Part shown: positions 1-32,304 of the stretch, in pieces
Position numbering within the stretch: position 1 is the stretch's first letter
Layout of the letters: each line of letters starts with the position of its first letter
Virus record (IMG/VR): IMGVR_UViG_3300038701_000460
Span: 1-32,304 of that record
Reading direction: 5' to 3' (one strand)
Source of the DNA: a virus
Length of the DNA: 32,304 nt
Made by a program: the position numbers and the translations under genes
The notes under the pieces: generated by a model
What the model was told of the DNA's origin: nothing
The model's database searches: none
The model's input: the letters and a program-made list of their open reading frames with translations, nothing else

Positions 1-1735
1 CAGAGAACGCGCCTTTCAGGAATTCAGTACTAAAACCAGTAACCGACTCCGTTACGCCCTGTAACGAACGCAACATTTCACTGTTGATATTCACGAGTTC
101 GCTAGTCGCACCCGCTACGATATCAAGTGACGTGACAAGTGAATTAGCCTTTTCGTCAATACTGCCAAGCACATCGCCCGTACCTTGCTGACCCTGCCTC
201 TCCTTGAATACATTCGGACCGATATCTTCTGTCCCTAACGCACCCAACGCACCACCAACTAGGCCACCAATAACACCGCCTATGGGGCCAGCGAATGAAC
301 CAAGACCGGACAGTAGAGACTCCATGCCAGTAGCCACGGTGTTACCGATAGCATCTGCCATCGTCCCACCGATCTCTCGACCAACACCATCCCAATCACC
401 GGATATGATAGCGTCCTGAAGGGAGTCGCCTATACCATCCACACCTTCCATGAAATGATCGAAGAATCCGTCGGTTTTCTTCTTACCCGTCTCATCAAGT
501 GTGTCGTTAAGTGCTTCCAATAATTCATCAAGTTTTTCAGTAGAGATGCCAAGTAACTGTTGATTATCGATGAGGAACTTTTGCTGTTGTGCAACAGCCC
601 TAAACTTAGCACCTAACGGATCAAGTTTATCAATGATTCCTTGATAGGTTTTCTTAGTCTTTTCATATTCAGCACGTAGACGCATGACTTCATTGATGAA
701 AGCTTTGTCGTCTTTAATCGCTTGCTTCTGTGCTGCTGCTGCGTCTTTATATGCTTGTATCTGGTCGAATAATATACCTATTCTAATCAGATCGATTTGA
801 TTGGCCCCCATCTTACGAGCCTTTTCAAGTTCTATCGCTTTCTCAGACTTACCAAGCGTATCAACTTGAAACTCTAAAGCTTCGACATAGGAATTGACTG
901 CTTCGATACTCTTATCAACGTCGTTTTGATCACCAAATAAACCTATAGGTTTCTCTAACTCAGCTTTTTGCTCTCTGAGAACGCGTAATACTTCATATAG
1001 TTTGTTTAATTCACTCTCTTTGACTAAGGCGATATTAGGAGTCTTCTCGATTTCATCTTCGATCTGTTTAATCACGAGAAGAGTTTCGTTGATCTGTGAT
1101 CTAAGTCCACTGATTTTAACGCTGTTCAAGTTATCAACAACTGGCTTTATTCGATCATCGAATGTTTCGACTTTCTTATTTAACTTCTCAGTTTCATCAG
1201 CAGCATCACCTAACGCATTAACAAGCGTACCACCAACCGCAGCGGCAACAGCAATCACAGCACCTACAACCGCGCCACCAGGCCCAAACGCAGCGGCAAT
1301 TTGTGAACCTTGTTGGCCGAAGATGATCATTGCGTCAGTGCCCATCTGCATCTGAACCGCAACGTCTTGAACCTGATGACCAAGATTACCCATTGCACCA
1401 CGGAGGCCACGGAATGATTTACCTGTCATTTTGACTTGTTGGGTGAGTAATTCGTGACGCTTGGTTAACTGAGCGGTTATCTCAGTTGCTTGCTTCATGG
1501 ATATGCGACCAGCGTCTTGCTCGGCTTTAATGACTTTCAAACCGTGTGCAAATCTTCGCTGGACAGCGAATAGGGGGTCAAGTGTACCCTTGAGGTCTTT
1601 GAATTCATCGGTTAGGGCATCTGTTGCCTTCTGAGCCTTATGTCCTTCAGACTGTAAGGCTTTCAGCTCAATGCCAGCACGTTTCAGGTCGGTACTATCG
1701 ACCTTTATACCTAATACAACGGTTTCATCTGCCAT
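1..1735 (-). CDS. Tail tape measure protein (partial, C-terminus beyond the window)
   Basis: Sets tail length and is expected to fill the tail tube before injection. The frame is open from an ATG at 1735 to base 1 (about 578 residues seen, 3' end missing). The start follows a good ribosome site (GAGG, 8-nt gap) and overlaps the end of the frameshifted chaperone ORF by 11 nt, as in lambda-type tail operons. The N-terminal third is Lys/Glu/Gln-rich helix, then a Gly/Ala-rich hydrophobic stretch around residues 145-175 (motif IAAAFGPGGAVVGAVIAV), then long coiled coil, then a second Gly-rich hydrophobic patch around residues 470-510. This alternation is typical of tape measures. The true length cannot be given. 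Family assignment is confident from composition plus position behind the G/GT pair. Confidence 0.9.
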   Translation of the reverse strand, partial: MADETVVLGIKVDSTDLKRAGIELKALQSEGHKAQKATDALTDEFKDLKGTLDPLFAVQRRFAHGLKVIKAEQDAGRISMKQATEITAQLTKRHELLTQQVKMTGKSFRGLRGAMGNLGHQVQDVAVQMQMGTDAMIIFGQQGSQIAAAFGPGGAVVGAVIAVAAAVGGTLVNALGDAADETEKLNKKVETFDDRIKPVVDNLNSVKISGLRSQINETLLVIKQIEDEIEKTPNIALVKESELNKLYEVLRVLREQKAELEKPIGLFGDQNDVDKSIEAVNSYVEALEFQVDTLGKSEKAIELEKARKMGANQIDLIRIGILFDQIQAYKDAAAAQKQAIKDDKAFINEVMRLRAEYEKTKKTYQGIIDKLDPLGAKFRAVAQQQKFLIDNQQLLGISTEKLDELLEALNDTLDETGKKKTDGFFDHFMEGVDGIGDSLQDAIISGDWDGVGREIGGTMADAIGNTVATGMESLLSGLGSFAGPIGGVIGGLVGGALGALGTEDIGPNVFKERQGQQGTGDVLGSIDEKANSLVTSLDIVAGATSELVNINSEMLRSLQGVTESVTGFSTEFLKGAFS

Positions 1736-2171
1736 TGAGCAAGCCTCTTATCTTACTATCTGCGACCTTTCTCACAGGGGTCAATTCGTCTTCATCGTCC
1801 GGTTTATAGGGTGCTGGTGTCATCGGGTCTTTGAATTCGTTAAGACAACTACAATACGTCTTAGATAACTCAATGATGAACCTTGCTTCCCACGTCTCCA
1901 AACAAGTATGAGTCATATTCACCCATGATTCAATGTCCCGCCACTCCAAAGCGGTGTGACCGTGAAAACCAGCCTTAGCAATTCCCAACTCATTCACATA
2001 AGTTATAATGTGCGTGAACTGGGCAACCTCTGGAAACTTAGGTTTATAACCAACATCTTTATAGATTTCCTGCCTGGTCTTACGGTCTTTATTCCCGTTC
2101 TTATCATCTGGCACAGCATGAAGCCATGCCAGTTGACGGAAATAAACTATCAGTGGTGCTTTGGAGTCTGT
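1725..2171 (-). CDS. Tail assembly chaperone, T-like extension reached by -1 frameshift
   Basis: This frame lies in the -1 register relative to the upstream chaperone (2150..2533) and has no stop between the slippery site at 2171-2177 and its own stop at 1725. A ribosome slipping back one base would read about 148 further residues, giving a G-T fusion of about 269 residues (join 2533..2171 and 2171..1725). The region could also start at a GTG at 2114, but no clear ribosome site precedes it. The product has Trp-rich segments (motif HTALEWRDIESWVNMT) and an acidic tail. Its place directly before the tape measure is where lambda gpT and its analogues sit; those recruit tail tube subunits to the tape measure. 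Function is inferred from position and the frameshift architecture, not from recognised sequence similarity. Confidence 0.75.
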   Translation of the reverse strand, partial: TDSKAPLIVYFRQLAWLHAVPDDKNGNKDRKTRQEIYKDVGYKPKFPEVAQFTHIITYVNELGIAKAGFHGHTALEWRDIESWVNMTHTCLETWEARFIIELSKTYCSCLNEFKDPMTPAPYKPDDEDELTPVRKVADSKIRGLLNGR

Positions 2172-2533
2172 AAAAAATTTTCCAGATTCGTGATCTCAGT
2201 GTCCACCTGTTCACGTATCCAAAACGCATTTTCCAAGCATCCGACGATGTCATTAGGATCAAGGAATTTACCTTCCGCGTATTCAATATCGAGGTTGTTG
2301 AACTGTTTAATACAACAAGCCAGCAACTCATTGCCTTGACGCTTTGTTTCTTCACTGGTCAACTCTTTACCTGTACGCTTCTTGAACATATCATTCACAG
2401 CATTCTTGTACGTACTAGTGTGTTTACCGTAAATTTCCACGGTCATCGGTTTACCCTTGGCATTCTCCAATGGTTCACCAGTGGTTGGATGCTTCAATTG
2501 AATAGCATTGGTTTCGTCAAATATAATCTTCAT
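2150..2533 (-). CDS. Tail assembly chaperone (gpG-like, zero-frame product)
   Basis: A 127-residue soluble protein beginning MKIIFDETNAIQLKHP. I chose the ATG at 2533 because it follows an AGAGG ribosome site with a normal gap; the longer frame to 2557 needs a TTG. Phages of this type make this short form most of the time and a longer form by -1 slippage near its 3' end; both bind the tape measure during tail assembly. The sequence is charged and helical, with no signal peptide or membrane segment. It sits between the tail tube gene and the tape measure, the invariant position for this pair. The last codons contain the run A AAT TTT TTA that forms the slippery site. Confidence 0.75.
   Translation of the reverse strand: MKIIFDETNAIQLKHPTTGEPLENAKGKPMTVEIYGKHTSTYKNAVNDMFKKRTGKELTSEETKRQGNELLACCIKQFNNLDIEYAEGKFLDPNDIVGCLENAFWIREQVDTEITNLENFLQTPKHH
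2171..2177 (-). promoter_or_regulatory. Programmed -1 ribosomal frameshift site (TTTTTTA)
   Basis: On the minus strand the heptamer T TTT TTA lies in the correct phase of the G-like gene (codons AAT TTT TTA), fitting X XXY YYZ, and is preceded by A AAT TTT, which also fits. Slipping by -1 gives ACA GAC TCC and an open frame to 1725. An inverted repeat (CTGGCA/TGCCAG, 2108-2113 with 2127-2132) lies about 38 nt downstream and might help, though that is farther than usual for a stimulator. Same heptamer as the HIV-1 gag-pol site (established knowledge). Confidence 0.8.
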
Positions 2534-2565
2534 GGTAATAGACCTCTCTATCAGCAAGGTTAAGA

Positions 2566-2619
2566 TGATCGGCAGGAGATGAAGAGTCTCTTTTCAGCCA
2601 GTACCAGCCTAGCCGATCA
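2566..2619 (-). other. Inverted repeat between tail tube and chaperone genes
   Basis: TGATCGGC at 2566-2573 and GCCGATCA at 2612-2619 can pair over 8 bp in the mRNA gap between the tail tube stop (2630) and the chaperone start (2533). There is no U-run, so a classic terminator is unlikely; an mRNA processing or attenuation structure is possible. Confidence 0.3.
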
Positions 2620-2629
2620 AACGGGGAAA

Positions 2630-3346
2630 TTAAGCCACGGAATCGATATCGATAATAGCAGCGGTTGTCTCAGTGTGACCAGTAGGTACACTGATGGTCA
2701 CGGTGTCGCCAGCAACATAACCAGAACCAGACTTACTAATGTAAACCGCTGTTACGGTTGTACCATCAGTGGTGACGACGAATTCAGCGCCTGTACCAGT
2801 ACCAGACGTAGACGCCTGAGTAACAGTGTAATCACCAGCAGTACCACCAGTATAAGCACCCGCAGTATTAATGCTTGAAGTCAACGCACCAGTGTCCAAC
2901 ACGTCAAGCGTATCAAGACTCAAGACTAGCGTGCCATTCGCGAAAATGATGCTGTCAATCGTACCAATGGCAGTTGAATAACCGTTGACCATCGCCTGGA
3001 AAAACAAGATATCACCATTTTGCAGCGTGATACGCATTGCGTAATAGTTGTCACTGTCATTCGCTTCCTGAAGTAACTGTTGACCAGCATCAGTAATATC
3101 ACGACCAACACTGAATGAACGCTCACCTTGAGTGTACGAACCTTTTCGACGCTGTACCTCTCGCTCACCTAACGGGGAGTAATCAACGATATTAAAGCTT
3201 TTACCAGCTTCACCAAGGTCAACCACTTCCGCAACATCGGTGTAACTCAATGCAGCGAACGCATCAATGGTATGGGCGGTAGGCAATGTCGCACTAATCG
3301 CAAGTTGCGCCCCTGCCGCTGTAATCACATTTGAATTTGCAGACAT
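2630..3346 (-). CDS. Major tail (tube) protein
   Basis: A 238-residue protein expected to form the tail tube. The start at 3346 follows a strong AGGAGG ribosome site. The first ~150 residues contain the pattern of siphovirus tube proteins (conserved-looking stretch VGRDITDAGQQLLQEANDSD, then a beta-rich FFQAMVNGYSTAIG). The last ~80 residues form a separate Thr/Gly-rich beta module (GTGTGAEFVVTTDGTTVTAV, GSGYVAGDTVTISV), like the optional surface domains appended to tube proteins, probably exposed on the outside of the tail. The gene lies between the tail terminator-like gene and the chaperones, the expected slot. Tail tube assignment is confident; that the C-terminal module is exposed is inference. 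Confidence 0.85.
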   Translation of the reverse strand: MSANSNVITAAGAQLAISATLPTAHTIDAFAALSYTDVAEVVDLGEAGKSFNIVDYSPLGEREVQRRKGSYTQGERSFSVGRDITDAGQQLLQEANDSDNYYAMRITLQNGDILFFQAMVNGYSTAIGTIDSIIFANGTLVLSLDTLDVLDTGALTSSINTAGAYTGGTAGDYTVTQASTSGTGTGAEFVVTTDGTTVTAVYISKSGSGYVAGDTVTISVPTGHTETTAAIIDIDSVA

Positions 3347-3358
3347 TAGACCTGCCTC

Positions 3359-3745
3359 CTATGTAAAGTTTCTATAACGAATCGTAACTGGCGTGATCTG
3401 CCAGTTGTCTTCATAAAATGATCGTCCGATACTTCCAGACCGATCAATACACACATTGTCAAGTTGTAGGTTGCGGGGGAACCCTTGAAGGATCGTCTCA
3501 GCAATATCCAATGCTAAAATTTCACCTGAACCCTTCTTAACAAATATCGAAATCTGGAATATTCCAGACTCCTTGTCCGTAGTCCGAAGACCAACGGGCA
3601 TTGTGTCACTTGGTATAACGTAAGGTACTATGTGATCAACCGTAGGAATGTCACCGCTACCAATGTTAGGGTAATGAATTACCGGAAGACCAGTGAGAGT
3701 CTTCAAATGATCCAGTAACGATATTTTTATGTCATTTAGACTCAT
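3359..3745 (-). CDS. Tail terminator-like (tail completion) protein
   Basis: A 128-residue protein starting MSLNDIKISLLDHLKTLTGL. The ATG at 3745 is preferred (AGGA ribosome site) over an in-frame TTG at 3754. It overlaps the upstream gene stop by 14 nt, suggesting translational coupling. Pattern and size (N-terminal helix, then beta strands ending in PVTIRYRNF) resemble the DUF4128/lambda gpU-type proteins that cap the tail and stop tube growth. Its position, just before the tail tube gene and after the HK97 gp10-like gene, is the usual one. No catalytic motif is expected. The assignment rests mainly on gene order and fold-like pattern. Confidence 0.6.
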   Translation of the reverse strand: MSLNDIKISLLDHLKTLTGLPVIHYPNIGSGDIPTVDHIVPYVIPSDTMPVGLRTTDKESGIFQISIFVKKGSGEILALDIAETILQGFPRNLQLDNVCIDRSGSIGRSFYEDNWQITPVTIRYRNFT

Positions 3746-4223
3746 TGAAAGCAATCCTAAAAATATCTTTGAAGATGTTCACATTGGTTCGCACCATCGC
3801 ATACGGGCCTGGGCCATTTATTGGCCAACCTAAATATTCTGCTCTCATCGCATGTGGTGCGGGATTAGCGAACCATGCGACTTGACCAGTCGCTTCGTCT
3901 GCCACCTTCTGAACACTACCGAGTGATGTACCACCACTGGTGTTAGGTTCTCTCGGCGTCAAACCCTGTGGGATCATGTTACCGATACCAGCGTACCAAC
4001 TGTTCACAAGGGTTCCAGGGACGTAATTAGGTTTATAGTCCTGAACGCTTTCAACTTTACCGTCTTCAACGGCTTTATTAGCACTGTACCACTCAGTTTT
4101 ATTACCAACTGGTGTATCGTCAATGATTCGAGTACACAAGTCCGTGAAACCTCTGCTCACAGTTTTACGCAACTTACTGTCAATGTTATTCGTTGCTCGT
4201 TGCATATCTTCGCTGAAACCCAT
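3732..4223 (-). CDS. Head-tail completion protein (HK97 gp10-like, neck)
   Basis: A 163-residue protein. The N-terminal ~45 residues form a charged helix (QRATNNIDSKLRKTVSRGFTD), followed by the motif DDTPVGNKTEWYS and, later, Gly/Pro/His-containing loops (NPAPHAMRAEYLGWPINGPG). The helix plus TPVDTG-like motif plus late N/H/Y motif is the signature of the HK97 gp10 family, which joins completed heads to tails. It starts at 4223, sharing a base with the stop of the next gene upstream, so the neck genes are tightly coupled. The role is inferred from family pattern and order. Confidence 0.65.
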   Translation of the reverse strand: MGFSEDMQRATNNIDSKLRKTVSRGFTDLCTRIIDDTPVGNKTEWYSANKAVEDGKVESVQDYKPNYVPGTLVNSWYAGIGNMIPQGLTPREPNTSGGTSLGSVQKVADEATGQVAWFANPAPHAMRAEYLGWPINGPGPYAMVRTNVNIFKDIFRIAFNESK

Positions 4224-4561
4224 TACGCCCTGCCCTGTGCGACATACATTAGCACCTCAGATTGTGGCCCAACTTCTTCCAGTGCAACTAAACGATACTC
4301 AACACCGTCATCGATAATTAACCCGTCCTTATCAATCGCGACATCACTTGCGATAGCAATTTTTCTGTCACCGGATTGAATAATGCTATCCCCTCGTTCC
4401 ACACGACTATAATTAAATATCGCAGCTTTCACGGTGATATCAACGGGTGTCCTGACAGGGTTATAATCGGTTCCAGTATTGACATACTCACGATAGGTCA
4501 CATCTCTACCAATGCGATTGATCAATGACTTAATATGAGTGCTGAAACCTTGTAACGCCAT
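4223..4561 (-). CDS. Head closure / stopper-like neck protein
   Basis: A 112-residue, beta-rich protein with the sequence run TVKAAIFNYSRVERGDSIIQ and a later segment DGVEYRLVALEEVGPQSEVL. The pattern (an Arg/Tyr-containing N-terminus, a middle strand with 'GD..I..GD', and a C-terminal strand giving position-dependent variables) resembles the head-closure (SPP1 gp16 / Hc1-like) family that plugs the portal after packaging. It overlaps its neighbours by one base at each end. I recognise the family only loosely; its place between the connector and the gp10-like gene supports the call. Confidence 0.55.
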   Translation of the reverse strand: MALQGFSTHIKSLINRIGRDVTYREYVNTGTDYNPVRTPVDITVKAAIFNYSRVERGDSIIQSGDRKIAIASDVAIDKDGLIIDDGVEYRLVALEEVGPQSEVLMYVAQGRA

Positions 4562-4941
4562 TATATCGATCCCAAACCGTGGAACGAGGGAGGCTGCTTG
4601 TCCAGGTTAGCGAGGCATCCACCAGACAACATATTAGCAGTCTCCCCAAACGGGGTCGAGAGTAAACCAGTACCACCTTTGGACACAATATACTCAACTT
4701 CATACTCATTGAGAAGCATCTCGCGTTTCAGTGGTGCACTATCTTTCCCGACATTGGACGACACGAGTAAATGTGCAGCAAGATATGTCTGAATCTGATC
4801 TTTACAGTCGTCACTGAATTCAACAATGCACGTCGCGATCTGTTCCATCATGCAACCCGCCGCTTTAATGAACGGTGTTATACTGGAATCTTCAACCGCG
4901 CTACCTGTGATCCCTCGAATGTCGCCTGGGGTAACTGTCAT
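4561..4941 (-). CDS. Head-tail adaptor/connector-like protein
   Basis: A 126-residue mostly helical protein (TPGDIRGITGSAVEDSSITP near the start; helices around QIATCIVEFSDDCKDQIQTY and LAAHLLVSS). The size, an N-terminal segment on residue-pair 'ITG..VEDS.I.PFI..A', and a downstream helix pair resemble the first neck protein (gp6/gp15-like adaptor) that docks under the portal. Five cysteines are present, unusual for a cytoplasmic virion protein. It opens the four-gene neck block. The role is inferred from order and helical content. Confidence 0.5.
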   Translation of the reverse strand: MTVTPGDIRGITGSAVEDSSITPFIKAAGCMMEQIATCIVEFSDDCKDQIQTYLAAHLLVSSNVGKDSAPLKREMLLNEYEVEYIVSKGGTGLLSTPFGETANMLSGGCLANLDKQPPSFHGLGSI

Positions 4942-4948
4942 AAATCAC

Positions 4949-5209
4949 CTATGCCGCTATGAATTCCGCTGTCCTGCACTCTATCCTGCCTTCAGCGGAA
5001 GTTATTTCACATTCTATCTCGCCGTATGTGCCAGTAATCCAATATGTGATGATCTTATCGGCTTCCGAATCAGCTTCAATCACTAAATCACCTGACAAAA
5101 CGGTCAATGTGTAACTGGATATACTATCGCTCGCTGGCAACCACACATTCCACTTGAAAGTATAGTCCAAACGAGAACAATCACTTTTGTAGTACGTGCG
5201 GTCAGCCAT
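4949..5209 (-). CDS. Fibre-tail adaptor-like protein
   Basis: An 86-residue beta-sandwich-like protein. The opening DRTYYKSDCSRLDYTFKWNV, the central SGDLVIEADSEADKIITYWI and the closing CEITSAEGRIECRTAEFI match the shape of a widespread small phage protein described as a fibre-tail adaptor (Gp77-like): one Ig-like domain with the 'D...LDY.F.W..WL' opening and '.VT...GR...R...' closing. It lies 1 nt after the 188-aa structural gene and 7 nt before the connector, inside the accessory cassette. The function in this virus (joining a fibre to the particle) is inference. Confidence 0.5.
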   Translation of the reverse strand: MADRTYYKSDCSRLDYTFKWNVWLPASDSISSYTLTVLSGDLVIEADSEADKIITYWITGTYGEIECEITSAEGRIECRTAEFIAA

Positions 5210-5210
5210 G

Positions 5211-5777
5211 TTACACGCTCGCAGCCGTTAAATTAACGGTAACTTGTAGAACGTCGGTGTTATCCAACCCTTTATTTCCCGCACTGAATGCGGCTGCACC
5301 ATAAAGTGTTCCGGTTGTACCACCTTTAGTGTTGTCAGTCACAGTGAATGCGCCGCCAAGGGTTGTACTGTCAGCATTAATGGTGAACACTGCTTTAGAC
5401 GCTGAATTACTCACTGCCTGACCCGATACGGAACCAAGCGTCAACGTCTGTCTGTTCGCTTCGGAGTAAGCTGTCACCTCAGTCCAACCAGCGTGTGACG
5501 CCATCGTGTCACCAGCAGCAACAGTAGGTGTGCCGCTCATGAGACCCACGTAATGCGCGGCGGTATAAGCCGAACCTTTGAAATATTTATCCAACACATC
5601 GTCAAGACCAACATTGACCACAGTGTTGTTAATCTCTTCTTCCCACTTCAACACGCCTTGCTCGACACGTTCTTCTGGTGTCAAAGACATCCAATCATCC
5701 ACACTCATATCGTCCGGTCTACGGAAACACTGGAAACTATATTTAGAAGTCAATCCAATATTTTCAGCGATATTCAT
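5211..5777 (-). CDS. Phage structural protein, fibre-associated (unknown role)
   Basis: 188 residues from the ATG at 5777, which has the better spaced GAGG site; an ATG at 5780 is also possible. The first ~75 residues are polar and contain the run DDWMSLTPEERVEQGVLKWE; the rest is a Gly/Thr/Ala-rich beta domain (SHAGWTEVTAYSEANRQTLT, then TVTDNTKGGTTGTLYGAAAF). This C-terminal domain is common in tailed phages next to fibre and fibre-adaptor genes, and usually has no assigned activity. It overlaps the stop of the large upstream fibre-like gene. I infer a virion surface or fibre-base part; no enzymatic motif is seen. Confidence 0.5.
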   Translation of the reverse strand: MNIAENIGLTSKYSFQCFRRPDDMSVDDWMSLTPEERVEQGVLKWEEEINNTVVNVGLDDVLDKYFKGSAYTAAHYVGLMSGTPTVAAGDTMASHAGWTEVTAYSEANRQTLTLGSVSGQAVSNSASKAVFTINADSTTLGGAFTVTDNTKGGTTGTLYGAAAFSAGNKGLDNTDVLQVTVNLTAASV

Positions 5778-7342
5778 CATTTTACCTCGTAATCTCTGTT
5801 CTCAGCTAAAATCAAAAAGTCGCGGTTATCGACTTCTATTGCATACGATCTTTCATCAGGTGTAACAATTCCAATTATAATAGAACTTGCTGTGGTAGTC
5901 ACTGAAGTAACAGCGGATATAGTAATCGATGCTTCAGCGAGTGCTTTTGCTGCGACTTGTAACGCAACTTGGAAACCTAAATCACAGGTTCCATAAGTGT
6001 TCGCGTTAGCCGAGACTTCCTGCGCCAACTCACTCGATAAAGTGATTGAACCATTCATTGTGACTTTAATCACAGGGGTCATCGACAACCCAATACCCAT
6101 CGACGTTGACACATCGACAGTCAAACCAGCAGTCGATACAGTATAACCATTATTCTGCGAGAACGTCACCTGTGCTACGGCCTGTGCTATTGCCGACACA
6201 CTTTGTTCGAGAGATAAATCTAATGGTAACGACACTTGCGCATTCGCTTGACCACTGGAACTATAACCCATCTGATTAGAAAGCGTTACATCAGTATCCA
6301 CAGTTGCTATGGCATTATTACTCAGCGCTAATTGCATTGCTAAATTGGATATACCATTTGCGGTTCCCTGACCACTATCAGAGACACCCACTTCCTGTGC
6401 AAGCGTTATTGAACCGTTTGCGGTGGCTTGACCACTATCAGAAACACCCACTTCCTGCGCAAGCGTTATTGAACCGTTCGCCGTTGCTTGACCTGAACTA
6501 GTTTGACCGACTGATAAACCCATACCCACAGTAACATCTACAACGGTGCCACCCGCCGCAGTGAAATAAAACATCGGTTCCACTGGCTTTAGGATTTGGT
6601 AGGGGTCACGGTATAAATCTCTTAACTCTCCCTCGCTCTTGCCGTCTGCAAAAACATAAGCGTAGTAAATATTGCCGCCAAACTGATTAGAGATCGTACC
6701 GCCTGAGTTGTGAGCTGCCGCTATTGTTAACGACTCACCATTAAAATCTCCAATATTTCCAGTAGTGTCTGCTACGCTACCAGAGACATAGTTAACGTCA
6801 CTCTCCATGTAAACGCTGAGATCACCGCCGCCACGGACTAACGAATACTGATAAAATCTTCCGAGCTGAATCGCATAAGCAAGATTTATTTGCGATTTTG
6901 ACGTGTCGTCATCTATTTGCGCTATAACTAGCGTGTTGGTCACAGCGAGGTCGTATCGCTTACCGCCGCTGCCATGCCGCCCCCTCGAAATTAACGACTC
7001 ACCCAATGTACTAGGACTACTAGTTGCCACGGCGCCGACTACCAATGTCAGCGGAGCATTACCTATTTTAGTATGCTCTTCGCTATCGCCTATAAGATAT
7101 TCATCTACACCGTTGAATCCGAGGTGTTGCCCTTTTTCATCAGCTAATACGTCAGGCGTACCATTTGTTGATAGAACGGTATTTCTTGTAACGTCAACGA
7201 CACGACCGCTGCTATAGATATACGCTGCCCTAAGCCCCCTCGTCAAAGGATTAGACCAATCAATCTCAACCGGCCCTGATGGTTTAACGCCTGGCCTTGC
7301 GAAGTCTGGGTGGTAGTTTTTTGGTAGTGGCAAAAACGCCAT
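5777..7342 (-). CDS. LamG/concanavalin-like phage fibre or decoration protein with repeats
   Basis: 521 residues. Residues ~25-265 look like a LamG/concanavalin-type beta-sandwich domain (WSNPLTRGLRAAYI near the start, KRYDLAVTN in the middle, and the tell-tale ending LRDLYRDPYQILKPVEPMFY), a fold often used for carbohydrate binding. The second half is made of degenerate ~20-residue repeats (for example SGQATANGSITLAQEVGVSD) of Ser/Ala/Thr/Gln composition, probably a beta-strand stalk. No signal peptide. It sits with the small structural genes between capsid and neck, so it could be a head fibre/decoration as easily as a tail fibre. The DNA of the repeat zone is itself tandemly repeated (see separate entry). 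Carbohydrate binding and particle location are inference. Confidence 0.6.
   Translation of the reverse strand: MAFLPLPKNYHPDFARPGVKPSGPVEIDWSNPLTRGLRAAYIYSSGRVVDVTRNTVLSTNGTPDVLADEKGQHLGFNGVDEYLIGDSEEHTKIGNAPLTLVVGAVATSSPSTLGESLISRGRHGSGGKRYDLAVTNTLVIAQIDDDTSKSQINLAYAIQLGRFYQYSLVRGGGDLSVYMESDVNYVSGSVADTTGNIGDFNGESLTIAAAHNSGGTISNQFGGNIYYAYVFADGKSEGELRDLYRDPYQILKPVEPMFYFTAAGGTVVDVTVGMGLSVGQTSSGQATANGSITLAQEVGVSDSGQATANGSITLAQEVGVSDSGQGTANGISNLAMQLALSNNAIATVDTDVTLSNQMGYSSSGQANAQVSLPLDLSLEQSVSAIAQAVAQVTFSQNNGYTVSTAGLTVDVSTSMGIGLSMTPVIKVTMNGSITLSSELAQEVSANANTYGTCDLGFQVALQVAAKALAEASITISAVTSVTTTASSIIIGIVTPDERSYAIEVDNRDFLILAENRDYEVK
6361..6495. repeat. 60-bp tandem repeat inside the fibre-like gene
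   Basis: Bases 6361-6420 and 6421-6480 are almost identical 60-mers (few substitutions), with a partial third copy starting at 6481. They encode two near-perfect copies of a 20-residue unit. Flanking coding sequence on both sides is a diverged form of the same unit, so the array looks like a recent expansion inside an older repeat domain. Confidence 0.8.
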
Positions 7343-7343
7343 A

Positions 7344-7799
7344 TTAGCTCACCGTATACGCTACTGAGTCACCGTCCGCGCCAGAGGCAGGGATTGTTTG
7401 TCCTGAGTTGTTTACTACTACAAAGCCTAAATATGCCGCCTTAGAAATTGATGGGATATGAATATGAAATTCAGCCTGCGTTCTGTTCGATGCGTTATAC
7501 GTCGCATCAGCACTGTATAACCACGTAGCATCTTTAATCTTACCAGCAACATCCCCAGTCTCAGTCGTTGGGTCAATACCGTCTGTCCACTCAGTGCCAT
7601 CTTGTGATTCGACAAGGTATAAGTCATATGTACCACCAGTAGCGGAACTATTGATCGGTATTATCAGGTGAATATTATGACCGTGTGCGCCAGCAGACGA
7701 GTTGTCGATCTCACCAAACGTCTTAGCCTGAGTGTTCGTTGACGAATGTAACCGAGATATATTAGCTAGAGCGGTTCTAGTACCATAAGAAATAGCCAT
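7344..7799 (-). CDS. Probable virion structural protein (unknown family)
   Basis: 151 residues, Ser/Thr/Ala/Gly-rich with alternating hydrophobics, which suggests an all-beta fold. Visible segments include GHNIHLIIPINSSATGGTYD and LYLVESQDGTEWTDG, the latter resembling the central strands of phage head or tail surface proteins. No signal peptide, membrane segment or enzymatic motif. It starts at 7799 and shares a base with the stop of the upstream gene; the next gene starts 2 nt downstream, so all three are co-translated. Context (between capsid and fibre-like genes) makes a particle component likely; nothing more specific can be said. Confidence 0.6.
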   Translation of the reverse strand: MAISYGTRTALANISRLHSSTNTQAKTFGEIDNSSAGAHGHNIHLIIPINSSATGGTYDLYLVESQDGTEWTDGIDPTTETGDVAGKIKDATWLYSADATYNASNRTQAEFHIHIPSISKAAYLGFVVVNNSGQTIPASGADGDSVAYTVS

Positions 7800-8194
7800 T
7801 ATCTCACCTCCACTACATCACATTCGCGGATATTAGCGAACGGTTTAACGGTCTTCTGTCCGATTGATTTGATCGCATCAGCTTCAGGTTGTATCAGCAC
7901 ACCACCAGCGACAAAAGCGTCAAGCATTGTGTTCTGCGCTGAACCGCTGAAATCAATCCCGTCACGGGTTTGCAACGTGACTAACGTAGCGTCAGCGGCG
8001 TCCTGCAACGGGTGACCATCGGTAGAAGCGATGGTTCTCAGTGCGCCCAACTTACCAATACTAGCAATGTAAGACAGTACGTAACCACTCTGCGCCAACC
8101 CTTCAACCACTTCTTCATGTGATCTCACCTGAGCGGTTAAGTCCGTTAGACTTTGACCAACATCAAGCGATACAACTAATTCTTGTAAGGTCAT
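7799..8194 (-). CDS. Phage protein of unknown function in the structural cassette
   Basis: 131 residues, first gene after the terminator-like hairpin at 8210-8242. The N-terminal half is helical and acidic (LTAQVRSHEEVVEGLAQSGY); the second half reads like a short conserved phage module (DGIDFSGSAQNTMLDAFVAG, then ADAIKSIGQKTVKPF). The closing phrase 'L...G.A.Q..L......VL...EAD.I..IG....K.' occurs in phage proteins next to fibre genes, but I cannot give a function. No transmembrane or signal sequence. It is coupled by a 1-nt overlap to the next gene. Confidence 0.55.
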   Translation of the reverse strand: MTLQELVVSLDVGQSLTDLTAQVRSHEEVVEGLAQSGYVLSYIASIGKLGALRTIASTDGHPLQDAADATLVTLQTRDGIDFSGSAQNTMLDAFVAGGVLIQPEADAIKSIGQKTVKPFANIRECDVVEVR

Positions 8195-8209
8195 TTCATC
8201 AACCCCTGT

Positions 8210-8242
8210 AAAAACTGCCCGTCAGACTTCATGTCAACGGGC
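8210..8242 (-). terminator. Rho-independent terminator-like hairpin after the capsid genes
   Basis: On the minus strand GCCCGT (8242-8237) pairs with ACGGGC (8222-8217), with an extra GAC/GTC pairing inside, followed two bases later by a run of five U (8214-8210). It lies between the 59-aa gene and the five-gene accessory cassette, so it probably lowers, rather than blocks, read-through into the tail genes. Confidence 0.55.
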
Positions 8243-8252
8243 AAACACTAGC

Positions 8253-8432
8253 CTACTCTTTAGTAGCTTCTTTGATCGGCGCGACCATGCCACGCTCAAT
8301 CATTTTCTCAGCTTGCTTGGCAGATAAAGTCAGTGCCTTACCCTTCGGGTTCAACTCTGGTTTACCGTCACCACCAGCAAGATACAAACTTTCATGCGTG
8401 ACCACATGGGTCGGTTTCTTTTGTGCAGCCAT
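8253..8432 (-). CDS. Small protein following the capsid gene
   Basis: A 59-residue ORF: ATG at 8432 behind a strong CAGGAGG site, stop TAG at 8253. The sequence begins MAAQKKPTHVVTHESLYLAG and ends with a helix (LSAKQAEKMIERGMVAPIKE). Short basic proteins of the form 'VV.H.SLYL......G..L.L...QAEKLI..G.V' are common beside head genes in tailed phages and are typically annotated as hypothetical. It is co-transcribed with the capsid gene (17-nt gap) and is the last gene before the terminator-like hairpin. The function is unknown; a minor virion or assembly role is a guess from position. Confidence 0.7.
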   Translation of the reverse strand: MAAQKKPTHVVTHESLYLAGGDGKPELNPKGKALTLSAKQAEKMIERGMVAPIKEATKE

Positions 8433-8448
8433 GATGCTAGCCTCCTGA

Positions 8449-9516
8449 TTACGTCAATTCTTGAGCGAACAAAGCACACTTGTTGCCTGAGTAATCAGAA
8501 CGTACCTCAAAGCCTATCGCACCCCATACGGCAAAGTCGTAATTAGAGTTATAAACAGGTCTAGGCATTGCAACGGTATTCACAGCCATACCAACAACCG
8601 GACGAACTAGATTGTCAGACAACGGAATTGCCATGAACTCATTACCGGACAGCTTGGAACTGATCTTAATAGCAGCTACGCCATTCAACTGAGCAAGACG
8701 GTTTGTGATCTTCTCAGAAGAGTAAGACTCAGAACTGTTACGCTCGAAGTTAGACGCCATCTCGCGAGAGATGTAGTAAGTCGCTTCTTTCTCACACTTG
8801 TTAGTGATCCAAAGAACATCACGAACTTGCTTGAACGCAGCTTCAATAGCAGCATAAGTTTGCGCAGTATCAGTGAAGTCAAAGTTAACACCGGATGCAC
8901 CAATATCAACCTGTGCAACACGCGAGTCGTTACGCATACCTGCCCAACTAATGCTATCGATAGTGATCAACTCACCTTTAGCGTCACGATGACCGTCAAG
9001 GAACTGATCAATCACATGGCGTCTGATGGAAGCCACGCATTCACGCTGGTCATCAATCAATGCGTCAAAACCTTCAGAGGTTTGAGCGTTCCACTCACGC
9101 CAGTTACGACCAAAACCAGTGTCGTGAATCGGAATGATCGACCCATCATAATTGAATTCAGTCTGATCCATTTTCACGCCAATCTGTCCGGTCATGCTCG
9201 TTTGAACAGTACCAGCATCTGACGCTCTACGGAACTTATGAACCAACTTACCAATGCTCACAGAACGAGACAGAGGTAACAAATCATTCAGGATGGTATC
9301 GCCATCATCTGATCTGAAACGCTGTACTGTCACGTTATCGAACTCTTGATAAACGTCTTGAGGGATCAAACCCTCGTTACCAACGAAACCAGCTTGACGC
9401 AATACTTGTGCGTGAGCCTGTTCGTTGAACATGTAACCGTCTCGCGCACGGATGACTTCTTGCCATTGTTCACGTGCTGATCGGCTATTACCAACAATTG
9501 CTTCTTGGAAAATCAT
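8449..9516 (-). CDS. Major capsid protein (HK97-fold)
   Basis: 355 residues, start at 9516 with a strong AAGGAG site. It has the expected length and layout: a helical N-terminus (REQWQEVIRARDGYMFNEQA), an E-loop region with the phrase VQTSMTGQIGVKMDQTEFNY, then the P- and A-domain part (RRHVIDQFLDGHRD, PRPVYNSNYDFAVWGAIGFE). The closing 'DF..WGAIG.EVRSDY.G' matches the C-terminal end of a family of large-coat proteins annotated DUF6260/major capsid. It is preceded by a decoration-like gene and a protease/scaffold, the standard HK97-type order. No separate delta domain is obvious, consistent with the separate/nested scaffold. Confidence 0.85.
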   Translation of the reverse strand: MIFQEAIVGNSRSAREQWQEVIRARDGYMFNEQAHAQVLRQAGFVGNEGLIPQDVYQEFDNVTVQRFRSDDGDTILNDLLPLSRSVSIGKLVHKFRRASDAGTVQTSMTGQIGVKMDQTEFNYDGSIIPIHDTGFGRNWREWNAQTSEGFDALIDDQRECVASIRRHVIDQFLDGHRDAKGELITIDSISWAGMRNDSRVAQVDIGASGVNFDFTDTAQTYAAIEAAFKQVRDVLWITNKCEKEATYYISREMASNFERNSSESYSSEKITNRLAQLNGVAAIKISSKLSGNEFMAIPLSDNLVRPVVGMAVNTVAMPRPVYNSNYDFAVWGAIGFEVRSDYSGNKCALFAQELT

Positions 9517-9529
9517 TTCAACTCACTCC

Positions 9530-9982
9530 TTATGCTACACGTACACGTACAAACGTGGTGCCTGACGTAGTAACTGCTTCATCAGCGTAACACACGATTT
9601 CTTCACTACCGTCAGTTGCGGCCTTCTTCAAAAAACCAGCACCGTTACGAGACATCGCGTCACCCTCAACCAACGTCTGACCAGTTGCAACCAATACGTT
9701 CGCAAACTCGCCAGAACGCAATGCGATACCTACCATGTTCTCGTTCTGAGTCCACGCTGTATCGACTGATTTAGTACGCTGTTGGTCTTTATCAGCAACA
9801 ATAAACTGTTGACCGAATACAGTTGCAGCCACATCGCTAGTATCCAGACCTGCCGAGGTCTGTTTCAACACTGTACCAGGCAAAATAGCTGCACCGACGG
9901 CTTTACCTTCGATGTTCAAAGGCTTGTGGTTCGAACCGTCAGCAGGACCGACGAAAATAACTCTTTTACCGATTGTAGACAT
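9530..9982 (-). CDS. Capsid decoration / head-stabilising-like protein
   Basis: 150 residues, beta-rich, small-residue-rich (ILPGTVLKQTSAGLDTSDVA, RSGEFANVLVATGQTLVEGD, then a final VTTSGTTFVRVRVA). The middle 'GEFANV.VATGQ.L..GD.M..NG.G.LK.A' is the shape of small phage capsid-surface proteins (lambda gpD or DUF2190-like) that have barrel folds and bind between hexamers. It sits between the protease/scaffold and the capsid gene, where decoration proteins usually lie. No cysteine-rich or membrane region. Assignment by position and pattern. Confidence 0.6.
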   Translation of the reverse strand: MSTIGKRVIFVGPADGSNHKPLNIEGKAVGAAILPGTVLKQTSAGLDTSDVAATVFGQQFIVADKDQQRTKSVDTAWTQNENMVGIALRSGEFANVLVATGQTLVEGDAMSRNGAGFLKKAATDGSEEIVCYADEAVTTSGTTFVRVRVA

Positions 9983-9996
9983 TGCTCAATCCTCCA

Positions 9997-10428
9997 TTAC
10001 TTAGGCATTTCAGCAGGTGCTTTAAACGCAGCATTTGCGTCAGCATCACCAGCATGATTGACCAATGGAATACCATAAGCCTGGTTACAGTTACCCGCCA
10101 TCTCTTTCAGTTTTTCAACCGGAAGCATCTTGGCGCTGTCTGCGTCCAAACCAACGTATTTACCGCTGTTCACGATTACATCAACATACTGTTGTTTCTC
10201 GCTCTCAGCATTGGCGTTAAGTTGAGTTTTCAAACTAGCCACTTCGTCAGACAACGGCTTAACGGCATTAGCGACGATTTCAGCCAAATCGTCACTTTTA
10301 GCGCCTGCATCGTCGCCTTTCGATTGGTTAGCTTGAAGTTTGTTGTATTCAGCAAGCAACTGAGTATCGTCAAGACCTTCAGTCTTAACACCAGCTTCAG
10401 CCAATGCGTTGAGTAACAACTCTTTCAT
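9997..10428 (-). CDS. Nested scaffold protein from an internal start (candidate)
   Basis: Inside the protease gene, an ATG at 10428 is preceded by a near-perfect ribosome site (GAAGGTG, 10434-10440, 7-nt gap after AAGG). It would start MKELLLNALAEAGVKTEGLD and run in frame to the same stop, giving a 143-residue acidic helical protein with a coiled-coil centre (SDEVASLKTQLNANAESEKQ). Phages of the lambda C/Nu3 type make the scaffold this way (established knowledge). The region boundary coincides with the start of the low-complexity scaffold half, which favours genuine use; expression is inference. Confidence 0.5.
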   Translation of the reverse strand: MKELLLNALAEAGVKTEGLDDTQLLAEYNKLQANQSKGDDAGAKSDDLAEIVANAVKPLSDEVASLKTQLNANAESEKQQYVDVIVNSGKYVGLDADSAKMLPVEKLKEMAGNCNQAYGIPLVNHAGDADANAAFKAPAEMPK

Positions 10429-11319
10429 AGCATCACCTTCGTTTTCACTATTTACTTTCGGGGTATATGTCACAGTCTTATCTACAGAGATAGGAATGCC
10501 GACAATTCTTGCTTGATCCCCTTCCAAACGGAAGGGAACCGTGTAAAATCCTGCGTTGGTTTCGAATATACATTGATCACCTTTTAAATCAACTATGATG
10601 ATCCATTCTGCTCCAACTGTTTCATTTAATTGCTTCGTTAACTGCTCATAAACCGCATTAACTGACGGTGCTGGTTCAGGTTCGACCACCTCAACCTGCT
10701 CAATCTCGACCTTATCACCTTCGGCGTTTACAGCCATACCCACGCCTTGGTGTGGTTGCGCAGCACCTACGCTATCTAACAGTATAGCATCATGGTCAAA
10801 CACCATATTTCGCGCTATCCAATCATATTTCTCGCCAGCTTCATTCGTCTGGATGCCATCGGTTGGTTCGATTTCAAGCCACACGCCTGTACTGGTGTGA
10901 ATCGGACGTGGGTCATCGTTCGTTTCTAACTCGTTGATGCGATCAAGTAACCGCTTACCGCGATCAGATTTCAATGCTTCTTGCACATTGATATGCTTCT
11001 CAATATGTACTCGTCCATCCTCACGCTTAACATTGACATTAAAAGCGCCAGCATGGAAATTATGAATAGCCATAGGGTCGGAAGCACTAATGAAATTACC
11101 ATCTTCGTCTTTAGGGTGTTCAATCGGTGCCAAGGTTCTTTCAAGCGTCTTATAGGACTTCTCGATCTCATCACCAGGATACATCCCGCCGTTCATAATC
11201 ACATTGTCAGGCAGCGTGTAGCTGGACACGATGATATGCTCAACACCGTTAATAGATTCTCGTCTAACAGCGTTCTTCTTCACCGCTGAAGAACACAGGA
11301 CTAACTTACGCTTCTTCAT
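9997..11319 (-). CDS. Prohead protease-scaffold fusion (DUF2213-like)
   Basis: 440 residues from the ATG at 11319, whose AAGG site is correctly spaced; in-frame starts at 11328 and 11370 are less well placed. The N-terminal ~200 residues contain the DUF2213-type prohead protease signature: YTLPDNVIMNGGMYPGDEIE, then TLAPIEHPKDEDGNFISASD and IARNMVFDHDAILLDS. The C-terminal ~140 residues are acidic, coiled-coil-prone and end in a Lys/Ala/Pro tail (FKAPAEMPK), as in scaffolds that are cut out of the prohead. The gene overlaps the gp7-like stop by 14 nt and is followed by decoration and capsid genes. A second, internal start (10428) may make the scaffold alone. Confidence 0.75.
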   Translation of the reverse strand: MKKRKLVLCSSAVKKNAVRRESINGVEHIIVSSYTLPDNVIMNGGMYPGDEIEKSYKTLERTLAPIEHPKDEDGNFISASDPMAIHNFHAGAFNVNVKREDGRVHIEKHINVQEALKSDRGKRLLDRINELETNDDPRPIHTSTGVWLEIEPTDGIQTNEAGEKYDWIARNMVFDHDAILLDSVGAAQPHQGVGMAVNAEGDKVEIEQVEVVEPEPAPSVNAVYEQLTKQLNETVGAEWIIIVDLKGDQCIFETNAGFYTVPFRLEGDQARIVGIPISVDKTVTYTPKVNSENEGDAMKELLLNALAEAGVKTEGLDDTQLLAEYNKLQANQSKGDDAGAKSDDLAEIVANAVKPLSDEVASLKTQLNANAESEKQQYVDVIVNSGKYVGLDADSAKMLPVEKLKEMAGNCNQAYGIPLVNHAGDADANAAFKAPAEMPK

Positions 11320-12172
11320 TTCTCGCATCCTTAAATCGTTCGCGTTGCTTGGCGTCTGCGATCTGACCATTTTCGTCGAACACTACCGTTCTGACACTAC
11401 AGTAGCACGCTATTCGGTTCGCACCAGTATTCCACCATTTGCGCTGTTGTTGAACAGTGTACACCTTTTTATGTCGCGCTGCATGGTGTCGCCTGGTGGT
11501 CGGTATCAACGCACTTAAATGTACTACGCCCATGTCCACGCCTGACTGTGCGGCTAACTGCTCTACCGTATTCAATCGAGCGTCAGTGTACGCCCTATTC
11601 GTTTCAGTTCTGGCAATGCGTTTAGCGTTACTTTCCGAAACATCAAACCGTTCCTTAATGTTACGTTTTATCTCGCTCGGCGTTAACGCGCCCTTCATTC
11701 CGTCATTGATCACCTGGAACACTGACTTAGCCGTGTCTTGACCAAGTGTCTTAATCAAACCGTAATTAACCGCTTGCGTGTTTCTCAATCCTCTCAAATA
11801 CTGAGGACTGAATAATATCGGTTGTACTGTCACAGGTTCCTTAACCACTCGGTTAAATTCCGTAATTTCATCCAGTACACCTTGACGCCACGGTATCTCT
11901 ATCTGCGCCTTGAACCACCAATCAAGCGGTATCGTCTGTGCTTGTGTACCGAGCTCGCCCTGTAGAATGTCCAGTATGGTTAACCACAGGAAATCAACGT
12001 CGTACCTGTAACTGTAAAACCTCTCACGTGCGTTCACCGCTGTTACGGGTATCACGTTAAATTCTCGCAACACTCGCTGTTGTGCGGTTCTCAGACGCTT
12101 ACGTAGTCGTGCAGTGATATTACGCACGTTACCACGCTGTCCGTTTGGATCAGCTTTCGTCTTCTGACCCAT
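11306..12172 (-). CDS. SPP1 gp7 / Mu F-like minor head protein
   Basis: 288 residues. The N-terminus is basic (RKRLRTAQQRVLREF), and the C-terminal part carries the gp7/F signature: ARTETNRAYTDARLNTVEQL, then HLSALIPTTRRHHAARHKKV, then NRIACYCSVRTVVFDENG with the conserved Cys-x-Cys. Proteins of this family attach to portal and internal head and stay in the virion, assisting DNA injection or head assembly. It overlaps the portal stop by 23 nt and the protease start by 14 nt, so these genes form one translational unit. The family call is firm; the exact role here is inference. Confidence 0.85.
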   Translation of the reverse strand: MGQKTKADPNGQRGNVRNITARLRKRLRTAQQRVLREFNVIPVTAVNARERFYSYRYDVDFLWLTILDILQGELGTQAQTIPLDWWFKAQIEIPWRQGVLDEITEFNRVVKEPVTVQPILFSPQYLRGLRNTQAVNYGLIKTLGQDTAKSVFQVINDGMKGALTPSEIKRNIKERFDVSESNAKRIARTETNRAYTDARLNTVEQLAAQSGVDMGVVHLSALIPTTRRHHAARHKKVYTVQQQRKWWNTGANRIACYCSVRTVVFDENGQIADAKQRERFKDARNEEA

Positions 12173-13490
12173 CTAATTCATCGTCCATTAAATCAGGTTC
12201 TTCATCCGGCAAATCTTCACCTTTGAAACCGGCTTGTACACGGATTTCCTCGGCACCGAACACCATTGAGCCACCCGATTGATAATTTTCACGGTTAATA
12301 TCAGCCATTTTACGCGCATTCTCCAGCTTCTCAGTCTTGGACAATGCCATCAGATCATCCCAGTAGATTTCGTACTCACTGGACGGTAATACGCCATACT
12401 GGATCAGCCAATCAATGACATCCATCACTAATTCACTGATAAAGTTTCCTCTACGGGAATTAACCATGCTTAAAAATGATCGGGAATCTTCGTTACTGGC
12501 TAGTCGTCCAGTCTGTTGACCTATGAGAATCGTGGAAGGAATGTTCACAGCAGCGGCAATATCATTCAATGCCGACATAAAGAACTGTTCGGGATTAATC
12601 ATGCTCGATTGCAACACTTTCGGGTCTAACCCTGGTGTCCACAGTCCTCGGCGCGATCTATCTTTCTGGAACTCGTCGTACTTGTCGTTGAACTTATCCA
12701 ACAATTCTTTATTCACGTTCGCACTGGCAATATCTTTCAACTCAAACACAATGGTTTGCGATGCGTTCTTATAGAATCCTTCACCGCCAGCGCCAATGAT
12801 CTTACGCAAGTCCATGAGCGAGTTATAGGCCGCTTCAAGCACTGGCGTACCGTAAATTGACCCATCGTCAGCCCCTTCACCCGCCATGATCAAGCGTGAG
12901 GGGTGAATGCTGAAGCTGTTATTGTCTTTCTCGTTGCGGTTGCCAGTGCTACCACTGTTAAACTGGTACATCGTCGGTTGACCGTACGTCTCTGACATCG
13001 GGTCTTGATCCGTTTCAAGCACCTGCAACTGACCTTCATACAGCGGAATCATCTGGACAACTGAACCAACACCTGCCAGCTTACCAGCTATCGGTTTGTG
13101 TGGTGGCTTACCGTCTCGCACACGCATGAACAAACCTGCATAACGACCCACGCGCTGCCTGGTGTCCAGACCTTTCACACGATGCCACAGGTTCGTTTCT
13201 TTGACCAACCGTTCCAACTCATTATTAAACTGTTCGGAACCTTCAACAACAGGAGGTGTCATCCATGACGCATCGACGGGGAGATCAATGATATTTTTAG
13301 CCACACCGAAACGGCGGTACATATTCCAGAAATGGGAAAATTGGAGCGATTGTGGATAACCGAAGTCAAGATACACGTTGTGCATCGTATCAGCGTAATC
13401 GTAACCACCGCTAATAGCAGACGCAATACGAGAACGGATGGTGTCATCAGATGCGTTCGCGCTCAATCGAATTCTAGGCTTATCCATCAT
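12150..13490 (-). CDS. Portal protein (DUF1073-type)
   Basis: 446 residues. The opening pattern (RIRLSANASDDTIRSRIASA, then DYADTMHNVYLDFGYPQSLQ and FWNMYRRFGVAKNIIDLPVD) and the central 'GASYYNASQ...' region (GAGGEGFYKNASQTIVFELK), followed by INPEQFFMSALNDIAAAVNI and IPSTILIGQQTGRLASNEDS, are typical of DUF1073-family portals. The acidic C-terminus (PDEEPDLMDDELDGSEDES) is short, so no extra C-terminal enzyme domain is present. It is the first gene of the late block and is followed directly by the gp7-like gene. The dodecameric portal is the DNA gate and the docking place for terminase; terminase is encoded elsewhere (19741-21225). Start: MM at 13490/13487; no strong ribosome site. Confidence 0.85.
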   Translation of the reverse strand: MMDKPRIRLSANASDDTIRSRIASAISGGYDYADTMHNVYLDFGYPQSLQFSHFWNMYRRFGVAKNIIDLPVDASWMTPPVVEGSEQFNNELERLVKETNLWHRVKGLDTRQRVGRYAGLFMRVRDGKPPHKPIAGKLAGVGSVVQMIPLYEGQLQVLETDQDPMSETYGQPTMYQFNSGSTGNRNEKDNNSFSIHPSRLIMAGEGADDGSIYGTPVLEAAYNSLMDLRKIIGAGGEGFYKNASQTIVFELKDIASANVNKELLDKFNDKYDEFQKDRSRRGLWTPGLDPKVLQSSMINPEQFFMSALNDIAAAVNIPSTILIGQQTGRLASNEDSRSFLSMVNSRRGNFISELVMDVIDWLIQYGVLPSSEYEIYWDDLMALSKTEKLENARKMADINRENYQSGGSMVFGAEEIRVQAGFKGEDLPDEEPDLMDDELDGSEDES

Positions 13491-13522
13491 GTTATCACAG
13501 TGATCGCAGGGTATTACTGCGA

Positions 13523-13550
13523 ATCATAGCATGGTGGTTCGAGATTGCAA
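13523..13550 (-). promoter_or_regulatory. Promoter for the late structural operon (candidate)
   Basis: Minus strand: TTGCAA (13550-13545), 16-bp spacer, TATGAT (13528-13523), about 33 nt before the portal start at 13490. Good match to a sigma-70 promoter. It lies back to back with the plus-strand promoter at 13562-13590. Confidence 0.5.
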
Positions 13551-13561
13551 ACTATTAGCTG

Positions 13562-13590
13562 TTGACGGGCTGGTTAACATGGGATAATAT
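13562..13590 (+). promoter_or_regulatory. Promoter for the plus-strand exported-protein cassette (candidate)
   Basis: TTGACG (13562-13567), 17-bp spacer, TAATAT (13585-13590); an alternative -10 GATAAT overlaps (15-bp spacer). The same TTGAC-N17-TAATAT form occurs at 29502-29530. The first gene starts at 13627 behind AAGGAG. Confidence 0.5.
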
Positions 13591-13626
13591 TCAGGTGGTA
13601 CTTACTTAACCCAAGGAGCATAACTA

Positions 13627-13842
13627 ATGCAATCATTACCATCACAATTACTTCCATATCTTCACATTCTGTCTGATAAACAGCGATTACTACTGAACGA
13701 TGTTTACGGTGGTACAACACCGATACCTGTGGTAGACGCATGGCGAAAAAATGATCGTGGGTATGCCCACCGTGAAAACTTCCAGCGTGCGGTTCGTCAG
13801 GCACTTAATAAACTCAATGCACAATATAAGGCGAACAGATAA
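13627..13842 (+). CDS. Small protein of unknown function, first gene of the plus cassette
   Basis: 71 residues, ATG at 13627 behind an AAGGAG site with a normal gap. It begins MQSLPSQLLPYLHILSDKQR and ends with a Lys/Asn/Arg-rich tail, without signal peptide or membrane segment. The central 'GGTTPIPVVDAWRKNDRGY' followed by an Arg/Lys helix is not a domain I recognise; a small nucleic-acid-binding protein would fit the basic C-terminal helix, but that is speculative. The stop TAATG overlaps the start of the exported protein, so translation of the cassette is coupled. Its promoter is probably at 13562-13590. Confidence 0.6.
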   Translation: MQSLPSQLLPYLHILSDKQRLLLNDVYGGTTPIPVVDAWRKNDRGYAHRENFQRAVRQALNKLNAQYKANR

Positions 13843-14126
13843 TGAAACACTTACTTGCACTCACTCTGATACTCGCTGCCGGTGCTGCATCGGCTGACGA
13901 ATACTGTACACAATATCACGACCTAGCAAAGAAGGTTATTGAAATGCGTTACAAGGGTGCTTCAATGATTAAAATGATTGATGCTGCCGATGACAATAAA
14001 CTGTTCAAGCAACTCATTATGACCGCTTATCGAGAACCTAAGTATCGAGTCGAAGCGAATCAACGTGAACACATTGCAGAGTTTGCTAATGAGCAATATT
14101 TACTATGCGTGGAGGTACGGGGGTAA
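13842..14126 (+). CDS. Small exported (periplasmic) protein of unknown function
   Basis: 94 residues with a clear Sec signal peptide: MKHLLALTLILAAGAASA, likely cleaved before DEYCTQY. The mature part (about 75 residues) has two Cys (22 and 89) that could form a disulfide, and is a charged alpha-helical protein (DLAKKVIEMRYKGASMIKMI). TAATG overlaps couple it to the gene before and after. Exported small phage proteins can be superinfection-exclusion factors, spanin-like parts or host-envelope modifiers; the sequence does not decide between these. Being next to a secreted nuclease suggests joint action in the periplasm (inference). Confidence 0.65.
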   Translation: MKHLLALTLILAAGAASADEYCTQYHDLAKKVIEMRYKGASMIKMIDAADDNKLFKQLIMTAYREPKYRVEANQREHIAEFANEQYLLCVEVRG

Positions 14127-14575
14127 TGAAGCGCGATAAACTACTCGAACTCACAGTGGGTGCGACTGTAGCCGTGGTACTTGCATGGTTCACGGCATCT
14201 GCCGTGGACGCTTCCGAACCTGGCATCACGGTCAACCGTGTTTACGACGGGGATACGTTCTACGCTGATATCCTTGGTTGGCCGGACATTATCGGTCAGG
14301 ATATCGGTATCAGAATTAACGGTATCGACACACCGGAAATCCGTGGAGCGCGTTGCTTACGCGAATCTCAACTCGCAGCAACAGCCAAACACTATGTATC
14401 CACGCATCTGATGTCCGGTAACCAGGTTGAACTACGTAACATGCAACGTGGTAAGTATTTCCGTATCGTGGCTGACGTTTACGTGGGCGGTGTATCGGTG
14501 GCAGACTTACTCATTCGACAAGGACTTGCGGTCCCTTACGATGGAGGTACGAAGACGCATGACTGGTGTGAGTAA
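14126..14575 (+). CDS. Exported thermonuclease (staphylococcal nuclease-like)
   Basis: 149 residues. Residues ~8-30 form a hydrophobic N-terminal segment (VGATVAVVLAWFTASAVDA) that is a signal peptide or anchor; the rest is an SNase domain: DGDT at 41-44, RINGIDTPEIRG at 63-74 (with Arg63, Asp68, Glu71 as candidate active-site residues), and YFRIVADVYV at 111-120 with Arg113 as the second arginine. This is the Ca-dependent SNase/OB-fold nuclease pattern that cuts DNA and RNA. The ATG at 14126 overlaps the stop of the exported protein (TAATG), and the preceding GGAGGTACGGGGG supports it. The longer frame from 14105 is unlikely. The product would act in the periplasm or outside, not on cytoplasmic DNA, if the segment is processed. 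Confidence 0.8.
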   Translation: MKRDKLLELTVGATVAVVLAWFTASAVDASEPGITVNRVYDGDTFYADILGWPDIIGQDIGIRINGIDTPEIRGARCLRESQLAATAKHYVSTHLMSGNQVELRNMQRGKYFRIVADVYVGGVSVADLLIRQGLAVPYDGGTKTHDWCE

Positions 14576-14756
14576 AACCTGTACGTCCTGTGGGGACGTG
14601 CTATCTCCCCACCATTTCTATCGGGATCGTTCTGCTTCGGACGGTCGTACCGCTCGATGTCGTGAGTGCGTCCGTCAGGCGACCACACAGTCGCGTATGT
14701 TCACACCTGCGACTCTCGCACTCGATCCAATCAATCGGTATCTGATGGGGCGCTGA
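14559..14756 (+). CDS. Small zinc-ribbon protein
   Basis: 65 residues from the ATG at 14559, 10 nt after a GGAGGT site and overlapping the nuclease stop. Four cysteines in two CxxC pairs (CTSCGD at 7-12 and CRECVR further on, with HHFYRDRSASDGRT between) make a compact zinc ribbon. This 'KTC..CG......FY.D....DG...RC..C' pattern is common at the N-terminus of HNH or DNA-binding phage proteins, but here nothing further follows except a short tail (DPINRYLMGR). Last gene of the cassette; convergent with the HTH gene, 15 nt away. A nucleic-acid binder or regulator is inferred. Confidence 0.6.
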   Translation: MTGVSKTCTSCGDVLSPHHFYRDRSASDGRTARCRECVRQATTQSRMFTPATLALDPINRYLMGR

Positions 14757-14771
14757 ATGCGCCTCACTCTC

Positions 14772-15308
14772 TTACACCACTAAACCAGCTTTCAACTGGA
14801 ACAATTCATACCAGTGTACCGGCATGTCGCCATAGCTTCGTTCCCAACTGATCCACTGATCCGCTGTGCTGTACACCATTGCACCACACTGATATGCGTC
14901 CAGACCGAGACCACAGCGTACGGTTTTCATCCATGAACCAGACGGACCGTATTTCTTCCTGAAGCCTCTGTGAGACTGTTTCAGACACATTAACTCGAAT
15001 ATCTGATACGGCATTGCCAGCTTACCACGCTCGACATCACGATATGTCTCTGTACCGAGGTGGAGCAGTCGGGACATTTTCTGTATTCCAATATCACGTT
15101 GTATACGAACGGCTTTAACTTGCTCCGCTGTGGGCGTGAGCGATTCCTGATATTCCATTGTGTAAAACGTACTGTGATACGACTCTAAAGTCCTACCTGA
15201 CTGTAACCATTTCATCCTCATGGTGTACATGTCCTTAGTGTTTACTTTTCCTAAATCTGGGTCATCAGGGAACTCATAATAACCGCTTTTTACTATGATT
15301 GTTGTCAT
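14772..15308 (-). CDS. Regulator-like protein with two HTH-like regions
   Basis: 178 residues from the ATG at 15308 (GGAG site). Two XRE-like helix-turn-helix regions can be read in tandem: about residues 55-105 (VKAVRIQRDIGIQKMSRLLH, then TETYRDVERGKL, a usual XRE ending) and about 130-175 (VRCGLGLDAYQCGAMVYSTA, then WISWERSYGDMP). Such a double-HTH protein could bind direct repeats. It is divergent from the recombinase/TerS genes; the region between contains a perfect 14-bp palindrome and several GTTTACT boxes, one of which (15240-15246) lies inside this gene and one (15314-15320) just before its start. So an autoregulator of the control region is likely, but repressor versus activator cannot be told. 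Confidence 0.5.
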   Translation of the reverse strand: MTTIIVKSGYYEFPDDPDLGKVNTKDMYTMRMKWLQSGRTLESYHSTFYTMEYQESLTPTAEQVKAVRIQRDIGIQKMSRLLHLGTETYRDVERGKLAMPYQIFELMCLKQSHRGFRKKYGPSGSWMKTVRCGLGLDAYQCGAMVYSTADQWISWERSYGDMPVHWYELFQLKAGLVV

Positions 15309-15790
15309 AAAGTGTTTACTCCATATAGTCACAGTTTATGTTTCTGACCGCGGTCAGGTATGTTTACTTATGTTATAATGACGGAGATGGCATTTCAACA
15401 TAATTTTTTAGCGGCCCGAAGCCCGAACATTCCCGTATGCGGGCACAGGTGCGGGCCTCTTACTGCCACAAGGGTTTGAGGGCAAAAGTAAACAGAAAAA
15501 GCCCGAACGCTTCCTATTCTGTTCCAGAATGCCCTATAACCGTTTACTTTACCCTCTCTCTCTCTCTTTTATATATATATTATTAGGGATATTAGGGAAG
15601 GTATAAGTAAAAGCCACGTGGTTACTGGCGGCCCGTACGATTCCATTTTCAGGGCTAGGTACGGGTAAGTACGGGCCAAATCGGATTACCAACTGTGAAA
15701 TCAATCACTTAGGTACGGGCTTCGGCGGTCAGGTACGGTGGAGGTGTTTCAAAGTGTTTACTGTGTCCAGCGTGTTCCAAAGTGTTTACT
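15240..15790. repeat. Array of seven GTTTACT / AGTAAAC boxes
   Basis: GTTTACT at 15240-15246, 15314-15320, 15362-15368, 15542-15548, 15756-15762 and 15784-15790, and the reverse (AGTAAAC) at 15487-15493. Seven copies in ~550 bp, far above chance in non-coding DNA. The same heptamer also occurs in the three module promoters (17154, 18442, 18765) and twice at 24460-24486. Longer shared contexts (AGTGTTTACTTTT at 15237 and 15782) suggest that flanks matter too. Confidence 0.6.
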
Positions 15791-15934
15791 TTTGTTTCGG
15801 ATTTTTCGTGCGGAAAATTTTGGTCAAAACGCGGGCTTTCTGAGGTCGATTTCCAGCGCCGACCCCCTGGGGGTGGTAGGTATGCCTTCCCTTTCTTCAA
15901 AAACGCCGTGAGCGGCTTCTCAGGAGGTCTCAGG
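15333..15934. other. Non-coding control region: boxes, palindromes, AT-rich tract, candidate origin
   Basis: About 600 bp with no convincing gene. It holds: a palindrome CTGACCGCGGTCAG (15344-15357); TATAAT at 15374-15379 on plus; a GC-rich stretch with several GCCCGAA and GTACGGGC/GGTACGG motifs (15410-15735); a pyrimidine run then (TA)n and two ATTAGGG (15553-15600), possibly an unwinding element; repeated CAAAGTGTTTACT at 15750-15762 and 15778-15790; and a GC palindrome ACCCCCTGGGGGT around 15861-15875. Together these look like a regulatory hub and perhaps a replication origin or resolution site for the neighbouring recombinase. None of these uses is proved by sequence alone. Confidence 0.45.
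15344..15357. promoter_or_regulatory. Perfect 14-bp palindrome, operator candidate
   Basis: CTGACCGCGGTCAG is its own reverse complement. It lies about 36 bp from the HTH gene start and just before the plus-strand TATAAT at 15374-15379, an ideal place for a repressor dimer controlling both directions. Confidence 0.45.
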
Positions 15935-16519
15935 ATACAATTTGAAGCATATTGTCGTGTATCGACAAACGACCAAGATTATGAACCACAATTGAACACT
16001 ATTAAAAAAGTTTACCTTCAGGCAATTGCACAATGTGAAAAGGTGAGCGGCAAGAAACAATACAGGGACCGGCCAGTCTTGGATAACCTGGTAAAGATCG
16101 CACAACCTGGCGACAAAATCGTAGTGTGGAAACTTGACCGGCTTGCCAGGTCATTAAACGACCTTTTACAATTAGTCGATCTATTCACAATGAAGCAAAT
16201 CGCATTGGAAGTCCTCGACCAACGAATCGATACAAGCACAGCAAGCGGTTTAGCATTTCTTCAAATGTTGGGCGTTTTTGCCGAATTTGAAACAAACCTA
16301 AGAAGCGAAAGACAACGCCAAGGCATTGAAAAAGCGAAAAAAGCGGGTAAGTATAAAGGACGGAAAATTGACACTAATCACGATAAGATTCGTCAATTAT
16401 ATGACAGTGGGTTGTCTAACAATCAGATTGCTCAACAAATGAACATAAGTATCAGCACTGTATACCGAGTGCTGACTCAACGTGATAAAGTATTAAATAA
16501 TGATACCGAGGCGGCATAA
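15935..16519 (+). CDS. Serine recombinase, resolvase/invertase type (apparent AUA start)
   Basis: 194 residues if started at 15935. AYCRVSTNDQ places Arg8 and Ser10 exactly where gamma-delta/Tn3 resolvases have their catalytic pair; further on are VVWKLDRLARSLNDLL, DTSTASGLAFLQMLGVFAEFE and a C-terminal HTH (NNQIAQQMNISISTVYRVL). So this is a full small serine recombinase, not a large serine integrase. No ATG, GTG or TTG lies near; the codon at the right place is ATA, 7 nt behind a perfect AGGAGG (15922-15927). An ATG at 15782 would add 51 residues unlike any recombinase. Jobs could be multimer resolution of a circular genome or inversion of a segment; neither target site is identified. It is followed by TerS-like, with a 1-nt gap. 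Confidence 0.8.
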   Translation: MQFEAYCRVSTNDQDYEPQLNTIKKVYLQAIAQCEKVSGKKQYRDRPVLDNLVKIAQPGDKIVVWKLDRLARSLNDLLQLVDLFTMKQIALEVLDQRIDTSTASGLAFLQMLGVFAEFETNLRSERQRQGIEKAKKAGKYKGRKIDTNHDKIRQLYDSGLSNNQIAQQMNISISTVYRVLTQRDKVLNNDTEAA

Positions 16520-16520
16520 G

Positions 16521-16838
16521 ATGATAGGCAAAGGCAGAGCGACACCAGTTTTAAGAAGCGAACAAAAAAACATATTGAGGCAGTCAGTTGAGGCTAACAA
16601 CTCACTGGAACACATCTTCCATGTGATTAGTCGATTAGAAAATGAACTATTAGAGCCGCAAGAATTCGTACAAGCAAAAGCCGCACTGGACGCACGATTA
16701 AAGCTATTGAATAAATACTTACCGGATATGAAGAGTATCGACCCAAGCGGCCAAGTGGTACTACCCGCGCCGGTGGTGGTAGACGCGGAGCAGTACGAAA
16801 GTATGAGAAGAAGAATGCTAGACGTGGATGACTGTTAA
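16521..16838 (+). CDS. Terminase small subunit-like protein
   Basis: 105 residues from the ATG at 16521, with GAGG 9 nt upstream inside the recombinase end; the ATG at 16500 is poorly placed. The sequence is helical (NSLEHIFHVISRLENELLEP, then AKAALDARLKLLNKYLPDMK) and ends acidic (RRRMLDVDDC). The 'LEPQEF..AK..L.A.LKLLNKYLPD.K..D' phrase is the shape of TerS proteins from small phage families; no classical N-terminal HTH is evident. TerS binds the packaging site and hands the DNA to TerL, which is found 2.9 kb away at 19741. The call is moderate. Its stop shares TTAA with the stop of the opposite-strand gene at 16835. Confidence 0.45.
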   Translation: MIGKGRATPVLRSEQKNILRQSVEANNSLEHIFHVISRLENELLEPQEFVQAKAALDARLKLLNKYLPDMKSIDPSGQVVLPAPVVVDAEQYESMRRRMLDVDDC

Positions 16839-17083
16839 GAACAGTGTAATTTGTACGCTTGTTTAATTAATTCAAGCGTACTTTCGTGACCAAGCACTCC
16901 AAAAATTTCGACATTTATATCTGCGCATAATCCCCAGTCGTAACCACAGTCATTAAAATCAATAGTATCATCGTTGTTAGCACAACATTGAACATCATAT
17001 TCAATACCATCTATTTCAACAATAAAGTTAAAAAAACCCTCGCGTATACCATATTCTCCCACGCCTTCAAATTTAATTTTCAT
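16835..17083 (-). CDS. Small acidic protein of unknown function
   Basis: 82 residues, MKIKFEGVGEYGIREGFFNF onward, with a GAGGTG ribosome site. It is strongly acidic (NNDDTIDFNDCGYDWGLCAD) and has four Cys. No membrane segment, no recognised domain; a DNA-mimic-type inhibitor would be compatible with the charge but there is no further support. It is the only gene of transcription unit A, downstream of the first module (17119-17185), and converges on TerS-like. Confidence 0.55.
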   Translation of the reverse strand: MKIKFEGVGEYGIREGFFNFIVEIDGIEYDVQCCANNDDTIDFNDCGYDWGLCADINVEIFGVLGHESTLELIKQAYKLHCS

Positions 17084-17118
17084 AATGTTACACCTCAGTG
17101 TTGAATTTAACTTGCTCT

Positions 17119-17185
17119 CGTTTCGTTATTTGATGATTGCATCATGCGCTTAAAGTAAACGCTTGTATAGTCATTTTCGGACAAT
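17119..17185 (-). promoter_or_regulatory. Promoter/operator/leader module A
   Basis: Minus strand order: TTGTCCGAAAATGAC (17184-17170), -35 TATACA (17169-17164), 17-bp spacer containing GTTTACT, -10 CATGAT (17146-17141), then AACGAAACG (17127-17119) before the ribosome site of the 82-aa gene. The same layout is found at 18407-18473 and 18730-18807. The left end overlaps the last codons of the upstream gene. Confidence 0.65.
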
Positions 17186-17530
17186 ATGCGCGAATAACTC
17201 TTCAGTTAAACCACCGGCAAGACATTGGTCACGCAATGAATCGACGTGTTTGCTGCGCTTGCGATCTCGCAAGTAACCAAGCGGATTTCTACACGATAAC
17301 GTGACTTCAGCTATCAACCTATTGTGCAAATAAACACGTACCGCCGATGGATAACCAGCACGCCCACTGGTGTTACTAACTCGTACACCAGCGACAGCTA
17401 ACTCATGTTCGACACGCCCTTGATTGATGCGTGCCAGTGCCTCGGCCTCGGTGACATTGTGATCAGCTGCAATAGCCGTTACAGTCAGATAATTATTCAC
17501 ATAGTCCAGATAAAAGTCGCGATTATTCAT
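17171..17530 (-). CDS. Small protein of unknown function, last gene of unit B
   Basis: 119 residues, MNNRDFYLDYVNNYLTVTAI onward. The N-terminal helix pair with 'ADHNVTEAEALARINQGR' could be a small helix-turn-helix; the rest is basic and mixed (CRNPLGYLRDRKRSKHVDSL). No clear domain. Its stop lies in module A, where the shared sequence TTGTCCGAAAATGAC supplies the codons of IVRK and the stop, in a frame different from that used by the 88-aa gene (18452), so the element is conserved for DNA, not protein, reasons. The start overlaps the previous gene stop by 4 nt (coupled). Confidence 0.6.
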   Translation of the reverse strand: MNNRDFYLDYVNNYLTVTAIAADHNVTEAEALARINQGRVEHELAVAGVRVSNTSGRAGYPSAVRVYLHNRLIAEVTLSCRNPLGYLRDRKRSKHVDSLRDQCLAGGLTEELFAHIVRK

Positions 17531-17712
17531 ATGTTACCCTCTACCCTCTTTCTAATCAATTCGAGTGTTTCGCGTTCGCGCTTTTCAACCTGACAAGCAG
17601 CGTGTGCGGTGAACAACTTAGTATAATCCGAAGGTTTACCGCCGTATTTTTTCGCGCGTTCTTTAGCGCTTGGTGTTAAAATAATTTTTTTACCGCAGAT
17701 AGTACAATTCAT
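17527..17712 (-). CDS. Small zinc-finger-like protein
   Basis: 61 residues, MNCTICGKKIILTPSAKERA onward. CxxC (3-6) with a later His-x-x-Cys (HAAC, about residues 37-40) would bind one zinc; the C-terminal third is a charged helix (EKRERETLELIRKRVEG). Such tiny treble-clef-like proteins in early phage operons usually bind nucleic acid or act as antirestriction/transcription modifiers; nothing here is decisive. It begins behind GGGGGT and is coupled by ATGA overlap to the 29-aa ORF before and by 4 nt to the next gene. Confidence 0.6.
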   Translation of the reverse strand: MNCTICGKKIILTPSAKERAKKYGGKPSDYTKLFTAHAACQVEKRERETLELIRKRVEGNI

Positions 17713-17798
17713 GCGTTACCCCCTACCCACTTATAAAAGTGCGTTTCAGTCATTGGTTCATTTGATGGGTTCAATACTAACAATTCGCTTGCTTTCAT
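17709..17798 (-). CDS. 29-aa ORF between RadC-like and zinc-finger genes
   Basis: ATG at 17798, 2 nt after the RadC-like stop, reading MKASELLVLNPSNEPMTETH and ending WVGGNA. GAGG lies inside the end of the preceding gene, slightly far. It ends with an ATGA overlap with the 61-aa gene, the typical coupling of this operon, which is the main reason to believe it. No similarity recognised. Confidence 0.4.
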   Translation of the reverse strand: MKASELLVLNPSNEPMTETHFYKWVGGNA

Positions 17799-17800
17799 AT

Positions 17801-18238
17801 CTACAATAACCCTCTTTCAGCAAAGCTCATGCTATCCAGTTTTGAAACGATGAGATGATCAAGTAGCGCTATATCGAGAAGCCTGCAAGCGTCCTCAACG
17901 CGTTTAGTCAATTGTATATCCGCTTCACTCGGTTCAATTGATCCGCCAGGGTGGTTGTGACTGATAATAATCGCTTTAGCATTATTCAATAATGCGACTT
18001 TCACTATTTCACGCGGGTAAACGCTTGCACCATCAATGGTCCCAGTGAACATACGTTCCGCTTTGATTAGTTTGTGTTGAGTATCTAAAAAAGCAACCTC
18101 AAACACTTCCACCTCTTCAAAACCTATGCGTAGTCGAAAATAGTCTTTCGCGTCACAACATCGAGTGAATGACGCTTCACTTTTAATATACGTGTTTTCA
18201 ATTTCTTTAATCGCCGCTTTAATTAATTCTCTGTTCAT
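17801..18238 (-). CDS. RadC/JAB-MPN domain protein
   Basis: 145 residues, a full RadC-type domain. Metal site: Glu47 (FEVAFLDTQ), His94 and His96 (SHNHPGGS at 93-100), Asp107; the JAMM motif H-x-H-x(10)-D is intact. The N-terminal ~40 residues are charged and not the usual HhH of bacterial RadC, so this is the short plasmid/phage form (YeeS-like). The JAB fold suggests a metalloprotease-like or nuclease activity; RadC itself has no settled function. In phages it may act on host or defence proteins (inference). It is preceded by two tiny ORFs and followed by others, all in unit B. Confidence 0.8.
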   Translation of the reverse strand: MNRELIKAAIKEIENTYIKSEASFTRCCDAKDYFRLRIGFEEVEVFEVAFLDTQHKLIKAERMFTGTIDGASVYPREIVKVALLNNAKAIIISHNHPGGSIEPSEADIQLTKRVEDACRLLDIALLDHLIVSKLDSMSFAERGLL

Positions 18239-18239
18239 C

Positions 18240-18317
18240 TCACATCACCCCATTAACAATAAATTCTGCTGAAACAATCAGCACCAATACAAACAACATT
18301 TTTACATTGTCGCTCAT
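18240..18317 (-). CDS. 25-aa single-membrane-segment peptide
   Basis: ATG at 18317, behind GAGAGG with an 8-nt gap, encoding MSDNVKMLFVLVLIVSAEFI and ending VNGVM. Residues 7-20 are a hydrophobic helix long enough to span a membrane. It overlaps the previous ORF by ATGA (18314-18317) and ends just before the RadC-like start (18238). Candidate small membrane protein (holin-like, pump inhibitor or regulator of host protein); function unknown. Confidence 0.5.
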   Translation of the reverse strand: MSDNVKMLFVLVLIVSAEFIVNGVM

Positions 18318-18394
18318 GCGCCTAACCTCTCACTTATACTGTGGTCGATTGTATAACCAGCCCGAACACACAAATCAAAAATTGCAATTTCCAT
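18314..18394 (-). CDS. 26-aa ORF, first gene of unit B
   Basis: ATG at 18394 behind GGGGA, after the AACGAAACG box of module B. It reads MEIAIFDLCVRAGYTIDHSI and ends SERLGA, then overlaps the next ORF by ATGA. Could be a leader peptide controlling the rest of unit B or a real small protein. No similarity recognised. Confidence 0.4.
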   Translation of the reverse strand: MEIAIFDLCVRAGYTIDHSISERLGA

Positions 18395-18406
18395 AATTAA
18401 TGTCCC

Positions 18407-18473
18407 CGTTTCGTTATTTGATGATTCCATTATGCGCTCAAAGTAAACGGTTTACAAGTCATTTTCGGACAAT
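18407..18473 (-). promoter_or_regulatory. Promoter/operator/leader module B
   Basis: Minus strand: TTGTCCGAAAATGAC (18472-18458), -35 TTGTAA (18457-18452), 17-bp spacer, -10 CATAAT (18434-18429), AACGAAACG (18415-18407). The spacer has the perfect odd palindrome GTAAAC-C-GTTTAC (13 bp, 18443-18455), the cleanest operator candidate of the three modules. The -35 overlaps the TAA stop of the 88-aa gene. Confidence 0.7.
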
Positions 18474-18718
18474 TTTGCGTAGGTAGCAAATTGCTTTTTG
18501 ATGTCTGACAGATTAGAGAAATACTCGATCTTGGCTATTTTACCGCATGACAAACGGTAACCAACTTTATAGTCGCCAATAGCCAGGCGCTTGACTATAA
18601 CAGTCTTAACGCCGATAGCATTGTCGTACTTGTCGGAAGTGGCGCACATATACGGAACTAATACTGATTCTTCTTTTAGTAGCTTTGCTGTTAGCTTGCT
18701 GGCATTCAATGTTCTCAT
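18452..18718 (-). CDS. Small protein of unknown function (unit C)
   Basis: 88 residues from an ATG at 18718 behind GAGGG, MRTLNASKLTAKLLKEESVL onward; ends KLSENDL in module B DNA. It is basic with alternating hydrophobics (NAIGVKTVIVKRLAIGDYKV), a small mixed fold; no cysteine ribbon, no membrane segment. The pattern 'VLVPY..ATSD.Y...IGVKT.I.KRL.IGDY' hints at a beta-barrel RNA/DNA-binding protein, but I do not recognise the family. Its promoter is module C (18730-18807). Confidence 0.6.
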   Translation of the reverse strand: MRTLNASKLTAKLLKEESVLVPYMCATSDKYDNAIGVKTVIVKRLAIGDYKVGYRLSCGKIAKIEYFSNLSDIKKQFATYAKLSENDL

Positions 18719-18729
18719 GATGTTTCCCT

Positions 18730-18807
18730 CGTTTCGTTATTCGATGAGTCAATTATGCGCTTAAAGTAAACGCTTATCAACACTAATTTCGGTCATTTTC
18801 GGACAAA
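18730..18807 (-). promoter_or_regulatory. Promoter/operator/leader module C
   Basis: Minus strand: TTGTCCGAAAATGAC (18806-18792), a 12-bp stretch absent from the other modules, -35 TTGATA (18780-18775), 17-bp spacer with AAGCGTTTACTTTAAGCG, -10 CATAAT (18757-18752), AACGAAACG (18738-18730). Best -35/-10 pair of the three, so probably the strongest. Confidence 0.7.
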
Positions 18808-18878
18808 TTACACTCATAAGCAGATAGTAACGATAACTGTATATAGATAGTGTGAATTACCAGGACGATCGGTACCAG

Positions 18879-18938
18879 CCAGATTGCCAGATTGCCAGAT
18901 TGCCAGATTGCCAGATTGCCAGATTGCCAGATTGCCAG
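18879..18938. repeat. Octamer tandem array (CCAGATTG)x7
   Basis: Seven perfect copies starting at 18879, 18887, 18895, 18903, 18911, 18919 and 18927, plus a partial CCAG. The unit is not a multiple of three. It lies in the non-coding stretch between module C and the HNH gene. It may be an iteron array or a terminase/replication protein binding site, or simply a slippage-grown repeat. Confidence 0.85.
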
Positions 18939-19042
18939 CGGGTCGTTAAAAATCAACAACTTAGCTTGATCTGGATCAACTCGAACCAAAAAACCGGACT
19001 TCAATCCTCGGGTGCACGAAACCAGAAAACCCCTCCCGTACC

Positions 19043-19118
19043 GTGTCAGAGTGGAAAACCAAAATACCCCACCTACATTGTGTCAGAGTGGAAAACCCGC
19101 CAGGTGTATGTTAGAGTG
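19043..19118. repeat. Direct repeats GTGTCAGAGTGGAAAACC
   Basis: Two identical 18-mers (19043-19060, 19080-19097; start-to-start 37 bp) and a degenerate third (TGTTAGAGTG, 19109-19118, 28 bp further). Spacing of about 3-3.5 helical turns suggests protein binding on one DNA face. Confidence 0.75.
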
Positions 19119-19187
19119 TGACCATCGAGGATAGGTTTAGCGACTGAACAACATCAACGGTAGATGTCTTCCTCGATCATTTCAATA

Positions 19188-19204
19188 CCGATAATCTTTA
19201 TCGG
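19188..19204 (+). promoter_or_regulatory. Hairpin overlapping the HNH ribosome site
   Basis: CCGATAA-TCT-TTATCGG (19188-19204): 7-bp stem, 3-nt loop. Its right arm runs into GGAGA (19203-19207), the ribosome site for the ATG at 19214, so folding should reduce HNH translation. Confidence 0.45.
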
Positions 19205-19213
19205 AGATTAGTT

Positions 19214-19738
19214 ATGATCACACAGCAAGAATTGAAATCCCTTTTACATTACGACCCCGTGACTGGCGTGTTCACATGGTTGCCTCGTCAATCGAAAAGT
19301 TTTAACACTCAGAAAGCAGGTAAAGAAGCTGGAACGATTAAGGTTCAGGGGAGACATGAGTGCCGTAGAATCAACGTGGGCGGTAAACTCTACTACGCCC
19401 ATCGACTGGCATGGTTATACGTTCACGGTAAATTTCCTGACGATGAAATTGATCATATTAATGGTAACGCTCTTGATAACAGAATGATTAACATGCGCGA
19501 TGTGAGTAAAGTGGAAAATTGCAGGAATATGCCACACCGAAGTGCGAGTAATTCTAAATTACTAGGAGTTACTTGGAACAATCAATACTCCATGTGGAAG
19601 GTTCAGATAGCCGACCGACATCCCACCCGTAAAGGCAGAAAGTTTATTGGTCATTTTCGAGACTTTTTCGAAGCATGTTGCGCCCGTAAACGTGCTGAAT
19701 TATTCTATAACTATCACCCTAACCACGGTAGACCGTAG
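19214..19738 (+). CDS. HNH endonuclease with AP2-like C-terminus
   Basis: 174 residues. HNH motif: HRLAWLYVHGKFPDDEIDHI at 63-82 followed by NGNALDNRMINMRDVSKVEN; DH at 80-81 and Asn89 are the key residues of the beta-beta-alpha-metal fold. The C-terminal 60 residues (LLGVTWNNQYSMWKVQIADR, KFIGHFRDFFEACCARKRAE) look like an AP2-type DNA-binding domain, which is typical of free-standing homing endonucleases. It ends 2 nt before TerL. HNH proteins beside terminase can also take part in cos cleavage; the AP2 tail favours a homing enzyme. Translation is probably held down by the 19188-19204 hairpin. Confidence 0.85.
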   Translation: MITQQELKSLLHYDPVTGVFTWLPRQSKSFNTQKAGKEAGTIKVQGRHECRRINVGGKLYYAHRLAWLYVHGKFPDDEIDHINGNALDNRMINMRDVSKVENCRNMPHRSASNSKLLGVTWNNQYSMWKVQIADRHPTRKGRKFIGHFRDFFEACCARKRAELFYNYHPNHGRP

Positions 19739-19740
19739 CA

Positions 19741-21225
19741 ATGGACGAACAATCATTAGTGATTCGTGCGCGTAAGCATGAGTGTGAACACGATGGAATA
19801 TATTTCAATCGGTTCTTCTTCAAACAGATATTCGGTAACAAGATGATCATCAACGATCATCACGAAGCGTTGCAATCAGCGTTAGACCGCACGATGTTAC
19901 CGCCGTCCGATCCAGATTTTATCCCACGGTTGATTGTGACCATACCGCCAGGCTACGGTAAAACGCTCCAAGCGGTGATACATTACATGGCCCGTGGCAT
20001 GGCAATGGATGCGCGAAATCGATTCCTGCACCTCTCATATTCATCCACACTTGCCATCCAGAACAGTGCGAGCGTCAGGGAACTCATTAAGTCAAAAGCA
20101 TTTCAAGAGATGTGGCCTGTCACTACCAAAGAAGATACGGACAGTAAGTCCCTATGGTGGACGGAAGAAATGGGTGGTGTCTATGCAACGTCCAGTGCGG
20201 GCCAGGTAACAGGTTTCCGTGCTGGTCACATGAATAGCGAACGGTTCACGGGGGCATTGATTATCGATGACCCGTTGAAACCTGACGATGCTTACTATGA
20301 AACGAAGCGAGAAGCAATTAACAACCGATTCAACGAAACCATAGCCTCGCGTCTAGCCGTGGAGACCGTACCCATCATTGTGATTATGCAGCGTATACAC
20401 TGGCACGATCTCGTAGGATATTTGCTGCATGGTGGATCAGGTGAACAGTGGCACCATCTCGACATGCCTGTAGTCGTGGATAATCAAAGTACGTACCCTG
20501 AAGAATACACCCACGGTATACCACTGGCACACGGTTTACCGAATGGATGGCTTTGGTCCATGAAGCATGACGACCGTAACGCTGTGGCCCTCAGATCACA
20601 CCGCAGGAAGTTTGCCGCACAGTACATGCAGCGACCGATGCGCAGAAACGAAGAGACGGCCCTGTGGCGTGAAGAAGTGCTTAATATGGCACGTTTGGAC
20701 GTGTTCGACTCAGTGCAGCGTACGGTGGTGTCTGTGGACCCCGCAGTATCGAATAATGATACCAGTGATATGCACGGTATTATGGTGTGCTCCCGTCACG
20801 GTGATAATATGTATACGGTGGACGCTGACTATACCCGACATGGTTCCCCGCAGGATTGGGCGAACACGGCTATTCAGGTGTATGAAAATCACACGGCCGA
20901 CGCCATCGTGATCGAAACGAATCAGGGCGGCGACATGTGTGAACAGACGTTACGGAACGCTGGTTTCACAGGTAGGATCATCAGGGTCCACGCTGCTAAA
21001 GGTAAGATTGCACGTGCTGAACCGATTGCTGCATTATATGAACAAGGATTTGTTAAGCATCACCCAGGGTTGGACGACTTGGAAACTGAGATGCTTGACC
21101 TCGATCCGATCAGTGGTAAGTCAGGTGGTAAGTCCCCCAACCGTGTCGATGCGTTGGTGTGGGGGATGACTCAGTTGTCACAGGGTATGGAGATGAATGA
21201 ATTGTTACGATTGGTGGTGGGTTAG
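19741..21225 (+). CDS. terL: Terminase large subunit (packaging ATPase-nuclease)
   Basis: 494 residues. ATPase: Walker A PPGYGKT at 69-75, Walker B GALIIDDP at 171-178, coupling region IVIMQRIH at 213-220. Nuclease (RNase H-like): first acidic residue in VVSVDPAVS (Asp333), Glu392 in IVIETNQGG, Asp470 in SPNRVDALVW. FAAQYMQRP at 291-299 is the usual linker. All expected motifs are intact and the length is normal. It starts 2 nt after the HNH stop, with no strong ribosome site, so it depends on coupling from HNH. It is far from portal and on the opposite strand, unlike the usual TerS-TerL-portal order. TerL drives DNA into the head and cuts the concatemer. Confidence 0.92.
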   Translation: MDEQSLVIRARKHECEHDGIYFNRFFFKQIFGNKMIINDHHEALQSALDRTMLPPSDPDFIPRLIVTIPPGYGKTLQAVIHYMARGMAMDARNRFLHLSYSSTLAIQNSASVRELIKSKAFQEMWPVTTKEDTDSKSLWWTEEMGGVYATSSAGQVTGFRAGHMNSERFTGALIIDDPLKPDDAYYETKREAINNRFNETIASRLAVETVPIIVIMQRIHWHDLVGYLLHGGSGEQWHHLDMPVVVDNQSTYPEEYTHGIPLAHGLPNGWLWSMKHDDRNAVALRSHRRKFAAQYMQRPMRRNEETALWREEVLNMARLDVFDSVQRTVVSVDPAVSNNDTSDMHGIMVCSRHGDNMYTVDADYTRHGSPQDWANTAIQVYENHTADAIVIETNQGGDMCEQTLRNAGFTGRIIRVHAAKGKIARAEPIAALYEQGFVKHHPGLDDLETEMLDLDPISGKSGGKSPNRVDALVWGMTQLSQGMEMNELLRLVVG

Positions 21226-21444
21226 CGGTACGGTGGGAGTGCTAGACCCCCAACCCTGTTTAAAATCTTGTGGGCCGATACGCATGTAGACGCGCTCAAT
21301 CCATTCTTTTAATTGCTTACCTGTGAGACCGTTTAACTCGATTATATCAGCAGGTGATAACTCTAGTTTTTCGAGTCTCGTACCGGATAAAGCTGAGTAA
21401 TGTTTTACTTCACGTACTTCGCCGGTTGTACTAAATAATTTCAT
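21205..21444 (-). CDS. Small protein of unknown function
   Basis: 79 residues, MKLFSTTGEVREVKHYSALS onward. Its 3' end overlaps the 3' end of TerL by 21 nt, so the last residues (TVPLTHHQS) may be poorly constrained. The centre (LSPADIIELNGLTGKQLKEW) is helical. No recognised domain. It is the last gene of the operon starting at the leader peptide/promoter at 22163-22191 and is coupled to the previous gene by 4 nt. Confidence 0.5.
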   Translation of the reverse strand: MKLFSTTGEVREVKHYSALSGTRLEKLELSPADIIELNGLTGKQLKEWIERVYMRIGPQDFKQGWGSSTPTVPLTHHQS

Positions 21445-21674
21445 ATTAACCTCGCTTTCGGCAATGACGCGTCGATCTGAATGTCATGCACAACGTAGTC
21501 ACGCTGGTCGCCGATACGGTCTAACTGGCACAGTCCAACATTCACACTGTGGATATTTAACCCCGTGGATTGATGCAATTCGCTGAGTTTACCTTGAATC
21601 TGATCGACCACTGCGAGAAATATCTCTCGTTCACACGCCCTGATTGCATCGCTTAACTCTTGTGCTTTACTCAT
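21441..21674 (-). CDS. Small protein of unknown function (helical)
   Basis: 77 residues, MSKAQELSDAIRACEREIFL onward: an amphipathic helical N-terminal half followed by mixed strand (LNIHSVNVGLCQLDRIGDQR, DYVVHDIQIDA). Proteins of this shape (an N-terminal 'EL.DAI..CE..I...V...I...L..L...TGL.I..V.V' phrase) recur in early phage regions without known role. Coupled at both ends by 4-nt overlaps (start with the Tad2-like stop, stop with the next start). Confidence 0.55.
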   Translation of the reverse strand: MSKAQELSDAIRACEREIFLAVVDQIQGKLSELHQSTGLNIHSVNVGLCQLDRIGDQRDYVVHDIQIDASLPKARLI

Positions 21675-22069
21675 ATTAACCTCGCTTTACCGTTGTTTAA
21701 TTTCTGTACGGTGGACTCCAATTTATTCCGACGACTCTCAGGAAAATATGTAGCATTCATGACACGTAGATTCTGCGTTGAATCCACGTAATATTCCTCA
21801 TCGTCATACACTATGAATAAATTATGTTCACCCCATTGGAATTCGTAATCACTGGTTAACTCGATCTCTTCGACGTAAGGTCGCCAGTTATATTGACTCA
21901 TTTCTGACGAATTGACCCCACGTGATGCGCAACCGTTGTCGTTGTCGATAACCATGATTATTAACCCGTGATCATTCATGTGAATGGTTTTACCGTCTCT
22001 CCACTCAGGTAAATGATACGGTTTGTTTCGGTTCTTGCGCATTTCCGCTAATGCTTCTTCAAATTTCAT
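21671..22069 (-). CDS. Tad2-like (DUF2829) protein, candidate anti-defence sponge
   Basis: 132 residues. The opening MKFEEALAEMRKNRNKPYHL is the DUF2829/Tad2 pattern (FEEAL..M..GK...RP.W), followed by HMNDHGLIIMVIDNDNG and YNWRPYVEEIELTSDYEFQW. Tad2 proteins bind and sequester cyclic-ADPR-type and some cyclic nucleotide signals made by Thoeris and CBASS defence (established knowledge); whether this one does is inference. It is longer than the ~80-110 residue core, with a ~35-residue C-terminal extension of unknown role. First real gene of the operon: promoter at 22163-22191 and a 20-aa leader ORF coupled to its ATG (ATGA). Confidence 0.55.
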   Translation of the reverse strand: MKFEEALAEMRKNRNKPYHLPEWRDGKTIHMNDHGLIIMVIDNDNGCASRGVNSSEMSQYNWRPYVEEIELTSDYEFQWGEHNLFIVYDDEEYYVDSTQNLRVMNATYFPESRRNKLESTVQKLNNGKARLI

Positions 22070-22128
22070 AACACTTTGCTCCCGCTCTGAGCATTGCCGT
22101 GACCTGTTCTCATTATTGTAGGATTCAT
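22066..22128 (-). CDS. 20-aa leader peptide before the Tad2-like gene
   Basis: ATG at 22128, 9 nt behind GGAG (part of AACGAAACGGAG), encoding MNPTIMRTGHGNAQSGSKVL, stop TGA overlapping the ATG of the Tad2-like gene. Excellent ribosome site and perfect ATGA coupling suggest a translated leader that sets the translation of the anti-defence candidate. Confidence 0.5.
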   Translation of the reverse strand: MNPTIMRTGHGNAQSGSKVL

Positions 22129-22162
22129 TTACTTCTGCTCCGTTTCGTTTAAGTGAGGTTAG

Positions 22163-22191
22163 ATGTTATTCTATGCTGACGACGATGTCAA
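22163..22191 (-). promoter_or_regulatory. Promoter for the leader/Tad2-like operon
   Basis: Minus strand: TTGACA (22191-22186), 17-bp spacer, TAACAT (22168-22163). It shares CATAGAATAA before the -10 with the promoter at 24487-24515, and an AACGAAACG box follows downstream. Confidence 0.6.
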
Positions 22192-22193
22192 CA

Positions 22194-22298
22194 CTAAATT
22201 TCATAATAATTATCCACTACTGTTAATTTTGCCGGTCTGACTAAATCCATTAGACCATCTTCAAGTCTGATGAAAATCGCGTACGTACCCATCGACAT
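22194..22298 (-). CDS. 34-aa ORF
   Basis: ATG at 22298 (alternative at 22292), reading MSMGTYAIFIRLEDGLMDLV and ending PAKLTVVDNYYEI. It overlaps the preceding 32-aa ORF by 38 nt in another frame, so one of the two may be spurious; this one has the more protein-like composition but a weak ribosome site. Last ORF of the operon that starts at 24457. Confidence 0.4.
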   Translation of the reverse strand: MSMGTYAIFIRLEDGLMDLVRPAKLTVVDNYYEI

Positions 22299-22359
22299 TA
22301 CAGTCGTCCGGTGAGATAACTTTAACCACTGACTTACCGTCTGGTACACCTACTATCAT
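22261..22359 (-). CDS. 32-aa ORF after the DUF5675 gene
   Basis: ATG at 22359 overlaps the DUF5675 stop (ATGA) and has an excellent GGAGGTGATC site just before, encoding MIVGVPDGKSVVKVISPDDC and ending VRDFHQT. Its coupling and ribosome site support translation. No similarity recognised. Confidence 0.45.
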   Translation of the reverse strand: MIVGVPDGKSVVKVISPDDCNVDGYVRDFHQT

Positions 22360-22805
22360 CTGATCACCTCCAAAGTTACCCGTAAACCACTCACAATTGC
22401 TTCATATACTCGCGGATATAATTCACAGTAAGCAGGGCGCGAACGACTGATACGACCTCCACGGTGGGTATCAATCACCCCCGTACCTACTAAAATGCAA
22501 CCGCTGGTATCACCGTCCGTATTTCCAGTGTGGAAATACACCCATTCAAATCCAGGTATGTCACGTATCCACAACATTCCGTCATGATTAAGGTCGCGGT
22601 ACGCTCGATCATAGCGTTTCGCCATTGGTGAACCACGTCTCAGCGTGATCTCATATTCACCCGCTGGAATACGTGTCTCGCCTGTTACTTTACCGCCAGC
22701 CTGCGCCTGATCTTCAAGGGTGAAGCATTGGAACACGTCATCAATGTATAACGCTCCCATGCTGGCGTCAGGCCCATTATTGATCGTTGCTAGTGTTAGT
22801 TTCAC
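22356..22805 (-). CDS. DUF5675 family protein
   Basis: 149 residues from a GTG at 22805, which follows GGGAGGG by 10 nt; the longer frame to 22907 has no good start. The family pattern is clear: FTLEDQAQAGGKVTGETRIP, AGEYEITLRRGSPM, then HDGMLWIRDIPGFEWVYFHT, and GNTDGDTSGCILVG. The family resembles the L,D-transpeptidase/peptidoglycan-enzyme-like fold with a 'H.GN...DT.GCILVG' motif containing a Cys (and a His) that may be catalytic. It could be the endolysin-like or a cell-wall active protein; it lacks signal peptide. No holin is recognised next to it, so the lysis role is inference. It overlaps the upstream gene by 29 nt. Confidence 0.65.
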   Translation of the reverse strand: MKLTLATINNGPDASMGALYIDDVFQCFTLEDQAQAGGKVTGETRIPAGEYEITLRRGSPMAKRYDRAYRDLNHDGMLWIRDIPGFEWVYFHTGNTDGDTSGCILVGTGVIDTHRGGRISRSRPAYCELYPRVYEAIVSGLRVTLEVIR

Positions 22806-23025
22806 GGTCGATACCCTCCCGTTGTGAATGGAGTTGTAAAGCACGTTTGGCACTCGAATTAATATCGAGCAAGTCTTCAAGGTCGTCCTTGTGACCGCGC
22901 TGGCCACATGCTAATGCTTTTTTAACGAGGTGCTGCAATGCTGGGCAAGTGACGTTGAACGCATTCAACACGTCATAAACGTCAACCTGCACCCCTGGTT
23001 TAATTGTTCTATGGTACTTACTCAT
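22777..23025 (-). CDS. Small phage protein of unknown function
   Basis: 82 residues from the ATG at 23025 (AAAGG site), 1 nt after the previous stop. MSKYHRTIKPGVQVDVYDVL, then AFNVTCPALQHLVKKALACG and QRGHKDDLEDLLDINSSAKR. This 'Y....PG..VDVYDVL.AF.V.CPA.QHA.KKLL..GQRGHKD...DL' phrase is very widespread in phage genomes of Gram-negative hosts and is normally annotated hypothetical; it looks like a small helical protein. The C-terminal tail (REGIDRETNTSNDQ) overlaps the DUF5675 start. I do not know its role. Confidence 0.7.
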   Translation of the reverse strand: MSKYHRTIKPGVQVDVYDVLNAFNVTCPALQHLVKKALACGQRGHKDDLEDLLDINSSAKRALQLHSQREGIDRETNTSNDQ

Positions 23026-23026
23026 A

Positions 23027-23218
23027 TTACGCATACCTTTTAGGTTTGATAGGTTCCCAATCATTGAATGACACCTCAATCAGCGCCAGCATCTGAAAAA
23101 GTTTATTACCGTCTTGGTCAACAATACTATCGGGGTTAGACCTGTCCCAGTATTTACCGGCATCCCATGCTTTTCGTCTTAATTTATTGTACTTTTTTGG
23201 TACTTCTGAATAAATCAT
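23027..23218 (-). CDS. Small protein of unknown function
   Basis: 63 residues, MIYSEVPKKYNKLRRKAWDA onward, ending WEPIKPKRYA. Basic and Trp/Tyr-rich, with the acidic middle DSIVDQDGNKL. No recognised domain. Its ATG overlaps the stop of the 48-aa zinc-ribbon gene (ATGA at 23215-23218), and its stop lies 1 nt before the next start, so it is in the middle of a tightly coupled operon. Confidence 0.5.
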   Translation of the reverse strand: MIYSEVPKKYNKLRRKAWDAGKYWDRSNPDSIVDQDGNKLFQMLALIEVSFNDWEPIKPKRYA

Positions 23219-23361
23219 ATCGTTCTCTTCTGTCCTGGTTCTAATGGGTTAGGTATTTTTAACTTACAATCGTTACAGATTTTGAGATTCTGCGAATTGA
23301 GCCTGACGAGCGGCCCGTTACACTTAGGGCAAGTTGAATTTCCATTTTGCATTTCCGACAT
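23215..23361 (-). CDS. 48-aa zinc-ribbon protein
   Basis: ATG at 23361 with a strong GGGAG site (7-nt gap), stop at 23215 overlapping the next start. Sequence MSEMQNGNSTCPKCNGPLVR, then LNSQNLKICNDCKLKIPNPL and EPGQKRTI: CPKC...CNDC with a GP/LxPGQK tail, typical of small phage zinc ribbons. It overlaps the 60-aa ribbon gene (23259..23441) by about 100 nt in another frame, so the same DNA encodes two different proteins. Confidence 0.7.
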   Translation of the reverse strand: MSEMQNGNSTCPKCNGPLVRLNSQNLKICNDCKLKIPNPLEPGQKRTI

Positions 23362-23441
23362 ACGTTTGCTCCCACTATTTTAATTCCGTTGCCGCACCGT
23401 TCGCACGGTTCCATGTGACGATTACGCTCGTCGCATTTCAT
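23259..23441 (-). CDS. 60-aa zinc-ribbon protein overlapping the 48-aa one
   Basis: MKCDERNRHMEPCERCGNGI, then VGANVCRKCKMEIQ: CxxC (13-16) and CxxC (29-32). The first ~35 residues look like a genuine ribbon; the last ~25 (SVTGRSSGSIRRISKS) look like an out-of-frame reading of the other gene. Starts: 23441, overlapping the upstream gene end by 20 nt with weak ribosome site, or 23414. So this may be a short real ribbon with a random tail, possibly a duplicate of the following gene. Confidence 0.5.
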   Translation of the reverse strand: MKCDERNRHMEPCERCGNGIKIVGANVCRKCKMEIQLALSVTGRSSGSIRRISKSVTIVS

Positions 23442-23748
23442 ACCATGTCACCTCGCTAACTTCGTCACACATGTTCACTATGACCTGCTCAATACCTTTT
23501 TCATCGGTGGTGATGAATGTATCGTCTGATTCAGGATGGTGCCAAAACAACAACACCGGCACATCTCGCTCACCTCTCGTATAAGCCGCATAAGCGTTAT
23601 GCAACTCCATGTGATCAGGCGTGAGATTAGCAATCGTTCTGATTCGATCCGCTTCAGTAGAACCTGCACGGTACACACTTGGATCGTCTGACATGTGGTA
23701 GAACCAATCATGTTGAATCATTAGTCGATGGAATTCACTGAGTTTCAT
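23422..23748 (-). CDS. Phage protein of unknown function
   Basis: 108 residues, MKLSEFHRLMIQHDWFYHMS onward, with DDPSVYRAGSTEADRIRTIA, then LHNAYAAYTRGERD and a hydrophobic segment PVLLFWHHP. The 'HDW.Y.MSDDP.V...G..E..R...IA' phrase is widespread in phage early regions beside DUF2829 proteins; no function is known to me. Soluble, no cysteine ribbon. Starts with a 4-nt overlap on the Tad2-like gene. Confidence 0.6.
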   Translation of the reverse strand: MKLSEFHRLMIQHDWFYHMSDDPSVYRAGSTEADRIRTIANLTPDHMELHNAYAAYTRGERDVPVLLFWHHPESDDTFITTDEKGIEQVIVNMCDEVSEVTWYEMRRA

Positions 23749-24263
23749 AATACGACTCTCCCGCTGTTGAGGTCTTTACAGAGTTGTTCTGCTACACGCT
23801 TGGGCATGAGAATTGTGTCTGGTAACTGGTGTCCTAGAGGTACAGTAGTCCACACCCATATTCCATTGTGAAAAATCTTCGCGTTACATTCCTCAGCAGG
23901 GTCGCTATGCTCATCCACATAAGCCAACAGTCGGTTAAACGTGCGCATTTTGTCGCGGGCGGCTTCGGCTTGTTCTTTGCTTGATCGCTCACTACCAAAC
24001 TGGCTCCATGCTGGACTTCGAGTGCTTGGGAAAATAGTGCCGTCACCGCCTATACACCAATAACCACCTTTTGGTTCCCACTCTTGTTCTTCGTAGATTT
24101 CCCAGTCATTATCTAGGATGTTATCAAGCATTCCCCCAAAATCGATCCCGTCTTCATCAATGAAGGTGTTTCTTTCTATGCACACGTAACAACCTTTTCG
24201 CCATCTCGGAAGTCTAACCTTCTTACCTTCCCGCATAGCGGTCAACGCTTCTTCAAATTTCAT
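23745..24263 (-). CDS. Tad2-like (DUF2829) protein with C-terminal extension, second copy
   Basis: 172 residues. N-terminal ~62 residues are a good DUF2829/Tad2 pattern: MKFEEALTAMREGKKVRLPR, WRKGCYVCIERNTF, then MLDNILDNDWEIYEEQ. The C-terminal ~110 residues are a separate module: YWCIGGDGTIFPSTRSPAWS, then KEQAEAARDKMRTFNRLLAY and VDEHSDPAEE, known from many phage hypothetical proteins. So it is a fusion. The first part would be the signal-sequestering part if it acts like Tad2 (inference). Overlaps both neighbours by 4 nt. Paralogous to the 21671..22069 gene by its start (MKFEEAL..M) but much diverged. Confidence 0.6.
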   Translation of the reverse strand: MKFEEALTAMREGKKVRLPRWRKGCYVCIERNTFIDEDGIDFGGMLDNILDNDWEIYEEQEWEPKGGYWCIGGDGTIFPSTRSPAWSQFGSERSSKEQAEAARDKMRTFNRLLAYVDEHSDPAEECNAKIFHNGIWVWTTVPLGHQLPDTILMPKRVAEQLCKDLNSGRVVL

Positions 24264-24457
24264 GACTCAATTATCTCCACTATCTGTTTAATTCTTGTGT
24301 GAGCACGTTGCTTACTTACACCCAAATCTTTCAGTCTCACACCTTCAACCAGATAACGTAAAACTACCATCTGGTTTTCATGCGTGATCCGTGTTTTACA
24401 CATGGCACTCATAACCGTTTCATAGTCATACTTGCCACAGTGATAAATTAGTTTCAT
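24260..24457 (-). CDS. KorA/TrfB-like HTH regulator (candidate)
   Basis: 65 residues, MKLIYHCGKYDYETVMSAMC onward. Residues ~37-59 (VEGVRLKDLGVSKQRAHTRI) form a helix-turn-helix of the KorA/TrfB type (a 'V..G...DLGVSKQR.H.RIK.I' recognition helix). KorA represses plasmid genes by binding a GTTTAG/CTAAAC dyad (established knowledge). Here a GTTTAC/GTAAAC pair lies directly before the gene (24460-24465 and 24481-24486) and downstream of its -10, so negative autoregulation is likely (inference). First gene of a long operon (down to ~22194). The ribosome site is GAGGAG. Confidence 0.5.
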   Translation of the reverse strand: MKLIYHCGKYDYETVMSAMCKTRITHENQMVVLRYLVEGVRLKDLGVSKQRAHTRIKQIVEIIES

Positions 24458-24459
24458 CC

Positions 24460-24515
24460 GTTTACTCCTCTGTCCAGTTAGTAAACAGTTTATTCTATGT
24501 TGCCGTACTTGTCAA
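24460..24515 (-). promoter_or_regulatory. Promoter and GTTTAC operator of the KorA-like operon
   Basis: Minus strand: TTGACA (24515-24510), 17-bp spacer, TAAACT (24492-24487), then GTTTAC (24486-24481) and GTAAAC (24465-24460), an inverted pair 15 bp apart across the start of transcription. The promoter lies over the end of the primase gene. Confidence 0.6.
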
Positions 24516-26813
24516 CAGTGGATTTTCGCCTTGTGCAGCTTCATATCCACGAATGATGTTATCCATTCCTGTGAGCATTGCCGCTGGATGGTCACGCTTG
24601 ACGTATAACCGTGGTTTGCCTTGTTCACTCATTATTATGCGTGACACACGACCTTCACTGAGTCCAGGATGGTAATCGTAACCAAGAGAGCGCATCACCT
24701 CTCTACGCTTGTTTAACGCTGGCTGCATCCCTCTCGGTAACGACTCGATTAATTCATTGAGCGCCATGCTTGATACCCAACCACCACGGAAACCCTTGCG
24801 GCCTTCGCCGATTGCTTCCAGAACTTGCTGTTCAACGCCACCGAGAGAATACTCGATTGCTTCGTCCGTGCTACTGGTTTTCGGCGCACGATGACAATGC
24901 GTGGCAGGATTAAATTCATCTTTAATCGGGTAAGTTGCCAGAAATTCGTGAACATGCGCGGCACCGTTCTGAGAGCGCAACCAGTGGTAAATATTCGGGA
25001 AAAAATCGCCAGTCATACCATCCCTTGCGAGGTCTTCCTCGGCTTGCTGCGCGGTGAATACCATAGCGAATCGTCGATCATTAGCTGTCTTCCTGATTGC
25101 ATCCTTGTGATTACTATTGAGCAGGAAATTAGCACGATTATCGGTCATGATCTGGTCACGGCCCTTGGCTTGGACCTCCAACATGTCGTTACTGATCATC
25201 GGTTTCAACACTTCGATCACTTCCTGTTTGTGACCAGGCACATACACGTCTTCCACGTAGACCAGTAATTTACCGTATATCCACGCATTGAAGGCGTTAG
25301 CGAGATCGTTAGAACTGGCAGAATGTACGAATTTTTTACCCAGTACCATCGTCATTAGATGACTGAAAAACGTCTTACCGTTACCTTCGACTCCTTGCAG
25401 CAATGGTGCCCAAGGGAATTTAACACCCTTGTATTGAACCATTGCTGCCAGAAACGATATGTATATTTCACGGTCTATCTCATTCGGCATTAATTTATGT
25501 AACAGCGTGAGGAATATTTGAACGTCACCTTTGGCGCGAGGCGTGACCACGGGAATGTAGGTGTTGACCAATCGTCTACCGTCGTTCTCTTGAATCAGTC
25601 CGCCAGGTGTTAAATCTGGTCTAAAACATGTGCTATGTGCTATCGGTCTACGGATTAACTGCGATTCTGTGAACGCTTCGAACGGTTTCTTGGTCGTCTT
25701 ATTCTGGTAGTCAATGGCAAACGAGTAGCCACCATACGAAGCGTTAAACTGTTCTGGTTTAAGTAACGACCCTTCCGGCGTGAATATCCTGTGAATATCC
25801 TGTACATAATAGCACCCGTTGAAATGTTCTAACTGTTGCGGTACACCAAGGAATTGAAAATCGCTGACCACTTGCGGTTCGTTTGTTTCGTTTAGCTTAA
25901 CAGGTTCAACACCCTGACCGTATACCCGATCACACAATGAAACGGACTTTAATATCGTACGGTGGAGGTAGTCTTCACGATCCCATTTGTCACGTTTTAG
26001 GCTGGAACGCAGCATTATTCGTTTGATCCGGTCGCAGTTCTTACCTGTCCACCACGCTAAGTGTGATGCCATTGCAGCATCGGCGCTTGATGCATCATTA
26101 TTGCACCCTGATATATCACCTTTCCACAGGTCTGCAAACGTCGCTTTAGTCCCGAACGCTGCGGCTGCGGATTTCGTTTCACAGGCTTTAGCAAGTAACT
26201 GATCGTCGTCAGTGATCCCGTTCCATTCTGGTACTGGTGCGGTTGTCCACTGAGACATGTCCATTGCGCCACCCTGTACGGTGGACGGGAAATACGTCCC
26301 CACCACTTGTGACAGGTCGCTCACAGTGCTCGCATCACCAATACTGTTCACGCCAGATAACATGATGAAGCGGTCACTGGTGTACATTTCAAGGTTTAGA
26401 GCGGTATTTTTACAAGCGTGTTCAGGAGGCTCCCCTGTGTACATACCAAACACATGTAATCCGGTCAGTGATTGAGACACTTCCACCGCTGCACCAGGTA
26501 ACATGTTAAGGACATTATTTGCTACGTCCGACCACCCCGTCTCGACACGACAATTATCAATGTCAACACAATAAAAAGGATCATTATTTGTAAGAACAAA
26601 TCCAATTCGATACTCATCTGACAAGTTTGACAAAAGTTCGACAACTTCATTAAATTCCATCCAATTATTATTATCGTATGCACTACCTGGCGCTAAAGTC
26701 GCAGGGTTTAATGGCACTTTATCCGCTTTACCGCTGTCACGTGTGATTATTTTACAGACGATAAATTGCTTGTACGCTGACAGTGGTGCCAGCGCGTCCG
26801 GTAGGTGCTGCAT
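24495..26813 (-). CDS. Primase-polymerase/helicase (VapE-/NrS-1-like)
   Basis: 772 residues, start at 26813 behind GGGG. Residues 1-210: primase-polymerase-like domain with the metal-binding DID (84-86 in FYCVDIDNCR). Residues ~225-290: helix-bundle segment (DISGCNNDASSADAAMASHL, then KRDKWDREDYLHRTILKS) as in NrS-1 polymerase. Residues ~430-600: superfamily 3-like ATPase with Walker A GVEGNGKT (474-481), Walker B LLVYVEDVY (516-524), sensor-like NFLLNSNHKDA (562-572) and NDRRFAMVF (578-586). So it can probably prime and unwind DNA. Preceded 4 nt upstream by the TetR-like gene and in one operon with it. Main replication protein of the window. Confidence 0.85.
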   Translation of the reverse strand: MQHLPDALAPLSAYKQFIVCKIITRDSGKADKVPLNPATLAPGSAYDNNNWMEFNEVVELLSNLSDEYRIGFVLTNNDPFYCVDIDNCRVETGWSDVANNVLNMLPGAAVEVSQSLTGLHVFGMYTGEPPEHACKNTALNLEMYTSDRFIMLSGVNSIGDASTVSDLSQVVGTYFPSTVQGGAMDMSQWTTAPVPEWNGITDDDQLLAKACETKSAAAAFGTKATFADLWKGDISGCNNDASSADAAMASHLAWWTGKNCDRIKRIMLRSSLKRDKWDREDYLHRTILKSVSLCDRVYGQGVEPVKLNETNEPQVVSDFQFLGVPQQLEHFNGCYYVQDIHRIFTPEGSLLKPEQFNASYGGYSFAIDYQNKTTKKPFEAFTESQLIRRPIAHSTCFRPDLTPGGLIQENDGRRLVNTYIPVVTPRAKGDVQIFLTLLHKLMPNEIDREIYISFLAAMVQYKGVKFPWAPLLQGVEGNGKTFFSHLMTMVLGKKFVHSASSNDLANAFNAWIYGKLLVYVEDVYVPGHKQEVIEVLKPMISNDMLEVQAKGRDQIMTDNRANFLLNSNHKDAIRKTANDRRFAMVFTAQQAEEDLARDGMTGDFFPNIYHWLRSQNGAAHVHEFLATYPIKDEFNPATHCHRAPKTSSTDEAIEYSLGGVEQQVLEAIGEGRKGFRGGWVSSMALNELIESLPRGMQPALNKRREVMRSLGYDYHPGLSEGRVSRIIMSEQGKPRLYVKRDHPAAMLTGMDNIIRGYEAAQGENPLLTSTAT

Positions 26814-26817
26814 GGGT

Positions 26818-27318
26818 TTACCCCGCTAAGAATTCGAGTGCTTTTTGCTTCACTTCTTGATCGGCTTTCTTCGCTTGCTTGTCATTGCTCGCCAGCCCTT
26901 GAGCAACGATTTCGTGAATTCCTTTCTTGACAGCGGTTCGCATGATGTCACGTTTAAGTTGTGTCATTGTGGAGAAATAGCGACTCACCAATCCTTCGCT
27001 GGTGCCAGCTAATTTTGCGATTTGAGCGCGAGTGATGTTCTGATAGCCTACATCTTTCGACACTTCAATGGCAACATTTAAAATCTGTGTGCGCCGTAAA
27101 TCTGGATTAGCGCGGTTCGTTTTAGCAGGATGGTCAAACCCTTCGTCACCGACATCACCGACAATGCTGTTCACAAATCTGGTGAACGTGCAGCCCATAA
27201 TGTTCGGGAACGACCCCACAGGAATGCCCACTTCGGCGCACAGTGTTTCCCTTGTAAGGTTGATTAAACCGTGTTCTTTCGCTAACTCGATTGCTCGCGA
27301 CCTAATTACATCTTTCAT
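26818..27318 (-). CDS. TetR-like protein with two N-terminal HTH domains
   Basis: 166 residues. Two TetR-N-like units in tandem: residues ~5-50 (AIELAKEHGLINLTRETLCA, then GIPVGSFPNIM) and ~75-125 (ILNVAIEVSKDVGYQNITRA, then TSEGLVSRYFSTMTQLKRDI). The second has the full 'Q.A...G.S.G.VS.YF.TM.QL...IM' form. There is no ligand-binding C-terminal domain, only a Lys/Ala-rich tail. Thus it may bind DNA constitutively, as a replication-initiator accessory or repressor; it sits directly before the primase. Promoter candidate at 27354-27382. Confidence 0.65.
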   Translation of the reverse strand: MKDVIRSRAIELAKEHGLINLTRETLCAEVGIPVGSFPNIMGCTFTRFVNSIVGDVGDEGFDHPAKTNRANPDLRRTQILNVAIEVSKDVGYQNITRAQIAKLAGTSEGLVSRYFSTMTQLKRDIMRTAVKKGIHEIVAQGLASNDKQAKKADQEVKQKALEFLAG

Positions 27319-27353
27319 ATATCCGGTTCCGTTTGTGTGTTATACATCGAGTA

Positions 27354-27382
27354 ACATTAACGCATAATAACGATTCAGTCAA
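27354..27382 (-). promoter_or_regulatory. Promoter for the TetR-like/primase operon
   Basis: Minus strand: TTGACT (27382-27377), 17-bp spacer, TAATGT (27359-27354), 36 nt before the TetR-like start. The -35 overlaps the stop region of the VRR-NUC gene. Confidence 0.5.
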
Positions 27383-27842
27383 TATGGTTAATGAACTTAG
27401 CGTCACCCCCAAGTGACACAATTAATTCAATGAAGCGTGCTTGTGCTTCCTCTCTCGCTGTACCAGTGTAGCGCCAGTTACCGGCTTTAACTTCCCTGGC
27501 AACGAATTGACCGATGACCGTACCGACGTGATGAGGCTCTATAGTCACGGGTTTAATTCCAATGAGGTCAGACGATTTAATCATCTGGTTCATGCGTTTC
27601 GAGTCGTTACACAGTCCGTATCTGACGGGAATACCTCGCTCATCTATTAGCGCACCGACATTATTTCGCCACAGTCGCCAGCCTTTACGGGTGGCATCGA
27701 GTCTTACCGCCGTTTGTATCGCTGCTTCGCTGGAACCAACGGTAGGGGGTGGATCAGTGTTAACCTGTCCCATCATTGCTCTGAGTTCCGTGATCGCTTC
27801 GGGTGGTACGTTCCACTTGTTTGCCCATTGATATAGTGTCAT
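27375..27842 (-). CDS. VRR-NUC nuclease (Holliday-junction/structure-specific type)
   Basis: 155 residues from the ATG at 27842, coupled by ATGA to the helicase stop. PD-(D/E)XK core: Glu39 (SSEA), Asp92 (SSDLIG 90-95), Glu117 and Lys119 (AREVKA), Gln134 in the following helix. This is the standard standalone phage VRR-NUC. Such proteins cut branched DNA and help resolve replication intermediates. The N-terminus ([20 protein letters not shown]) is a short helix. An in-frame ATG at 27854 is less well placed. In operon with the SF2 helicase, which suggests a joint branch-processing module. Confidence 0.85.
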
Positions 27843-29482
27843 AAATCGCTCCACACTTTTTCGGCTAGTGCCATTGCTTGTTTTGTCGGTAGTGTTTGTG
27901 CGGTGAGCACGTCTGTACCGTATTTAAAATAGAATCGCTTGTATACTTCGCTATCATCCATCCCCTGTGATCGGCGTGATCCACACCAGTGAGCTAACGC
28001 CTCACGTAGCGCATGGTTCACCTGCAATCGTTCCGTCTGACGCTTCATTGCCGCTCTGATGCCGATTTCAGGCGCATGTTTCGCCTGTAACTCTGCGGCA
28101 ACCTGTGCAGGCGTACGGTTGGCAATTTCGATTTCACCGCGCATCTGAGCAAGTGTGGCTGCATCCAATTCAATGAGATCACCGTCAACCTGTTCGGGTG
28201 ATGATCGTCCGGCCGGTTCGTTCTCATGACCGCACTCAGGACATTGACGATATATACGCTCAAATACTGCGGTACACATGACGCAGGTTTTCACAGGGAT
28301 AACATCGTCTGGTTGACTGCTACCACGTTTATCGCGTCGATCAAGCGTCCATTCCCTCGGTGAATCTGGTAGACCGTGACGCATTACGTTACCAACGTGA
28401 TCAATAATAATAGCGTGAGTTTTACCGTCTAACAGTCTTAAACCACGACCGAATTGCTGTACATAGAGACCGTATGATTGCGTGGGTCGTGCCATTGAAA
28501 CTACTTCTATGGCTGGTAAATCGAAACCTTCCCCGAATAAATCCACGTTGACTAACTGCATCAACTCACGGTTGCGGAACCGTCTGATGATCGCTGTTCG
28601 TTCACGGTCAGGTGTTTTTGCACTTACTACCTCGGCAGGTACACCCGCTTCGTTGAACTGTTTAGCGATTTCGGTAGCGGTTTCAACGTCGGTGGCGAAT
28701 GTGACCCCAAGTTTACCACTTGCAATGCGCTTATAATGCCCAACCACATCACCAACGATGTGAGATTTACGAACCGCTGTGGTTAACTTGGTCTTACTAT
28801 AATCACCTGTTGCCGCACTGATGGTCACATCATGTAGGTCTATATCGTTTGGTGGCGCGAAAATGCGATATTCTGTCAAAAAACCGTCGTTGATCAGGTC
28901 ACGCATGGATGGCCCGATAATCATGTGATCAAATACGCCGTCGTGATGACGACCCAAGCCTTTACCGTCTGCCCGTAGCGGTGTTGCTGTCACGCCTAAT
29001 CCTTTAGCGTTGGGGAACATTAATGTCGCTTGTCCCCACTTGTTATACGTGTTGGCATCATTTTTGCATATGTGATGGCACTCGTCTGTCACCCACAGGG
29101 TCACACTCTTACACCAGTCGCGTAATGAGTCACCCCGCCTGATAAGTGTGTCAACGCCAGCCACAGCGCAAGATGCTGACGGGTTGTAAAATGATTTACC
29201 GCATTCCTGGTAATGAATGTCACAGCAGAATTTAACCACGTTCTTCGGACCGATGATCCGGTGCGGGACTTCTTCATAGTTCAATGCTAAACTAATTTGA
29301 CTCACTAATTCCTGCCGGTGGGCAATCGCTACACTGGCACCATTATGTTTATGGATAGTGTTAGCGAAGGTTCGAGTCTTACCACCGCCTGTCGGCAACA
29401 CCACGCAAACGTTCTTATGTCCCTGTGACCACGCTGCATACGTATCGTCCTGTAACTTCTGTTGATAGCCTCTTAGCTGCAT
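27839..29482 (-). CDS. SF2 DNA helicase (DEAD/ResIII-type) with zinc ribbon
   Basis: 547 residues. QxxA-like start (GYQQKL), Walker A LPTGGGKT (29-36), DECHH (133-137, motif II), [13 protein letters not shown] region (motif III), then motif V/VI-like stretch [20 protein letters not shown] and [13 protein letters not shown]. After ~395: [12 protein letters not shown] with QCPECGHE form a zinc ribbon. C-terminal ~120 residues are helical. Resembles phage/RecQ-less 'ATP-dependent helicase' of the UvsW/YprA style. Starts with GAGG at 29482; promoter TTGACG-16-TATAGT at 29543-29516. In operon with VRR-NUC. Confidence 0.9.
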
Positions 29483-29501
29483 TTATTTTCCTCACCAACT
29501 G

Positions 29502-29543
29502 TTGACAATGGTGTTACTATACCATAATATCTGTTCTCGTCAA
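29502..29543. promoter_or_regulatory. Two overlapping face-to-face promoters
   Basis: Plus: TTGACA (29502-29507), 17 bp, TAATAT (29525-29530), or CATAAT with 15 bp. Minus: TTGACG (29543-29538), 16 bp, TATAGT (29521-29516). The two use the same 42 bp, with the -10 of each inside the spacer of the other; GTTGAC...GTCAAC frames the whole. Only one polymerase can bind at a time, so helicase and ssb/DUF2800 transcription should exclude each other. Confidence 0.65.
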
Positions 29544-29567
29544 CAACCAAAAACATGAGGTAAATAA

Positions 29568-30269
29568 ATGGAACTCACACTGAAAGATTTAACACCTGAA
29601 CAAGTTATCAAGATCGCTGAATTTATGCGAGGTGATACGGTTACACCATTGAATGAACCCACGCAAGATGAAGTTAAAGCGGTGACTGATTCAATACCGG
29701 ACGCAACACCTGAGCTAGTTGAACCGACCGCTGCGGAAGTGTTCACGCAGGAAGTATTAACCGAACCTGAAGTACCAGCAACCGAGCCCGAGCCTGTTAC
29801 ACCAGCACCAGACGACAACGGTCTTGATGCGGCTGGTATTCCTTGGGACGAGCGTATTCACAGTAGTAGCAAGGCTAAAACCGTGAAAGGCGTTTGGAAG
29901 AAACGTAAAGGTTTACAGGCTCACATTTACGATGCTGTCATGGCCGAACTCACTGGTAAACCAGCACCAGCACCAGCACCAGCACCAGCACCAGCACCAG
30001 CACCAGCACCAGCACCAGCACCAGCACCAGCACCAGCACCAGCAGACAACGTGGTCACAATGGCTGCTCCTGCTCCGGCTGAACCCGTGGCTGAACCTGC
30101 TCCGGCTGGACTAACGTTGCCTGAAATTATGATGCGTGTAACCAGCGGCCAAGTTGATCAGGCGACAGTCATGAACACGTTAGCTAAACACGGACTTAAA
30201 TCTATCGCCATGCTCGGTGCGCGACCTGATTTAATTCCTGTGATCAGCAAGGAGTTATTCAATGAGTGA
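29568..30269 (+). CDS. Pro/Ala-rich phage protein (repeat-linker type)
   Basis: 233 residues, start at 29568 behind GAGGT. N-terminal ~85 residues are acidic and Thr/Glu-rich; residues ~85-120 hold DAAGIPWDERIHSSSKAKTV followed by KGVWKKRKGLQ, a phrase that recurs in phage recombination/ssb operons; then a Pro-Ala run (14 PA from a hexanucleotide array), then a compact C-terminal ~55 residues (LTLPEIMMRVTSGQVDQATV). It resembles a two-domain adaptor joined by a long flexible linker. It overlaps the DUF2800 start by 8 nt. Role unknown, probably in DNA replication/recombination with the next two genes. Confidence 0.65.
   Translation: MELTLKDLTPEQVIKIAEFMRGDTVTPLNEPTQDEVKAVTDSIPDATPELVEPTAAEVFTQEVLTEPEVPATEPEPVTPAPDDNGLDAAGIPWDERIHSSSKAKTVKGVWKKRKGLQAHIYDAVMAELTGKPAPAPAPAPAPAPAPAPAPAPAPAPAPADNVVTMAAPAPAEPVAEPAPAGLTLPEIMMRVTSGQVDQATVMNTLAKHGLKSIAMLGARPDLIPVISKELFNE
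29961..30044 (+). repeat. (CCAGCA)x14 coding repeat
   Basis: Fourteen consecutive hexamers give a Pro-Ala linker of 28 residues. Perfect copies imply recent slippage and length variation between relatives. Confidence 0.9.
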
Positions 30270-31347
30270 GCACTCAATCCTACCACCTTCGGGTGCAGCG
30301 GCTTGGGTTCACTGTCACGGGTGGGTCACAACGAATCAAATGTACCCTGAACCCGATACAGAGGCTTCGAGCGCCGGTGATCAAGCACACGAACAGGCCG
30401 CTACACTGATAGCTGATGCGGCACGGGGGGCGTACAAACCGTCGGATAACGAAGCGGTTAACATGTATGTTGAGTATGTACGCGACTTGATGCAATCAAC
30501 CGGAGTATTCACACCTCACATTGAAGAACGTGTGAGAATGCCTTCGATCAGCGAACTCATGTGGGGCACGGCGGACTGTTGGTTGTTTGATAAATCAACG
30601 GGTCACTTGTACGTCATCGATTTCAAACATGGTCACGGTCTTGTTGAAGCGTTTGAGAATTGGCAGTTAATATCGTACGCCAACGGTATACTTGAAGAAA
30701 TTGCTATCGATGATCAACACATTACTGTTCACATGGTGGTTGTTCAGCCTAATGGATTCCATCCGAAAGGCCCGATCCGTGAGTGGGTAACGCAGGCGAG
30801 TAACTTACGTGGTTATTTCAACCGATTGTCAGTTGCAGCAGAAGCAGCGTTAATGCCCGATCCTGATACAACCACCGGATCACACTGCAAGTATTGTCCA
30901 GCGCGCATCCACTGTGAAGCGGCGTTACGTGCAGGGAACGACTTGTATGAAGCTACAGGTAAGATAAACCCTGTGAACTTAACGCCTGTACAGATGGGTA
31001 CACAGTTAAGTTTGCTCAAACGTGCGATTGCGCATCTCGAATCATTAGAGACAGCACTCGAATCGCAAGTTGAGAACACGATTCGAAGCGGTAACACTGT
31101 TCCTGGTTTCATCACTGAAACGTCTTATGGTCGTCAGAAGTGGACGAAATCGTTTGATGAAGTGGTTAAACTCGGTGAAATGTACGATGTGAAAGTGACA
31201 AAGGATACATTAATCACGCCTAAGCAGGCGCAGAAATTAGGTATTGACGAATCCGTTATTATGGCATATAGTGAAAAACCACGTAACGGCATTAAAGTTG
31301 TTCAAGATAAAACAAACAAAGCTAAAGAGGTATTTAGTAATGAGTGA
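30262..31347 (+). CDS. DUF2800 nuclease (RecB/Cas4-like PD-(D/E)XK)
   Basis: 361 residues. Active site: GTAD (102-105 in ELMWGTADCW), then VIDFKHG with Asp120 and Lys122, then the helix residue Gln135/Tyr139. A C-terminal cysteine set (HCKYCPARIHC: Cys209, 212, 218) plus Cys18 could hold an iron-sulfur cluster as in Cas4/AddB. The family is common in phage recombination operons and is thought to act on DNA ends. Last 60 residues (FITETSYGRQKWTKSFDEVV) are a separate helical part. Overlaps both neighbours by 8 nt: a co-translated replication/recombination set with DUF2815. Confidence 0.85.
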   Translation: MSEHSILPPSGAAAWVHCHGWVTTNQMYPEPDTEASSAGDQAHEQAATLIADAARGAYKPSDNEAVNMYVEYVRDLMQSTGVFTPHIEERVRMPSISELMWGTADCWLFDKSTGHLYVIDFKHGHGLVEAFENWQLISYANGILEEIAIDDQHITVHMVVVQPNGFHPKGPIREWVTQASNLRGYFNRLSVAAEAALMPDPDTTTGSHCKYCPARIHCEAALRAGNDLYEATGKINPVNLTPVQMGTQLSLLKRAIAHLESLETALESQVENTIRSGNTVPGFITETSYGRQKWTKSFDEVVKLGEMYDVKVTKDTLITPKQAQKLGIDESVIMAYSEKPRNGIKVVQDKTNKAKEVFSNE

Positions 31348-32185
31348 CATTTTAATCACAGGGCGTCTGGTAGGTGGTCATCCAATGAAGCGCAACGCTG
31401 TTATTGATGAAAAAACCAAACAACCTAAGATGCAGCACGACGGTATTACACCACGTGTGAATAGTTACATCGGCGTGGCAATTCCCAAGAACGGTGAAGC
31501 ACACTGGAAAGATACTGAATGGGGTGCGCAAATATGGGCAATCGGTGCAGCAGATTGGCCGAATGGCGAATATAACGCGCCATCGTTCGCATGGAAAATT
31601 GTGGATGGCGATAGCGCCATACCAAACAAAGCAGGTAATAAACCATGTGACCGTGAGGGCTACCCTGGCCATTGGATCATCAATGCTCAAACGGAACTAG
31701 GCATCAAGTGTTTCCACGCTGGTAAGTATGATCCGCATCAACAAATCCAGAACGAAAACGAGATCAAACCAGGTGATTATTGCCGAGTGCTAATGAACGT
31801 GAAGGGTAATAACCCGTCACAGTCGCCAGGTGTTTATATTAATCCCGTAATGTTTGAGTTAAGCCGCGCGGGTGTTGAGATCGTCTTGTCTAATGGACCA
31901 AGTGCTGAAAGTGTATTTGGTGGTTCACAGGCGCAGTTGCCGCAGAATGCGGCTGTCGATCCTAACGCTGCTCCGGCACCAGCGGCACCAGCGGCACCAG
32001 CGGCACCAGCGGCACCAGCGGCACCAGCGGCACCAGCGGCACCAGCGGCACCAGCGGCACCAGCGGCACCAGCGTACGACATGGTTACGCCGCCGAAGAC
32101 TTATAACGTCGGCGGACAAATGTTCACCTGGGATCAACTGAAAGGTGCGGGTTTGACTGACGAGCAAATAGCTGCACTAGGTTGA
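31340..32185 (+). CDS. DUF2815 ssDNA-binding-like protein
   Basis: 281 residues from the ATG at 31340 (GAGGT site); upstream in-frame ATG at 31244 is not used by this argument. The first ~200 residues match the DUF2815 form (NSYIGVAIPKNGEAHWKDTE, then YCRVLMNVKGNNPSQSPGVY, INPVMFEL), an OB-like ssDNA-binding fold. Then a low-complexity Ala-Ala-Pro linker made from an 11-copy nonamer, then a conserved C-terminal tail (KTYNVGGQMFTWDQLKGAGL). Tails like this in SSBs bind partners. Shares operon with DUF2800. An accessory to replication/recombination. Confidence 0.8.
   Translation: MSDILITGRLVGGHPMKRNAVIDEKTKQPKMQHDGITPRVNSYIGVAIPKNGEAHWKDTEWGAQIWAIGAADWPNGEYNAPSFAWKIVDGDSAIPNKAGNKPCDREGYPGHWIINAQTELGIKCFHAGKYDPHQQIQNENEIKPGDYCRVLMNVKGNNPSQSPGVYINPVMFELSRAGVEIVLSNGPSAESVFGGSQAQLPQNAAVDPNAAPAPAAPAAPAAPAAPAAPAAPAAPAAPAAPAAPAYDMVTPPKTYNVGGQMFTWDQLKGAGLTDEQIAALG
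31975..32073 (+). repeat. (GGCACCAGC)x11 coding repeat
   Basis: Eleven nonamers in register, encoding the Ala-Pro-Ala linker of the ssb-like protein. Perfect copies, one every 9 bp. Together with (CCAGCA)x14, shows strong local repeat growth in this operon. Confidence 0.9.
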
Positions 32186-32200
32186 TACCTCGAAGCAAGT

Positions 32201-32227
32201 ACACACGGTGACGCCGCAACCGTGTGT
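32201..32227 (+). terminator. Hairpin after the DUF2815 gene, weak terminator candidate
   Basis: ACACACGG (32201-32208) pairs with CCGTGTGT (32220-32227) around an 11-nt loop, 15 nt after the stop. It is not followed by a U-run, so it may only stabilise mRNA or attenuate before the next gene. Confidence 0.35.
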
Positions 32228-32269
32228 GCAAGCGGTAAGTTTAAGTAATGTCGAAGAGGATAGAGTTTT

Positions 32270-32304
32270 TTGGAATTACCAAAAGTAGGAAGTTTGTGGA
32301 CACA
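32270..32304 (+). CDS. Start of a further gene (cut by the right edge)
   Basis: A TTG at 32270 is 9 nt behind AAGAGGA (32254-32260), reading MELPKVGSLWT and running off the window. The rival is an ATG at 32248 (MSKRIEFFGITK), with a weaker ribosome site. Too short to identify; a phage gene of the 'KVGS.W...' opening would fit many small proteins. Confidence 0.4.
   Translation, partial: MELPKVGSLWT

Follow-up and report, generated by a model that had tools for sequence, protein, structure and literature searches.

Three minus-strand intergenic regions of the window (the whole 32,304-nt stretch analyzed, positions 1 to 32,304 of virus record IMGVR_UViG_3300038701_000460) carry copies of a single composite regulatory cassette. 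All three copies lie where a sequence-only reading of this DNA had located them, and its view of them as a repeated regulatory cassette for small accessory genes is well supported by the repeats and by conservation in a related phage, G001; its further suggestion that the cassette genes are silenced together is plausible. The explanation that we favor as a whole, with moderate confidence, is that of an activator-dependent cassette repressible by a protein with a predicted KorA fold.

Anatomy of the cassette and its cargo

Each cassette (~67 bp; n = 3 in the window) runs on the minus strand from the box TTGTCCGAAAATGAC across a segment that varies and holds a weak −35 into CGTTTACTTTRAGCGCATRAT, which includes the terminal −10, and then into the leader. 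The copies and the adjoining genes are the following.

17184–17119, minus strand: cassette A
17170–17184, minus strand: box A, shared with the final codons and the stop of the 119-aa gene; kept in G001 at 41533–41547
17141–17161, minus strand: promoter core A, GTTTACT plus −10 CATGAT, with the conserved core pattern
17119–17140, minus strand: leader A, ATCATCAAATAACGAAACG
18472–18407, minus strand: cassette B
18458–18472, minus strand: box B, within the 3′ end of the 88-aa gene but read in a different frame from box A
18443–18455, minus strand: perfect dyad GTAAAC-C-GTTTAC of copy B
18429–18449, minus strand: promoter core B, −10 CATAAT
18407–18428, minus strand: leader B, followed by a 26-aa ORF (MEIAIFDLCV...), a 25-aa hydrophobic ORF, and radC
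18806–18730, minus strand: cassette C
18792–18806, minus strand: box C, 11 bp more upstream than in A and B
18752–18772, minus strand: promoter core C, −35 TTGATA and −10 CATAAT
18730–18751, minus strand: leader C
16835–17083, minus strand: 82-aa acidic protein encoded downstream of copy A, pI 4.15, without a family match
17171–17530, minus strand: 119-aa gene with a 72% identical orthologue in G001
17527–17712, minus strand: 61-aa protein of family phrog_8738
17801–18238, minus strand: RadC-like JAB-domain protein (Pfam PF04002, 1.8e-41)
18452–18718, minus strand: 88-aa gene between C and B, without a family match

The box is identical at 15/15 positions in A, B, and C, and its sole further match in the window has 3 mismatches. 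The 20-base core GTTTACTTTRAGCGCATRAT has three exact matches in the window, where 0.01 would be expected by chance even with ≤3 mismatches allowed, and the leader end AATAACGAAACG is the same in all three copies. At a 17-nt spacer, the −35 hexamers are TATACA in A, TTGTAA in B, and TTGATA in C, matching TTGACA at 4, 4, and 5 of 6 positions, respectively (2 and 4 in the G001 modules G1 and G2 described below). Of the layout that the sequence-only reading had proposed for the three regions, the box and the segment from about −27 to −7 are conserved, and the box has an equal position in A and B, whereas the −35s are weak, variable, and not conserved, and the box of C lies 11 bp farther from the −10. 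Only B and C among the three copies pass a simple sigma-70 scan, and a sigma-70 consensus scan of the region gave promoter sites not above the number in shuffled sequence. An Rfam search returned no match. The palindrome GCGTTTA-CTT-TAAGCGC fits A and C, not B, G1, or G2, and was set aside.

The left element overlaps the ends of two genes in different frames, as had been claimed: it reads ATT GTC CGA AAA TGA (I-V-R-K-stop) in the 119-aa gene and is contained in TTG TCC GAA AAT GAC TTG TAA (L-S-E-N-D-L-stop) in the 88-aa gene; box C is non-coding. The cargo behind B is a short operon including RadC, and a comparison of the scanned A–C cargo proteins with PADLOC families gave only a weak JAB match (RadC). 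Just upstream of copy C lies a tandem GCCAGATT array (18870–18946), and at the matching place in G001 (L008 ~1575–1690) the short array has another repeat, similar to GACCTGGAC. Coding sequence at 29962–30062 and 31974–32083 contains long CACCAG and GCACCAGCG repeats.

Conservation and cargo exchange in a related phage

G001 (IMG/VR 3300038701_000394; 49,887 bp), the sole close relative found, is collinear with much of the window. The surrounding genes are ~70–80% identical at the DNA level, with protein identities of 92% for the terminase, 72% for the 772-aa primase, 66–68% for the KorA-like protein, and 59–60% for the HTH protein. Loss of the box in relatives with conserved genes had been named beforehand as grounds for refutation, and the outcome favors the cassette: in G001 the box is kept at two orthologous copies, G1 and G2, with the box intact in each and one extra box besides. 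G1, like A, comes after the 119-aa gene, whose orthologues are 72% identical, whereas G2 (−10 CATACT) is located beside the short-repeat array, ahead of a 26-aa ORF, and has two boxes 21 bp apart, the second matching at 14/15. Across the five modules of the two phages, a comparison of two genomes and hence of one divergence, the box is 15/15 in each and 18/21 core positions are invariant.

Measured from the box end to the start of the −10, the spacing is 23 nt in A and B, 24 nt in G1, 34 nt in C, and 23 and 44 nt for the two boxes of G2. Relative to the A/B reference, the differences of 0, 1, 11, and 21 bp approximate whole helical turns (0, 1, or 2); by our own rough estimate, the joint chance of the 11- and 21-bp spacings is ~0.1, and common ancestry links C with the distal G2 box. 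This spacing is suggestive of an activator that would bind on one face of the DNA. In addition, the five box-bearing codons at the end of the 119-aa gene (stop included) are identical in both phages, compared with 40/87 identical among the same-residue codons of the gene overall, which is a weak sign that the box itself may be constrained; the box recurs in other contexts.

Between its array and the 26-aa ORF, G001 has one cassette fewer than the window and no 88-aa gene. Because the upstream flank of G2 matches that of C (GTAATTTGTCCGAAAATGACCGA) and the ORF downstream of G2 resembles the one after B, the extra cassette and the 88-aa gene were either gained in the window or lost in G001. Gain or loss between two copies is what would be expected if recent duplication or recombination had copied the cassettes as plain promoters together with their genes, in the manner of morons, with conservation reflecting ancestry and promoter constraint and with no dedicated regulator involved. 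The cassette matches also have sharp edges (from the box to AACGAAACG), and the leaders resemble one another more closely inside the window than across the two phages, both in keeping with such copying. Nevertheless, we regard this explanation as unlikely, given that the box is invariant despite the varying −35 and spacer next to it, that its spacing stays in helical phase, and that GTTTACT recurs in unrelated intergenic regions and in the KorA-like promoter.

The orthologous A/G1 cassette has different downstream cargo in each phage, an 82-aa protein in the window and one of 189 to 208 aa in G001 (L004 1269–1892). The 82-aa protein had no match when searched in G001, and the two cargos are without detectable similarity. 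Because the cargo differs, gene exchange takes place at the cassette, which would also be compatible with a different role of the box, as an additional operator or as the target of some other process, for example, cassette recombination that shuffles accessory genes. We consider such a role of the box highly unlikely, since its phase and orientation relative to the −10 suit transcription control and an invariant 15-mer is unnecessary for homologous recombination. Both cargo proteins are strongly acidic (pI 4.15 and about 4.07) and are possible DNA mimics.

Beyond the two phages, a search of the viral contig collection for the box together with GTTTAC matched only G001, and the 22 genome-contig matches to the same pattern were judged to be chance, the remaining core being absent from their contexts. 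A looser core pattern was found in 11 other viral contigs, all without the box. Another 24 viral contigs and 2 named phages with a related primase, represented by stretches around the primase rather than whole genomes, contained no further strong cassette match. A TetR_N-type HTH protein is encoded upstream of the primase (26818–27318) and is conserved in G001; Shewanella phage SppYZU01 and Klebsiella phage JD001 have similarly annotated genes close to the primase.

The GTTTACT element and its candidate binding proteins

The features considered in this section are listed below.

24260–24457, minus strand: 65-aa DNA-binding protein of predicted KorA/ArdK/FocB fold, candidate repressor (AlphaFold2 pLDDT 88; Foldseek; VIA-align)
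24481–24493, minus strand: ATAAAC-T-GTTTAC dyad covering the −10 in the promoter of the KorA-like gene (TTGACA-17-TAAACT); kept in G001
24460–24466, minus strand: AGTAAAC, inverted relative to 24480–24486 and adjoining the ribosome-binding site of the KorA-like gene
14772–15308, minus strand: 178-aa HTH protein, weakly XRE/VC1465 family-like, alternative regulator candidate
15240–15790: seven GTTTACT elements (15240, 15314, 15362, 15487, 15542, 15756, 15784), from the HTH gene to the serine recombinase gene

GTTTACT occurs 14 times in the window versus 4.4 expected. According to a hand-drawn coding map in which some gene boundaries are uncertain, 11 of the sites are non-coding versus 0.45 expected, and 8 lie outside the modules versus 0.5. 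Counterparts of window sites are found in G001 at 38850, 39236, and 47019. The longer sequence DTAAACNGTTTAN is present without mismatch only in module B, G1, the KorA-like promoters of both phages, and at G001 38843. The dyad of B is perfect, as the sequence-only reading had stated; its placement between the −35 and −10 holds in that the upstream spacer is covered, but the 3′ part of the −35 is covered as well. B and G1 are the only modules with a good dyad; pairing is poor in the other three of the five (A, 2/6; C, 3/6; G2, 4/6).

The KorA-like promoter reads TTGACA-17-TAAACTGTTTACT in both phages, the TTGACA and TAAACTGTTTACT being identical and the spacer diverged. Its −35 is perfect and it has no box, whereas the box-bearing modules have weak −35s. 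Because the sites are enriched and the one over the KorA-like −10 is kept in both phages, the role of GTTTACT as a putative common operator is supported. G001 has a further promoter-like TTGACA-17-TAAACTGTTTCG at 36177, close to the KorA-like promoter, ahead of a rightward ORF; the operator-like part is absent from the matching region of the window.

The 65-aa protein has a KorA-type helical HTH DNA-binding domain according to AlphaFold2, Foldseek, and VIA. Its top Foldseek matches are KorA–operator complexes (probability 1.00, TM about 0.75, E-values > 0.01), and the VIA Z-scores are 8–9 for KorA (57–60 residues), 9.8 for FocB, and 7 for ArdK; the fold common to the protein and KorA is a widespread HTH. 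Comparison with Pfam and PDB sequences gave no KorA match and one unrelated PDB match (E 0.13). KorA is 101 aa long; the phage protein ends with the recognition helix and is devoid of the C-terminal dimerization domain, which could be compatible with many half-sites. Based on an alignment made by eye, we take the equivalents of the KorA operator contacts to be S48, K49, Q50, T54, and Q58. In this alignment Q53 of KorA is not kept and, because the contact residues differ, the DNA specificity should differ from that of KorA. The contacts in KorA are T47, R48, G49, Q53, and R57, of which Q53 is the key base-reading residue (PMC4889941). Known KorA proteins recognize inverted repeats located at the −10 and regulate a number of promoters, that of their own gene among them (PMC9723621, PMC3937220). 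The candidate operator at the phage protein's own promoter is a dyad over the −10, kept in both phages. Searches for more relatives of the KorA-like or HTH protein returned only G001, and two weak matches to the former turned up among 395 genomes belonging to a single bacterial order, one of them judged chance on inspection.

The same cassette could instead be controlled through GTTTACT by the 178-aa HTH protein, acting as an immunity-type or Aca-like repressor. This protein is weakly XRE-like and 60% conserved in G001, and seven GTTTACT elements lie within or just upstream of its gene in the window. Yet only two of the seven (15542 and 15756) have G001 counterparts, and the element at 15362, upstream of the HTH gene, is GTTGACT in G001 (AGTCAAC for AGTAAAC), so that autoregulation through this site would not be conserved. 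The best-conserved site is that in the KorA-like promoter, not at the HTH gene. Regulation by the HTH protein is thus improbable in our view, and the KorA-like protein fits better as the putative GTTTACT binder, because its own promoter site is conserved and the HTH-upstream site is changed in G001. The structural model of the HTH protein (pLDDT 54) was too poor for a fold search.

Relation to known systems and biological implications

Under the favored explanation, A, B, and C would represent a single composite, regulated promoter of the sigma-70 type that the phage uses repeatedly to drive leftward accessory genes. The box (about −36 to −50 in A and B) would serve as the site of an activator whose contact with RNA polymerase, made from the upstream side, compensates for the weak −35. 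GTTTACT (about −26 to −20) would be an operator core shared with the gene for the 65-aa KorA-fold protein, where it covers the −10. Most likely, that protein acts as a repressor of its own promoter and, less strongly, of the cassettes, so that the accessory genes may be expressed in an early burst and then shut down as it accumulates.

Regulatory cassettes that phages reuse are a known kind of system, and so are KorA/ArdK networks. As in the KorA/ArdK networks of the conjugative plasmids RP4 and R388, a small HTH protein, here with the corresponding predicted fold, is combined with one candidate site that is present at its own promoter and at other accessory promoters. ArdK controls several plasmid-maintenance promoters, including those of ardC and its own gene (PMC3937220), and the KorA operator GTTTAGCTAAAC likewise has a GTTTA half-site (PMC2680271). 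In contrast, the phage protein consists of the DNA-binding domain only, the half-sites point outward (GTAAAC-N-GTTTAC), a separate box lies upstream, and the carrier is a tailed phage. The cassette also resembles the SAS/ESAS of Cluster K mycobacteriophages, repeated asymmetric elements located upstream of many small genes of various families and conserved among relatives (PMC3203893), in being a repeated element ahead of differing small phage genes; however, SAS are found at translation starts, whereas the repeated unit here is an entire putative promoter that includes a box upstream, an operator element, and a leader. In Cluster A mycobacteriophages, stoperators are scattered asymmetric phage-repressor sites (PMC9283540); unlike these, the sites studied here occur in promoters and intergenic DNA instead of being distributed across transcription units.

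The resemblance to acr–aca operons lies in a small HTH protein that would be expected to act as the repressor of its own operon, with a borderline Tad2-like gene (23745–24263; 25.3 bits versus a cut-off of 25) overlapping the KorA-like gene, but the cassettes lie about 6–7 kb away from the regulator gene. No Aca family in the libraries searched gave a match, and no acr gene was identified. Genes 23745–24263 and 21671–22069 start alike (MKFEEAL...; 24232–24266 and 22038–22072), suggesting related N-termini.

More tentatively, we consider it possible, if doubtful, that in a tailed phage a minimal KorA-fold protein without a dimerization domain exerts global control over a regulon of swappable accessory genes, together with an activator box that is phage-specific and helically phased; any gene behind the cassette would then fall under one infection-timed switch. 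If the favored explanation is right, the cassette would provide a sequence tag for co-regulated accessory genes, possibly with counter-defence functions, in this phage lineage, and plasmid-type KorA regulation would be operating in a tailed phage. The cassette may also guide the way to fast-changing genes, the A/G1 promoter having been kept while its cargo was swapped, one very acidic protein for another.

Follow-up and report, generated by a model that had tools for sequence, protein, structure and literature searches.

Paralogous phage proteins combining a reduced Tad2-like domain with a probable shared C-terminal module

Introduction

Tad2 is a phage protein that sequesters bacterial alarm signals. 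Does a phage protein that begins like Tad2 also act like Tad2, or may it have kept the fold and lost the function? The question is raised by two ORFs, here named A and B, of IMG/VR virus record IMGVR_UViG_3300038701_000460, a 32.3 kb sequence classed as linear, the 32,304 nucleotides of which are referred to as the window. Its terminase is approximately 57% identical to those of phages of Klebsiella, Cronobacter, Pseudomonas and Vibrio. Protein A (132 aa; 21671..22069) begins with MKFEEALAEMRKNRNKPYHLPEW and protein B (172 aa; 23745..24263) with MKFEEALTAMREGKKVRLPRW; both ORFs are found exactly where the original prediction, made from the sequence of the window, had placed them, and both lie on the minus strand.

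Results

Proteins A and B resemble each other and are conserved as a pair

The local alignment of A with B scores 69, the maximum obtained with 5000 shuffles of B being 61, or 44 when the N-terminal parts alone are compared (5000 shuffles), and the N-terminal likeness of the two proteins is thus above chance. It had been anticipated that a Tad2/DUF2829 profile would recognize both proteins. In Pfam, PF11195 (Tad2-like) matches B at 25.3 bits, barely over the cut-off of 25 and across residues 1-38 only, and A has no match to PF11195 or any other Pfam family. B also matches PHROG 6670 (2.8e-7) and PHROG 3474 (1.6e-6), and the PHROG search with A gave no strong match. Among annotated phages no match to A was found and B returned two weak matches, both N-terminal; nothing relevant was found in NCBIfam, no meaningful match was obtained when PDB sequences were searched directly with either protein, and none was found in plasmids.

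A diverged phage contig (L002) encodes orthologues of both proteins, each 35-36% identical to its counterpart, which shows that the pair is conserved. The L002 genes are adjacent and overlapping (3597-4004 and 4001-4483), in an operon next to the terminase. PF11195 matches the L002 orthologue of B from end to end of the domain, at 34.6 bits (protein residues 1-61 and profile positions 1-72), and that of A is matched weakly over a similar range (15.6 bits, E 0.024; residues 1-61, profile positions 1-71). Seven phages with related terminases contain an orthologue of neither A nor B.

The N-terminal domains belong to a short type of Tad2-like domain

Tad2-like relatives, which were gathered partly by means of an MKFEEAL pattern, fall into canonical Tad2, exemplified by SPO1 gp34.65, and a short type. 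Short-type proteins (PHROG 3474 and PHROG 6670; L017 and L018; the N-terminal domains of L012-L015, L024 and PHROG 1048) have the same length and motifs as the N-terminal domains of A and B; these relatives are standalone or fused to a canonical Tad2, whereas A and B continue into a beta-beta-alpha module, described below. Standalone short-type proteins of 58-60 aa occur without any added module. In the tandem proteins L012-L015 and L024 the short-type domain comes first and the canonical Tad2 second, this second half matching solved Tad2, AcrIIA7, SptTad2 and ModTad2. Tandem proteins of this kind (L012 5001-5495, L013-L015, L024, L044-L057) were observed in Lachnospiraceae genomes and prophages, and the protein is found in many genomes of Lachnospiraceae and other Clostridia. 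Because these tandem proteins place it ahead of a canonical Tad2, the short type is taken to be of the same family as real Tad2.

To place A and B, a short-type HMM was built from other short-type domains, with A, B and L002 left out. Its top four matches among 1175 ORFs are B (5e-16), the L002 orthologue of B (4e-12), the L002 orthologue of A (5e-6) and A (1e-5). By profile comparison the short type matches canonical Tad2 at 98%, B matches canonical Tad2 at 97% and the short type at 99%, and A matches the short type at 97%, its match to canonical Tad2 being weak (38%) and limited to the first 12 residues; the C-terminal DW end of the domain aligns as well. A and B therefore share an N-terminal domain of the short-type Tad2-fold family, at 21872..22069 in A and 24090..24263 in B, both on the minus strand.

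The ORF at 23027-23218 (minus strand, 63 aa) gives a fifth and weaker match to the same HMM (E 0.0012), which improves to E 6e-6 once B and its L002 orthologue join the model (hhalign 92%). It lacks the FEEAL helix motif, and may represent a third short-type domain, and thus a further paralogue.

In a survey of 196 Clostridia genomes the B profile gave 1 match and PF11195 was present in 2 genomes, with no further fusion; a first scan of genome contigs with B gave no match, and neither did a scan of viral contigs by patterns taken from the canonical Tad2 of SPO1, a result due to the narrowness of those patterns.

Predicted structures align best to solved Tad2 proteins

AlphaFold2 models of A and B were compared to the PDB with Foldseek and VIA-align. 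The model of A has a mean pLDDT of 69.8 (about 62-90 in the N-terminal domain) and that of B a mean of 56.6 (about 58-87 in the N-terminal domain and below 60 in the tail). With Foldseek, the best PDB matches of A are all Tad2, SPO1 Tad2 being first (probability 1.00, E 0.08), and 8wje_A is the sole plausible match of B (probability 0.91). With VIA-align, residues 1-66 of A, compared with residues 5-89 of SPO1 Tad2 and with ModTad2, HgmTad2/AcrIIA7 and SptTad2, give Z 8.3-9.2, at an rmsd of 1.7-2.0, with every Tad2 entry listed (SPO1 Tad2: Z 9.2, rmsd 1.8, 64 residues), versus 4.4 for the next unrelated chain; residues 1-58 of B give Z 6.7-7.8, the highest value again being that to SPO1 Tad2 (residues 5-89), versus 2.5 for the next unrelated chain. 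The models thus support a Tad2 fold for both N-terminal domains, with the qualification that the alignments from which they were computed contain short-type Tad2-like rows, so that fold and sequence evidence are not entirely separate.

The predicted topology is the same as that of Tad2 (SPO1 gp34.65, 8SME/8SMF; ModTad2, 9EIB; HgmTad2/AcrIIA7, 8KBI; SptTad2, 8WJD; PF11195), with which A and B have in common an N-terminal helix carrying F.EAL, a conserved W and a C-terminal strand with (D/N)W. The view of A and B as two diverged Tad2-like N-terminal domains, each followed by extra C-terminal sequence, is accordingly supported.

The C-terminal regions are probably the whole and the half of one phage module

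The search for relatives of the C-terminal regions began from an artificial consensus of a phage protein family with motifs such as GNVFKTKEEAE, which served as bait only; the module profile itself consists of 19 sequences from other phages, namely the real proteins retrieved by the bait together with 12 viral loci. Against this profile the tail of B aligns over 101 columns with a score of 32 (shuffle maximum 21; 0/200 shuffles), and the tail of A aligns in the second half only, over 43 columns, with a score of 26.4 (shuffle maximum 17.7; 0/200). When the corresponding HMM was run with HMMER on 1175 ORFs, the scores were modest, and B (9e-4, ranking first), A (0.16) and the L002 orthologue of A (0.32) were the only ORFs below E = 1.

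There is thus a fair case, resting on these alignments, that the tail of B (about residues 60-172; 23748..24086, minus strand) is a complete two-unit beta-beta-alpha phage module, which is unnamed and has no Pfam match. The match in A covers the second unit and not both, and suggests that its tail (about residues 70-131) is a single beta-beta-alpha unit corresponding to the second half of that module. The link between the two C-termini runs solely through the larger, 19-sequence profile: direct comparison gave no signal, either pairwise or as two-sequence profiles, and an earlier, smaller module profile linked B and gave no signal for A. The C-terminal additions are nevertheless probably not unrelated, and the idea that each copy carries a different one gives way to a whole (B) and a half (A) of one phage module.

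The same unnamed module, with which B aligns over both units, is present in Aerococcus phage vB_AviM_AVP (AVP_27-29), in Stenotrophomonas phage BUCT702 and in IMG/VR loci L076-L084. Most of these proteins have a coiled-coil-like N-terminus followed by the module, whereas A and B have the Tad2-fold domain first; relative to them, B has lost the detail of the GNVFKT motif and A the whole first unit. In the Aerococcus phage (L071, 304-1672) the three module proteins AVP_27-29 are arranged in tandem, as a lineage-specific expansion. One further locus, L086, was considered as an independent fusion of a Tad2-like domain to the module on account of a similar-looking N-terminus ending in EWETYKE, and was rejected as its HMM match was not significant.

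A segment that helps to form the known Tad2 pockets appears to be missing

The N-terminal domains of A and B measure 58-66 residues, as compared to about 85 in SPO1 Tad2. In the structural alignments 64 of the 85 SPO1 Tad2 residues have a partner in A and 58 of the 85 in B, leaving 21 and 27 unmatched, respectively. As judged by sequence, this gap lies after the MFLFLK-type strand and before the IIFIKT-type strand, and it would correspond to the stretch between Tad2 strands 2 and 5, the strand numbers having been mapped onto the sequence by inference and not from structure coordinates. This location bears on function: the gcADPR pocket of Tad2 is formed partly by loop b3-b4 and strand b4, and cyclic dinucleotides are bound by an insertion between b2 and b5 (review, PMC12043709). 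The canonical signature W..SQ.D..A.DW is also absent from A and B, the corresponding region reading WVPSQTDVLAEDW in SPO1 Tad2 and WLASQADMLAEDW in the C-terminal domain of L012, versus GVNSSEMSQYNW in A and GGMLDNILDNDW in B. Canonical Tad2 is 20-27 residues longer than the A and B domains and has both the strand 2-5 stretch and the signature, while A and B have the additional C-terminal module.

As both segment and signature are missing, the likeness of A and B to Tad2 speaks for the fold and not for binding of the known kind. For want of the pocket-forming segment, it is unlikely that A and B sequester gcADPR or cyclic dinucleotides in the classical Tad2 manner by way of the known pocket. 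The original prediction that A and B sequester Thoeris or CBASS signals is hence not supported, and neither is the suggestion of different ligands, given that the two C-terminal additions have the look of one module in two variants.

A and B could still be true nucleotide-signal sponges if they formed an assembly like the homotetramer of Tad2 that binds a Thoeris, CBASS or other nucleotide signal, and if the C-terminal module stood in for the absent pocket segment. Such a reading would agree with the predicted Tad2 fold of both proteins, with the retention of part of the strand 1-2 loop region (W..GK in A), with the fusion of short domains to canonical Tad2 in Lachnospiraceae and with the range of signals bound by Tad2 relatives, SPO1 Tad2 binding gcADPR and ModTad2 His-ADPR (PMC13299392). 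It is considered unlikely in view of the absent strand 2-5 stretch and signature, and of the standalone short-type proteins, whose existence implies that the module cannot generally replace the pocket segment.

Genomic neighbourhood of A and B

A and B belong to a series of short genes, many of them overlapping, that extends from the primase (24495-26813), which flanks their operon, to the terminase (19741-21225, plus strand), which is convergent to it; a zinc-ribbon ORF is present in the operon. Relative to L002, B has been shifted upstream in the operon of the window, and A has kept its place before the terminase side. Two minus-strand regions, 22194-22361 and 23245-23441, look as if split by frameshifts and correspond to single ORFs in L002 (a 71-aa protein and the zinc-ribbon protein, respectively); the split reflects either real decay or an assembly error.

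The operon next to the primase and its zinc-ribbon ORF would suit an alternative in which A and B are small regulatory or DNA/RNA-associated phage proteins that use the Tad2 fold as a scaffold only and have no defence role. The L002 orthologue of B (E 0.001) and the short-type protein L017 (4.5e-4) moreover match phrog_643, labelled as a transcriptional regulator. That match is weak, though, and the label is an annotation only, and no DNA-binding motif is found in A or B with Pfam or PHROGs, which makes this alternative quite improbable.

Elsewhere in the window, the portal in the region 12150-21225 is encoded on the minus strand, but an HNH endonuclease and the terminase are encoded on the plus strand. 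Genes for a resolvase/invertase (15782-16519) and for a RadC/JAB protein (17801-18238) separate the portal from these two, a layout that suggests a rearranged or inserted block. At 18878-18938, 7.6 perfect tandem copies of an 8-bp unit (GCCAGATT) have the RadC-side genes on one side and the HNH/terminase genes on the other. Two further perfect tandem repeats lie inside ORFs, one of 6 bp (ACCAGC, 14 copies) at 29960-30044 and one of 9 bp (CGGCACCAG, 11 copies) at 31974-32074.

Discussion

The weakest explanation, namely that A and B are not Tad2 relatives and have in common by chance or convergence a mere MKFEEAL start, is already disfavoured and very remote, for although the Pfam match is confined to residues 1-38 in B and is lacking in A, and the relatives were picked partly by that pattern, the L002 orthologue of B scores 34.6 bits against PF11195 with its domain fully covered, the alignment takes in the C-terminal DW end and the fold comparison sets Tad2s clearly apart from unrelated chains.

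On balance, the reading towards which we lean, with modest confidence, is that A and B are paralogous accessory phage proteins that join a reduced Tad2-fold scaffold to a phage module, plausibly for host takeover or counter-defence. The short Tad2-fold domain would then act as a compact platform that associates with itself and displays the C-terminal module, a role that we infer. The accessory operon as a whole is likely used to the same ends. In a more specific version, which we regard as doubtful, the conserved paralogue pair (possibly a trio) would leave the known pockets of the reduced Tad2 fold unused and would rely on its modular C-terminus to capture either a protein of the host defence or some other signal.

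The label Tad2-like or DUF2829 is given to many phage proteins solely on the strength of an N-terminal motif. If the signal pocket is lacking in the short type, this label should not imply anti-Thoeris function, and the A/B pair, with its L002 orthologues, offers a concrete case in which a reduced Tad2 fold may serve either to bind another ligand or as a mere scaffold.
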